DNA of 64,000 nucleotides from Bryum argenteum (Eukaryota; Streptophyta; Bryopsida; Bryales; Bryaceae): contig CM073321.1 of the NCBI GenBank assembly GCA_037043015.1, positions 30,854,101 to 30,918,100 on the forward strand, written 5' to 3'. The notes under the pieces were generated by a model, which worked only from the letters and a program-made list of their open reading frames with translations, ran no database searches and had not been told where the DNA came from. The position numbers and the translations under genes were made by a program. The stretch's first letter is position 1, and each line of letters begins with the position of its first letter. Of the stretch, positions 1-64,000 are shown in pieces.

Positions 1-317
1 GACGTCTTGAACTCCATTCTACGCCCTTCCTCTTCCTCTTCTTCACCTTCGGCCGTCCCGACACTCTCTAAAACACTGTCGAGGTTGAGCGATCGCATTT
101 TGATAGTCCGCCTGAATGGCGGTAGCACATCATCGTCGATCAAGATATCGTATCCGTCTGGCTCCCGATCATCGCCGCTAGAGCTTCTCCCATCGCGCTT
201 CCGCAAAGCACTACGCCTCTATGCTTTGGAATTAGTGAACTTCGGGCCACCTCTCCGCTTCTTCTTCCTTTGACCTATTTCCTTTCCTCTCTCACTACCG
301 CCCGCGGTTTCGTCCAT
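1..317 (-). pseudogene. MULE-1 accessory ORF, 5' part, runs off the window edge
   Basis: Reading leftward from an ATG at 317 there is an open frame of about 105 codons to the window edge, broken by one TAG at about residue 33. The N-terminal part is basic: KKKRRGGPKF, then RRSALRKR just past the TAG. The rest is acidic (IDDDVLPPF, a poly-Glu run). The basic segment closely matches the ORF at 33387-33581, which sits in the same divergent position upstream of the second MULE transposase (KRRRGGTKF, RRSALRRR). Conservation in two diverged elements indicates a real gene of this MULE family, in the position of an accessory protein. Function is unknown; the basic stretch could be a nuclear localisation or DNA-contact region (inference). 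The 3' end lies outside the window. Confidence 0.5.
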
Positions 318-848
318 GCTGCTTGCAATGAGAGAAATTTTCACACGTTCCACCTAACGAGTCCTAGTGTTCTCACTGCAAATGAAGAGGTCGAACTATG
401 AGTTCCTACTCCATTCTATAAGTTCTCTCATGCGGCTAAGATTCCCTAATCAGCCACCACGTATTCTCTAACATCCCGCTATGACCGTGTCTGACAATCC
501 AAAATAAGCTAACTTTTGAACGCATCTATTATCCAACTAAATCTCTGTCAATGACTGCCGCCGTCACTTTACCTGCTACACCTTCTTATTTTATCGACGG
601 ATCTAATATTTAAAATTCTAATTACTTAATGCAATTATGTTAGTCTATGTATTTTAAGTATTACAAATAATGTGCTTTCAAATTATCATGCTCACGATTA
701 AGAGTATCGAGTATCTGTATGTTGTATTATATGGAATTACGTATGCAAATACCTCACAACAATTTCTCATATTTGAACCTTCGTAACGCACCTGAGACTC
801 TCTTTCTCCGAGCGCTTGTTGATGCTGTCTTCCTCGCTTGCGTATATC
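318..848. promoter_or_regulatory. Divergent intergenic region of MULE-1
   Basis: About 530 bases separate the leftward accessory ORF (ATG 317) from the rightward transposase start at 849. No ORF is supported here. The region is AT-rich with several TATA-like stretches, and its position implies divergent promoters. The equivalent region in MULE-S (33582-34577) is about 1 kb and contains an internal roughly 70-bp direct repeat (about 33762-33830 and 34196-34275). Confidence 0.35.
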
Positions 849-3800
849 ATGGCATCTTCCGCTCCCCTGCCTCCCGCTGCAGACGTCATTGCGATTAGAT
901 CCGAAGACTTAAGTCCTCCAATCTGCATTCCTCCGGGGGTGAATGGATTGGCGAAAGTCACTCCATCTTGGCTAGCAATTCGTTTCGGATTTGATGAGTC
1001 CTCTCTCTGGTTAGAGAATCAAGTCTTGGATCCAAACACTAATCTTGTCGAGTATTCAGTCCTTGTCGAACTAGTCGACATAGAGAGTAATTGTAGAATG
1101 TATAAGCTACGGCCCGGACAGTATCGACTATTCGGCTTGACAGCGTCCGTCATGAACGCCTCCACCGTCCTCCTCACTCCTCGTAGTTCTTCTACCATCT
1201 CCACTGTTGTTCCAGTTCTTGCTCGTGTCAAGGTTGAACCTGGACTTGAGGTCCGTACCGATATTTCTGATTCATCTCACGATGAAAAAAAAGCGTCTAG
1301 TCCATCTAGTCCCGCCGACTATCATCAAATCTGCCACACCCCTCGTCTGGTTCTGAACACAGTCTCAGAACCACCCCCGTTTCTCTTCCCGCGTCTAAAG
1401 TCGAAAAACATAAAAACATTATTTCCTCGCTCCGTAGACTAGGTAGCATGTCTCGCAACAAAACTATACTTCAAAAAATAGATTTCCAGTCCACTCGTAC
1501 TCACAGCGTCTCTTTCCTGCCTCCCACTTTCAACGGTGATGTCTCGTACATTCTCCCTCCCGTTCTACCGACTACTGCCCTCAAGGTAGCCAAATCTATG
1601 GAAGGGATGGACAAAAGATACGATGGTCATGTGTGGACTAGGACAATGACAACTAACATCAGTAACAACCTTGGTTTGTCTTTCCGCTACTCTAATTGTG
1701 TAGGGCATCTTCAATGCCACAATGACAAGTGTTGCTTCTTACTACGACCTGACCGCAGGGCACAAGTGAATGAGGTGGAGTTTGAGGGCTTTACCAAGGA
1801 CCCCTTCTGTGTCGGCCACGCGCCTCCTCCTTCTTCAACACTGGTCTGTAAGATCTGCAAAGAACCTCCCGTTTGTGTTGCTCTATGCCCTTCTAAAATC
1901 TTTTACGTATTCGGAGAGGAGAGTCAAGAGCAGGCGTGTGTGCATATCGGTACCCACGAACATCCTGTCAAAGTCGGAGACTACAGATGTCCACGTAAAA
2001 TAATTGATGAGTTAATAGAGGAGCACGTAGAACGTAACCCACAAGCTACCACATCCAAAATAGTCATGGAGGCTAGCAAGGCTTTACTCGGAAACTTACT
2101 TCTCCGTGAAGAAGGTGACCCTGTAACCTCCACGCTCACCCTCCAGGAGCTAGAACCTATCTTTGATCAGTGTAAAGAGCTTAACTCACCGAGCGTCAGG
2201 AATCGTATTACCACTTTTAAGCACTTGCGTAGATACGGTGTTCTTGATGGGATCACCAAGCTTCGAGGCCTCAGCAACTGGGCTTACATCCAACGTAACC
2301 AGTTCCCAGGGCAAGGAGATGAAAGTGACAAAGTGTCCATTTTCAAGATGTCCGAGGTTGGCCCCGGAAGCGGTGTTGACCTTGTTCGTCGTATGCAGCT
2401 CGGAGGCGACTTGTCACATGCGTGGCTGATGTTCGACCACGTCAAGCGTGTCAAGAACTGGACCACCATGGCGTGCCACGTTTATGACTCGAAAATCTGC
2501 CGCATTCTAACTATTGCATGCTGTGATTTCCAGTCTGAAGACGGAGAAGCTCAAATCGTCTTCTGGAAGAACCTAAACCACGTCATGGGCAGGAACGGAG
2601 TGGAAGCGCCGCAGTTTAAAGGGTTCATGGCCGACAGTGCGCAAGCCAACTGGAACGCTGTGCGGATCATTTATGGCTCCGGAGACCCTAAAGTGCCCAT
2701 GGAAGGCCGCGAGCGGACTTGCTACTTCCATTGGACGCAATCCCTCGAGAAACACACCAAACAATACATCTTGCAGGAACTGCAGGATCAACATCGACAT
2801 CTTTGTAAGCAATACAAAGATGCACGCACCATGGCTGAGGCGGAGACAAGATACTGGGCGATCCGAGCGTGGTGGGCGTCGGCGCAGGCCACCTCCGAAG
2901 TTGGATTAGGTCACCTCGAACACTGGCTTACATTCTGGCATTTCCGATATAGGCAGTGGGGTGGTTTCATGGAATTGGTGAGTCCACAGTCACTGTAGCA
3001 ATTATGTACACGTGAACTGATGTCTAGTAAATCTTTAAAATATATTTACTTTTTAGTATTGAATATTCTGCTTTTTTTATCTTTTTCAGTAACAATTATT
3101 TTCATAAAAAAATTAAAATTGTTCTATTTTTAGATCAGACTTGCTGTGACATAAGTCTAACCCGCTCTGGATATTGTGATCAACTTTTTTTGTTACTAAG
3201 TCAAAAGTCTTTGCACCTTGCAGGAAGATAAATATTCAGCAGAGGAGTTGGCGGAGATGCCTTCATGTAACCTTGCGGAATCTATCCATAACAAATGGTT
3301 GCAAGCGTCCGGCAACAAGGGTGGGGACTTGTACGTTGCAACTGTTGATGATTATGTTCGTGCTTTCCTTCAAGTAGTAGATTACCACGACTTCAACAGA
3401 GGTGGCAAGGGTGGTAGTGGACCAACATTCGAAGAACTGTTACTTCATGTTGCCCATAAAGCTCAACGAACCGGCAATCCATCAGGCCTCACAAAGGCAG
3501 TTTTTGACTATCCAGGAGCTGAAAATATTTGTACCCGCGACGCCCACCTTGAGGTGTTCGGATCCAAGAAACGTAAGGCTGATGTTCCAATTGGAGCTGA
3601 TGATGAAACGCACAGACCTGACATCGCGAGCTACTCACGTCCCCGAATTGGGAGAAGGGTTACCCGAGCTTGTGCTGAAAATCTGAGTACTATCCATGAA
3701 GAGGATGAAGTTGAGGAGCCACCGACATTACCATTTACTTTTGCTGGACCTAGTATTGAACGTGTGACCGCTGTTCAGGAGACTAAAGTAGACGAGAGGC

Positions 3801-4654
3801 TGTGGCACATTGCTCGTTTGAGGGAGAATTCTGCCAAGGCTTGTTGGGGGATCATGCGAAAGAGTAAAAAAAGATGTGACTCACGAATTATTCAGAAGGG
3901 GAAGGCGACTGCAGCTCCAACTTACACCGGAGTATGGCAGCGCCCTCAAGAGGGGCCAAGAAAAATTGATCAGTTCTTTTTTTGTGCGGATGATATTGAC
4001 AGGTGTGTGAAGGGTCATCGTCGTAAGTGGATTGAGCCATTCTCTCTAAGCCAGGATAGACCCCCTATTCCTTCAGTATGGCCAGTTAAGATAGGGACTA
4101 ACCTTACATGTGATGAAATGGAGGCTTTAGACAATGCGGGCTTTCGACTACCACAAAAAGAACAGCTTCCTACGAACCGCACTTTCAATAATGCTGCCCC
4201 ACCAAGAGACTTGTCCCATATTCCAGTCCCCGAGAAGCCGGACGTGTTCCCTAGGTCAAGAAGATCGAAGAACATGAAACGCATTCCAGCTATGACTTCA
4301 AAGCACATGAAGAATACTGAGTCTGCCACGTCAATGCAGGCCAGAATTCTAAGGGTGACCATAATCCCGCAACCTCGTTTTGGGTCTATTGTAGACTTGG
4401 AGTCGGATTCGGATGCAGTTTATAGACTTTCAATTAGTAAATTCCCGGATTGCTCATGCCCAGTGTTCAAGAAAACAATTTCTACGTTAGGATGGAGAGA
4501 TTCATATCGACCGTGCAAGCACCTATACTTCATCACGGTATTGGTTTGCAAATTTGATCCGGATGCTGACCTCTTCATCCACGCGGCCACTCTTAGTTTC
4601 AACAAGGTGAAGAAGATTCTGGAGGGAGGAATCCTAGACCATGCTACAGATTAG
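849..4654 (+). pseudogene. Mutator-like (MULE) transposase with SWIM zinc finger, copy 1
   Basis: Two exons, 849-2977 and 3224-4654, are joined by a 246-base GT-AG intron in phase 0 (GTGAGT donor, TTGCAG acceptor). The start at 849 is chosen because the second copy begins at the same place (MASSS). Reading in: an N-terminal domain of about 150 residues; a Cys-rich segment (HLQCHNDKCC, CKICKEPPVC); and a MULE-type DDE core with ACCDFQSED, FKGFMADSAQANW and CYFHW, the last being the C-x2-H signature of Mutator transposases. The C-terminus has a SWIM finger (CSCPVF ... CKHLY). One frameshift separates 849-1442 from the frame starting at 1448; an A8 run at about 1285-1292 is a candidate site. Otherwise the core is open. 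Such proteins cut and insert their own element. Family assignment is from motifs only. Confidence 0.8.
2978..3223 (+). other. Intron of MULE-1 transposase gene
   Basis: The intron has a GTGAGT donor at 2978 and a CTTGCAG acceptor ending at 3223, and is AT-rich with T runs. Both exon frames join in phase 0. The second copy has an equivalent intron ending at 36917, but its donor side is damaged. Confidence 0.8.
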
Positions 4655-5882
4655 AATGCCTTATATCTCCTCATCTACGTACGCTATATGATAGTCTTAT
4701 GATTGGGTGCTCTACACTGTATGCGATATTTTTTCACAACTTATTAAAAATAATTATACCAGTACCTACATGTACAGCAAACCTTGCCAATTTGTCTAAC
4801 TCGGAGTACTATTCACTTAGAAATATTACCTTAGAAACCTCTTGACATTTAAAAACTTGTGATTTACTGTCGAGTTTTGTAGCTCAAGCCTCACAAAATT
4901 CAGGGAATTTAAGCTTTATTTCCACGAGTTTGGTTCACCAAATCCACGGTGATAAGTCTAGAATATTCGAATATTCCCAAAAATATTCGGAAATTATTCC
5001 CAAAATTTTTTTAAAAACTATTTTTAGAAATATTTTTACTAAAAATACAAACTCAGCCCTAAAAATTCTAAATCTTACCGCTCACCGCTCACCGCTCACC
5101 GCTCACCGCTCAACACTCACACGGTAGCAACTTCCGGGCAGATTTCGGGAGTGAGTTGCACAAAATTTTATGTCAAATAAATTATAGAAAACTCTAGGGG
5201 TTTAGGATACAATAATATGGTTGAAGACACAATTTATCACCTATCTTTGATGTTTTTATTTTTAGAATGTGCTAGAAATGAACATAAAGGGTATATTTAT
5301 ATACTAGCATATACTTGTCACAGATCTAAATTTGACAAAAATATACTTTTTTGGGCAAGAAATATTGTACAATCTAAGCTCAACTCATCAATTATATAAT
5401 GCATGCATATTCTCTAATTACGATACATCAACCAATTTTCAACCTAGAGTATAAATTGTCATTTATAGAAAGAAATGCCTTATTTTACTCAACACGAAAA
5501 AAAAGCAAGTGAATAAGTTTTTTTGGTTGAAATTTCTCTACGTACTATTTAAAGTCTACAACATCTAGGTCGGCCACTAATTCTAAAGAATAGTTTTATC
5601 ATTTTTGCATAGAACGCCTCAAATCTCAAAATGGTGATGAGAACAGGTTTTAAGTATATATCGTATATGAACTACATCCATATACTTAGTTGTGCAGGTA
5701 GCTTGGGAGAGCTACACGTATCCAACTTCATGCTGAAATCTCGGATTAAAATGTCAAGATTGGATGGCGGTCCATGGTCATAGGGGTACCCACATCACTT
5801 AAAAATCCATATCAAAGTTGAGGACAACCCAGATAAAACTTTGTTGTATATACTGTATATACTTGCCCATTTTGTACCCGGT
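4655..5882. other. Gene-free stretch between MULE-1 transposase and gypsy
   Basis: 4655-4925 is the transposase 3' flank. 4930-5135 is the MULE terminal segment with five tandem CCGCTCA units (about 5077-5112). 5136-5882 is AT-rich. Short open frames there (for example 5217-5399) have no recognisable product and look like chance. Confidence 0.5.
5075..5135. repeat. Subterminal tandem repeat and right terminus of MULE-1
   Basis: CCGCTCA is repeated five times, followed by CAACACTCACACGGTAGCAA and CTTCC. The same GAGCGG-type tandem arrays mark both ends of MULE-S (20044-20085 and 38948-38990), in inverted orientation. Confidence 0.6.
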
Positions 5883-8364
5883 TTAGTGTATAATTGCCAG
5901 GAACGTGGTCCTATATGCCCACAAAGCGGCATTGAGTTTGGTGTCCCAATCTCGTTTGTTGTCATGGATAGTCTTCCTCAAAATCCTCACGATGGTTTGA
6001 TTACATTGTTCGGCTAAGCCGTTGGTTTGAGGATGGTAAGGGGTGGTTTTACGGTGATCAATTCCGTAAGTCGAGGTAAGTTCCTCAATGAGGTCATTGA
6101 GGAAATGGGTGCCCCGGTCGCTAACCAAAACTTGTGGGACCCCGAAACGAGAGAAAACACTCTCAAACAAATAGAGTGCCGTGGTTATCTTATTTGCCAC
6201 TTCGACCGCCTTGGCCTCTACCCATTTGGTCAAATAATCCACCGCAAGAATGATGTACGCCAATTGGTGCGATGAAGTGGGGTGCACGCGGCCCACATAG
6301 TCTATTCCCCACTTCTCAAAAGGAAGCAAGGGTAGCGAGGGTATCAAAGGGAACGCCATGTGGAGGTCATTCCGAGCAAACCGTTGGCATGCGTCACACT
6401 TGGTGGCGTGCCGGTGGGCGTCGGCGAACACGGTGGGCCAAAAGTACCCGGCTCTAAGGATTTTTTGGGCCGTGAGACGACCCGAAAAATGTCCGCCGCA
6501 AATGTCATCGAGGCATGTTATAATTATACGTGATGCCTCAAGCTCACTAACACACCGGCGTAGGCGACAATGCCACGCCGGTACAACCGGTTTGCTATAA
6601 TAGCATAGTGGCGGCTATTGACCCGGATTTTGCGCCGCTCATTGGCGTCTAGGTGATCGGGAAGTTTTTGCATGCTCAAACACTCCAAGATATAGGTGTC
6701 CCACGTGGGGGTCACGGTGATGGAGAAAAGGTTGGCACCGGGAAGCTCATCCTCGATGTCAACCATGCCCATTGATTCGGACAACCGTGAGAGGTGGTCC
6801 GCTTGAAGATGCAAGCGGCCGGGTTTGTACTCCACGGTATAAGCTAGCTCCTCTAGGAGCAAAACCCATCGGGCCACACGGCCGCTAAGGTCGGGTTTGT
6901 TAATTATGTAGCGTAACGCTAAATGGTCGACAAAAAAAACCACGGGATTCATGAGTAAGTAATGCCTAACTTTCTTGGCACTAAACACCATGGCCAAACA
7001 TTCCCTCTCCGTGGTGGAATAATTCCTTTCCGCGGCGGTTAATTGGCGGCTTGCAAATGCCACGGGGCGGTCCTTGCCCTTAGGTCCATGTGGTTGACAC
7101 AAGGTAGACCCCACGGCTACCGCCGATGCACCACAATACACATGAAAAGGGATGTCCCAATTGGGGGGCACAAGGCATGGATAGGAGGTCAACTTGGTTT
7201 TGAGGGCATCAAAACCCTCTTGACACTCAGGTGTCCACACAAATTTGACCTCCTTTCTTGGGAGGTTGGTCAAGGGAATGGCGGCCGTGGCATAATTGGC
7301 CATGATGTCTTGATACTACCCAAAATGGCCAAGAGCACGTTGTACGCCCTTGACCAAAGTTGGGGGTTCAAGGTTGAGAATCACTTCAACCTTTTCGGGG
7401 TCCGGTTCCTTGCCGGCCTTGGAAACCACGTAGCCCAATAATACCCCTTTTTGCACCCCTAGGTACACCTTGGCGGGATTTAAGGAGAGTCGGTTTCGAC
7501 GGCACCTCACAAAACACTCACGCAACATTGCGTAGTGTTCTAATGCACTTGTTTGGGTGCTAAAATTGTCAATGAAAACCGACATAGACTTATGGAGGAG
7601 GTCAAAAAATATAGAAGTCATGACTCGTTGGAACGCCGAGGGTGCGTTGCACAACCCGAAGGGCATGACCACATAGATGAATGTCCCCTAAGGGGTTGTG
7701 AAAGCGGTTTTGTGATAATCATCACGATGGATGGATACTTGGTTATATCCCGAGTATCCATCTAGGAAAGTGTAGAGCTCATGACCCCCCACCTCATCCA
7801 AGATTTGGTTCACAAATGGAAGGGGAAAGTGATCCTTTTGGGTGGCTTTGTTTAAACGACGAATGTCGATGCACACCCTTAACTTCCCATTTTTCTTCTT
7901 CACAAGCACCATAGGGGACACCCAATCCGTGATTTCCACCGGTTTAATGAAACCCGCCTCTAAGAGCTTTTCCAACTCGGCTTTGACCACAAGTTGGAGG
8001 CGGGGGTTCATCCGGCGTTCCTTTTCCCGGACCGGTATGGACCTCGGAAGTAGGGGGATTGTGAGTTGGGCAATCTCCGGTGGAATGCCCTTGAGGTCTT
8101 TATAGGACCAAGCGAAAATGTCCCAGAATTCGAGGACAAGACCTTTGAAGCTCTCAATTTCTTCCGGGGATAATTGAGCCCCCATTTTGATGGGGCGGGG
8201 CTCTTCGCCCTTTAGAGACACGTCTACATCTACACAATCGTTGATTGGGACCTTGACCAGGTTGGTCGGGCCGTGATACCAATCACTTGGCACCGCGGGG
8301 TAAATAGGTAAATTGGAACCCGCCTCCAAGTTAGTAGAGGTTTTGCGGAAAATAAGGGGAGGAG
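5883..8364 (-). pseudogene. Ty3/gypsy pol: reverse transcriptase, RNase H, integrase
   Basis: Leftward from 8364 the order is RT, RNase H, integrase, as in Ty3/gypsy. RT fingers/palm (about 8329-7316) show VCIDIRRLNKATQKDHFPLP, FLDGYSGYNQ and MPFGLCNAPSAFQ. The catalytic YxDD box reads FIDN, so one aspartate is lost. RNase H (about 7270-6780) has TTERECLAMVF, but the usual VYCDAS site reads VYCGAS. Integrase (about 6500-5883) keeps CDACQRF, WGIDYVG, VSDRGTHF and GLAEQ, that is CxxC plus the D, D and E residues. Stops lie after the RT segment FTTP (TAG where TGG is usual) and near 7316. Coding sequence ends about 5883 without a visible LTR. The element is inactive. Confidence 0.9.
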
Positions 8365-8570
8365 CATGGTTGTCTTATTAGACACACTTTTCGGAATGTG
8401 TGTCTGATTTGTCGTATTGGACATGTCTGTTAGACGTCCGATCGACGAAAATGTCGACCGTACCAAAAATTGCATAGTAAAAAACTTGTTGAGATTGACA
8501 TTGAGGTTAAAAGCTATTTTCCTACGTGGCGTAGGGTCGATAATGACGTGGAAAATAAAAATATACGTCA

Positions 8571-8880
8571 CAGTGGGCGACCGGGGGTGGGCGACCTCGC
8601 TAGGCGGCCAACGGTAGCACAGGGGCGAACGTCGGTCGCCTGCTGCGATCGCCGATCGCCTTGGCTGCCGCACGTAGGCGACCGGCGGTCCAGTAGGGAG
8701 ACCGGCAGTCGCCCTGGCAATCGCTTCTAGGCAACCGCCGGTCCAGTAGTGAGCGACCGACGATCGCCCAGGGCGATCTTCGGTCGCTTATAGCGATTGG
8801 CGGTCGCCCTGGAGGTAGCGCTCATGTGGCGATCGGTGGTCGCCTTGGGCCGTCGCGTGTGTGGCGACCAACACCATGGT
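8571..8880. repeat. GGCGACC subterminal repeat cluster, hAT-A left end
   Basis: Variants of GGCGACCGCCGGTCCAG, GGGCGAACGTCGGTCGC and GCGATCGCCGATCGCC are packed in both orientations. Tandem short motifs next to TIRs are a hallmark of hAT elements, where transposase binds them (family knowledge). This cluster matches 44986-45150 at the left end of hAT-B. Confidence 0.75.
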
Positions 8881-9201
8881 TGAATACGAAACAAGCAAGA
8901 TAATTTCATATTGGTACAAAATGAGCACCAATGCATGTTTATGAATACCTCCGAAACAAGATCAATGGTGCATTTCATAGTACAAATTTGTCCATCAATG
9001 TCTATACTCATAGTATTCATACATATGATGTAACTACTACATATACCGAACTATATATATTATACTCCTAAATATACTAGGATACCAAAATATTGTAAGC
9101 TAATAGTTGCCCTACTTGCAGTACATTGTAGTATTGTACTGAGTACTAACAACGAACTTCGTGCTTCCAATCCAAAATAACAAAATTCTAATAACACGTC
9201 T

Positions 9202-10022
9202 TTAGGTATCCTTCAATGTATACGTATAGTCGCTTGATACTTCATCTGCATTTGGATCGGTTTCACCTAGAGAGTCATCAGTGCTTTGGTCGCCATCCTC
9301 GTCTTCATCCTCTGTCTTATTGCGTACTTCACACTCAACCTCACTCGCCAAATTGCGCAATTCCGTGTCCGTAGTTGTTTTCTTGTTCACTGTAACGAGG
9401 CGCTTCAAGGGCCGTAAGCATTAGTGATCCCGATTGCGTACAGTGGTAGATGGCGCATTGTACGTGTATTCGGATTATTGGATGAAGCAATCCCCGCATG
9501 AACTTCTTCATGTACGCGTGCTCCTTTCCGACATCGTCGGTCGTGTACCTTCCTCAAACGCTTCTGGCCTCGTGTAATACGATTGCAAGGTTGTGAAGAT
9601 GGCCCGACGTCTCGTGACACTGCCTGGGTGCATAATGGACTTGTTGGTTCTATCTTGACCTCCGTCTTCGGCAATACCATACGAGTTGTATGGGGCCCTT
9701 TAGGTTGGGTAACCCTTGGGAACAACTGTTGTAGAGGTACATCGGAGTCATCTTCGTTATGAGTTGCACTCCTTGATCGAATGGTTGAAACTCTAGGTGA
9801 CCCTACTTCCATGCAACCTAAATTGGATACATTGTCAGGTTCCACTTTAATTTGGCCCATTTCAACTCCTGCCGTGGTAACCGTGCACTTCACACTCTCA
9901 AGTTTATCGTTGTTGTTAGAGTGTGGGCTGCCTTTAACTGGACCAATGTTCTCTTCATCCATCCGGTTTACCAAGCCTTGTTTCGCTAGGCAGGTACTCT
10001 CTTGGAGCTGTAAGTTTGCCAC
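9202..10022 (-). pseudogene. Unrecognised second ORF downstream of hAT transposase
   Basis: The frame 10022-9405 continues after a one-base shift into 9408-9202; the TGA at 9405-9407 overlaps the join. The combined product would be about 270 residues. It is hydrophilic, with KVEPD and KIEPT motifs resembling SUMO-acceptor contexts, a basic patch (RGQKRLRKVHDRRCRKGARV) and an acidic C-terminus (TEDEDEDGDQSTDD). It lies 60 bases downstream of the transposase stop on the same strand, so it may be a second transposon gene or a displaced transposase 3' part. I recognise no family. Confidence 0.4.
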
Positions 10023-10082
10023 TCCTTCTCCTACTGTGTCATTGACGAATACCGCAAACTGACAAGGTTATTGTGGAATATC

Positions 10083-12407
10083 CTAGTCGTCATCGAACTC
10101 AAACCGGTCCTTGACATGAATAGTCATGTGTCCTTCGTTGTCGTTCCAATTCTCTAGGTCGTCGTGTTCGCTACCGTCATTGAGATAATTGTCGTCATCC
10201 GCCTCCGGGTTATCCATGAATACACCATCATCCCATTCATTGTCCGGTAAATACTCTTCTTCGTCAAAGTTCTCTTCTTCTAAATAATTTTCATACCACA
10301 TTCTTGGCAATTTTGTACGTTTCTGGCGCTCAAGTTTGGCGTTTGCATAGATGTACACAAGGTCCTCTGCTTTGGAAGTTGACAACCGATTCCTCACTTT
10401 TCTGTGCACGAGAGAGTACATGCTCCGATTCCTCTCACATGATGAAGTTGAACATGTCAATGACAAAATCCTCTTCGAAATTTTTGGCAAGGCATTCCCC
10501 CCGACTTGATGCCACCATTGATGTGGTAACAAGTCACATTGAGCTGGATCAGGGGCCTCTGAATTGGTGTTAAATGGACCCGTCCTCTCCTCATATTGTA
10601 TGAGTTCCCGCACCACTTCCTCATAGAATACTCCCATTGGGGCGCTAAGCTTCCTTATGACCCGGTTTAAAGCTCTTTTTGCTTCTCCATTGTTTTGAAT
10701 TGCTCCCATATTTGTCAAATAAGGGTTCAACAAAGCTGCTGCATAGTGGAGGTCTGTGAGCATCATTTCCTATCGTTTTTGAAATGCATCCTCGTATTTT
10801 GTAGCAATGTCGGGGGATAGTTCGAATGGAGGTTCACTCAAAGAGAACACGTGTTCTTTAAGGTCCGACATGATCACATATGCCCTAGGCATGGCTGGTA
10901 CTTCCCCGTCAAACTCCCGAAGAGCTATGAGTACTGGTTCAACTACTTTCACAAACTTCGTACAATCCTCCCAGAACTCATCGCTCCTAATGCTATTCCG
11001 CACATTCCTTGCCTTTGTCTGTAACTGGTGACTGTTTTGCCTGTTGAACAATGTTTGGACAAACACATGCCACTCCGCATCGATCACCATGTTGTTCAGA
11101 GGTTGTTGTAGCTATAACAACCGCTCTATCATCAAGTAGTTTGTTGCAAATCGAGTCTGAGGTGGTACCTTGAGCTGCAGCTTCGGCGAGTACTTCCTGA
11201 ATAGAGCAAGTGGGACGTGCGACCTTTTAATAAATGTGCACACTCTCTTGGCTTGCTCCACCAAATGCTTAACCCATGCCTCTTTCCCCCAATCTTCTAG
11301 AAGGAGGTCTAGAATATGTGCCGCACAACCTTGTCCATATAAGTGAGGATAGTCTATCTGCAACTTCTTCACAGCACCTAACATAGAGCTTGCATTGTCT
11401 GTGCATATCTAAACAATGTTTTCTGGTCCAACCTCCTCTATATACTTCGCCATTTCATTTGCCACATAAGCAATGTCCTTTTTCTTCCGTGTAGTATCCA
11501 CTGATCCCAGAAACACCTCCCCCACTGGGCAAACGAGCATCATGTTAATGAGTGGTCTACTTGTGACATCTGACTACCAATCCAAGCATATTGTTCCTCC
11601 GTATTTCTCGATAGAAAGTTTTGTTTGATCTTCAACTGACCTTTGTACAACTGCCTTCTTCGCATCGAGCATCATAGTCCTAATAGCATGATACGTGGGT
11701 GGTTGATATCCACCAGTACCGGCCTTTGTTGACTCTTGAACGACACTTATGAATGCTGGATGTCGTACAACATTGAATGCAATGTTCGCCTCATGGAAAA
11801 ATGAAGCCCACTTTGCATCCAAATTTTGCCTAGTGGAAAGATCAAAACTATCCTCCATACTCCTTTGCCCATGTCGCCGTCCGCTAAAGAGTGTAGAGAT
11901 CCTTTGTCCATTGTTGGCATGACTCCCCTTATTAGAGGATGGCACCTGAATAGACCTTAGGTTAGGGGATGGCACTTGTACTGACCTGATGCGAGGGGAA
12001 TTTGTGTTCTCTATAGTTTCCCTTGCCACATACGGCATGCCTGCATCCACTCCTGACTCAGGAACAACATCCGCATGAGGAATGTTGTTCTTTGGAACGA
12101 TCCCTCCACAGTCACGGAATAGCTCGAGAACTCCACGGGGTAACCTCGTACACCGGGGTAATGGGGAATTCTTAGGATATTTGAAATGAGCAAATGCTCG
12201 TTGCCCTACAAAGACTGTGCTTTTCCCACAAAATAAGCACACGCGAGTATTTGGCTTGTCGTTCCGTTCCTTGGATACTTGTAGCCAGTTGTCCCATTTG
12301 CGAGTTTCTCTTCTATTATCTGCTATCCCGTTGGATTGGGAAGAATGCTCCATGTTCTGGAATCGCACCTCCGCCGGTGCAATGAAATTGGTGACGACAA
12401 CGCACAC
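10083..12407 (-). pseudogene. hAT-superfamily transposase
   Basis: One continuous frame of about 775 codons runs from 12407 (or ATG 12353, MEHSSQSNG) to 10083. The N-terminus has a BED-like zinc-finger segment (CLFCGKST ... AFAHFKY). The middle carries the conserved SDVTSRPLINMMLVCP and ICTDNASSMLGAVK region of plant hAT transposases. The C-terminus has the dimerisation signature (ILSLTCSTSSCERNRSMYSL, HRKVRNRL, DLVYIYANAKL) and then an acidic tail. Four in-frame stops (near 11575, 11410, 11112 and 10768) and no frameshift break it. At least two are CAG-to-TAG type by context (V-stop-ICTDNAS, W-stop-SD). It would mobilise hAT-A and probably hAT-B; it is inactive as it stands. Confidence 0.88.
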
Positions 12408-12554
12408 TACAAGGACTCAAGTTACTCTTTGCACATATAGACCAAGCAGGGGGCTTCTCATGGGGAGACCTTAGACAATGGGCAAAGCACAAAGGAAAGT
12501 GGCTTCAAGCCCGTGAACGACTCCTTATATACTCCAGACTGGTGTAAGTCGGGG

Positions 12555-12740
12555 GCGAATGCGCATAGAAGGCGACCGGCGGTTCGGCTAGGTCGCCACA
12601 GCCAAATCGGCGGTCGCCCTAACAACAACGCTGTCGCGCCATATGAACCGGCGGTCGCCATGGCCTTCACTTCATCGCGCTAGCTGGACCGCCGGTGGCC
12701 CTAGCCCTGACCTTGTTGGACCGCCGGTCGCCCTAGAAAT
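12555..12740. repeat. GGCGACC repeat cluster upstream of hAT transposase
   Basis: About six copies of GCGACCGGCGGT/ACCGCCGGTCGCC-type units lie 150-330 bases upstream of the transposase start. Their position suggests a promoter element or autoregulatory transposase-binding site. They belong to the same motif family as the element termini. Confidence 0.7.
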
Positions 12741-13297
12741 GACAGATTTTTTCGACGAAGAGCACTTTACTCCTCAACCACAAATTTGTAGGGGGCCATG
12801 GTCAATATCCATGGTCCATGCAGTACAACGACCCTGAACTACCGTCCCGGAGACCATGCGGCTCAAAAATGTTTGATTGGCAATTGTCTTTTTATTTTTT
12901 AATTTGTTTTTTAAAAACAAAAAAAAGGAACATGGGAAGGCAAGAGAGAGAACAATAAGGACTCATATTAGAAAATAGAGTTTTAACTTCTCTTGCTCCA
13001 AATCCAAAAAATAAAGGGATCAATATTGCTCAATCCACATTCCCTAAATAATTAAGAATAATATAAAATGTCATATATCAATGAAGGTACCTTGGACATT
13101 GAAGGTTTTTCCCTTATGCTTATACCAAATGCAATAGTGAGATTTCATTCACCAAGAATATTTAAATTGAAGAAAATCAAAAACTTCATATTCACATTCA
13201 ACGTTTCTGCATACAAAATGACAATTGCACTTAGTGTTGGATATTGAGTACACTACTTTTCAACAACTGCATCTAAACGTGATTAACATACTACCGG
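12741..13297. other. Gene-free interval
   Basis: AT-rich sequence between the promoter side of the hAT transposase and the 3' end of WCHI copy A. No coding signal is seen. Confidence 0.4.
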
Positions 13298-13973
13298 TCA
13301 TTCTTCGCTTGGGCCCCCTTCATTATAAAGTTGGCTTGGCCCCCCTTCATCCAAATGTGCTTCATCTTCCTCCATCGTTTGGTTCGGCTCCCCTTCATCC
13401 ACTTCGCGCCTTTCGGTTGTTTTCTTTTGAATCTGACCAAACTATGTCCTCATCAGGGATTCCTCCTCTGTAACCCCTAGGCGTTGTAAGACCTTCTCGT
13501 GGGTTGGCCGCTGGATAAGGAGCTCGCGGAATATGGGATTCTGTAGGCTTAATTGTTTGAGGGGATTTTTTTAACGTCCTCCAATCCACCTCCCTCTCCA
13601 AAATTATCTCCGCGTACACCATTTGTGCTATGTTGTACGAAACCTCGTTGCTCACCACATGCACACCGGCGTAGAAAAACTTCCACACTTCAGTGCATCG
13701 TTGCACAAATTCATCGTGATTGCAATAGTGCAAATTCGCGCTATTCAAGCGGCAATGAAACTCGTGACGATAGTGTGGAAACAAATGGCCGATGTGGCAC
13801 CAAGCAATGTACCACTTGCAAGTCTTAAGGGTCCACGGTCCCTCTACTGTGGCCCACCCCTGAAAAGCATGTTGCGTGGGATCTATGAAAATCTTGTGAA
13901 ATCTTCTTTGCTTCTTTCCTTTCCTCTTGCGGTCCTTGTCTCTCGCTATCTTTCGCTCCTCGCTAGGCGTCAT
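13298..13973 (-). pseudogene. WCHI family gene, copy A
   Basis: The start is ATG 13973 (MTPSEERK), aligned with MATPGQLRK of copy D rather than the upstream ATG 13994. The N-terminus is basic (KDRKRKGKKQRR), followed by a tryptophan (AFQGW) and the family core: WCHIGHLFP, RHEFH, N-x-ANLHYC, FVQRCTEVW, NEVSYNIAQMVYAE and VDW. His and Cys spacing suggests metal binding (inference). The frame ends at a stop near 13395, but a shifted frame continues an acidic, repetitive tail (DEGGPSQ, NEGGPSEE) to 13298, so one frameshift is likely. A GGCGACC cluster lies about 280 bases upstream. Function is unknown. Confidence 0.55.
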
Positions 13974-14254
13974 CGTCACCCAAATGCTAACCAACGAAGA
14001 AAGTTTTAAAATAACTCAAAACAAAGTTATATCTATTCCGTGGACAAACACAGAATTTGAAATAACTCGAAAATTGGGGAGCATGCATGTGTAAAAAGTA
14101 AACGTGTGGCACGGGAGTGCCAATCACCGTACGCTCTAGCGCTCGAACAAGCAGGCGGCAACCAGAGGTCGACACCAGACAATGCGCAAGGCCCGACACG
14201 TGGAGGTGAAAAATGGCAACTACCGGTGTCCGCGCGCGTATTTGTAACTCTGGT

Positions 14255-14470
14255 GCTAGGGCGACCGCCGATTCAGCGGATGGGCGACCGACGATCCACC
14301 TAATGGGCGACCTTCGGTCAGAGGGCGCGACCTCCAAATGAGAGGGCACGACGTATGTCTGGAGGCGCGACCTCTAGATCGGACGGGCGAACGTCGGTCG
14401 CTGGGGTGACCGCCGATCCAGCTCGTGGGCGAACGTAGGTCAGTGGGCGACCGCCGGTCCAGCTCATGGG
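14255..14470. repeat. GGCGACC repeat cluster upstream of WCHI copy A
   Basis: About ten units alternate between GGGCGACCGCCGATCCAG and GGGCGAACGTCGGTC forms. The cluster ends about 280 bases upstream of the copy A start. Confidence 0.7.
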
Positions 14471-14840
14471 CAAGGACTAACCTTCCTCTTAGCGTATTTG
14501 TCAAAATAATCAAAGCAGTAACGAATTTATATAATGGCTTTTGGTGGCAAGTATTTGAAACCATCAAAACTATAAAAAAAAAGAGATAAAATAGATAAAT
14601 GGGGCAATAATGTGATTTTAATACTTGGACTTCCTAATAATGACCCTATGAAAATGATGGAATCATTTTAAAAACCATAGGGAAATTGCATCCATATGTC
14701 ATAATTTAGGTGCACCCACCACAACTTCGAATGATAAGGGAAAAGAGAATAAAAGGGTAGAGGAGTGATACTAACACTTGAATTAGGTAATACGGGCCTT
14801 ATGAATGTAATGGAAGTGTTCATAAAACCATAGGAGAATG

Positions 14841-16020
14841 CGAACTATGTGGTTGAATTTATATGGGGATATTTGAATCGGCAGGGTTTGAAGCAAGAGG
14901 GCATATGTAAATATATAAGCAAAAAGGGAGTGGAAGGGGTGTTGATAATTTTCCTAGGTGATTCATATAGTTTAAAAAATATAGTAAAAATCTTAGGGCC
15001 ACGGGAGGAACAAAAGTATTTTTCCCAAATTTCTAAAAATTAAATAATCATGTGAAAGTAAATGGTGTGCGCACATGCATACGAAAACAAAGTGGGGAAT
15101 GTAATTTGAACATTTGGACTAGCTAATATGGATCATATAAAAATGATGGAACCATCAAAAAGATTATAGGAAAACCTGATCTATTTTTCCCAAATTAATC
15201 TAGAATGTTCGAAGTAACTATAGCTTTAAATAATAGACAAAAAATAGTTAAATGCAGAGAAAAAATAATTTTAAGTCATGGACTAGTTAATAAGTATCTT
15301 ATGAACATGATGGAGCTATAAAAAAAATCGTAGGAGTAAAGGATCTATAGGGTGGATTTTGGTTGCAAGCACTTAGAAACACCGAAACTTCAAAAAATAA
15401 GAAAAAATAGATAAAGGGGGTAAGGGGACAATTTAAACACTTAGACTAGCTAATTATGATTCTATGGAAATGATGGTGTTATTTGAAAAATCGTGGGGAT
15501 AACGTATCTATAGGTCATCATTTCCTTGCAAGTCTTTTGAATTAGGAGAATATTGAATAATATAGGAAAAATAGATTTGTAGAAAGGGATAACGATTTTA
15601 AAACTTGTGTTGACTAAAAAAGACCTTATAAAAATTATGGAAGAATAAAATTTCATTTAAGAGAAACGTATCTACATGTCATGATTTACTTTGACTTTGT
15701 AGGATGCTGAGTAATAGAGGAAGTTATACTAAAGGGGGGAGTAGGTGGTTTTATTATTTTCTCTAACTGTATTAAATATATTGAATCATGAAAGAAGCGC
15801 CATGGAACTTGGATTTACATGGAAGGAAATACTTGGTGTTAATTTGATTCAACCCTGGCACGGTATAGGATACTTGGTGTTAATTTTATTCAGACCCTCC
15901 AGATCGCGCGACCACCAATACAGCGGATGGGCGAACGTCGGTCGCTAGGGCGACCGCCGATCCAGCCGATAAGCAAACGACGCTGACAGGGTGATCGGCG
16001 GTCTACGTGATGGGCGCGAA
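14841..16020. repeat. 1.1-kb block shared with hAT-B (50250-51430)
   Basis: The block runs from ATGTGGTTGAATTTATATGG to the GGCGACC cluster at 15895-16015 and is recognisable along its length at 50250-51430. The hAT-B copy lacks some internal segments and carries an extra MITE. It is non-coding. Sharing it supports common ancestry of the two elements beyond their ends. Confidence 0.8.
15895..16015. repeat. GGCGACC repeat cluster
   Basis: Four to five units (GCGACCACCAATACAGCGGA, GGGCGAACGTCGGTCGCTAG and similar). It lies at the end of the 1.1-kb shared block and no gene begins directly beside it. Confidence 0.65.
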
Positions 16021-16483
16021 TATTTGCTTCCCCCCCTTTTGCTTCAAATCTTTTTCCTGCATATTTGAAATCATGTACGATTATACTGAATCATTACCTT
16101 TAGATGTTTTGAGAGGTTTGTCAAAATATTCATCGACTCTAAATACTTGCAAGTAAATCCCACCATATATTTATAGGTAACTTCAGCAACTTAGTTACGA
16201 TTCCAAATTTTACAAATTATTTATTATTATCTAATCGTGGATTAAATATAATCAAAGCTTTCCAAAATTCAATATCATTATATATAAATATATATATGGA
16301 ATGGTATAGACAACATACTTTTTTAAAATAGCACTGTCCAAAGTATCCACCAACCTACCAACATACAAACCTACCAACTTAAATAATTACCAACCTACAT
16401 ACTAATCTATGCATCAATCACATCCAAATCTCGCACGCTTGTTTCACCCACATGAAAGTGTTCTACGTCACCAGTAGAACCTT

Positions 16484-17077
16484 CTAAAAGAGGAGTATGA
16501 TGCTCCTCTCGTTAACCTCTTCTTCATCAGAATTAGAATTTTCCCAAATATACACATCATCGGCATCCCCATCTTTTCGATGCCTTGCGGCCGTAAGACC
16601 TTCTCGTGGGTTTTCTGACAATGGAGCTCTTGGAATGTCTTGCTTGGTTGGAAGGAAGATTTGAGGCGATTTTTTCAATGAGCTCCAATCCACCACTTTC
16701 TCCAATATTACCTCTGCATACACCATTTGAGCAATATGATACGAAACCTTGTTCTTGGTGACATTCTTGCCTTTATAAAGGAACCTCCACACTTCAATAC
16801 ATCGTTGTACAAATTCGTCATGCTTACAATAGTGCAGATTTGCAGCATTTAATTTCAAGTGCGTCTCATGTCAAAAGTGTGGAAACAACTTGCTAATGTG
16901 GCACCAGGCGATGTAATTCTTCACTATTGACTGACTTCACACACCCTTTTCGGTCTCCCACCCCGGAAAAGCGTGTTGAATGGCATCTTGGAGAATACGG
17001 TGATTCCTCTTCTGTGTTTTTCCTCTCTTCTTGATTCGTTCATAGAGTACTATTTTACGTTCTGCAATTGTAGTCAT
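16484..17077 (-). pseudogene. WCHI family gene, copy B
   Basis: From ATG 17077 (MTTIAERK) one frame runs to 16484 with two in-frame TGA codons: one before the core, and one replacing the Arg of RH (HF-stop-HE; CGA to TGA by comparison with copy A). The core is WCHISKLFP, ANLHYCKHDEFVQRC, MVYAEVILEK and VDW; the tail is acidic. It is closest to copy A, including the IPRAP and NPREGLT motifs after the core. It has the same orientation as copy A and a GGCGACC cluster 200 bases upstream. Function is unknown. Confidence 0.6.
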
Positions 17078-17274
17078 TGTTACCTCCGACCACGGAAATG
17101 CGGCTATGATGTAATGTTAGATACAAAACACCAAAAATAGTGCAGTCCACGTTGGCCGTCCAATCAAGCAAGCAAGTGGCAACTTTGAGTCGACACCAGA
17201 CAATGCGCAACACCATGGCACGTGGACTGAAAAGTGACGACTACGGCCAATAACGATTGTATTTAACCTCCTGT

Positions 17275-17465
17275 GGCAGGGCGACCAGCGGTGTCACGGC
17301 GACATCGTTAGAGCGACCGCCGGTCCAGTGTTTCTTGTAAGACTCACTCTAGGGTGACCGCCGGTCCAGCTGCAGCAGACCTCCAGGGCGACCGGCGGTT
17401 CAGCTTCAGAAGAGTTTCGCTCCAGCCTGAGCGGAGCGGTTCGGGGCGACCGGCACTGTGCAGGG
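17275..17465. repeat. GGCGACC repeat cluster upstream of WCHI copy B
   Basis: About five units (GGGCGACCAGCGGT, GCGACCGCCGGTCCAGTG, GGTGACCGCCGGTCCAGC, GGGCGACCGGCGGTTCAGC). It lies 200 bases upstream of the copy B start. Confidence 0.65.
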
Positions 17466-17469
17466 GCAA

Positions 17470-18790
17470 CATTGCAAGGGCTCCCGCTCTTGTTCTTAGA
17501 TCCTCTTTATGCAATATTCAAGTTTTGAACTAACGGCTTCAAGCATCTCCCCCATTCCCCCCTTCAATCCTCCTCATCCCCCCTCATCCCCCCTCATTCC
17601 CTCTCATTCCCACTTGGTTCTTCCTATTTCTCATTCCCAAATGACAATGATTCTCATGGTCATGGGCATTTTGCCAAGAGCCGTGACCATGATACATGAA
17701 AAATGTAATTTTATGCTGATTGGATACTCTTGTGGTGTAATATGGATTTAGATCGATACAAGTTTAATCACAATTTTAGAATATAATTTTCAACATTCTC
17801 AAAAATCTCAACATAAAATACTCATCAAATATTGGTTCCAAAAGTACCCTCAGTAATGGGTTGATTAGAATGTCCGCAAATCATTAGTCTTCTTGACTTG
17901 AAATATTTACCTTCATATAGTGGTCACTCATTTTTTCTCCAAACATATAATATGTCATGATATATCACCTTTTAATTTGGTTAGCAGCTATTTCTCTCAG
18001 TGCTTAGTAGGCTATATGCACTAATCCCATTCACTTAATTGTATTTCAAGGCCTTATTATTTGACTTGCCAAAATTTTCAAAATCCTCCCCCCTCTCAAT
18101 TTAACCAATTCTATAATGTTATGAGGCAATAAACTCATTGCTAGGATAATCTATCAATCGGATATTGTATACGGAGATCTTATAATTTATTAAAGGCTCC
18201 ACTGATATAAAAAGAAACTAGAAATTGTTCTTGAATGTGATGTTAGAATATGAGGTGCAGTTTTGGTGCAAAAATGGTATCTTATCTAGATGCTAGAAAT
18301 TGACTACCTTGGATTACATTCTTATATTGTAGGTATTGAATCGTTAGGTGCATTAAAGTGTTTCATGCATTGAAGCGGCTGATGCTCTATAATTGAATTC
18401 ACATTTTATTGCTTATTATTAATGGTTAGGCACAATATGACTTGTTAAAATATACATCATACAAAATAATTTATACCATTGATGCCTACAAAGAAGACGA
18501 GGAATTCTCACCCCATCCTTCCTCCCATTCATTATTATCCATTTGGACCTCTCTTGTCCATTTCTTATGAATTGAATGATCATAAAATGGGAATTATGGG
18601 ACCCACGATCCGAAATTACTACCCTATGCGTACCTTCTTAATTTTTAAACTGATACATTATAAACTATAGGGCTCTTTTACCCCTCCCCCATCCAATATT
18701 CATCCTCATCTCATGATTCTCATCCTCGTAGGAGCTGCTACGAAACCTCATGCCCTCGCATTCAACATAAAGATAGGAATTCTCGATAGC
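17470..18790. other. Gene-free interval with short C-rich tandem stretch
   Basis: AT-rich sequence. At 17550-17625 a CCCCCCTCAT-type unit repeats several times; the short frame across it (17509-17751) is low-complexity and not supported as a gene. Confidence 0.4.
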
Positions 18791-18794
18791 AAAT

Positions 18795-19055
18795 AGGGCA
18801 ACCGTCGATTCAGCCGATGGGCGAACGTCGGTCGCTGGGGCGATCGGCGGTCCAGTCGATGAGCGAACGTCGGTCACAGGGCGACCGCCGGTATAACTCA
18901 TGGGCAAACGTCGGTAGCTCATGGGCGAACGTCGGTCGCTCGGCGATCGGCGGTACAGATAGGGCGATAGCTGGACCGGCGGGCGACCGGCGGTGCAGAT
19001 TTTGTAGACCGCCGGTCGCCTTATTACTGTGCTTAAGAACGCGACCGGCAGTCCA
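18795..19055. repeat. GGCGACC repeat cluster upstream of WCHI copy C
   Basis: About ten units in both orientations, ending roughly 110 bases before the copy C start codon. Confidence 0.7.
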
Positions 19056-19162
19056 TTTTCACACTTTGCGAGTCCCTCCTTTTCGCGCATTGACTAGTAT
19101 CAACTTCAGTGTTGCTGCTTGCTTGCTCGTAGAGGGACTTTGCGTTTCTACGGATTTTTTTT

Positions 19163-20032
19163 ATGGAGGCACTACCCGTTGTAGCGGGTACATCCATGGT
19201 GCCACATGACCGAGGTTGGATTGAGAAGAAGGGCATAGACATCTTGAAGAATCCGAAGATATTAGCGTTTAGAGGATGAGAGGAAGAAACGGAGCCGTGG
19301 TCTTCTGCCATATGTGAGAGATATGTGGAGTGGTGCCACATCAACAAGCTCTTTCCTCTACATCGGCACAATATTCATTGGCACAAGAATGAAGCAAACC
19401 TCCGAGAGTGCCACCATGACCTATTTAAAGAAAGATGCATATATGCTTGGCATTTGATATACGGTAACAACCATATGATTAAATATGAGGTTCCCTACTT
19501 TTTGGCAACAATGGCATATGCGGAAATGATTCTCGAGAAGCAGGTGGATTGGTCGACGCGTCCACGTTTGCCTATACAAGAGAAGAGTGAACCAATAGAG
19601 GTTGGAGAGACATCAAAGACTATTGAAGGAGATGGAATTGGAGCTATACCTATGAGCCCTAAGGCCAACGCGGAATTTTACACAGCAGGGTCTTCTTCCG
19701 AATCCTCGGAGGATGAACACACACACGAATACGAGCTCAGTGAACTGAGTGAACGAACTGGTCCTCCAAGAAATTGGACGGAGGGGATTTCCTATGAAGC
19801 AAATCCACTCCGAACAGTGGGTGGAAGATTATCTGAATTCATGGATACTTATCTCATGTTGTACAATTTCAGTATAGGAACATGCACGCAATTGGAGGAA
19901 GTATTGCACCATAGAAAGGAATTGGAAGCCCTCAAAGAAAGAGCCCTTTCTGCTGCTGAACCATACGATTTACAAGAAGATTGTCGGGAGACTTTGGAAA
20001 AAATTGGAGACTGCATAGCTTACATGGAGACC
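19163..20032 (+). pseudogene. WCHI family gene, copy C, 5' part (interrupted by MULE-S)
   Basis: From ATG 19163 (MEALPVVAGTSM) one frame runs to the MULE-S junction. A TGA at 19277-19279 replaces the conserved Trp of the AFRGW motif seen in copies A, B and D. The core is WCHINKLFPLHRH, ANLRECHHD, MAYAEMILEK and VDW. An acidic Ser-rich stretch and a Leu/Glu-rich, probably helical segment follow (QLEEVLHHRKELEALKERAL). At 20032 the frame meets MULE-S; three codons (Met-Glu-Thr) lie inside the duplicated target. The frame resumes at 39010. Function is unknown. Confidence 0.7.
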
Positions 20033-20669
20033 GGGGAATACACGTATGCGAGCAGAGAGCGGAGAGTGTAGAGCGTAGAGCGGTGAGAAATTAAAGAAAT
20101 TTACAAGGAATTTTTTGGGAGATTTTGAAACAAATGTACCCTATTACCAAAAAAAATTCTAAAAATAATATGTTTTTTAAAATATTGTCTTAAAATAACG
20201 GCTCTTAATTCCGTGGAAAATTTTTAAAAAATCTTAGTATCTATAACATAGTTACTAAATTAGGGCTGACGTCATCAATTAAATAAACACAAACATAAAC
20301 CAAATTTTCATAAATTCTTCAAACCTCTATCCAATTAGGGCTGACATCATCAACACCATGTAAGCAATCACTAGTATCTAATTCCACACTCGAAGTTTAA
20401 AAAAAAACATCAAAAGAAGGTATTATTTGCTAATTTTGAGAATTTTTGGCAGTTTTGGGGATAGTCTACTGTAAAGTTTTATTCACTATGACCTACGTAA
20501 TCAAAATATGAATATAAAAGCTTTGAAAATTTTATTCCAAAATACTAAAAGCAATGAAATATATAATATAATCAATCCAAATCCACATAATAATATAGTT
20601 AGACAAATAGTTTAGAAACTAAGTGTCTCAACCTAAGTATATCAAACTCAAAATACTAGGGCGTTGGCA

Positions 20670-23600
20670 TTAGTAACTATCGATGAATCCATTCTCATCA
20701 ACCTCGGCCTCATCGTCTATAAATCTAAGTACACGAGAATTATACTGGTGCTTATTACTACGCTTTGCAATTGGCGACGACGCGACTACAAGTTGGTTTG
20801 CAAGTTGCTCTGCATAGCAAGGTAAACCATAAGATTGAGGAGGAGTAAGTAGAAAGCTTGGAGTCCTTTCATTTTTGCACTTCAAATCTTCTAGTCTGTC
20901 AACACAAAGCACAGAACATAAAAAGTTAATACAAACACTTCAACCAAAAAGAGTACGATTAACTAGTCACTTTACAACTTACGCACTATTGATTTCCATG
21001 AAGGTAGATTTCTTTCGTGGTGCTCGACGAGATGGACGAACTGCGGCAGAGTTTGTCACTGAAACTGTTGGTACAACAATCTCCATAGGCTTCAAAAGAA
21101 CATCAAAAATCTCCTTGTCATTCTCGAGGGCTATCAAGTGGCGATTGCTCTCCTTGCAAGCAATTATAGATGCACCTGAAATTGAAATTATTATATTGTC
21201 AAGAACAACAAACAACAATAACTACAATATATGTTCAAAAATTACAATAAAACATTACATACCCGTGGATGCTGCATAATCTATGACAATGTCTCCTGGT
21301 TCAGTAAGGCAATCTACGAAGCATTGTATATATGACGGATGTTTTTCACGAGCGCCGCGCCAAGGGATCTCTCCGCTCATTTGTTGATTCTCTTCGTTAA
21401 TGTAATTGGTGGAAAAACCATTGTCATCAAGTCGTACCCCAACTTCGAACCAATCAGTAACATCCTTTGTGTCCCAACGTGAGCCGAGACGAGTGTAGAC
21501 CTTAACACTAAACGTCATAGTCTGCAGAAAAAGACATATATGCATTAGACTATTGGAATGCACGAATCAAATCATAAAAGGTGAATTAGATATAAGTTAC
21601 ATGAGAAAAGAAATAAATATACAAAGTAGTAAGCAGAATAACATTTTTTCATATATTACAACCCATATATTAAAGAATTAAAATTACAAAACAAAATGTT
21701 CTGAGAAAATAAACAAAATTTCATACCAAACATTCATACAATTTGATCAATTAAAATTGAACGAATGTCCATACAATATGAAAGATTCATTTAAACCATT
21801 GTAGCCAAATGAGTAAATTTTACAAACTTGTTTAATTATAATAATCAATCTTAAATCAGATTCGCGCAATAAACATAAAAGATTTCTTCACAATTCCTAT
21901 ACACTCATGCCTATCAGGCATGCCTTACATTTGCATGAAATAATGACAATCCTAATCCTAATTAATACGATACATAATAAATTGAAAAGCAAATCAGATA
22001 AAACTAATTTGAGAAGGAAAGAGTAATACCCGCTTATTCTTTGTAGTTGTGGAAGAAACGAAGAGGCCATTGATTCCATACCAATTGCGCACGCATTGAA
22101 AACGTGCAGCCTCTGCAGAGTCTTCCAACTCTTCAAGAACGTCTGGCTCATTAGGAAGGAAGAAAAGGATGACAGCATCATCGTGAAGATTCATGTGTGC
22201 AAATGTGAACAACCTGCCAAAGTACTCTTCACTTCGAGAATTCCATGAAGGAATTGAGTGGGGAGAAACGATAGGCACAGGTAGGTTCTCGGGAACATCG
22301 GCAATGAGAAGGTCAACGCCACCATGACGCCCATTCAAGTGGGATGTGCGCCGCGTACGAGTATGTTCAATCTGTTAATTACACAAGATTTAGATTAGAC
22401 TTGTGAGATATAGCTTAAAACAAAAGATGCTAAAATTTAGTAATGAGGTGAGGAAGAAAAATTTAACCTGTTGAAGGAAAGTTTGAATACGTAGATAGAG
22501 AGCTTTCCATTCTTTTTGAAGATCATTACACTTGCGAGTAATGATTTCCTCCATATTGCAATTTAGAAGCAGAAGTGACACAGGAAGTGATCGAGAAGCA
22601 CTTGAGGTTCTTGTGGGGATTTGCGGCTCACGGAAGAGAGGATCTCGAGGCAAATCTGAAGCAATACTAACATGTGTGGTAGAAGGGGCAACCTGAGATG
22701 GTGTTTGATTGCGTCGAGCTGAAATCTGTGCAACATTATAGGCAGTATGAAGAAGGTCAGGATCAGAGGACTGAGTGTGCTCATCAGGAGATATTGGCAC
22801 CTGAGAAGTTCTTTGACTAGCATTTGCTGTTCTCGTAAATGAACGAGTAGCAAAGGATGGGGTTGGTAGTGCCTCCTCTTGGGCATGCTTGTGCTTCTTT
22901 GATCGCTTGGAGTTGGAAGTCTTGGCAGGAACCTCTGTGATTTGAGTATCATCATCATCATCAAAAGTAATTGGAGTTTGTTCGACTACAAATGCTCCTT
23001 CAAGAGAGACATACACATCTCGCTCATCCGAAGGCACAAAATTTTCGACGCAATCTAGATACCATCCAGCAGATCCAAGGTGCTCTGCTGTAAAGCGAGC
23101 ACGATGAGCATCAGTAAACATGTAGTCTGCATTAGTTGAATCAAACCAATTGTTGAGGTAGTAAGGATGATCAATTGCGCCTTTTTTATGAAGCTCGTAT
23201 GCGACATACCTACAAAAAAACAACAAAGGAGGTGAGCGATACACATGATGAATCAGAATAAAAAGTATAATTATTAGTAGCACTTAAAAAGTAGATACCT
23301 AAAAGTCGCACGTCGAATCACTTTACTACCCTCCTCAAGAGAACCAAGAATTGATCCTTTTGCAAATTTAATAGGCGATCCACGAAGGAAAAACACATTA
23401 AATGATTTGTGCCAGACCATTCTTCTCCACTTCTCAATGTACGCTCTTGGTAGCATAAGTCCTCCGTCGACTTCACGAGTGACCTGAACATCATTCATTT
23501 GAATGATCTTTGTACACAGTTTGTCAACAGCGACTTCAAGCTGCATAGAAAACAGTATCAGAAACACAAACATGTAAAAACGTACGCAATCTAAAATATA

Positions 23601-25229
23601 AAGATTAATGAATTACTTGGGCCCAAAAGGATGCTTTGATCAGCCAAGCATCGAGTGACGCATCACAAAAAGGTTTCTCAATAGGAAAGTGATTATCCTT
23701 CCTTACGGATAATGATGAATTCCACCACTGAAGCCATGTGACTTTGAATTCTTTCTCGACTGCCGTAGAAGCAATTTTTTGAAGCTTTTCAATACTCATT
23801 TCTGGAGGCGTTCGTATTTGGTAATGAGTATTAATCTGCACATGATGGTTCAAAAATTAAATAAAAATACAATGGACTTACAAGTAATGCATATACATGA
23901 AAACTAATATATAACCTCATGGGCAAACGATTGGCCCAGCCGTGGATCTGCAACTGCAAGCAACTTCTCAAAACCTCTCCCCTTAAGCTGCTTGATCTTA
24001 GTAGCTGCGGCTTTTTCCATGTGTTTCCAAACCCCGGTTCCAGTACGTAAGTCTGCGGGAGTGGTTTCGTTGTACACAGTAAGGGATGCATCCGCAGTAG
24101 CAGCAATTTCACGCTATACAAGTAATGTCAAATGTTAGAATTTATTTGAAAATATAAAGGCAAATATATAGATAAAAATATAGGTGAGGAAAGAACAAAC
24201 TTACACGATAGAGAAAGGCAATGAAAACATCAACAGTCAATGTATACCACTTGTCTGGATTTCTATCACGCTCTTTAACACATGCTGCCATCTCTTCCTT
24301 GGTAATTAATTGTTTGAACTCTTCAAGCTTCATCTCTCCAAATGTGCGCATTCGCGTTAACGTCGCAGGCAAACTGCTTTTAACATGGTCATGCTCAGTA
24401 GACCTGCATGTTAAAAACAACAACAATTAGAATAGTAACTTTTGTCAAACACAACTTGTAACAATATTGAAAATATAATCTTACCAGTTAACATCGTTCA
24501 TTGCATTCAATAGAATGCTCTGCATGCCATTTCTTGCATCCACAATGATGCAATCAACGGATATGTGCCACTCAGGTTTCTTGGAGTGTAGTTCCTCGAT
24601 GTGACTCATCCACGCTATCAACCGATGGTTACCTTCATACACCCAAAACATCTTCCCAGAAAGACGTTTCAAATGCTCGTCTTTCGCCAAGAATTCTTCG
24701 AACTTGTTATTGGCAGGTATCCAATGCTTGTTCCAGTTAGATTTTATGCCATCCGTAACAACAAGTTTTTCATTGTCTTTATTCCATGGTGAAACATAAA
24801 GTGCACGATCACCTTCATGATAGCCTGATGCAAACTCGCGCTTAAGGCGAGTCACATCGATGGCGTTGAGAGGACAAACCAATGGCAAACTCCTCAATCG
24901 ACAGAGCGGAATGACCATACGTGCTTTCTCGGACGGTGCTAATCGAAGACTTGATATTATGGCTGTAGAATCACCCTTCAGTGTCATACGTAGCTGGTTC
25001 TCAGATTCCAATGGGTCCTTGAGCTCAGGTGGGTGGGGTGGAAGAGGAATAAGTGCCAAAGCATTGCTTGCACTTGCGTGAGCAACATCAACATCATCAT
25101 CTTCTGTTTGAACACAATTCACAACACATACATACAAATAATTTAGAACCATGAATTAAATGCATAAAATGTATCGAATGAAAATTATTTATATATACGG
25201 TCTAGGAAGTGATTGTCATTGTTGTGCAT
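20670..25229 (-). CDS. ParB-like and N6/N4-methyltransferase-like protein, 11 exons
   Basis: Exons 25229-25199, 25103-24485, 24403-24205, 24113-23916, 23835-23617, 23540-23299, 23209-22468, 22371-22030, 21521-21263, 21175-20983 and 20895-20670 total 3270 bases: 1089 residues plus stop. All introns are GT-AG, phases agree throughout and no stop is internal. Exon 1 (31 bases) is the least certain. Residues about 80-200 resemble a ParB-type fold (NAIDVTRLKREFASGY, then EGNHRLIAW at 168-175). Exon 7 is a low-complexity linker with KRSKKHKH. The C-terminal third has the beta-class order: a motif IV-like strand (DLLIADVPEN), then PGDIVIDYAASTGASIIACK and LIALENDKEIF, resembling motif I. DPPY is not conserved, so catalysis is doubtful. 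It reads toward the left MULE end. Domain names are my motif-level inference. Confidence 0.65.
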
Positions 25230-26834
25230 CTAAGTAATCTCAAGTCCTCCATAGTGCATACTACAACTAAACTAGCATGCTTGTTTATCTCCTCCATAGG
25301 CACGAGCCAAATAAATGATCAACATCAAGCTTGATTTTTGAACATCAAGCCACATGAGCGATATGATATCCTCTTCCAGCAAACCACTTCGTAATCCCCT
25401 TCCATTCATCATCTCCTTCCTTTCATCTTTTCTTGACAAGATTATATCGTCCAGTTAGCTTTGTCTCTCCAGAGAAATCAATGAGTTTGATGAATCACCC
25501 CTTCAACACCTCAAACGTCACAACTAGTGTGCATTCACACTTTCTCCAAACAGTTGTCCCTACACATGCAAGAGAAAAGATTTACTTCAGAAAGGTGCAA
25601 TTTATTGTTAAACATCAAAAAGTACATGAACACTCTGCCTAAAAATACACAATAATGTAGTAAAGGTATTACATAGTTCACCCCTACTTGGCATATACAA
25701 AAGCACAACTTTTAGGCAGGAAGAGCAAAAGTTTTAGGCAAGTGCTTCTTGGATCTACTAATCTGTATTGGCAAAAGCAATTTATTGATGTAATCCTAAG
25801 AATGCAATTTGAATATTCAATTGAGCATGAAGAAAGCTATTCAAGCAATGAAGCACTTACAAAGATTAAGCCCAGCGCAATATGCATTCACAACGCACTG
25901 CGTACATGGACACTGTACCGTCCACCTGGTGCAGAAGTGTCGATCTTACGGTAATACTCGCATTGGTACTGGACTAGGCTATTGCACTGCTGTGCACAAA
26001 GGCTGCTCGGTCAGGTTCGTGGCAGAGCATTTGTCGGTGGCTCCCTTTGCGAAACCTACGGAGGGATTCAAAGGCACCCTCGTTGCCGAGGGTGCCGCCC
26101 AAGGAGCTTATTTCCCTGGCTTAATACCCATGCCAGTAACTCTAAGCGATCACCTTCATCGTCGTTGCCATCACCTATAAAGCGCATCTTCTACATGTCT
26201 AGCATAAGGTCCCGACTCCCGAATCACAAGTCAGTAATATCCAATTTATCTCAAATTGGGCACAACCAGCGCGTTACGTTTACTCTCCAATGTGCGACGT
26301 GATTTTCGAGGACTTAACCTGAGTAGGAATCAAACAACAGACTAGTAGCGTAGAAATGAGACGGGCATTACCGATCGGCATTGCAGCTTGTCAACAATCA
26401 AGTTCGAGTTCTAAGGTCCTTAGTGCGAGACGAGCACCCACAGCTTATCATCCTCCGCGGGGCGTCACCCGCAGCTTATCATCACTCCAAGTTCACGCAG
26501 TAACACTCGCTGAACAAGAGTATCTATTCTAAGATCGTACCCTCTTCGGTCGAAAATCCATCAATGATCTAGTGTTACAGTGTAGCTGCGTTAGTTTGAC
26601 ACATTAAAACCTGGGGGTCCAATTTCTAGTATCGAAATTCATGTACGATAAGGTAGAAGATGAAATTGACATGTTCTACTTTCAATTCACAGTCGTCAAG
26701 GTTAACAACACAAAAAATTAGGTTCGGGAGCCAGGCTTACCATGTAGAGCTGCAGCGAGGTTGCCCATGGGCATGAAATCAGAGATGATGAGCTTCTCGT
26801 CTTTCGAGTAGTAATAAGTGCGCGCAGACACAAC
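25230..26834. other. Interval without a supported gene
   Basis: Upstream of the ParB/methyltransferase gene. Short frames (for example 25433-25642, 25688-25954, 25982-26302) show no recognisable product. One isolated CCTCGTTGCCGAGG core at about 26083 belongs to the minisatellite family at 28158-28705. Confidence 0.4.
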
Positions 26835-27857
26835 ATTGATAAGACTATGAGTGGGCTCTTTCCACCCAGTTCCAATGTCACTGGCTGCACAATAAGCAAA
26901 GACAAGCCTAAATAAGCTTCAACTTCTGTATGTAGTCATTGTCATCGTCATAGAAATCTCCGTTAGTATCATGAAAGGCAGATTTTGTTTTCAAGCAAGA
27001 GTTGAAATGGCGACCTTGATGAGCTTGGCTGCCGCGGACATGATGGATCTACCACTATTTGTGCTTCCGGTGAACGCTACTTGTACTCACAAGGCCACGA
27101 GGCATGTGAGCGCCGACTTAAACATAACATGAAGAAGAAATATTTTTAATTCGTAAAAGCAGCCCACTTATGCTCAGCTTCGCTGACTATGATATTGCAA
27201 AAAGACTTCATACACACCTTGTCTACACCTGCATGAGAGGCTAAAGGTGCACCGGCCTCCTGTCCATATCCAGTGATCACATTCAAGACTCCTCGCGGAA
27301 GTCCGACGTCATTGGCAATACTTGCCAACTCCAAGCACGTGCTAAAAGATCAAATCATACAAGTCATCAGCTCACAGGGAACCGAAATTTGAACAAGAGA
27401 GTCACAAGACGAAGACCATATGCTAATTGTGGACAATGCAAACCCTCACAAATCAACAATCAGCCTCACAATGTTCACTTCATCACTAGTGTGAACAATC
27501 ATAAAAGAAGAGAGTGATACACTTACACAAATGCAATTTCAGATGGTTTCAAATTGGCAGTGCACCCAGCTGCAAGCGCAGCAGCTACTTTTCAAGTAGC
27601 CATTAGCATCGGATAGTTCCTGCAAAACGAAACGCCATAAGGTTCAGAGAACCCCGCAGTTTAGACCATTAGGAGAGAACATAGCAAACATCATGTAGGT
27701 TCCGTTACCATGGCGTAATAAGAGCGACAACTCCCATGGCCTCTCGCAATACGTTACATTTGAACTGCTCCATCGGAAGCTCTAGAGGAGCGTACTGCCT
27801 CTCGTCCAGCTTCTCGGCCAGGTCTGCGTAGTACTCAAAGCACCCTGAGAGATCATC
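26835..27857 (-). pseudogene. Captured ALDH10 (aminoaldehyde/betaine aldehyde dehydrogenase) fragment
   Basis: Read leftward, exons lie at 27857-27709 ([23 protein letters not shown]), 27619-27527 (NYPMLMAT, ALAAGC, KPSEIA), 27341-27218 ([20 protein letters not shown]), about 27076-27003 (AFTGSTNSGRSIMSAAAKLIK) and 26884-about 26835 ([14 protein letters not shown]). These match consecutive exons of plant ALDH10, which oxidises aminoaldehydes with NAD. Intron splice sites remain, so capture was at the DNA level. A Trp is TGA in exon 2 (MAT-stop-KVA). The N-terminus and the catalytic-Cys half are missing; after ELGGKSP the homology ends. This is typical of Pack-MULE gene capture. Confidence 0.8.
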
Positions 27858-28157
27858 CTGGCATCATACGAACAGGCGAACAGAACTCAAGCTTCGTGGA
27901 TGATGAAATGCTAAAACCTCAATGAAGAACACATGGATAACAATCAACAAGATTTACCGATAGAAGTTCCACATGATAACATAGAATCCATTTTAAATTG
28001 GATGATTTCAATGAGACGGGTATTACTTGATCGGCATTGCAGCAGGGGGCGAGCAAGGAAATGTAATGTATGAAAGCTCCCTCAAAATGACGGAATGGGA
28101 GCCCTCCTCACATGAATGTTGCGATGTTGCAGTTTCCCCGCAACGACGACGACGAGA

Positions 28158-28705
28158 CCGCCCTCGTTGCCGAGGGTGCCATGTGGGGATGTCATTGCCC
28201 TGTGTTGAAGACCACCCTCGTTGCCGAGGGTGCCATGTGGGGATGTCATTGCCCCGGGTTGAAGACCACCCTCGTTGCCGAGGATGCTCTCTAGGGGTGT
28301 TATAGCCTTGTGTTGAAGACCACCCTCGTTGCCGAGGATGCTCCCTGGGAGCTCATCGTACTGTATTGTCAGTATTGAAGACCAACCTAGTTTCCGAGAA
28401 TGCCGCCCAAAGAGCTCATTGCCCTAGGTGCCGCTTGGGGAGCTCATCTAAAAGGAAAGGTGCTAATTAAAGACCGCCTTCATTGCTGAGGGTGCCACCT
28501 CGGGAGCTCATTGCTCAGGATTGACGACCACCCTCGTTGCCGAGGATGCTGCCTCCCTCAAGTACCTGCCACACGGGACTATTAACGACCACCCTCGTTG
28601 CCGAGGATGCTGCCTCTCTCAAGTGCCTGCCATACGGGACTATTGACAACCACCCTCGTTGCTGAGGATGCTGCCTCGAGTACCTGCCACACGGGACCAC
28701 TCAGT
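28158..28705. repeat. Minisatellite with hairpin core GACCACCCTCGTTGCCGAGG
   Basis: About nine imperfect tandem units of roughly 54-62 bases (one longer) each begin with GACCACCCTCGTTGCCGAGG. The core ACCCTCG-TTGC-CGAGGGT is a 7-bp stem with a four-base loop. The units spell Pro/Ala/Gly-rich frames, so the overlapping ORFs are artefacts. Confidence 0.8.
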
Positions 28706-28868
28706 CGTTCGAGTCTTCCAGCATCTACCAAAAAGTCAGCTCTGCAAGGGAGCCAACATCCTCTCGACCACCTGTGGGGTCACATCACATCACCCAATTA
28801 ACGAACACAATCTGGGTACAGATTTGCATATGATTAGTACTCTGCAGGAGTCTTAATGGTGTTTATAA

Positions 28869-30820
28869 TCAAAGCAAGCAAACCTGATCAAGTGTGTGAA
28901 GATCAGACGAGTGAACTGCTTTAGTGAGGTTGGCCTCCTGTGCATTGAACCACGAAGGACTTGTACCTTCTCGCTCATCCCGTCCCTCAATTCCAATGAA
29001 AAGAACTGGGAACCGTTTGTTCAGAAGCTCATCCCACTCCACCAGAGAGTTTCGGCTTTTGTCCGCGCATGCCACAAGCTCTCCGTCGTAGAAGAGACGT
29101 GAAGGGAGGTCGAAAATGGCAGAGTGCGAACGATAGTTCCGCACCAACTTCGTCACCAAGCTGTTGTTATAAACAAGGGACATGCCATTTGCACTTGGTA
29201 CCTTCAGCATCAAACCAGTTATCAATGATGGCAGAGTGCAACTGCTTACTCTCTTCAAGCATTTCCTCCGACGGCGGTGTGCAGCCGATGTAGCTGTTAT
29301 TCTCCCAGCAGTATCGTAACAGCTCATTCCAGCACCGATCCTGCAGAGGCCCATCAGCGATGCGGTCAATTCTATTCAAGCAGGGTCCCAATAAGTTTGT
29401 CCCTTATTCTCGGTCTACATCAGTGACACAAATCTGATCTAGACCTTGAGCTCTATACCAGTCTCCAAATGAAAGCACGCTCTCACGAATGATCAAGGGC
29501 TTCTGCATGGGTTTTTGATCTTCAAAACAAATACGCTTTCAACGTGGAAGGAGCAGATTGGAATTTGAGGCATGACTTTTTGAGTGTCTGTCATACATTC
29601 TTTGAATTCGTGAGTACAAAGACTACGAAGTATCCGGGATACTGAGTGTGGTCGAGAGAATACCTGAGAGAGGACGTGGGGGTTGCAACCGCTGACCAGT
29701 AGAGCTTTGGCACGCGTAATTGCGACATTGAACCGCTTTGGATTGGTAAGGAACCCGAGACTGTGCTTCTTGTCGAACTCCACGTGCTCCTTGCTGGAGC
29801 GCACGGTCGAAATGATAATGTCTCGTTTCTCTTGACTTTGGAAGGATTCCACACTCCTGACCTTCACGTCACCCAAACTCTGGGCTGCGAGAGCCTTCTT
29901 AAGTTTGCTGACCTGCTGGTTATACGGAGATATGACACCAATATATGTGTGAAGCACTTGACCCGGCTGAATCTCTTCAGCATCTAACATGGCGGCACTC
30001 CAGTAAGTGGTTACCACGAAATGGTACTTCATGAGCGACGCTTGATCAACCTCAGCATGTCACGCTTTTCAATGGACTCCATCAAGCGCTCCAGCAATAA
30101 ATCGGACGCAGAGTTCGAAGGTGCACATGCCAGGATTCGAGAGTTCGGGTGGGCTTTTCTCACTTAAAGAATGGCTTCAACAACAGTCACAGTTTCTCCT
30201 GTTACAGGTGGGCCTTAGATCAGATAAGGAGGAGCGCCTTTCCTCGTCAAAATCTCAGAGATAGCACTCTTTTGCTCTGCATTGATTGTCCTGTTGAATG
30301 GGCTGAATGAAATGATTTTTCTGCTATTGTCTGGCATGGTGGGAAGCGGTGCACTTGGAAACAAAAACAAATCCAATAAGGCCTCAGCTGCTTGAATTCC
30401 TTGATGGGCACGTCTAAGGTTGACTCGACCAAACGAGAAACGAATGTCGTAGCAGAGTTGTAGATGAAGCTTTTGTGAAATGCGTCACTGAACCGTAAGT
30501 GCACTTCACAGGCTTGTACTATGTGCACGTATCCCTGTTATATCGAAAGAAGTGATTAAATCAATAGTCAGCTACAGTTATTTCAGGTATCAAAATTGAA
30601 TTGACAGATCAATGAAGCACTTTGACTTCTCAAAATTGAATTGACTCGTGACAGTTGAAAATCATCACAAATCCAAAAGCTTAGCTACCTGAAATTCCCT
30701 CGTTGCTGAACCAGAAGGCCTCACGTAGATCTTGTCGCGATAAATAACAGCGGGTCGCCTTTCTGCCAGGCCTGGCACGTGAAGTCCTAAGATTGAGTGG
30801 CTTACTTTCCACATTGGTCA
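28869..30820 (-). pseudogene. Captured SDE3/MOV10-type RNA helicase fragments, rearranged
   Basis: Pieces of a superfamily 1 helicase of the plant SDE3/MOV10 group are present. About 30775-30690: VPGLAERRPAVIYRDKIYV. 30530-30120: GYVHIVQACEVHL, then NAEQKSAISEILTRKGAPPY and a damaged Walker A (GPPVTGET for GPPGTGKT), ILACAPSNSASDLLLERL. 30000-29650: [51 protein letters not shown] (motifs V and VI). 29350-29200: C-terminal CWNELLRYCWENNSYIGC. A motif III-IV piece (LVTKLVRNYRSHSAIFDLP) lies last at 29200-28870, out of order. Several stops and frameshifts are present. SDE3 helicases act in RNA silencing; this copy cannot be functional. Confidence 0.75.
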
Positions 30821-31125
30821 CGTTCTGCATATCATAGGCTCGAATATCCACCTGTATTACATTCAAACAGATTAGTTCTTGAACTCTCAAGGACATAAGA
30901 TGACAACTGCTGTCTAAATGGAACGGCCAAACTGGAGCTGCACATGGACAAACTTGGAAATTGTAACAAACGTCCATAAGGAGCTGAGAGGAGGTGAATA
31001 ATATACACATTTTGACCACGCATGCACGATGAAGATAATTGAAGTCCACATTATGAACAAGTATTGATTGGATACTGTAATTATTTTTATGCGGCGTCAA
31101 CTTATACCGAATCTGCCGAAGTGTA

Positions 31126-31290
31126 AGAAACCCTAATATTGTCGGAGAGTGTACCTTAACGGCGGCGACCTGTCCCCGATGCGCATTGCTCCTTCTTCTT
31201 GTCAACTTCGCTCTCCCACGCTTTCGAAACGCCATCCTCGCCAACGAAGGCACCAGGCTCCAGCCATACTCCTTCACTGGGAAGAATCAG
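31126..31290 (-). repeat. Duplicated copy of terminal exon of the small acidic gene
   Basis: About 150 bases match 31858-32001 closely. The segment encodes GAFVGEDGVSKAWESEVDKK on the minus strand and ends with the same GTGRRR-stop. The copies lie about 735 bases apart in direct orientation. Confidence 0.75.
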
Positions 31291-31887
31291 AATGCCAAAC
31301 AACGCACATGTTCTCCATCTTGGCGCGTCATATTGGCAAGCATTGAAGTGAGATCCCTCGGGTGCAGAACCAGCCATACTCCTTCACTGCTGCAGGTATC
31401 AAGCAGAGGACGTCCACAATCAGCCGCGGTAACCACAAACAACATACGAGACGAGGAGACTCATCAAACAAGCCGACTGGAACAACTCATGCCAAAGGAT
31501 TTACGCCTACTTCACGGGCGGCGCTTGTTGCCAGTGGAACCACTCTCAAAAGTCAAATAGCTAACAGACTCAAAATCAAGAATGCCCAGGGGTCGGAGTT
31601 CTGAGACCTGAACAGACAGAAAGTATTTTCAATGAGGAATCATCTCTTTCATTTGGAACTTGACTCTACCACATTCGAAATCGGTTAACCTAAAAACAAT
31701 TGCCCAATCCTGTCCAAAAAACCTGAAGTCCTAATACGGAACCGCAATACAAGAGCTCACTCATAACTTCAAGCGCCCACGGCACTTCCAAAACAACGAT
31801 GCGCCGACCGCTTTCAGATGAATCTCTATCACATAGGAAAACTCGAAGCATCCGATACGAAACCCTAATATTGTCGGAGAGTGTACC

Positions 31888-33260
31888 TTAACGGCGGCGA
31901 CCTGTCCCCGATGCGAATTGCTCCTTCTGCTCGTCAACTTCGCTCTCCCACGCTTTTAAAACGCCATCCTCGCCAACGAAGGCACCATTCTCCAGCCGAA
32001 CCTAATATCAGAATTGAGGAAGAGAGATGTAAGATTACCTGATGTGTGTTTGTCAGTTCGCCCTCGCTTGTCATCTCTTTGTTTTGCTTAGTTTCGGCAA
32101 GCCCATCTGCAACTGGCTCGCCTTCTTGACGCTCGCTTGGTTCACTTCCTTCTTGTTCAATCTCTGCACCCTCTTTGTGCTGAGATTGGTCCCCAAATTC
32201 TTCACTTCCCTGCATATGCGCCATTGGAAGTTAAATTTCCACCAAAGCAGTATTTCGGAAAATAAGCTCTCGAGAGGAGATCTATTAGAGAACAACACGT
32301 GCAATACTCCTTGACTAAGCAGAGATTTGAAACTTCCTCGAAAATAGTGATATAGAGCTTCTAATAGGGTGATCACATGCAAATAGTGCTTATAGTAGGG
32401 AGAAGCTTGAAATTATTTAAAAATATTTTAATGTATTCATTCTAAAATATTGAAAGGGCACTTCCTTTTTTTATTAATATGAAAATATCTAAGTCACATT
32501 GTAAGCTGGTTTCATATACATTAATCTGACCCCAAATTTGAAAGGTCAAGTTGAACACTTTGCATTAAATTTTATGTATTGATTAATTGAGAGAAATACA
32601 ATCATGAACCAAAGTATCGAGCTACTTGGCACACGCTTAAATACATGAAGGATTTTGTATCATAATTTGAAAATAAAATGGTATATTGAACAAAATCCTT
32701 CATTCATCAATATACTATATGAATAATATTATTTTCAATAAAACTATACAATAAATGAATAAGTTATAGTTCGAGAAAAATTCACTTTCAGAGATTCAAA
32801 CCGTACTACAAGTTTTGCGTACATAAGATATATAAAACATAAATTATAAATATGTGAATTGCTTCTGTAACAACAATATTATTTGTTGCTTATATTTTTT
32901 ACATCTCGTAATTTAACATATTAAATAAGGTGCTTACTTGATAGAGTATATCATCCTCCTGATCGTCCTCAAAGCCAAGCGCACGATTGTCTTCTCTCGC
33001 CATCATGCGAGGATTTTGTGTAAGCCTTGGAGATGCGTGTCTTTGTGTTAATTCCTCGCTCTCTGAATCGCTTACTATCGTTCTTTTATGTCGTCGTGAA
33101 CCACTTCTCCGAATCTGAAAACACAATGGGTTTTGTGATTTGCCCAAGATAAACACTCTTTCTTATAGCTATATAATTTTACACAATCATATTCTGTACT
33201 TACATCTACTTGATGATCCTCTTTGTTCGATGCGCGAAAATTGTTTGACAAACTCGCCAT
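31888..33260 (-). CDS. Small acidic accessory protein of MULE-S, 4 exons
   Basis: Exons 33260-33204, 33114-32938, 32209-32039 and 32001-31888 are all phase 0 with GT-AG introns and total 519 bases: 172 residues plus stop, with no internal stop. The protein has a basic patch (IRRSGSRRHKRTIVSDSESE), a long Glu/Gln/Ser-rich acidic middle and a C-terminal segment GAFVGEDGVLKAWESEVDEQ ending GTGRRR. A further 5' exon may exist: the ORF at 33581-33387 ends in a good GTGAGT donor, and a phase-0 join just before the ATG at 33260 is possible though its acceptor is weak. The gene diverges from the transposase at 34578. No family is recognised. Confidence 0.5.
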
Positions 33261-33386
33261 GTTCTTGATTCTACACGATTCTTGTTCGCGTTCTTCAATC
33301 GAGCAAAGATCAAGTATTCGAACTTTACACTTTGAACGCCAAGATGGTCCACTTTTGTTTCGTTCTTAGAATGGAAACTTCCTTCT

Positions 33387-33581
33387 TTAGTAGACCGCCT
33401 CACTCACTAATTTCTCCTCAGGTATAACACTAGGTGTAGCAACATCTTCAAGTGCACTCACACCTCTCCTGCGTAACGCGCTTCGTCGCCTCTCCTTAGA
33501 AGTACTAAACTTTGTTCCCCCTCGTCTCCTCTTAGGTCTCGCCCCTACCACATTGTCTCCGCTTTCACCTCCCTCCTTCAT
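33387..33581 (-). CDS. MULE-S accessory ORF or first exon, conserved with MULE-1
   Basis: ATG 33581 opens a 64-codon frame with KRRRGGTKFSTSKERRRSAL, aligned to the 1-317 ORF of MULE-1. Inside it, after EEKL, lies a consensus GTGAGT donor (near 33404), so the stop at 33387 may be intronic and the exon may join the small acidic gene to the left. It lies about 1 kb upstream of, and divergent from, the transposase. Confidence 0.5.
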   Translation of the reverse strand: MKEGGESGDNVVGARPKRRRGGTKFSTSKERRRSALRRRGVSALEDVATPSVIPEEKLVSEAVY

Positions 33582-34577
33582 GTGTGCTTAAGAACCTATA
33601 CAGCAGCGTGCACAGTACAACCTTTTAGTCTCAACATAAGGTAGTGGCGGCTCTCTCTAGTTGCTTTTATTTATACTTACTCAGACTTGTCTAAGAACTT
33701 TCTAGACAAAGACAATCTAAGTTTAGTTTTTGTTGAATGTGTGTAACAGTCATCTTTAGATGCTAATGTATTTTTCATACTTATATAGAACTAATCTGAC
33801 AAAGACGGCCACCATCTCTTTTCCGAAGTTATCAAATACTAAATTACTTTACAGCTTCGATATATAAGTCTGTCAACTACATGCCAATCAATGATACCAT
33901 CTAAAATTACCTCTGACCCAACATGTTCTTACTTTAATAATATCAATAACACAGTCCAGACTGTACAAGACGATCTCTTCAAATCTCTCCCCTTTCATAC
34001 CTTTTCCAATTGCCAGTACATGACTTAATTTTGCAAACGAACTTATGTCTAATGTCATCCACATTGGGTTACATTATGGATCTCATCCACACAGGGCATC
34101 TGATTGGGAGCCGTCCCAACATTACTCTCTGAACAATTCTAAATCAATTCTGACAGCCGTCGTTTTATTAAGTGTAGAATAAATATGACATCCATTGCTA
34201 ATCTATTTTTCAAAATCATACACTTATATGGAACTAATCTGACATTGACGGCCGCTGGCACCTTTCCAGATAATTGACCGCTCATCGTGTATGCAGTTTC
34301 CAAATTCAGGTCTAACCTATGCATGCAAATCAAATACTTCACCCTAAATTACAGCAGCAATTGGCGTGGCCACAATTCGGTAAGATCCAGTAGCTTTATA
34401 ACTTAGAATTATGCAAAATTTACAATAACCGCGGTAAATATCATGAAAAATATCCATGCCGGCCTACTGTAGTTTATCCCGTTTCTACACACTTCATAAG
34501 AATATAAAGATCTGTCTCTCGTGTTCAACCCTCTTTCTCTAAGTCCATTATAGCGACCCCTCTGGCTAGCTTGCTTC

Positions 34578-37500
34578 ATGGCTTCCTCCTCTTCCCAGCC
34601 ATCTGTTCTGAATGTTATAGAATTTAGGTCTGGTAACTTTGCAGCCCCTACATGCATTCCTCCAGGTCCTGACGGTGTGGCAGAAATCACACCACACTGG
34701 CTTGGCATTCGATTCGGTTTTGACACCGCTTCGGTTTGGTTAGAAACCGATGTTGTTGACTCTGTCACTCACAACGTTCAGTATTCCTTGGTTGTGAAGC
34801 CAATCCTCTTAGAGAACAACTCTAGCATATGGAAACTACCAGTCGGAAAGTATTGCGTATATGGCATGAGCGTGTCTATTATGAACGCATCCACTCAACT
34901 TCTCACTCCGCGTAGTTCGTCTACTCTCTCCACTGTTGCTCCCCTACTTTCTCGTGTCAAGGTCGAATCATGACTACGTGAAACTATCGATTTGTCAGAT
35001 TCTGACGACAATGAGCGAAGGCCTTCCTATCAATCCAGCAGACCTTCTACAATACTATCATCTCCATCACCTGCTTTTGATAGCTCCTTACAATCTGCGC
35101 CCTATTCCTTCGACTCTATACAATATTCAAAACCCAAAAAAATTCTTCCTTCCATCCTCAAGTTAGGTAGTATGCCTGGTAGCAAAACCGTGCTCAAGAA
35201 ACTAGATTAGGGTAATATCCAAACTCTGAATGTTGATACTCTGCCCCCATCATTCAATGGGGACATACTCTTCATTCTACCACCGGCTCTTCCATTTGCA
35301 GCTCATAAACAAGCAAAATCTATGGAGGGCATGGACAAACGATTCGACGGACATATCTGGACTAGAATCATGACCACTAACATTTCCAACACCATGGGAT
35401 TGACTTTCAGATCTTCTAACTATGTTGGTCATGTTCAGTGTCACAATCAAAGTTGTGCGTTTCTACAACGATCAGAACGATCAGCTGGCGTGAACGAAGT
35501 CGAGTACGAAGGGATCTCGAAGGAAAGCTTCCCTGTTGGTGGCCCACCTCCTCCTACATCCACCATCGTCTGCAAGATCTGTAAGGAGCCTCCTGCTTGT
35601 GTTGCAGCATGTAGCGCTAAGATTTTCTATATCTTTGGAAGTAAAGACCAAGAGAGAGCATGCGTTCACATTGGGACTCATCATCACCCAGTCAAGGTTG
35701 GTGAGTATAGGGGCACCCGTAGAACGATAGACGAGCTTTTAGAAGATCACGTCGAACGTAACCCCCAAGCCACAGTTTCTAAGATTGTTATGGAGACTAG
35801 CAACGACCTATTAGGTAACTTCCTCCTTCACAAAGAGGGTGAGGCCAATACACATCTTTCATTGAAACAATTAGAACCTCTCTTTGACAGTTGCAAGGAG
35901 CTCAATTCTCCAAGCGTGAAAAATAGGATATACGGGTTCAAGTACTTACGCCGATTTGGCATCATGGACGGCATTACAAAATTGAGAGGGCTTAGTAATT
36001 GGGCCTTTGTTCAGCGCAACCAGTTTCCAGGGCAAGGAGATGATGGTGACAAAGTCTTCATCTTCAAGATGTCAGAGGTTGGGCCATGTAGCGGGGTCAA
36101 TCTAGTCGGACGAATGCAGCCCGGTGCTCCCCTAAACAATGCGTGGATGATGTTTGATCATGTCAAACGAGTGGCAGGTTGGACAACCATGGCGTGCCAC
36201 GTGGATGACTCAGATTTCCAACGAGTACTCACCATTGCTTGTTGTGATTTTCAGTCTGAGGACAGAGAAGCTCAGATTGTGTTTTGGAAAAACCTTAATC
36301 ATGTCATGTCCCGCCACGGTATCTCTAAGCCATACTTTAAAGGATTCATGGCTGATAGTGCTCAGGCCAATTGGAATGCTGTTAGAATTGTGTACGGTTC
36401 GGGCAATCCCTCTGATCCCCTCGAAGGTCGTGAGAGAACATGCTTCTTCCACTGGGCCCAATCTCTGGAGAAGCACACCAAACAATACATCATTCATGAA
36501 TTGCAGGATCAGCATAAGCATCTATGCTTTCAATATAAGAATGCCTCGTCAATGGAGGAGGCTGAGACCCGGTTTTTGGCTATCAAAGCGTAGTGGACAT
36601 CATCAGGGGCAGCATCTGAAGAAGGCGCAACACGATTGGGATTCTGGCTAGCATTCTGGCATTACCGATATCGCCAATGGGGGGATTCATGGAACTGTTA
36701 AGAATACTCTTACCGCTGTGGTGGATTATTTATTCTACTGTTTACTGCACAACTGCAGCCACTGTAGGTGTCAGTACAATATTCTAAAAAAATTCCACCT
36801 TAAATCTACTAATTTTTTTTTTTATTTTTTTATTTTTTTTGTAACCTCTCTTGTACGAGAGGTTTCTCCAATCACCATTTTTATTGACTTTGATTTCTCC
36901 CTAATTTCCCTAAACAGGAGAAAAAATACACTCCAGAGGAAATTGCGGAAATGCCATCTTGTAATCTTGCAGAGACTGTACACAACAAATGGCTTCAAGC
37001 TTCGGGAAACAAAGGTACAGACTTGTACGTTGCGGCGGTAGACGACTATGTTCGAGCATTTCTGCAAGTGGTAGCTTACCATCATTTCAACAATGGTGGT
37101 AATGGTGCTGGTGGACCTTCAGTAGAAGAACTTAAACTACGCTCAGCCCAACGAAAAGCACATCGTACTGGTGATCCATCGGCCCTCAATGCTACCATAA
37201 TAGAGTTTTCTGAAGCTGAAAAATATTGTACTCGGGATGCACATCTAGAGGGAGCTGAGGTATTTGGTTCCAAACCACGGATGCCAGATGTACCAATTGG
37301 AGCTGAGGAGGAAACTCATCGGCCGGACACTGTGAACTTCTCACATCCTAAAATAGGGAGGAGGGTTACTCGAGCTCGTGCTCAAACTCTGATTACAATC
37401 AACGAGGAGGATGAAGTTGAGGAACGCCTAGTTGAACCACTAGCATCCGTTGGAACCGATATCACACGTGTGACCGCTGTTCTTGAGACTAAAGTCAACG

Positions 37501-38372
37501 AGAAGCTATGGCACATTGCTCGTCTCAAGGAGTCTTCATCCAAGGCTTGTTGGACAATTATGGCCGGGAGCAAGAAAAATTGCAAGTCCCGCATTGTCCA
37601 GCATGGGAAGGCTACCCCAGCTCCAACCTACACCGGGATATGGCATCCTCCTAGAAAAAACAAAGTGGAAGAACATTTCTTTTTCTGTGCTGACGATATT
37701 GAGCGGTGTGTGAAGGGCCAGCGTCGAAGGTGGGTTGAGCAGTTCTCCCGTAACCAAGATAAACCGCCTATTCCTTCAATTTGGCCTGTCAAGATAGGGA
37801 CAAAGCTCACACGTACTGAGATAGCTGCTTTGAGGAATGCGGGATTTCAACTCCCTCAAAAGGAACAGCTTCCTATCAACCGCACGTTTTCTAATACTGC
37901 ATTGCCAAAGGATTTGTCTCACATTCCAGTGCCAGACGATGCTGATGTTTTTCCTAAGAGGCGAAACTCTAAGACCCTTCGTCGTCTCATCCATAGTGCT
38001 AGCTCAAAGTATATGAAGAACGTTTATTCTGCCCAGGCTATGGAAGCAACCATTCTGAAGGTGACCATGATACCTCAACCCGCTCTTGGATGCACTGTTA
38101 CGTTGCGGTCTAAACCGGCGCCGACCGAGTCAGTTTACCATATCACAATTAGTTCAAACCCAGCATGCACATGCCCAGCGTTCAAGGATACTCTAGTCAC
38201 CTTAGGGAGAAAAGGACATCCGTATAAAAATTGTAAGCACATGTACTAAATCATGATGTCGATGTGCAATCTAGATGTTGACGTGGACCTCTTTATGCAT
38301 GCTCCTACCCTCAGTTTCAACGAGGTGAAGAAGATCATTGAGAGCGGACTTCTAGACCATGTTACATCTTAG
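34578..38372 (+). pseudogene. Mutator-like (MULE) transposase with SWIM zinc finger, copy 2
   Basis: Homologous to 849-4654 over its full length but clearly diverged. Exon 1 is one frame with stops at 34971 (TGA), 35208 (TAG) and 36591 (TAG, where copy 1 has Trp), then a one-base loss near 36689 beside the damaged intron donor. Exon 2 starts at 36918 after CTAAACAG and is open to a TAA at 38247 inside the SWIM finger (CTCPAF ... CKHMY). The remaining C-terminus reads in phase to TAG 38370-38372. The DDE core motifs ACCDFQSED, FKGFMADSAQANW and CFFHW are intact. It cannot make full-length protein. Confidence 0.8.
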
Positions 38373-38470
38373 ATCACCACACTTACATGATTACTATATA
38401 TAGATATATAGATGTATTGACGTACACTACATACGTTATGTAATACAAAATATCTACCACTTTGTGAGTA

Positions 38471-38525
38471 TCATATACTACAATAATATATATATATATA
38501 TATATATATTATTGTAGTATATGTG
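38471..38525. repeat. (TA)n-centred perfect palindrome
   Basis: CATATACTACAATAATA, a run of alternating TA, then TATTATTGTAGTATATG: arms of about 17 bases around alternating TA. It can form a cruciform or hairpin. It lies 100 bases after the transposase stop and might act in 3' end formation or be a fragile site (inference). Confidence 0.7.
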
Positions 38526-38814
38526 TTTTCACCACCCAATATGGCAACATTTGTTACGTTGAGACAATGGGAGCACTTTGAGACTATAAGGATATTTTAG
38601 GTCTATTGGATTTATTACCAAGTCGAAGATAATACTTGAATGCAACCTTTGGGAAACAATGGTATTCATATATATTGATATGTAAAAGCCTCAAATTATC
38701 AAAAAGATTCAGTATTGAACATGTAGAACAATTTTTCTTTATCCATGGATAAAATATGAGTCTTCAAATTGCCGTCAATGTAACGAATATCGCCATCAAT
38801 CTTGAATTATACTA

Positions 38815-39000
38815 TCCTAAGTTCCACGGTAATGGGTACCAAGTTCCATAGTCATGGGTCAGGAATATACGAATATTCTCAAGAATATTCTCATTTTATT
38901 ATTTTTATTTTTATTTTTAATATTTGTTTTATTAATAATAAAAAATCTCCGCTCACTGCTCTCCGCTCAACGCTCTATGCTCGCATACTAGCAACGTCCC
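38815..39000. repeat. MULE-S right terminal segment
   Basis: An AT-rich stretch with AATATTC motifs is followed by tandem CCGCTCA/TGCTCT-type units and GCATACTAGCAACGTCCC. It is similar to 4930-5135 (MULE-1) and, inverted, to 20033-20090. Confidence 0.65.
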
Positions 39001-39009
39001 AGGGAGACC

Positions 39010-39480
39010 ACATTTGTGCTACGAAAAGAGGCTCGTGAGAAGTTTCTGGAGAAGAAACATTCAAACAACCTCTCCATAGAAGACTTCGAAGAGTTCGGGA
39101 CAGCGAAACATACTTACCTGGAAGAGGTCCTAGTTGAGGAGAGGGATCGGTTGACGGATCTTGAAGAATCTATTGCTCTAGAGGTAGATAAAGAGATGCT
39201 ACGCATTTGTAATTTGGAATTTGCGAGTAAGTATGGCAAGACTCCAGAGGAAGTTGACAAATTAAAGAGGCTGTTGAAATGGAGTGAAGACTAGAATGTA
39301 AAACTCGCGAAGCAACTACGTGTAGCAGAGGAGAATGCTCGATTCGAGGACGCATGGGCACAGTAGGCTCATCGTAAAAATAACGCAAAAGTTGACATCA
39401 ACATAAACGCAATCGACGTTGATTTGGAACCGCAACAATCACATTTTTCAAAGGGCAAGGACAAAGTTGAAGATTTTTAA
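39010..39480 (+). pseudogene. WCHI family gene, copy C, 3' part (after MULE-S)
   Basis: Directly after the right target duplication the frame of copy C continues, beginning Thr-Phe-Val-Leu-Arg-Lys-Glu. About 157 codons are rich in Glu, Lys and Leu (EEVLVEERDRLTDLEESIAL), consistent with a coiled coil. It ends at TAA 39478-39480 after a basic/acidic tail. TAG codons occur at 39292 and about 39367. Continuity of phase across 19 kb shows that this and 19163-20032 were one gene of about 447 codons. Confidence 0.65.
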
Positions 39481-39880
39481 CGTAGAGACGATGGACTTAC
39501 ACCCCTAACATTCATCAAACGATAATTTAATTTACGTTAATTAGGTGTAGGGAAAGTGTACGTAATTTCTTCTATGTACTTTTTCGCATACACTTCATAT
39601 ATGGAAGTTTGTTTTTACCTTTCATCATGCGTGAGTATGTGTATGTGTATTGGTACAAGGGGTTGGGTGGGTTATATGGACTATGAAGATGAAGGATACA
39701 ATAAAAGCTGACAAAGTACAATCGATAGACCACAAGCAAAGGAGTCAACCAAATATATACCATTGATTTAATCGGTGCAAAAAGTAGTACAATAGGAAAT
39801 GAGATACATTGTTGGAAAAGCTATCATACAATAATACTATAATCAAATATAGTCCTATATAGCTAAAACCATACGCTATG

Positions 39881-41629
39881 CTAGAGTGTATGGATTGACA
39901 ATATTGTAATTATCGGCGCTTTGCATATAGCACAGCGACTTTGAGTCAAACAATGAACTAAAAGATACTGCGGATGATACATATGTACACAGGAGCCTAA
40001 AGCCCATCCACCCTCAGGTCCAAATGGATTTAGGCATATGGGATACATAGAGTGATCCAATACAAACTGCGGAGGGCTGGGCCACAATAATGTCCTGGAT
40101 GCTACATCAACATGTGCCGACATGTGGTGTTTGAAATTCCACCCGGCCTTGCTCCAATCTACAACCTCTGTAGAAGTGTCATCTTGCATCTTGATGTCCA
40201 TCATAGGAAGATTATCAAACAATGTATCCACACTCGGCCACGAGGTCATAATGAATGTTCGTCGACCAGCTCCACTAGTAAAATTCGTATCGATCTTCTC
40301 GAGCTCCGCTGCAACTTGTCTCCCTCTGTCTACCGAAAGTATACATGCCACCTTCCAATGGTAGTAAGTGGCTGACAACTGCTCCAAACGAGCTTGCAGT
40401 TGTTGCTTTTCCTTTAGTAAGGAGTTGTATCCATCAGACGACATGAAAGGGGGATTGCGAATAGGGGGGAACAACGGTAAAGATAAAGAATCTTGAGAAT
40501 CACATCGTACATCTTCTTCTCGTTCAAGGCTCGACATATTAACAACACATGGCTGAGCTTTCACAGGACGGCGCAATATAGGGCGTTTCGGTGACATTTC
40601 TCCAAATGCCAAGTCTTTTGTAAGGTTGAAGACAACTCTATCAACATCCGCCATGTCCAATTTCTCTTTATCTCCAGGAATGTTACATGGGTGAGATAGT
40701 TCTTGCATCTTCTCGCGCATGCGTGCATATTCCACGGAAAGCTGGTCCCCTTCTTTCACCTTCTCCTTATACATTGCTCGTGTTTTTTCAAGATCTGCTT
40801 GCAATCTTGCTATGACATCGTCTTTTCTCTTCGAAAGAGCTTTGAAATCAGAAGATGTGTCAAGTTCTTCCAATGGTAAGATGCTAGTACCATGGGGCTC
40901 TACTACGGGTGTATGATTACTTGCTATTGTTGGGCGAGAGCCACCTATATGAGGAACGCGGCCAGGTAAATCACGACGATGATCCGCATCAATCACAACG
41001 CTGGACGGAGGAATAGCACACTGTACTTGACGCACCGCCTTACGAGGCCGTGAACTATCTGAGTCATCATTTCCTTCCAATGTAGCGCTATGATAGGAAG
41101 CCTCTTCCAAAGCCTTGGTAATAGACCTTGTCACTCCCACGCCACCATTAGGAGCGTCAGGGAACCTTAGAATGCCTGTCGGAATGTCACTCGTTGAAGA
41201 TCGTGTTACATGCTTCCCCTCTTTGACAGTTGTCCAATCCACTCGTTTACCAAGAGCAACCTCGGCGTATACTCCACGAACAAGAAACAAGGGAACCTCG
41301 TTGCGCTCCACACATGGTGTGCCATACAAGACTTGGTAAACCTCAATGCATCGTTGTTTGAAGTTTGGGCAATCGCAAAACTTAAGATTTGCTTTGTTGG
41401 TGCGCCGATGAAAATGGTGACGTGACAGAGGGAATTTCTTGTCAATGTGACACCATTCAACGAACGATTCGCAAGTGGCCATCATCCACATATGTAGTTC
41501 ATCTTCCCAACCTCTAAAGGCAAGCTTATTCGGATTTTGAAGCACGTGTAATCTTTTCCGTTGTGGGTTGCCCCTCCTCTTCCTCTTCTTGTCGTTCTCT
41601 GCCTTCCTAAGTTGCCCGGGAGTAGCCAT
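39881..41629 (-). CDS. WCHI family gene, copy D, full-length
   Basis: ATG 41629 (MATPGQLRK) is preferred over 41644 because it aligns with copy A. The protein is 582 residues and uninterrupted. Order: basic N-terminus (NDKKRKRRGNPQRKR), AFRGW, the core WCHIDKKFP ... RHHFH ... ANLKFC ... FKQRCIEVY ... VYAEVALGKRVDW, a Ser-rich linker, a coiled coil (KRKDDVIARLQADLEKTRAM), a second helical stretch (LLKEKQQLQARLEQL), and a C-terminal Cys/His segment CVHMYH ... CAICKAP resembling the second half of a RING finger. It diverges from the kinase-like gene across a GGCGACC cluster. It is the only intact family member here. Function is unknown; a zinc-dependent scaffold or ubiquitin-ligase-like role is speculation. 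Confidence 0.7.
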   Translation of the reverse strand: MATPGQLRKAENDKKRKRRGNPQRKRLHVLQNPNKLAFRGWEDELHMWMMATCESFVEWCHIDKKFPLSRHHFHRRTNKANLKFCDCPNFKQRCIEVYQVLYGTPCVERNEVPLFLVRGVYAEVALGKRVDWTTVKEGKHVTRSSTSDIPTGILRFPDAPNGGVGVTRSITKALEEASYHSATLEGNDDSDSSRPRKAVRQVQCAIPPSSVVIDADHRRDLPGRVPHIGGSRPTIASNHTPVVEPHGTSILPLEELDTSSDFKALSKRKDDVIARLQADLEKTRAMYKEKVKEGDQLSVEYARMREKMQELSHPCNIPGDKEKLDMADVDRVVFNLTKDLAFGEMSPKRPILRRPVKAQPCVVNMSSLEREEDVRCDSQDSLSLPLFPPIRNPPFMSSDGYNSLLKEKQQLQARLEQLSATYYHWKVACILSVDRGRQVAAELEKIDTNFTSGAGRRTFIMTSWPSVDTLFDNLPMMDIKMQDDTSTEVVDWSKAGWNFKHHMSAHVDVASRTLLWPSPPQFVLDHSMYPICLNPFGPEGGWALGSCVHMYHPQYLLVHCLTQSRCAICKAPIITILSIHTL

Positions 41630-41764
41630 GGATGAAATAGCCAAAATGGCGAATAGTTATTACCTATCCGGAACGAGCATGCAGCCAATTTAATGTATGT
41701 AAGAGAACGCCCAAGGCCCGTAAACCCAAATAAGAAGTTCAGATACAATGGGGGAATATATAGG

Positions 41765-42020
41765 GCAACCTCGCGCCGGGGCGATCACAAAATCAAGGCG
41801 ACCGTCGGTCCAGATAGTGCTACAACGTTGCGTGGCGACCGGCGGTTCAGTGAGGGCACGACCGTAGGTACAGCTGTCGCGACAGCAAGAGGTGGGGCGA
41901 CCGCCGATGCAGCTATCGCGACAGCGGGAGGTGGGGCGACCGCCGGTCCAATTGTCGCGACAGCGGGACGTGGGGCGACCGGCGGTGGGCGACTGTAGGG
42001 CGACCGCAGGTCTCCAGGGA
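41765..42020. repeat. GGCGACC cluster in the bidirectional promoter of WCHI-D and kinase-like gene
   Basis: About nine units are spaced roughly 30 bases apart, several linked by GCTGTCGCGACAGCGGGAGG, itself an inverted repeat (CTGTCGCGACAG). The region separates two divergent genes by 574 bases. Confidence 0.75.
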
Positions 42021-42202
42021 TATATAAACCCCAACGCGCGGGTTTGATATTACTTTTCCCAAACCGCTACCGAACTCTCCTCCGCCCTGTGTCCTCGCTC
42101 GTGTTAATGCGCACTGCCGGGTCGTCTGAGGAGTTTTTGGGGTTTGGTGCACATTGATAGCAGGGGGGAGATTTTTTGCCGGTTTTTTCAAGAAGTTCAA
42201 CG

Positions 42203-43734
42203 ATGAGTAAATCCAAAAAGCACCAGGAGGGAGAGCGAACATGGGATCTTGATGCCCCCGAAGCATTTGCACCTGACCTTGGAATGCAACAACCTAGTGG
42301 AAGCGGAGGCCATAGGAGGAAGAGGAGACACCAAAAAGAAGTTGCTCCCGGATTCCCAACATCAGATTGTACTAGGTTTGCGGAAAAAGCATGCTTGGAT
42401 TGGTATGAGGAAATGGAGGCTCAATTCCTAGAGCACAACTACTTGAAGAATGTTAACACGGGTAAAGAGAGACTGAAGGAAAAATTGGAGGCGGTAATTA
42501 TGAAGGTCATGGCGGAATCGGAAGAATTCCAAGATGTGGATTATCATTCGCAGTACCAGTTGTGGATGGAGAATACAATTGAACAATGCATCTTCAATGT
42601 AAAAGAGTTGTGGAAGAAGCAATTTGGACAGAGGCGGTAACATAAGAGGAGGACCAGTTTAAACGCAAGATGGATTGGTCGCAACACTCAATCGAAAAGC
42701 TTAGCAAAAATAAAAGCGGAGGGATGGCATGGGAAAAAACCGCTTTGCTAGCCACATTTTAACGAGACACAGGGTTGAGAGTGGTGTGGATTCCTCAAGA
42801 CGCTAGGATAAAAGCTCTATCAGCCCGCGACATGGAGGGAGGCCATGGACTGGTGCGGAAGGTGCGGATTGTTGGAGTAGACCACGTTCCAGATCAAATC
42901 AATTTTGTAGCAAAGCTTTCGAAGAATATGAATATTCAGAAGAGGAGGATAGAGACTGCAGCAGAAGCTCTTATATGTCCTTTGAATCATCCAGGTATAA
43001 TCAAGTTTTGGGGGTTGCATACAAGAACATTCGAGGCTTACACATATTGGTGGAATGGAGGATCACTACACAAAATGCTGAAGTTGGATGGGAAGGTCGG
43101 CGACAAACATCTTCACTGGTCAAAATTAAAGGACATTTCGAGTCCGACTACACAAGAGGCTGTCCGAATTAGCCTTTTCCGTCGTCATAGGATGGAGTTA
43201 GCTTGGGGTTTAGTGTACATGATGAATCTGGTGCATAAGACAGGAGTACTTCAAAACAACCTATCCCCCTCAAACATACTATTGCATTTCCCAACTGTCG
43301 GAGAAGACAAGATTTGTATTGGAGTGTGTCACTGGGGGATGGCATCTCGTATAGTAGAACAACAGCCTTCACGTTACGAATACCAGACGGAGAAGAAAAA
43401 GGATGAAGATATGGCATGTCGATGGTGGGTGGCGCCCAAGATGTTCTATACTTATGGACTAGAATGTTCTGATACAAATTTGAACGTCCAGGAACTTCGA
43501 CATTCAACCACAATAGCATCAGATTCATATGCGGTTGGCAAGCTCATCCAGTTGATTGATGTGCAAAACGAATTCGACGAAGAATTATTCCCGAATTTGA
43601 CGGTGCGAGAATCATTCCTATCGAAAGTGTTATCACTGACCAGGCATGAATCGGAGAAGAGAATGACCTGTGGGGAGGGTGAACCGCTTGATGGGAAAAC
43701 CATATCATATGCTTCCACCGGAGTCTGTATTTAG
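42203..43734 (+). pseudogene. Degenerate protein-kinase-like gene
   Basis: The frame from ATG 42203 (MSKSKKHQEG) to 42640 is a helical, charged N-terminal region. After a one-base-type shift the frame continues (DWSQHSIEKL), with a TAA at 42760, into the kinase-like domain to 43734. Kinase landmarks: VAKLS (beta-3 Lys), HPGIIKFWGL, then VLQNNLSPSNILL where HxD reads Gln-Asn-Asn, CHWG in place of DFG, VAPK in place of APE, and SDSYAVGKL in the DVYSFG position. Both catalytic aspartates are replaced, so it would be a pseudokinase even if the frame were intact. It is divergent from WCHI-D. Confidence 0.65.
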
Positions 43735-44150
43735 AGAGGACAGTAATTAGTTTATAATATCACTATTTCTTCTTGCAATTCATAGACTCCTATGGATGAC
43801 CATCTCACGTCATTGAGTGCTCATTTAGCCATGTAATTCACAAATTATACTTGCAATATATACAATCTACTTTTTGACATATTGTTCCAGTTTTAATAGA
43901 TTTTTGCAACTCTTATAATTATGTTCCCCTTTTACACTAGTCACATATGTATGTCACCACATTTTTTGTTACATGAGTTTCAAACCTCATGGTTGATGTT
44001 AGCCTTTTCTTCAAGGCTTCGTGGATTGCTGTAATTTGTTTCATCTTAAATTCTTAAAACTTCATCTATGTTTGGATGACGTGAACGGAAGAATTTTGGA
44101 TATTGTTGGATAGCAAATTGACTTATTCTACTCGGGGGAAGCCTCCAGTG
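43735..44150. other. Gene-free interval
   Basis: AT-rich 3' flank of the kinase-like gene up to the right-end repeat cluster of hAT-A. No coding signal is seen. Confidence 0.4.
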
Positions 44151-44350
44151 TAAGGCGACCCTAGGCGACCACCGATCCAGGGGCGAAAATAGGCGACCGC
44201 CGGTCCAGCAAGACCGCCAGTCGCCCAGGGGCGAACGTCGGTCGCTCATGGGCGATCGTTGGTCGCTCATGGGCGATCGTCGGTAGCTCAAGCGACCGCC
44301 GGTCCAGACGAGGCGACCGCCGGTCCAGACGAGACGACCGCCGGTCCGAT
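44150..44350. repeat. GGCGACC subterminal repeat cluster, hAT-A right end
   Basis: About nine units including three near-identical GGCGACCGCCGGTCCAGACG repeats. The following 44350-44576 matches the right end of hAT-B (53440-53628). Confidence 0.75.
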
Positions 44351-44576
44351 CCTACGTGGGGCAGTCGCGCAGCGTATTGCTGAGTTGAATAGGCCACGTG
44401 GCAGCCACATAGGATGCAACGTAGACAGGGTAAATCAAGGGTTACTTTTCTGTAAAAAAAAGATTCTGTAGATTCTATTAGACATTCTGAGGCTCAATGT
44501 AAAAAAAGATTCTGTAGATTCTATCTGACATGTCGTGTCTGTCTGACGTCCGACAGTGTCTAATTAGACAACACTG

Positions 44577-44775
44577 GGCAGGAGGGAGTATTTCCTCCTC
44601 TTCCATTAGCCCTTCAAAAGCGAGGCTTTGGGTCCCATCTATCTCGAGGTTGTAAACCACCTCATAGTCAACCTCATCAACTAAGGTTGTTACCCCGGGG
44701 TATAGGCCTACCGGTTCTTCCTAAATTCTCACGGTAGTGATGACATTCACCGATTGTACCCTCGGGGGTTCAAGG
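44577..44775 (-). pseudogene. Ty3/gypsy pol fragment between hAT-A and hAT-B
   Basis: These roughly 200 bases are bounded by the target duplications of hAT-A (44577-44584) and hAT-B (44768-44775). Read leftward they encode the linker between protease and RT of the same gypsy polyprotein (for example VDYEVVYNLEIDGTQS). One in-frame TAG lies near 44720. The phase matches the protease piece to the right (53629 onward) and the RT piece to the left (up to 8364), which is strong evidence that all are one element split by insertions. Confidence 0.8.
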
Positions 44776-44985
44776 CAGGGTTGTCTTATTAGACACAATT
44801 TTCGGAATGTCTGTCTGATTTGTCGTATTGGACATGTCTGTTAGACGTCGAGTCGACGAAAATGTCGACCGTACCAAAAATTACATAGTAAAAAACTTGC
44901 TGAGATTTACCTTGAGGTAAAAAGCTATTTTCCTACGTGGCGTAGGGTTGATAATGACGTGGAAAATCAAAATACACGTCACAGT

Positions 44986-45260
44986 GGGCGACCCCGGGTG
45001 GGCGACCTCGCTAGGCGACTGACGGTCGCACCGGGGCGAACGTCGGTCGCCTACTGCGATCGCCGATCGCCCTGGCAACCGCGAGAAGGCGACCGGCGGT
45101 CCAGTATGGAGACCGGCGGTCGCCCTGGCAACCGCTTTTAGGCAACCTTAGGGGCAAGTACAAAGTGTCCGCGAGCCAATCTGGACCCCTCCTGTTGGGG
45201 CGACCGCCGATCCAGGTGATGGGCGAACGTAGCTCATAGGGCGACCGGCGGTCTACCCTC
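44986..45260. repeat. GGCGACC subterminal repeat cluster, hAT-B left end
   Basis: The first part matches 8571-8720 of hAT-A; the last part leads into the first 640-bp repeat through GGGCGACCGGCGGTCTACCC. Confidence 0.75.
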
Positions 45261-45905
45261 TAGAAACGAAGGACATGAACTTTGAAGAGCCATAACTTTT
45301 TCATTCGGACTCTGATTTTGACGAAATCACTTGGGTTGGGTCCCAAATTAGGTCTAGTTTATGTCGTAAAAATTGCAGACCCATACAATTAAGTAAAAAA
45401 AATGGCATGCATTTTAGTGAAGGGAGTATTTGTTTCTTGGGTTTTTAAACATTTGGCATGTTTTACCATTGCAAGCCTATTATGTGACATCAAAAAGGTT
45501 TTTGCATGATGTGTTTTAGACAAGTGTGATCTTTAGATGCATCCCACAATCTTTGTAGTTGGAAGTATTTTGATCCAGATAGTTTTAGTATTGGCTTTGC
45601 AATTATATTTCTACGATGAAAAAAGTGAAAAAGTGGATGATTTTTGAAGAGATAGATCTCCTTCAACCATCGTTAGATTTTGAATTTTCATTTTAGAATG
45701 GATTCCAATTAGAGTGTTGTATTGGTGATAGAAACCTCGATTCATTCGAAGATATATTGAAGATAACGTATAATTTGAGTGCTAGGGATCTAGGTTTGGA
45801 CTATATTAATTACTTTATAGAATATTTGGCAGTTCTTATTATTGCAAGGCTACTATTTGAGCCATAGAGAAGTCCAAGATGTATAGGGAAATAGAGAGGG
45901 AGAGT
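45243..45905 (+). repeat. 640-bp repeat, unit 1
   Basis: Begins GGCGGTCTACCCTCT and ends near GAGAGTAGTATTTATACTTT. Non-coding. The same unit recurs at 49540-50222, 51746-52427 and, inverted, at 52567-53161. Confidence 0.85.
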
Positions 45906-45917
45906 AGTATTTATACT

Positions 45918-46080
45918 TTGCCTGGACCGGCGGTCGCCTTAGCGACCGACGATCGCCCATGAGCGACCGACGATCGCCCATGAGCGACCGACGTTCGCCC
46001 CTGGGCGACCGCCGATACAGCTGAAAGGCGAACGCCGCTCAGTAGGGCGACCGCCGATCCAGGTGATGGGCGAACGTAGC
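45918..46080. repeat. GGCGACC repeat cluster in hAT-B
   Basis: About seven units, with three GCGACCGACGATCGCCCATGA-type repeats in a row. Its right end is cut by element T at 46081; it continues at 49527. Confidence 0.7.
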
Positions 46081-47257
46081 TTATAGAACATGCAATTAAG
46101 CAATTATGCACTTGGCCAAGTGCGCTAATTGGCACTCAATAACAACAAGATTTTGAACGGAAATGTTTTTTGGAAGGAAAAAAATCCCAAAAATCCCAAT
46201 TTTTTCTTTGCTATATTTTTGTGACAATATCATGGAATATTGGTTTCTCAATGTGTACATAAGTGAATAATTTTCACTAATTCCGTAAGATTGTGCATAA
46301 TGTGCATGCACTAAACTTGAACTAATGAAAAATACTATTGATTAATGATAAATCTTTTGCCAAATCATGTTTTATTGCTTTGAGAACATTGCCAAATTAT
46401 CATGTTCAAAGATTGCCAACATTTGTTTTAGTACTTTGTGCACCACATGTAAACTTCCATGTTGTACATATACATATGGCTCTATATATACTATTTTTGG
46501 CATTCATAAAACTAATATACTTTATAAGAGATATAAAGCCAACATGTACTATTCAACGAGAAAATATGGAGCATCTCGCTCTATATTATATGCAAATCTA
46601 TACAAACAATTCATAACCATACTTAAGAAACTAATAAGTAATAACAGTAAAGACCATAATCAAACTATTAATGATAATACTATAATCAAACATGTATAAT
46701 ATCATATCCAAACTTTTGATACCTAATTCAAATATATCAATCAAACATAACAATCCTATCATTAAACCATCCGTGCTTCTCCCAATCCTTGTCAATTGTA
46801 GAATTTGTTGTGGTGGTGCAAGCCGTAACAACTCAATATCATTGAAACACAATATCATCATGGTCAATATTAATATAGTCTAACATAGTAATTTTTACTT
46901 GTTCAAATTTAAAAATAACCTCATGTGAAAGATGTTCATTAGTTAAAAAATCACGAATACAATGGTCTATGTCTCGGTAAATTCTATTACTTTTGTGGTA
47001 TGTTCAAATTTTATTTAAAACTTCCTAAAATGACTTCATGTGAATCATGTTAATTGCAAAATCTCTAAACTAATATATTTATTATATCTTGCTAAAGTCT
47101 AGAACAATTTTTAACTTTAAGTCATTTTAAAAAATCAACAATAGTTGCACAATCTTCAAACTGAATTTATACTTGTTATGTCTCGCAAAATAATACAATT
47201 CTTTTTAATTTCTTGATTTTTTACTTTTTAAATTTATTGATTTTTTAATTTTTTAAG

Positions 47258-47434
47258 CTAGGGGTAGTTGATTTCCTTCAAGGGGTGTGCGTGCACACAT
47301 TCCTTGGTGGAGAAGGAGAAAAAAATTAAAAAAATTTTAAAAAAATTAAAAAATTAAAAATTTTTAAAAAATGGCTGATTTCCTCCAGGGGGGGTGCGTA
47401 CGCACACCCCTGGAGCATTCCCTGGAGGCACACA

Positions 47435-47475
<41 letters not shown>

Positions 47476-47545
47476 AGAAAGAAGAAAAAAAGGAGGATGC
47501 CCGATTTCTGCAGGGAATGCTCCTGGGGTGTGCGACCCCTGCGTA
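47258..47545. repeat. Left half of inverted GTGCGTACGCAC repeat array with poly-A
   Basis: Three copies of a motif around GATTTCCTCCAGGGGGGGTG and GCGTACGCACACCCCTGGAG are separated by A-rich runs, including a 38-base A run (47436-47473). The array recurs as its reverse complement at 48170-48600. Confidence 0.75.
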
Positions 47546-47624
47546 GGTACCCCCTTGCAATGAATCAAAACAACGATGCAAGTCGGGCAACATGTCACCG
47601 GTTCGGGATCTTCATGTGCTCCTT

Positions 47625-48083
47625 CTAGATTGTGGCAACATCTCCGCTCTTCCGAAGCTTGTAGTATCCTCGGAGACGAAGCACTTGCAATGAGCACATG
47701 AGCCGGAAGAGCACACACATGAAGAGAACACCGAAGTTTTGTACGGCCACGAGAAGACCGCGGTGATCTGAGAGAATGACGTTGATGTGAGGTACATTTA
47801 CAATGATCGCGACGTGCGTGGTACCACCATGCTCGGTGGCGATTTCCACTGTAAAGGTCGGGAGCAACATCCATGCCAGGATATGAAACGCACTTGAGCT
47901 TCGTTTGGAATCTGTTTGCACCTCGGGAGACTCTCGAACGATTTTGTCAAGCGAGCGTCTTGCGCGGCGGTAGGTGTGGAGGATGTGGGAGAGGGAGAGG
48001 AAGGAGACTGCTGCGAGGATGCTCTCCGACATCTGCACCACTTTTCCCTTCTCTCTCCCTCGACCCTCCTTCTCCCCTCCCAT
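47625..48083 (-). CDS. Unrecognised gene fragment inside element T
   Basis: The open frame runs from ATG 48083 (MGGEKEGRGREKG) or 48032 (MSESILAAVSFLS) to 47625, at most 152 residues. It has higher GC and more normal composition than its flanks. Hydrophobic stretches (SILAAVSFLSLSHIL, AFHILAWMLLPTF, GLLVAVQNFGVLFMCVLFRL) alternate with charged segments, which would suit a membrane protein. It lies exactly between the two halves of the inverted repeat array, as a captured gene piece would. Upstream the frame runs into poly-Lys from the homopolymer and is not real coding. No family is recognised. Confidence 0.4.
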   Translation of the reverse strand: MGGEKEGRGREKGKVVQMSESILAAVSFLSLSHILHTYRRARRSLDKIVRESPEVQTDSKRSSSAFHILAWMLLPTFTVEIATEHGGTTHVAIIVNVPHINVILSDHRGLLVAVQNFGVLFMCVLFRLMCSLQVLRLRGYYKLRKSGDVATI

Positions 48084-48129
48084 AGCTGCACCTCTGATGT
48101 CGCCGCCTCCGTCGCCACAAACCCCTAAA

Positions 48130-48132
48130 AAA

Positions 48133-48169
<37 letters not shown>

Positions 48170-48259
48170 CCTTCTTCTCCAGGGAATGCTCCAGGGGTGT
48201 GCGTACGCACCCCCCCCTGGAGGAAATCAGCCATCCTCTTCTTCTTTCTTTCTTTTTTT

Positions 48260-48291
<32 letters not shown>

Positions 48292-48615
48292 TCTTCTTCG
48301 CCTCCGGGAATGCTTGAGGTGTGTATGCACGCCACTTGGAGGAAATTAGCCATCCGTTTTTGAAAAAAATCTAACAACTTTTTAAAAAATTAATCGTTTT
48401 TTAAAAAACTTTTTTTATAATTATATATATATTTTTTAATTTTTTTGGTTTGTTTGCTGCCTCCAAGGAATATTTCAGGGGTGTACATATGCACACCCCT
48501 TGAAGGAAATCAACCAACCTTGTATTTGAAACCTTTTAAATATTTTTTAAAACCTTTTAAATATTTTTTATTCTTAAATATTTTTTTGCTACCTCCAAGG
48601 AATCCTCCAAATGTA
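48130..48615. repeat. Right half of inverted GTGCGTACGCAC repeat array with poly-T
   Basis: Four copies of CTCCAGGGAATGCTCCAGGG followed by GTGTGCGTACGCACCCC-type sequence in the opposite orientation to 47258-47545, separated by T runs of about 20-35. Confidence 0.75.
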
Positions 48616-49526
48616 ACAAAAAAATGAATTCAAAATAAAGTGTTTAGTTGAGGAATGTCTGATCAAAGGTGTTTGTATTGCTGCATGAAAACAATTTTGT
48701 TGTATCTTAAGTTTTTTTTGAAAAATTTCTAATATTAAACATTCAAAACATTTGAATGATTTTAATAGAAGACTTTTTAATCTAGAGGTTACTGTTTCAC
48801 TAATATTTGAGTTTTTGTTGTATGTTGTGAACCAGAAAGAGTCATGACTGGCCCTAGTTGGAGGAGAAATCACAATGTATTTGGAATACAGGTTCCAAGC
48901 AACATTTGCATTATCCAATCTCCGAAGGCTCACATATTAGAATATATTGTAATGCAAACCGAAGCTATTGACGATGACCGGTTGTAGGTAGCATCAAATA
49001 CTAGTATGTAATCCGAGTGTTTTGTGTATGCTAGGTGTTTCTAGATGTATATATGTACTAGATAGTACAAGATCGCAAAGATGATTTGTAGACAAGTTGT
49101 TGCGATGGACATATGGATTCAGTTTCATTGTATGGTCAGATTGTATAATATGGAATATATTTTTATCAAATGTCCATTGATGCCTAGTTTTGTAAACAAT
49201 TTGGTGCTTACGTCATTCTGCTAACGAGGAATTATATAAACTACAATCTACACAAAACTTTTGCAGCATATAATATACATTTCAAATATCCTTGGACAAA
49301 GATAATCATATTATTTATAGGAATTTATAACAAAAATACGTTGGCAATGCCATTAAAAGACTTCTTATATTACCACTTTTGACATTACGCAATATTTTTA
49401 CATAACAACTTCTTTATAAAAAAATTTAAGTTGAAAAATTTTAAAAATCATTTTTGCACACAATGACCGTCGTAGTACCTCAAGTGCACTTTTAAATGGC
49501 CAAGTGCATAATTGCTTAATTGCATG
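48616..49526. other. Gene-free right part of element T
   Basis: AT-rich sequence; no supported coding region. Short frames (48589-48933) are considered chance. Confidence 0.4.
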
Positions 49527-49539
49527 TTATAGGGCGACC

Positions 49540-50222
49540 GGCGGTCTACCCTCTTCGAACGAAGCACATGAACTTTGAAGAGCCATAACTTTTTCATTCG
49601 GACTCTGTTTTTGACGAAATCACTTGGGTTGGGTCCCAAACTAGGTCTAGTTTATGTCGTAAAAATTGCAGACCCATACAATTAAGTAAAAAAAAATGGC
49701 ATGCATTTTAGTGAAGGGAGTATTTGTTTCTTGGGTTTTTAAACATTTGGCATGTTTTACCATTGCAAGCCTATTATGTGACATCAAAAAGGTTTTTGCA
49801 TGATGTGTTTTAGACAAGTGTGATCTTTAGATGCATCCCACAATCTTTGTAGTTGGAAGTATTTTGATCCAGATAGTTTTAGTATTGGCTTTGCAATGAT
49901 ATTTCTAAGATGAAAAAAGTGAAAAAGTGGATGATTTTTGAAGAGATAGATCTCCTTCAACCATCGTTAGATTTTGAATTTTTATTTTAGAATGGGTTCC
50001 AATTAGAGTGTTTTATTGGTGATAGAAACCTCGATTCATTCGAAGGTATATTGAAGATAACGTATAATTTGAGTGCTAGGGATCTAGGTTTGGACTGTAT
50101 TAATTACCTTTATAGAATATTTGGCAGTTCTTATTATTGCAAGGCTACTATTTGAGCCATAGGGAAGTCCAAGATGTATAGGGAAATAGAGAGGGAGAGT
50201 AGTATTTATACTTTGCTTGGAC
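49540..50222 (+). repeat. 640-bp repeat, unit 2
   Basis: Close match to 45243-45905 throughout, same orientation. Confidence 0.85.
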
Positions 50223-50249
50223 CGTGATCGCTGAGCAACCGACGATCGC

Positions 50250-51430
50250 CTATGTGGTTGAATTTATATGGGGATATTTGAATTGCGGGGTTTGAAGCAC
50301 GGGGGCATATGTAAATATATAAGCAAAAAGGGAGTGGAAGGGGTGTTGATAACTTTCCTAGGTGATTCATATTGTGTAAAAAATATGGTATAAATCTTAG
50401 GGTCACAGGACGAACGAAAGTATTTTTCCCGAATTTCTAAAAATTAAATAGTCATGTGAAAGTAGACGGTGTGGGCACATGCATACGAAAACAAAGTGGG
50501 GAATGTAATTTGAACATTTGGACTACACTAAATAGGTACATTAGTGTTAGATTTTTATAAGATTTGAAACTGCTACAAGTTTTTACTTTTGGGATAAATT
50601 TTTTACCAAGAGTATCGATTCCAATACTATGTAAGGATCCCCATCTTCACCATTGTAGAGGGTACAAATATTGACTAATAGTAAAAACTTATAGCCTATT
50701 TATGTAAATTAGTGTATCTAACACTAATCTACCTATTTAGTGTAGGTAATATGGATCATATAAAAATGATGGAACCATCAAAAATATTATAGGACAACCT
50801 GTACTAAAAATAAGAAAAAATCCATAAAGGGGGTAAGGGGACAATTTAAACCCTTAGACTACCTAATGATGACCCTATGGAAATGATGGTGTTATTTAGA
50901 AAATCGTGGGGATATGTCAGCTATAGGTCATCATTTACTTGTAAGTCATTTGAATGAGTAGAATATTGAATGATATACGGAAAATAGATTTGTGGAAAGG
51001 GATAACGATTTTAAAACTTGTGTTGACTAAAAAATACCTTATAAAAATTATGAAAGAACAAAATTTCCCGTAAGAGAAACGTATCTACATGTTATGATTT
51101 ACTTTGACTTTGTAGGATGCTAAGTAATAGAGGAAGTTATACTAAAGGGGGGAGGAGGTGGTTTTATTATTTTCTCTAACCGTATTAAATATATTAAATC
51201 ATGAAAGAAGCCACATGGAACTTGGATTTACATGGAAGGAAATACTTGGTGTTAATTTGATTCAACCCTGGCATGGTATAGGATACTTGGTGTTAACTTC
51301 ATTCAAAACCTCCAAATCGCGCGACCGCCAATACAGCGGATGCACGAACGTCGGTCGCTAGGGCGACCGCCGATCCAGTTGATGGGCGAACGACGCTGAC
51401 AGGGCGACCGGCGGTCTACGTGATGGGCAA
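50250..51430 (+). repeat. 1.1-kb block shared with hAT-A (14841-16020)
   Basis: Matches the hAT-A block in order and orientation, including the closing GGCGACC units. It differs by internal losses (around 50800) and by the MITE at 50526-50742. Confidence 0.8.
50526..50742. mobile_element. 217-bp MITE with TA duplication
   Basis: The inverted ends begin CACTAAATAGGTA and TCTAACACTAAT sequence is shared in the arms (right arm ATTAGTGTTAGA reversed). Flanking TA dinucleotides (50524-50525, 50743-50744) and absence of the segment from the hAT-A copy at about 15121 show insertion. TA target and short TIRs fit a Tc1/mariner-type MITE. Confidence 0.75.
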
Positions 51431-51765
51431 GCACTCAAGGAGAAAGTGTCCGCGAGCCTCCGCGCACCCCCTCCTGATGGGGCGACCGCCGATCCAGTCG
51501 ATGGGCGAACGTCGGTCGCTTGGGCGAACGTCGGTGGCTAGGGCGACCGCCGATCCAGTCGATGGGCGAATGACGCTGACAGGGCGACCGGCGGTCTACG
51601 TGATGGGCAAGCACCGAAGGAGAAAGTGTCCGCGAGCCTCCGCGCACCCCTCCTGACGGGGCTACCGCCGATAGAGCGGATGGGCGAACGTCGGTCGCTA
51701 GGGCGACCGCCGATCCAGGTGATGGGCGAACGTAGCTCATAGGGCGACCGGCGGTCTACCCTCTT
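51305..51765. repeat. GGCGACC repeat cluster in hAT-B, with internal duplication
   Basis: About 14 units. A roughly 115-base segment containing GGAGAAAGTGTCCGCGAGCC occurs twice (about 51435 and 51617), showing local tandem duplication of a higher-order unit. Confidence 0.7.
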
Positions 51766-52427
51766 CGAACGAAGGACATGAACTTTGAAGAGCCATAACT
51801 TTTTCATTCGGACTCCGTTTTTAACGAAATGACTTGGGTTGGGTCGCAAATTAAGTCTAGTTTATGTGGTAAAAATTGCAGACTCATACAATTAAGTATG
51901 AAAAAATGGCATGCATTTTAGTGAAGGGAGTATTTGTTTCTTGGGTTTTTAAACATTTGGCATGTTTTACCATTGCAAGCCTATTATGTGACATCAAAAA
52001 GGTTTTTGCATGATGTGTTTTAGACAAGTGTGATCTTTAGATGCATCCCACAATCTTTGTAGTTGGAAGTATTTTGATCCAGATAGTTTTAGTATTGGCT
52101 TTGCAATGATATTTCTAAGATGAAAAAAGTGAAAAAGTGGATGATTTTTGAAGAGATAGATCTCCTTCAACCATTGTTAGATTTTGAATTTATTTTTAGA
52201 ATGGTTTCCAATTACAATCTTTGTATTGGTGATAGGAACCTCGATCCATTCAAGATATATTGAAGATAAGGTATAATTTGAGTGTAAGGGGTCTATAATG
52301 GACTATATTAATTGTTTTGTAAACTATTTGGCGCTTTTTATCATTGCAAGACTACTATTCGAGCCATAGGGAAGTGTAAGGTGTATAGGGAAATAGAGAG
52401 GGAGAGTAGTATTTATACTTTTTCCTA
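51746..52427 (+). repeat. 640-bp repeat, unit 3 (left arm of hairpin)
   Basis: Direct copy of the repeat. With the inverted unit 4 it forms a hairpin with arms of roughly 550 bases and a spacer of about 250. Confidence 0.85.
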
Positions 52428-52566
52428 TGTATTTTATATGAAACATGATTAAAAGTTTTGGCCTATAAGATGAAGGTAAGTAGTTTCTTTTAAATACCTA
52501 GTATTAATTAAATTTGTTGAAATGGGGTGTGTGTATAAAAGGAGGGAAGAGATGATTCAATAATGA

Positions 52567-53161
52567 TAAAAACCGCCAAATATTTTACAAAGTAATTAAT
52601 ATAGTCCAAACCTAGATCCCTAGCACTCAAATTATACGTTATCTTCAATATACCTTCGAATGAATCGAGGTTTCTATCACCAATACAACACTCTAATTGG
52701 AACCCATTCTAAAATAAAAATTCAAAATCTAACGATGGTTGAAGGAGATCTATCTCTTCAAAAATCATCCACTTTTTCACTTTTTTCATCTTAGAAATAT
52801 CATTGCAAAGCCAATACTAAAACTATCTGGATCAAAATACTTCCAACTACAAAGATTGTGGGATGCATCTAAAGATCACACTTGTCTAAAACACATCATG
52901 CAAAAACCTTTTTGATGTCACATAATAGGCTTGCAATGGTAAAACATGCCAAATGTTTAAAAACCCAAATAACAAATACTCCCTTCACTAAAATGCATGC
53001 CATTTTTTTTACTTAATTGTTTGGGTCTGCAATTTTTACGACATAAACTAGACTTAGTTTGGGACCCAACCCAAGTGATTTCGTCAAAAACAGAGTCCGA
53101 ATGAAAAAGTTATGGCTCTTCAAAGTTCATGTGCTTCGTTCGAGGAGGGTAGACCGCCGGT
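52567..53161 (-). repeat. 640-bp repeat, unit 4 (inverted, right arm of hairpin)
   Basis: Reverse-complement copy, from AAAACCGCCAAATATTTTAC to the GGGTAGACCGCCGGTCGCCC junction. Confidence 0.85.
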
Positions 53162-53460
53162 CGCCCTATGAGCTACGTTCGCCCATCACCTGGATCGGCG
53201 GTCGCCCTACTGAGCGACGTTCGCCCATCGACTGTATCGGCGGTCGCCTAGGGGCGAACGTCGGTCGCTAATGGGCGATCGTCGGTCGCTTATGGGCGAT
53301 CGTCGGTCGACCCTGGGCGATCGTCGGTCGACTTGGGCGATCGTCGATCGCTAAGGCGATCGTCGGTCGCTAAGGCGACCGCCGGTCCAGAGAAGGCGAC
53401 GGCCGGTCCGGCCAAGGCGACCGCCGGTCTAGATGACGCGACGGCCGGTTTAGTCCTACG
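53153..53460. repeat. GGCGACC subterminal repeat cluster, hAT-B right end
   Basis: About 14 units, dominated by GGGCGATCGTCGGTCG at the start and GGCGACCGCCGGTCCAG at the end. Confidence 0.75.
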
Positions 53461-53628
53461 TGGCGCAGTCGCAAACCGTATTGCTGAGCTGTACACACTA
53501 TATGGCAGCCACGTAGGATGCAACGTGGACAGGGTAAATCCAGGGTAAAAAAAAGATTCTGAGGCTCAATGTCTGTCTGACATGTCGTGTCTGTCTGACG
53601 TCCGTCTGTGTCTAGCAAGACAACCCTG

Positions 53629-54898
53629 GTTCAAGGTCCTCAGGATGATCCCGGAGCGATGTGGCAAACTCACCATCATCCTCCCAATCATAAAGTCCCG
53701 GCCCAAGGTTTCTAATCGGCCCTAAATCAATGGAATTGATTCCCGGGACCAACGTAAGGTGTATAAGGTCCACGTGTTCACCATCGGTGGATGGCATTGT
53801 CTTAGGCACTACTCCAAGTGTTCCTAAGGAGGTGGGTACCCGACACCCGATGGTCACCATCGATCGATGTTCCGATGGACCAAATTGCAAAGTTGATTGG
53901 TTGATGGACCAACGCTCGTCGGCGTTGGCCCTTCTCAACCAATCTCTCCCTAAAAGGACGGGATAAGCGGCCTTACTAGTCTCAAGCTTCAATACATGGA
54001 AGGTCAATGGGTAGACTTCCCCCCCGGCTTCCATGTGGCAATTGGCGATTTTGCCAAGTGGAGTAATTGGTCGTTGGTCCGCCACCTTAACAATGTAAGG
54101 GGAAGGACCGGTAATATCCAAGCCTAGCTTAGCCACCGTGATGGAGGACATGACGTTGATGCCACTACCGTTGTCAACAACGGCGCCCGGGATGATTCTA
54201 TCCAAAATAGAGACATCAATCTCGAAGGCACCGTCATCTACCAACGGGCTAGTGTACATTTTAGCGCTCATCACCACCTTCCGAGGTCTCCGGGGCATCG
54301 TTGCCCGTTCCTTGAACTCCTTCCTTAAGGAGGGGGCTACTCGGATAAGTTGGGCTATGGATATATGAGCCCTAATGGTGCAAAGATCCGTCCAAAGGTC
54401 ATAATCCGCCGCCGTGTTGAACACACCCGAGTACCCCGAGCCGCTGGCCCTAGGGGAATCCGGTGTCCGGACTCCGCCGTTTCTACAAACCGATAAAGGT
54501 CCTCTACCTCATCATCAAGAGGTTCTAATTGGATGCCCTCCGTTGAGGGTTGGTCCAGCAGTGGGTCCGGGGGGAACTCATTTAATTCATTGACCCCTCA
54601 AAAACTCCTTCACGGCCGGGATATCCGGTTCCTCTTCCGTGTCACTACCCTCTCTGGATATTGTATCAAGAGGTGGATTATTGGCCCGTTGTTGCCGTGT
54701 CAAGACCGCCACATGGTGTTCAACCGGTTCCCCAATTACCCTAGCAACCACGGTGTCCGCCCCCTCATGTATGATTAAATGCATACTTTGATGAATAGGA
54801 GGGTGGGCCGTGGGTTGAATGACCCCCGTGGTCGGAGGACCACCGGAAGGTGCAACGCTAATCCTGGCGTCTTGGGTGACCATTGGGTTGGCGTATAC
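53629..54898 (-). pseudogene. Ty3/gypsy gag 3' end and aspartic protease
   Basis: Read leftward from 54898: the gag C-terminal region (to about 54587), a linker with two frameshifts, then a retropepsin domain (54424-53629). The protease signature reads AVVDNGSGINVMS, with the D-x-G catalytic triad as DNG where DTG or DSG is usual, followed by VLLGRDWL, typical of gypsy proteases. Proteases of this type process Gag-Pol into mature proteins inside the virus-like particle. The left boundary is hAT-B and the right boundary is element P. Confidence 0.85.
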
Positions 54899-55263
54899 TG
54901 TCGGACCCTGTTTTTTCAATTTTGTACCAATATGTTTTAATGCGCATTAAGAATAAGTATAGTGTTAAGAATCCGATCTAAGTATGTACTAGGCCGTATA
55001 CTATAAGGCAAATATGCTTTTACAAATAAATATTAAAGTTAGAATGTAGTTGTAGTAATAAGGACGGGTTCGCGAACCCGTACTCCGCACTCGAACGTCG
55101 AGGACGTGCTGTCAGAAGCCGGAATGGGAGTAAATACGGCGGCTGGAGGACAGAGTGGCGGGAAATATAATAATGACGAACAATCCAGAAGGCGGCTCCG
55201 TACGGAGAGGGCAATGATGGCAGCGGGACAGGTCATGATGGTCGGATTTAAATCCGACTCTCT

Positions 55264-55272
55264 CTATAAAAA
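55264..55272 (+). promoter_or_regulatory. TATA box of element P gene
   Basis: CTCTATAAAAAGC lies about 170 bases upstream of the ATG at 55438. Sister Q has GATAAAAGG at the matching place (about 61296-61304, minus strand). Confidence 0.5.
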
Positions 55273-55437
55273 GCAACCCGTCCGCCCTTGTTGTCACCTG
55301 CCTTCTCGCTTTCCTGCCCTCTCGTCTTCTTGCGCCCCTGCCTTCCGTCTATTTCTTTTCCGTCCCTTAGTTTCCGATCCGGCCCACTGGCCGATCTCAG
55401 CCCTACTACTTGTTACTTTTTGTCACATTTCTTTCTG

Positions 55438-57157
55438 ATGGCAGAATCAGCTTCCGCTTCCGCCCAGGCGCAGGAGGAGCTGAAGATATCGATCAAGCTG
55501 GTACTCCCGTTCATTCCGGCCGATGAAGAGGAGAAGAAGTTTTTAGCCGAGGACCTCGACAAGATGGGTCTCTCCGGCCTGCTCGACACACCCTGGGGAC
55601 TTCGCAAAGCGGAGATGGTGCACGAAATCAAGGTCGGCGCGCTGAACCAGTTCGAGGGGACGGTCAGAGGGAAGCCGACTTCCTGGACGGCCGATCACTA
55701 GAGGGCAGTTTATGGCCTGGTCGTAAACAGCGGAGTAGGGTTGTGCGGCCGGAAACACAAGTGGGCGAAGACGACTTTCCACGGGAATCTGCACAAGAAT
55801 AACGGCTATTTGGTGGACGACTGTTAGGAGCCAAGGGAGCGCGCGGTGATCAAATTCCTAGCGCCGATCATCTGCGCGGACAAGCCGCATCAGATCACCG
55901 TTCGGCTCGCCAACACCGTCCTGGGGTCCGTACGAGGAGAGCGGGAAGTCGACTGGGGCATCATCATCCGAGACCTAGTCGCCCGGCTCGTGGAGAACGT
56001 GGGTAAGACCCGGCCTAGCCTGATCACTTCCTTCCTTTACCATTTATACAAAAAGGAGGAAGTCTTGACGGAGGAAGAGGAGGCCAACTACGAGATAGCG
56101 CTGTCATCCCAAAACAACGGCGTGTTCGAATCGGAGGAGGACGCGGACAGCATGGACATCTACTCCGAGGACGAAGAAGAAGAGGTCGGATCAGACGATG
56201 GGGACGTCCAACCGGATGGGCCACAGGAGCCGGCCAGCGGGGAAACCCCACCGCGGACGGGACCGGAGGTAATCATTCTTCCGTCCCCGTCCCCTCCTGG
56301 GAATCCGACCGAGGCCGGAACCCAGACCGAGCGCGGACAGGCTTGAAGGGCCTTGGAAGATGAAGAGGTTACGGCCGACTGGGTAAACCCCATGAATCCG
56401 AACGACCCCCGACTTCCTCCACCCCTCAGTCCGTCCGCCAACCATCCGGACCCGATGAGACGAGCATGGCACCACTTTACGGAAGTCCGGTGTCAGTATT
56501 TCTTTTACCAAAGTCTAATTGCGCAGATGTGCAAAGAGTTTGGGGTGCAGACATTGTTGGAGGTGAAGCAGAAGTGGGACTCCAAGCCGACAGAGGAGCA
56601 GTTCCGGCAGATGGAGAAGCAAGTGACAAAGCTCACACTTGACAACAGGCGTCTACAGGAGACGGTAAGAAGAAGGGAGGAAGAACTCCTGATCGGCCGG
56701 CAAGCCGTGATGACGGCTAACGAGCAGGTTGTAAAACTCGTGGAGATTTGCGAGACTCCGGCCGAGGTGCTTCTAAAGGCCAACCTGTACGAGGCCGGAA
56801 TCCTGCAGTCGGAAGTCTTCAAGGCGGAGACTTTCCGGAACTTCCTTTTGGCAGCGAAGACGTACGCCACCAAGATTGAGAAGAGCAATGCCGAGGTCAA
56901 GGTATTGCTAGACTCCGTCCGAGAGCGGATGAAGGAGATGGTAACTCCGGCCTTCACGTCTACGCCTGTGAAGACTCCGAGGCTGGATCCGGTCAACGTG
57001 GAGAGGACAGATGCTGGACCCTCAAGTCCGACCGACACGAAGGGCAAGACCAAAGTGAACACGGAGGAAGGTGCATCCGTCCCAGCGGATTCTCCGGCCA
57101 AGAACACCCGTACCGCGAAGAGGAAGCTCACGTCCGACGAATACGAGAAGTCTCCGG
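55438..57157 (+). pseudogene. Element P protein, first part
   Basis: A single frame runs from ATG 55438 (MAESASASAQAQEELKISIK) to the Q insertion. It has three in-frame stops (TAG 55699 where Q has Trp, TAG 55825, TGA 56344) and no frameshift. An N-terminal folded region (GLLDTPWGLR, RLANTVLGSVRGEREVDW, SLITSFLYHLYKKEEVLTEE) is followed by an acidic linker and a long coiled coil (QMEKQVTKLTLDNRRLQE onward), then a Lys-rich stretch (TRTAKRKLTSDEYEKSP). The plan resembles accessory or gag-like proteins of plant transposons, but I recognise no named family. The frame resumes at 61676 after Q. Confidence 0.6.
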
Positions 57158-57429
57158 TGTCGGATGCCATGTATTCACTTTATCTTCCCTTACACTTTTA
57201 TTGGTGTAAAGCCCGTGTTCAGGTGACTCGTGTATCATTCCAGGGATTCGGTGAAGTGATCAAGACAAGTAGTGCTAAAACAACCAAACCCACAAACATT
57301 TTCTAGTCCCAACTTATGTTTTAGCCTTGTAGGGCAAGGGTATCCCTTTGCAAGAGGGGATGCACAAAGACTCTTTCCCTTATTTTTATCGTGGCGGAAA
57401 CTTCCACACTTAGACTTTACTCACACACA

Positions 57430-58158
57430 CACACACTAAGGCACACATTACGTCCTCACAACTAATCCGTCCTATCCGTCCGAACTAGCAGGTCACGCAG
57501 GCCGTCCTGGTTACCCTATCACCCTTACTACAATGACAGACTCCAAGAGCTCCGAATCCGGCTAGAAGACGTCTACACGTATTCTGGTCACGTACTGCGC
57601 TTGATCCGTCCTCTGAGACTACAGAGGAACCCAAGTCCGTGGCAGCTGGAGGTCGGATTGAAATCCGGCCTCACACACTCTACTCCCAGAACCTCCCAGA
57701 CCGTAAGTGTCTACCACAGCAGTTTCCCTCTCTCAGACGCCTAGACCAGTTCAAGACACAAGGCACTCAAGAATACGCCCAACCCGACTTCAACTCCACA
57801 GAAACGATCTAACAAAGAATCCGGATTCCTAACTCCCAACTCACAACACACAAGGTAGATCCGGCTTTCCAAGCACTCAACTGAAAAGGAGACAGGGAAA
57901 TGATCAAACCGAATATGCGCATAAGAAGGTTCGATTAACACTCAGGCAAGGAATGTTTAGGTGGCCAAAACTCCCACCTATAAGTACTTCTAAGTCAACG
58001 ACTTAGATACCTAACTGGATTGCGGTGCCGGCCTACCAGGCCTACTCCTCAAAAAGCGGCACGCATTCCCAAAAAGAAAGCACTATACTGGCCTAGGACG
58101 GATACCAATCCGACCTCCTAACCCTGGCCGTCCTCTGACTGCCGGTCTCTAAGACGTC
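57430..58158. other. 3' non-coding region of element Q
   Basis: Read leftward from the Q stop at 58159. It is homologous, inverted, to 61873-62600 in P. No coding signal is seen. Confidence 0.6.
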
Positions 58159-61133
58159 CTACCTCTTTCTTCGCGAACTAACACCGTGCTTCGGCCGCTT
58201 TAGTGGCGTCGCTGCGATACGTCCTGCCTTCACTCTCTTGCCCGTATCCGTTATCACGTACTCGTCCTCGCTGGAGTTGGTCTCGTCCCCGCTCTTCAAT
58301 TCTTCCTCTTCGGAGTGCTCGAGGCCGATGTCGTGAAGCTTCTGGGCCCTGGGAGACTTCTCGTATTCCTCGGCCGTGAGCTTCCTCTTCGCGGTGCGAG
58401 TGTTTTTAGCCGGAGAGTCTGCTGAGGCTGGTGCATCCGTCTCCGTCTTCACCTTCGCCTTGCCCTTCGTGTCGGTCGGACTGGAGGGCCCAGCATCCGT
58501 CCTTGCACTACAAGGAAATGGGGCCCGAGATGACAAATAGTTGACAAAAAAATGTCCGAAATGACGAAGTCAGCATCTCGCAGCCCAACTCTGTCACTTT
58601 GGACATTATTAATGTTTTTGTCAACTTCTTGTCAAATTCTAGTCAACTTCTTGTCAATTTTTTTTATTTACGACAAGCATGGAATTGCTAAAACTTTTTG
58701 TAGACTTTAACCGTAGGATCTTGTAATTTACTTGTTTTTGAGCTACCGCTGAAATTTTCAACCGTTGGATCTTCTCCATTTGTGAGATCATAACGTTCAA
58801 AGTTGATGCAAAATGCCAAAATACGACATTTTGCATGAAGGGCAAAAACTTTGAAGAACTATAACTTCTTCATCCGGACTCCGTTTTGGACAAAATCACT
58901 TGGGTTGGTTTTCATATAGAAAAATACCTGCATGAAATAGTGCAAAAAAATTTTGAAAAAAAAAGTTTTTTACATCGTGAAAAATATTCAAAGTCTACTC
59001 GGTAGTAAAAAAGGCCCTAGCATAAAAAAAAAAAAAATTTCAAAAAAATTGAAATTTTTATACATATAAAAAATACCTGCATAGAATATTTCAAAAAAAA
59101 ATTTTGAAATTTTTTTTCTTTTACACCGTGAAAAATATTCAAAGTCTACTGTACTTGTACTTAAAGCATATATATATAAAAAAAAAACATATCTTCGGAC
59201 ATGAAATTGGATAGTAGGTGAGTTGGCTAGTCACTTGGACTATACCCATGAGGTCAAGGGATCGAATCCCCTAACATACCACTTGTGAGCCTCCACCGGT
59301 AGGGCTCGCATTTCCCGCGGTAGGGCCCTCGCTACCCCCTTGATGGGGCCCGCGCTATTTTTTGTTGTGCCAACGCTGCTGCCCGGCGTGCCCGGGCAGA
59401 GAAATGTTTCCTCAAAATTTCCGAATTTTTAATTTTTTTGCATTGTGGAACTTCGTCCAAATTGACAAATGAATGATAGAATTCACAATTGAGTCACCGA
59501 TCGGGGTCTCCTAATTGACGGAACAATTGGCAGGTTTCTGTCAAAATTTCGTCAATTAGGATACTATTCTCCTTGTAGTGTTGCTGGATCCGGCCGCGGG
59601 GTCTTGGCCGGAGTAGAAGCGAAGGCCGGCATGACTACCTCCTTCATCTCTTCTCCCGGACGGCGTCGGCAAAGACCTTGACCTCGGCGTTGCTCTTCTC
59701 AACCTTCGTGGCGTACGTCTTCGCCGCCAAGAGGAACTTCTTGAAGGTCTCCGCCTTGAATACTTCCGACTCCAGGATTCCGGCCTCGAACAGGTTCGCG
59801 CTTCCAGCGATACATCGGCCGGAACCTCGCAGATTTCGACGAGCTTTACGACTGCTCGTTTGCCGTGATTACGGCCTGCCTTCCGACCAGGAGTTCCTCC
59901 TCCCTTCTTCCGACCGTCTCGCGAAGACGTCTATTCTCCAGGATCGGCTTGGTCACTTGCTTCTCCATCTCGCCGAAATCGCTCCGCGTCCGGCTTGATT
60001 CCCACTTCTTTTGACCTCCAAAGAACGTCTTCACTCCAAATTCTTGGCATAGTTTTGCCAAGCAGTCCTTGGTAAAAAAATACGCACCGGCTTCCGTGAA
60101 GTGGTGCCATGCTCGCCTCATGGGATCCGGGTGATTGGCGGACGGACCGAGAGGTGGGGAAGTCGGGGTCGTTCGATTCATGGGGTTCTCCCAATCGGCC
60201 GTAAATTCCCCTTCATCCACCGCCTCGAAGGCCGTCCTCCTCGATCTGCGTTCCGGCCTCGGTCGGGTTCGTGGGAGGGGACGGGGACGGAAGGATAATT
60301 ACCTCTGGACCCGTCCGCGGTGGGGTTGCCTCCGGAGCTGGCTCTTCTGGCGCGTCCCGTGGGACGTCCCCATGATCTGATCCGACCTCGTCCTCCTCCT
60401 CGTCCGAGTACACGGCCTTGCTATCCGCGCTCTCCTCCGACTCGAACACGCCGTTGTTTTGCGACGACAGCGCGATTTCATAGTTCGACTCCTCCTCCTC
60501 CGTCAGCACCTCCTCCTTCTTGTACAGGTGGTAAAGAAAAGGAGTAATAGGGCTAGGACGGGTTTTACCTACGTTCGCCGCGAGCCGGGCGACCAAGTCG
60601 CGGATGATCATCCCCCAGTCTACCTCCCGTTCGCCGCGCAAGGACCCCAGGACGGTGTTGGCCAGCCTTACGGTGATGCGGTGCGGCTTTTCTCCGTGGA
60701 TGATCGGCGCCAAGAATTTGATGATGGCGCGCTCCCTCGGATTCTTGCAATCTTCTATCGAGTAGCCGTTGTTCTTGTGCGGATCCCCGTGGAACGCCTT
60801 CTTCGCCCATTTGTGTTTCCGGCCGCACAACCCTACTCCGTTGTTTACGGTCAAGCCGTAAACAGCTCTCCAGTGGTCGGCCGTCCAGGAAGCCGGCTTC
60901 CCTCTAACCGTCCCCTCGAACTGGTTTGGCGCGCCGACCTTGATCTCGCGCACCATCTCCGCGTCGCGCAAACCCCAGGGCGTATCCAGCAGGCCTGCTA
61001 AGCCCATCATCTCGAGGTCTTCCGTCAAGGACTTCTTCTCATCCTCCTCGATCGGAATACATGGCGACACGAGCTTGATGGAGATCTTTAGCTCCTCTTG
61101 CTCCTGAGCGGAAGTGGACGCCGTTCCTGCCAT
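58159..61133 (-). pseudogene. Element Q protein, interrupted by CACTA element
   Basis: ATG 61133 (MAGTASTSAQEQEELKISIK) opens a 306-codon frame to about 60213, with Trp intact where P has its first stop. A frameshift leads into 60220-59846 (WENPMN, SANHPDPMRRAWHHFTE), then further shifts. The C-terminal part 58502-58159 (TDAGPSSPTDTKGKAKV ... KRPKHGVSSRRKR) lies beyond the CACTA insertion. It is more intact N-terminally than P but frameshifted in the coiled-coil region. Function is unknown. Confidence 0.6.
58506..59580. mobile_element. Non-autonomous CACTA (En/Spm-type) element, 1075 bp
   Basis: The left end is CACTACAAGGAAATG and the right end is TACTATTCTCCTTGTAGTG. It is flanked by the 3-bp duplication TTG (58503-58505, 59581-59583), as typical of CACTA elements. 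TTGACAAAAA-type subterminal motifs lie near both ends. No transposase is present; it carries A/T homopolymers and a tRNA-like stretch at about 59220-59285. Confidence 0.9.
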
Positions 61134-61675
61134 GGGAAAGAAGTGCGAGAGGAAATACAAAGTCGCCGGGCTGAGATCGGCCAGTGGGCCGGATCGGAGC
61201 TAAGGACGGAAAGCGGAAGACGGAGGGCAGGAGCGCAAGACGACAAAGGGCGCAGAAAGCGAGGAGGCAGGTGACGACAAGGGCGGACGGGTGGCCTTTT
61301 ATCGAGGGGGCCGGAGTTAAGTCCGACCATCATGACATGGTCCGCCGCCATCATTGTCCTCTCCGTACGGAGTCGCCTTCTAGATTTCTCGCCATTATTA
61401 AATTCTTTGCCACTCCGTCCTTCACCTACCATCATAACTTCTAATCCGTCCTCTGACAGCACGTCCTAGCCGTACGGGGACAGAGTACGGATTGGCAAAT
61501 CCGTCCTTCTTAACACAAACTAGGTTTTAACTAATTCGTTTATTTGTAAAAACGTAATTGCCTTATAGTATACGGCTTAGCAAATACATAGGTCGGATTC
61601 TAGACACTATACTTATTCTTAATGCGCATTAGAACTTAATGGCCAAAAATCGAAAAAACGGGGTCCGACATCCGG

Positions 61676-61872
61676 GAGCCCAGAAACTTCACGACTTCAG
61701 CCTCCAGCATTCAAAGGAAGAAGAATTGAAGAGCGGGGACGACACGGACGAGGACGCAAGCGAGGACGAGTACATGATAACAGATACAGGCAAGAGGGTC
61801 AAGGCAGGACGGATCGCAGCCTCGCCACTAAAGCGGCCGAAGCACGGAGTTAGTTCGCGGAAGAAGATGTAG
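61676..61872 (+). pseudogene. Element P protein, C-terminal part after Q
   Basis: Directly after the right TCCGG duplication the frame resumes with AQKLHDFSLQHSKEEELKSG and ends KRPKHGVSSRKKM-stop at 61872. The same C-terminus occurs in Q (KRPKHGVSSRRKR, 58159). The basic end could be a nuclear localisation signal. Confidence 0.65.
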
Positions 61873-62858
61873 GTCGGCAGTTAGAGGTCGGCCAGGGTTA
61901 GGAAGCCGGACTGGAATCCGGCCAAAGACAGTTAGAATATCTTTTTGGGGACGTGCCACTTTTTGAGGAGTAGGCCTTGTAGGCCAGCGCCGCAATCCAG
62001 TTAGGTTACTAAGTCGTTGACTTAGAAGTACTTATAGGTGGAAGCTTTGTCACCTAAAACATTCCTTGCTTAAGTGTTAATCCAACCTTCTTATGCGCAT
62101 ATTCGGTGTGATCATTTCTCTGTCTCCTTTTTGGTTGAGTGCTTAGAAAGTCGTATCTACCGTATCTGGGTTGTGAGTTGGGAGTTAGGAATCCGGATTC
62201 TTTGTTAGATCGTTTCTGTGGAGTTGAGGTCGGGTTGGGCGTATTCTTGAGTGCCTTGTGTCTTGAACTGGCCTAGGTGTCTGAGAGAGGGAGACTGCTG
62301 TGGTAAACACTTTACGGTCTGGGAGGGTCTGCGAGTAGAGTGTGCGAGGCCGGATTCCAATCCGACCTCCAGCTGCCACGGACTTGGGTTCCTCTGTAGT
62401 CTCAGAGGACGGATCAAGCACAGTACGTGACCGGAATACGTGTAGACGTCTTCTAGCCAGATTCGGAGCTCTTGGAGTCTGTCATTGTAGTAAGTGTAAT
62501 AGGGTAACCAGGACGGCCTGCGTGACCTGCTAATTCGGACGGCTAGGACGGATTAGTTGTGAGGACGTAATGTGTGCCTAATTGGGCGTTTGTAAGAAAA
62601 GAGTCTAAGTGTGGAAGTTTCCGCCACGGTAAACATAAGGGAAAGAGTTTTTGTGCATCCCCTCCTGCAAAGGGATACCCTTGCCATGCAAGGCTAAAAC
62701 ATAAGTTGGGACTAGAAACGTCTGGTGGTTGGGTGTTTTGGCACTACTTGTCTTGATCACTTCACCGAATCCCTGGAACGATACACGAGTCACCTAAACA
62801 CGGGTTTTACACTAATAAACGTGTAAGGGAAGATAAAGTGAATACATGGCATCCGACA
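61873..62858 (+). other. 3' non-coding region of element P
   Basis: Conserved with Q's 3' region including the terminal about 270 bases ending GGCATCCGACA. Short frames on both strands are shared by the copies but show no coding pattern. Confidence 0.6.
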
Positions 62859-64000
62859 TATACCGCCAGCGGTTGAGCACTAGGGGGGACCGGTTGCATC
62901 CCCATGTAATATTGGGCTTGGGGGTTACTTGGCTGCACACCTTGGTTTTGGTCCGGCGGTGGTGGAGCATAACTAGTAGGGGCCATTGGATACCATGGAG
63001 TCGGGTATGTTTGTACAAAGTACCCTTGCGCTGGCTTGTCATAGAAAAAGCCTTGGGCGGGGGTTGGGGTATTTGAACCCCTCGGAACGATTTCCGGCCT
63101 TGCCTTTTTTTGGCGGAAACACCTCTCGGTGGGGTGGTTGTCCCCACAATTGTCACACACCTCACTGGTCTCCCTCCCAACACTTTCTCGGACCTATGGG
63201 GTGTAATCGCCCACATGTAGGACACGGTGTCCCCTTTAATAATGGTGGATTACCCCCGGGTGGTTTGGGCGGTGTAGGCCGGCTATGTGGTGGGACATAA
63301 GGGCTTGGATTAGGTGGACTTGGGCAAAATCGGGGGGTATGACCAAATTGCCGGCAATTTGTGCACCAAAGGTTAGACAGGTGTACCCCGGTTTCACTTA
63401 CAAGTGGTGGTGCATTCATACTTTTAGCATTAATGGCCATGGTCAATTGGTCCCCTAGAGACTTGATGGTGTTGATCATATCCACCTTAAGATCATAATT
63501 GGCCTTTTTAAACCGTTCCTCCAATTACGCCAACCGGTCCACCTTAGCAGGTTCCGGTAGAGGGTGCCATTGAAGTTGAGGAGCCGGTGGCCTTGAATCA
63601 AGGGGGGTGGATTGAACATACCCGGAGGTATATGGTGCCATAGGCCTAGATGACTCCCCCGGAGTTTGACCCTCCCTATGAGGGGGTTTGTTGTGAGTGA
63701 GGATAAATGAAGGAACCGGGGCCACCGATCGGGCCCACATTCGGTTATTCTCCTTCTCTATGCTCTCGACTCGGTGGGCAACGGTTTGGGCATCACCCAC
63801 CGTTCGGGGCATGGAGTTCAACACATCCCGAATTGTGGATTGTTTGTTGAATCCTTGGATGAAGTAATACCGGATGGTGTCATCGGTCAAGTGGTTTCCC
63901 ACGAACCTTATTACCACCGTATTAAACCGGCGTATGTACTCCGTGATTCTCCCGGTGGGCCCTTGCCTTATCTCCGTGAGAGCTACCAAGGCATTTTGTT
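62859..64000 (-). pseudogene. Ty3/gypsy gag, N-terminal and zinc-knuckle part, runs off edge
   Basis: Leftward from the window edge there is a retrotransposon gag domain (63989-63525; EYIRRFNTVVIRFVGNHL, YYFIQGFNKQ), one TAA, and a canonical CX2CX4HX4C knuckle (CTNCRQFGHTPRFC). After a frameshift near 63165 comes a second, one-residue-short knuckle (CDNCGDNHPTERC). A Pro/Gln-rich tail follows. At 62859 the frame is interrupted by element P and continues at 54893 in the same phase. Gag packages the element RNA. The 5' LTR must lie beyond the window. Confidence 0.85.

What the first reader, a model, noticed from the sequence alone, without database searches (positions are those of the whole stretch)
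20670..25229. Intact 11-exon ParB-like / DNA-methyltransferase-like gene in a Mutator-like element
Amid decayed transposons this gene keeps 1089 codons with all exon phases consistent and no stop. A ParB-type EGNHRL segment joined to a beta-class methyltransferase order (motif IV-like strand, then PGDIVIDYAASTG) is a prokaryote- or phage-like combination. Mutator-like elements in Arabidopsis (VANDAL) carry anti-silencing genes, so an epigenetic role is an attractive hypothesis.
Basis: partly seen in the sequence, partly recalled or inferred. Interest (0 to 1): 0.9.

Follow-up and report, generated by a model that had tools for sequence, protein, structure and literature searches.

The report
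Plant transposon gene with bacterial-like parts
A large jumping gene of a probably moss-like plant carries a second, selectively maintained gene built from two bacterial-type parts (a ParB-like DNA binder and a worn methyltransferase) next to arrays of matching palindromes, which suggests a way for the element to recognise and protect or regulate its own DNA.

Summary
On the minus strand, 25229-20670, 11 GT-AG exons give an open 1089-codon frame. The gene lies in an 18,968-bp element (20032-38999) with terminal inverted repeats, an imperfect 9-bp target duplication and a decayed Mutator-like transposase pointing the other way. Two searches gave 1129 and 1210 candidate ParB-exon places in the 259-Mb genome, 150 scored in each; 42 of 92 transposase places have a listed copy within 25 kb, all 42 divergent. 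Exon 2 models as a ParB/sulfiredoxin fold. Exons 8-10 match beta-class N6/N4 DNA methyltransferases, but catalytic DPPY reads mostly D[V/A]PEN: probably a pseudo-enzyme. Subfamilies B and C evolve under purifying selection. New here: palindromes with a TCG-N4-CGA core 5' of the gene, often in tandem arrays, with subfamily-specific arms; subfamily C lacks them. Best reading: the protein binds these sites and regulates or de-silences its own element, working like VANDAL VANC. ParB-methyltransferase accessory genes are already reported from algal transposons (PMC12477816), so this is a new variant of a known kind. No function was tested.

The parts
20032..38999 (.). whole transposable element, 18,968 bp
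   Evidence: terminal inverted repeats plus 9-mers outside that agree at 8 of 9 positions; end sequences like those of family elements D25 and D26
20023..20031 (.). left target-site duplication CATGGAGAC (8 of 9 identical to right)
39000..39008 (.). right target-site duplication CAGGGAGAC
20044..20086 (.). left terminal inverted repeat arm
   Evidence: longest inverted repeat of 19000-41000, 43 nt, 79% complementary
38946..38988 (.). right terminal inverted repeat arm
20670..25229 (-). ParB/methyltransferase-like gene, 11 exons: 25229-25199, 25103-24485, 24403-24205, 24113-23916, 23835-23617, 23540-23299, 23209-22468, 22371-22030, 21521-21263, 21175-20983, 20895-20670; 1089 aa
24485..25103 (-). 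exon 2: ParB/sulfiredoxin-like domain with EGNHRL
20983..22371 (-). exons 8-10: beta-class (N6/N4) methyltransferase-like domain; motif IV ADVPENLP, motif I DYAASTGAS
   Evidence: PF01555 below its gathering score, PHROG methyltransferases, PDB 5hfj
26073..26096 (.). perfect 24-bp palindrome GGCACCCTCG-TTGC-CGAGGGTGCC, putative operator
28155..28341 (.). tandem array, 54 bp x 3.5, with the inner palindrome CCTCG-TTGC-CGAGG at 28162, 28216, 28270 and 28324 (outer arms imperfect)
28520..28697 (.). tandem array, 61 bp x 3.0, inner palindrome at 28532 and 28593 (outer arms imperfect)
34620..38366 (+). Mutator-like transposase remnant with 3 in-frame stops
   Evidence: weak SWIM match (16.1 bits, cut-off 19.6) in the sister copy at 3200-4654

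Best explanation
The gene is a lasting accessory gene of a large Mutator-like transposon family. Shown by computation: it sits in the element, opposite to the transposase, in every co-located pair listed; its N-terminal domain has a ParB/Srx-type fold; its C-terminal domain derives from a beta-class DNA methyltransferase but has lost the canonical catalytic motif; two subfamilies are clearly under purifying selection; four of five subfamily groups carry palindromes with a common TCG-N4-CGA core and subfamily-specific arms in the noncoding DNA 5' of the gene. Inferred: the ParB-like protein binds those palindromes as an operator (as ParB binds parS), and through its methyltransferase-derived part competes with or recruits chromatin factors, so that the element's divergent promoters stay open or are tuned. 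That would be sequence-specific anti-silencing or self-regulation, working like VANDAL VANC without being related to it.
For: Divergent in 42 of 42 co-located cases, about 3.5 co-locations expected by chance. Fold. Methyltransferase homology. dN/dS over the whole gene 0.10-0.16 in eight pairs within subfamilies B and C. 35 strict palindromes 5' of the gene in 21 loci, 0 in 85 kb of gene bodies, 0 in 31 kb downstream, 0.2 in shuffles. Genome-wide 808 matches against 6 for the reversed-pattern control, 44 against 0, 9 against 0 with all 9 in the window element and its one close relative; one palindrome can match on both strands. 10 of 18 site clusters in the capped listing (C1, first 12 Mb) lie within 5 kb 5' of a listed gene, none within 5 kb 3', chance about 2e-12 even if all 1210 candidates were genes; an eleventh had a gene on inspection. 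Arms differ on both sides together between subfamilies (AGCCTT..AAGGCT, AGACTT..AAGTCT, GGCACCC..GGGTGCC). VANC targets also form diverging tandem repeats (PMC5735166 section 9).
Against: No binding, expression or methylation data exist. The core was chosen after looking at the same 21 loci, and sites inside one array are not independent. By the strict rule only 10 of 21 loci have sites; the four subfamily C loci L015, L016, L019 and L023 have none even by the relaxed rule, though two of the best-kept genes are there or close by (L015 is intact). Relaxed matches also occur in gene bodies (7) and downstream (6), and subfamily D elements have such sites near the far end and in the transposase region. 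The motif-free palindrome scan also found palindromes without this core. Subfamily A and D pairs show relaxed dN/dS (0.40-0.73). Palindromes could be bound by the transposase or a host protein. ParB's CTP-binding motifs were not tested.
Confidence: 0.55

Rival explanations
1. Active DNA N-methyltransferase: despite the changed motif the protein methylates A or C in the element's own DNA, marking it as self or permissive.
For: Homology to PF01555 and to PDB 5hfj; the Ectocarpus authors propose that such proteins bind and modify their own transposon (PMC12477816 section 5); the methyltransferase part has dN/dS 0.05-0.33 in subfamily B and C pairs.
Against: No copy read has DPPY or DPPF; the aromatic residue is E, D or K and the first proline V or A, and motif I lacks the first of its usual glycines (canonical motifs recalled).
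Confidence: 0.2
2. Transposition co-factor (like maize MURB, recalled) or ParB-type nickase that helps excision or insertion; the palindromes are sites for this step.
For: Pairing with the transposase; a ParB domain fused to an adenine methylase (Bce_0392) is reported to nick DNA non-specifically (PMC5512222 passages); subfamily D has relaxed sites a few hundred bases from one end.
Against: In the other subfamilies the palindromes lie in the interior 5' of the gene and not at the terminal repeats.
Confidence: 0.15
3. Host gene captured by the element and carried passively; the arrays are unrelated satellite-like expansions.
For: Mutator-like elements tend to acquire host gene fragments (PMC6446971 abstract in the listing); many copies are broken; helicase fragments lie in the same element.
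Against: dN/dS far below 1 within subfamilies B and C, constant arrangement, palindromes shared while the repeat units around them differ.
Confidence: 0.1

Closest known systems
ParB plus N4C/N6A methyltransferase accessory protein of Sola1-1_Ec32 (Ectocarpus; similar proteins cited for green and red algal transposons), PMC12477816
   Same: Same two domains, nearly the same length (1104 aa against 1089), on the strand opposite to the transposase of a giant DNA transposon (21.5 kb against 19 kb)
VANC anti-silencing proteins of Arabidopsis VANDAL elements (PMC5735166, PMC10398659)
   Same: Accessory gene of a Mutator-like plant element; targets (there shown, here only candidates) are noncoding tandem repeats that diverge between subfamilies
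   Different: VANC has DUF1985/DUF287 regions; the passages read mention no ParB or methyltransferase part; function here is untested
Bacterial and phage ParB-methylase fusions, e.g. Bce_0392, and polyvalent proteins (PMC5512222, passages)
   Same: ParB-like domain and adenine-methylase domain in one protein
   Different: 1089 aa, split by introns, long middle region, changed catalytic motif, in a eukaryotic transposon
Retrotransposons carrying cytosine methyltransferases in dinoflagellates and charophytes (PMC5890265, abstract)
   Same: Mobile elements that carry a DNA-methylation gene
   Different: C5 enzymes shown able to methylate CG de novo, in retrotransposons; a different enzyme class

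Membership tests
ParB/sulfiredoxin superfamily | characteristic alpha+beta fold | tested here: met
ParB/sulfiredoxin superfamily | conserved arginine in the active pocket (GxHR) | tested here: met
   G157, N158, H159 invariant and R160 at least 90% in 20 copies; N158 invariant and G157, H159, R160 at least 90% in 77 sequences
ParB/sulfiredoxin superfamily | sequence match to a curated ParB family | tested here: inconclusive
   phrog_1033 'ParB-like partition protein' in 11 of 20 copies, best E 0.0036, and 16 of 77 sequences, best 0.0021; no ParB family among the Pfam rows shown
beta-class N6/N4 DNA methyltransferase (PF01555) | domain homology | tested here: met
   all 8 rows match PF01555, best E 1e-5; window row 24.3 bits, under the gathering score 26.7; six of the 8 rows are clean copies; PHROG methyltransferase best 6.3e-9; PDB 5hfj E 4.8e-5 over the motif I half
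beta-class N6/N4 DNA methyltransferase (PF01555) | catalytic motif IV [DNS]PP[YFW] (recalled) | tested here: not met
   D/N-V/A-P-E/D/K-N in the window and in the 21 of 22 models that cover it; no DPPY
Mutator-like element (MULE) | 8-11 bp target-site duplication (PMC6446971) and terminal inverted repeats | tested here: met
   9 bp: TTCACTACT in D25 and CGGGTGCAT in D26 identical at both ends; 8 of 9 in the window; inverted repeats. D28's other end was not fetched
Mutator-like element (MULE) | MULE DDE transposase | tested here: inconclusive
   Invariant D316, D382 and C411-x2-H414 in 32 sequences fit the recalled MULE pattern; PF10551 in 0 of 32, PF00872 Mutator transposase in 1 of 32 at E 0.034; weak SWIM 0.0082; the whole-genome PF10551 search did not complete
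VANDAL/VANC system | DUF1985-type VANC protein | tested here: not met
   No such Pfam match in the 1089-aa protein at E up to 1
VANDAL/VANC system | loss of DNA methylation on target copies | not testable with these tools
   needs methylation data

The most novel reading that the evidence does not exclude
A ParB-parS-like self-recognition system in a plant transposon: a ParB-type clamp loads on element-specific palindromic operators that diversify with its own specificity, spreads over the element and, through a catalytically dead methyltransferase domain, shields it from host silencing. This would be an anti-silencing system independent of VANC, and operator arrays for ParB-methyltransferase transposon proteins, which none of my nine literature searches turned up.
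Probability: 0.25. Interest if true: 0.92.

Novelty: new variant of a known kind. Interest (0 to 1): 0.78.

Why it matters
A well-described plant example of how transposons escape silencing is VANC. Here is an unrelated candidate with bacterial-type parts, a large copy number in one genome, some intact diverged copies and a visible candidate target: palindromes whose arms differ by subfamily. That makes the open question of what ParB-methyltransferase proteins do in eukaryotic transposons directly testable by binding assays, and could reveal new DNA-binding specificities.

Tried and rejected
Single-sequence AlphaFold2 of exon 2 gave pLDDT 35.5 and was discarded. A phmmer search with the whole 1089-aa protein found nothing among the 7996 candidates scored, probably because public predictions split this gene at introns; the exon-2 profile then found 223 proteins, 120 listed. 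Profile search of solved structures with the exon-2 alignment gave two hits of E 0.57 and 1.3, neither ParB. The Pfam rows shown held no ParB family. I considered a captured host gene, a satellite origin of the arrays, a transposition co-factor and an active enzyme (see rivals). A search for recurrent dyads in four subfamily C loci found one recurring often, in L016 only. Three window-to-other-subfamily dN/dS pairs were computed but dS was saturated.

Literature searches. None of the listings showed a ParB-methyltransferase gene in a moss or in a Mutator-like element; the green and red algal reports are known to me only through the citation in PMC12477816 and were not seen.

Papers, what was seen: PMC12477816 section 5 whole and passages; PMC5512222, PMC6446971 and PMC12695648 passages; PMC5735166 abstract, outline and section 9; PMC10398659 and PMC5890265 abstract and outline; others only as search listings.
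Full report
The gene. Spliced alignment of 20 fetched copies and 2 neighbouring partial ones gave 22 gene models. Introns 2-10 keep the window's order and phases in 7 of the 22; in the other 15 one or more introns deviate, through damage or the aligner. L015 and L022 have no stop or frameshift; the other 20 have at least one. Under neutral drift the window frame would rarely survive: simulated frames stay stop-free in 7.9% of runs at 2% divergence, 0.6% at 4% and 0 of 2000 at 7.5%, while the nearest relative L009 has four stops and a frameshift.

The element. The longest inverted repeat in window 19000-41000 pairs 20044-20086 with 38946-38988. Outside them stand CATGGAGAC and CAGGGAGAC, 8 of 9 identical, giving an element at 20032-38999 of 18,968 bp. 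In subfamily D the whole element is about 14-15 kb, with identical 9-bp duplications in D25 and D26. In D25, D26 and the window a transposase gene and the ParB-methyltransferase gene point outwards, each ending near one terminus. The window transposase (34620-38366) has three stops, so the accessory gene is better kept than the transposase. Similar terminal repeats were found 585-1137 bp beyond the gene in 11 of 21 loci; in the other 10 none was found within 1500 bp.

Genome scale. The window lies in a 258.8-Mb genome of 25 contigs. Two exon-2 searches gave 1129 and 1210 first-look candidates, of which 150 each were scored and matched; the transposase search gave 1465 candidates, 92 of them scored. 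Of those 92, 42 have one of 196 listed exon-2 places within 25 kb; all 42 are divergent, at a median of 8.5 kb, where about 3.5 would be expected by chance at any orientation. The window and D26 pairs are among them. Both lists are partial, so the 50 without a partner are not evidence of absence.

The host. Of 120 listed exon-2 homologues (of 223), one names an organism, the moss Ceratodon purpureus (43% identity). A moss-like host is an inference.

Methyltransferase part. The whole protein matches PF01555 at E 0.0003, 21.3 bits, below the gathering score of 26.7. The segment from exons 8-10 matches it in all 8 rows tested, best E 1e-5, PHROG methyltransferases to 6.3e-9 and the adenine-specific enzyme 5hfj at 4.8e-5, over the motif I half; the pairing of 'iiadvPenlpv' with 'IITDPPYNISV' in that output scores only -1.2 bits and is suggestive, not significant. 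No model has DPPY: motif IV reads D/N-V/A-P-E/D/K-N in the window and 21 models, and motif I reads D-W/Y-x-x-x-T-G-A-S. The domain's ancestry is clear; catalysis as an N-methyltransferase is doubtful. The constancy of the changed motif argues for a kept, altered function rather than decay.

Selection. Of 17 pairs computed, Nei-Gojobori dN/dS over the whole gene is 0.10-0.15 in four subfamily B pairs and 0.14-0.16 in four subfamily C pairs, with the ParB part at 0.05-0.09; two A pairs of recent copies give 0.40 and 0.45, two D pairs 0.65 and 0.73; window against L009 gives 0.38; one B-C pair gives 0.09 near saturation and three window or A to other pairs are saturated. Polarised against L010, the window branch has 21 synonymous and 23 replacement changes, the L009 branch 25 and 34, with a distant and noisy outgroup. 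So the lineage is constrained while many young copies decay.

Operators. Arrays of tandem repeats lie 5' of the gene in most copies, with different units by subfamily. A scan for perfect palindromes, made without a fixed motif, showed a common centre in several subfamilies: GGCACCCTCG-GCAA-CGAGGGTGCC in the window and (shorter) L009, AGCCTTTCG-TTGA/TTAA-CGAAAGGCT in A, AGACTTTCG-TGGA-CGAAAGTCT in L018, ACCTCG-TATA-CGAGGT in D; it also found palindromes without that centre. Counting TCG-N4-CGA with at least 5 of 6 outer pairs gave 35 sites in 92.5 kb upstream, none in 85.3 kb of gene body or 31.2 kb downstream, 0.2 in shuffles; with other spacers of 0-10 there were at most 4 upstream. Ten of 21 loci have strict sites. 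A relaxed rule gives 77, 7 and 6; the loci without any upstream site are the four of subfamily C. Over all 64 half-cores and four spacers, this core and its nested forms rank first.

Because the core was picked from these loci and array sites are not independent, the genome-wide tests matter more. TTCGTNNACGAANGNCT has 808 matches against 6 for the reversed control; AGCCTTTCGTTNACGAAAG 44 against 0; the window type 9 against 0, six in the window element and three 1.9-2.1 kb 5' of the L009 gene. One palindrome can match on both strands. I grouped the listed matches (capped, C1 up to 11.95 Mb) into 18 clusters: 10 lie 0.9-2.65 kb 5' of a listed exon-2 place, none within 5 kb 3'; three more lie 6.8-8.1 kb 5' of one, five are far from any listed gene. 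Of those five, two were inspected: one has a gene 1.3 kb away, one has none within 2 kb. Of 15 A-type clusters, four adjoin listed genes; six others, chosen because they hold several sites, were fetched on the 3' side only and all six have gene sequence there, one with exons 8-10 only; these are near-identical copies of subfamily A, not independent events, and five clusters were not inspected.

Mechanism. Two divergent genes with operator-like palindromes in the noncoding DNA between them, a protein with a ParB-type fold and a second, enzyme-derived domain: the simplest account is a DNA-binding regulator of its own element. Anti-silencing is the most attractive version because VANC targets behave alike (PMC5735166 section 9; PMC10398659 abstract). 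Binding, spreading and any effect on methylation are inferred.

Known or new. The Ectocarpus transposon paper describes a 1104-aa ParB plus methyltransferase protein opposite to the transposase of a 21.5-kb Sola1 element and cites green and red algal cases. So the kind is known. What I did not find in print (searches in Tried and rejected) is this combination on a Mutator-like element of a land plant, the loss of the catalytic motif, and the palindromic arrays.

On re-reading my calls I corrected the intron count across copies, the description of motif I, the significance of the motif IV alignment, the distances and the wording of the match counts. Confidence, probability and interest were left unchanged, since none of these alters the argument.

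Noticed in passing
window 888-4651 (+), repeat at about 5079-5113: A second transposase of the same family (72% identical in the ORF compared), with one frameshift and a terminal-repeat-like cluster; its partner gene would lie left of the window.
   Followed up: partly
window 28869-30059 (-): Fragments of an AAA_12 helicase (E 4e-13 and 8.7e-26) inside the element, perhaps captured host sequence; such helicases include silencing factors (recalled).
   Followed up: partly
D26 and D28 (loci L026/L032, L028/L034): A second ParB-methyltransferase gene of the family follows closely; D25 and D26 have the same tandem-repeat DNA at both outer ends, so these elements may gather in satellite arrays.
   Followed up: no
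L016 upstream of the gene: Subfamily C lacks the TCG-N4-CGA sites; L016 has another recurrent dyad, CCGCAGC-TTA-GCTGCAG type, seven times: a possible specificity switch.
   Followed up: partly
P0038: The only named homologue is Ceratodon purpureus KC19_VG030900, on a 110.5-Mb contig, by its tag perhaps the V sex chromosome (reading of the tag recalled).
   Followed up: no
window 13395-14015 (-), 19280-20071 (+), 39881-41656 (-): Three ORFs share, by eye, a W..C..Y..WCHI..LFP..RH..H motif without a Pfam match for the first; the second runs 40 bp into the left end of the element (for Pfam).
   Followed up: no
   Followed up: no
window 42763-43734 (+): Protein-kinase-like ORF, E 2.6e-5.
   Followed up: no
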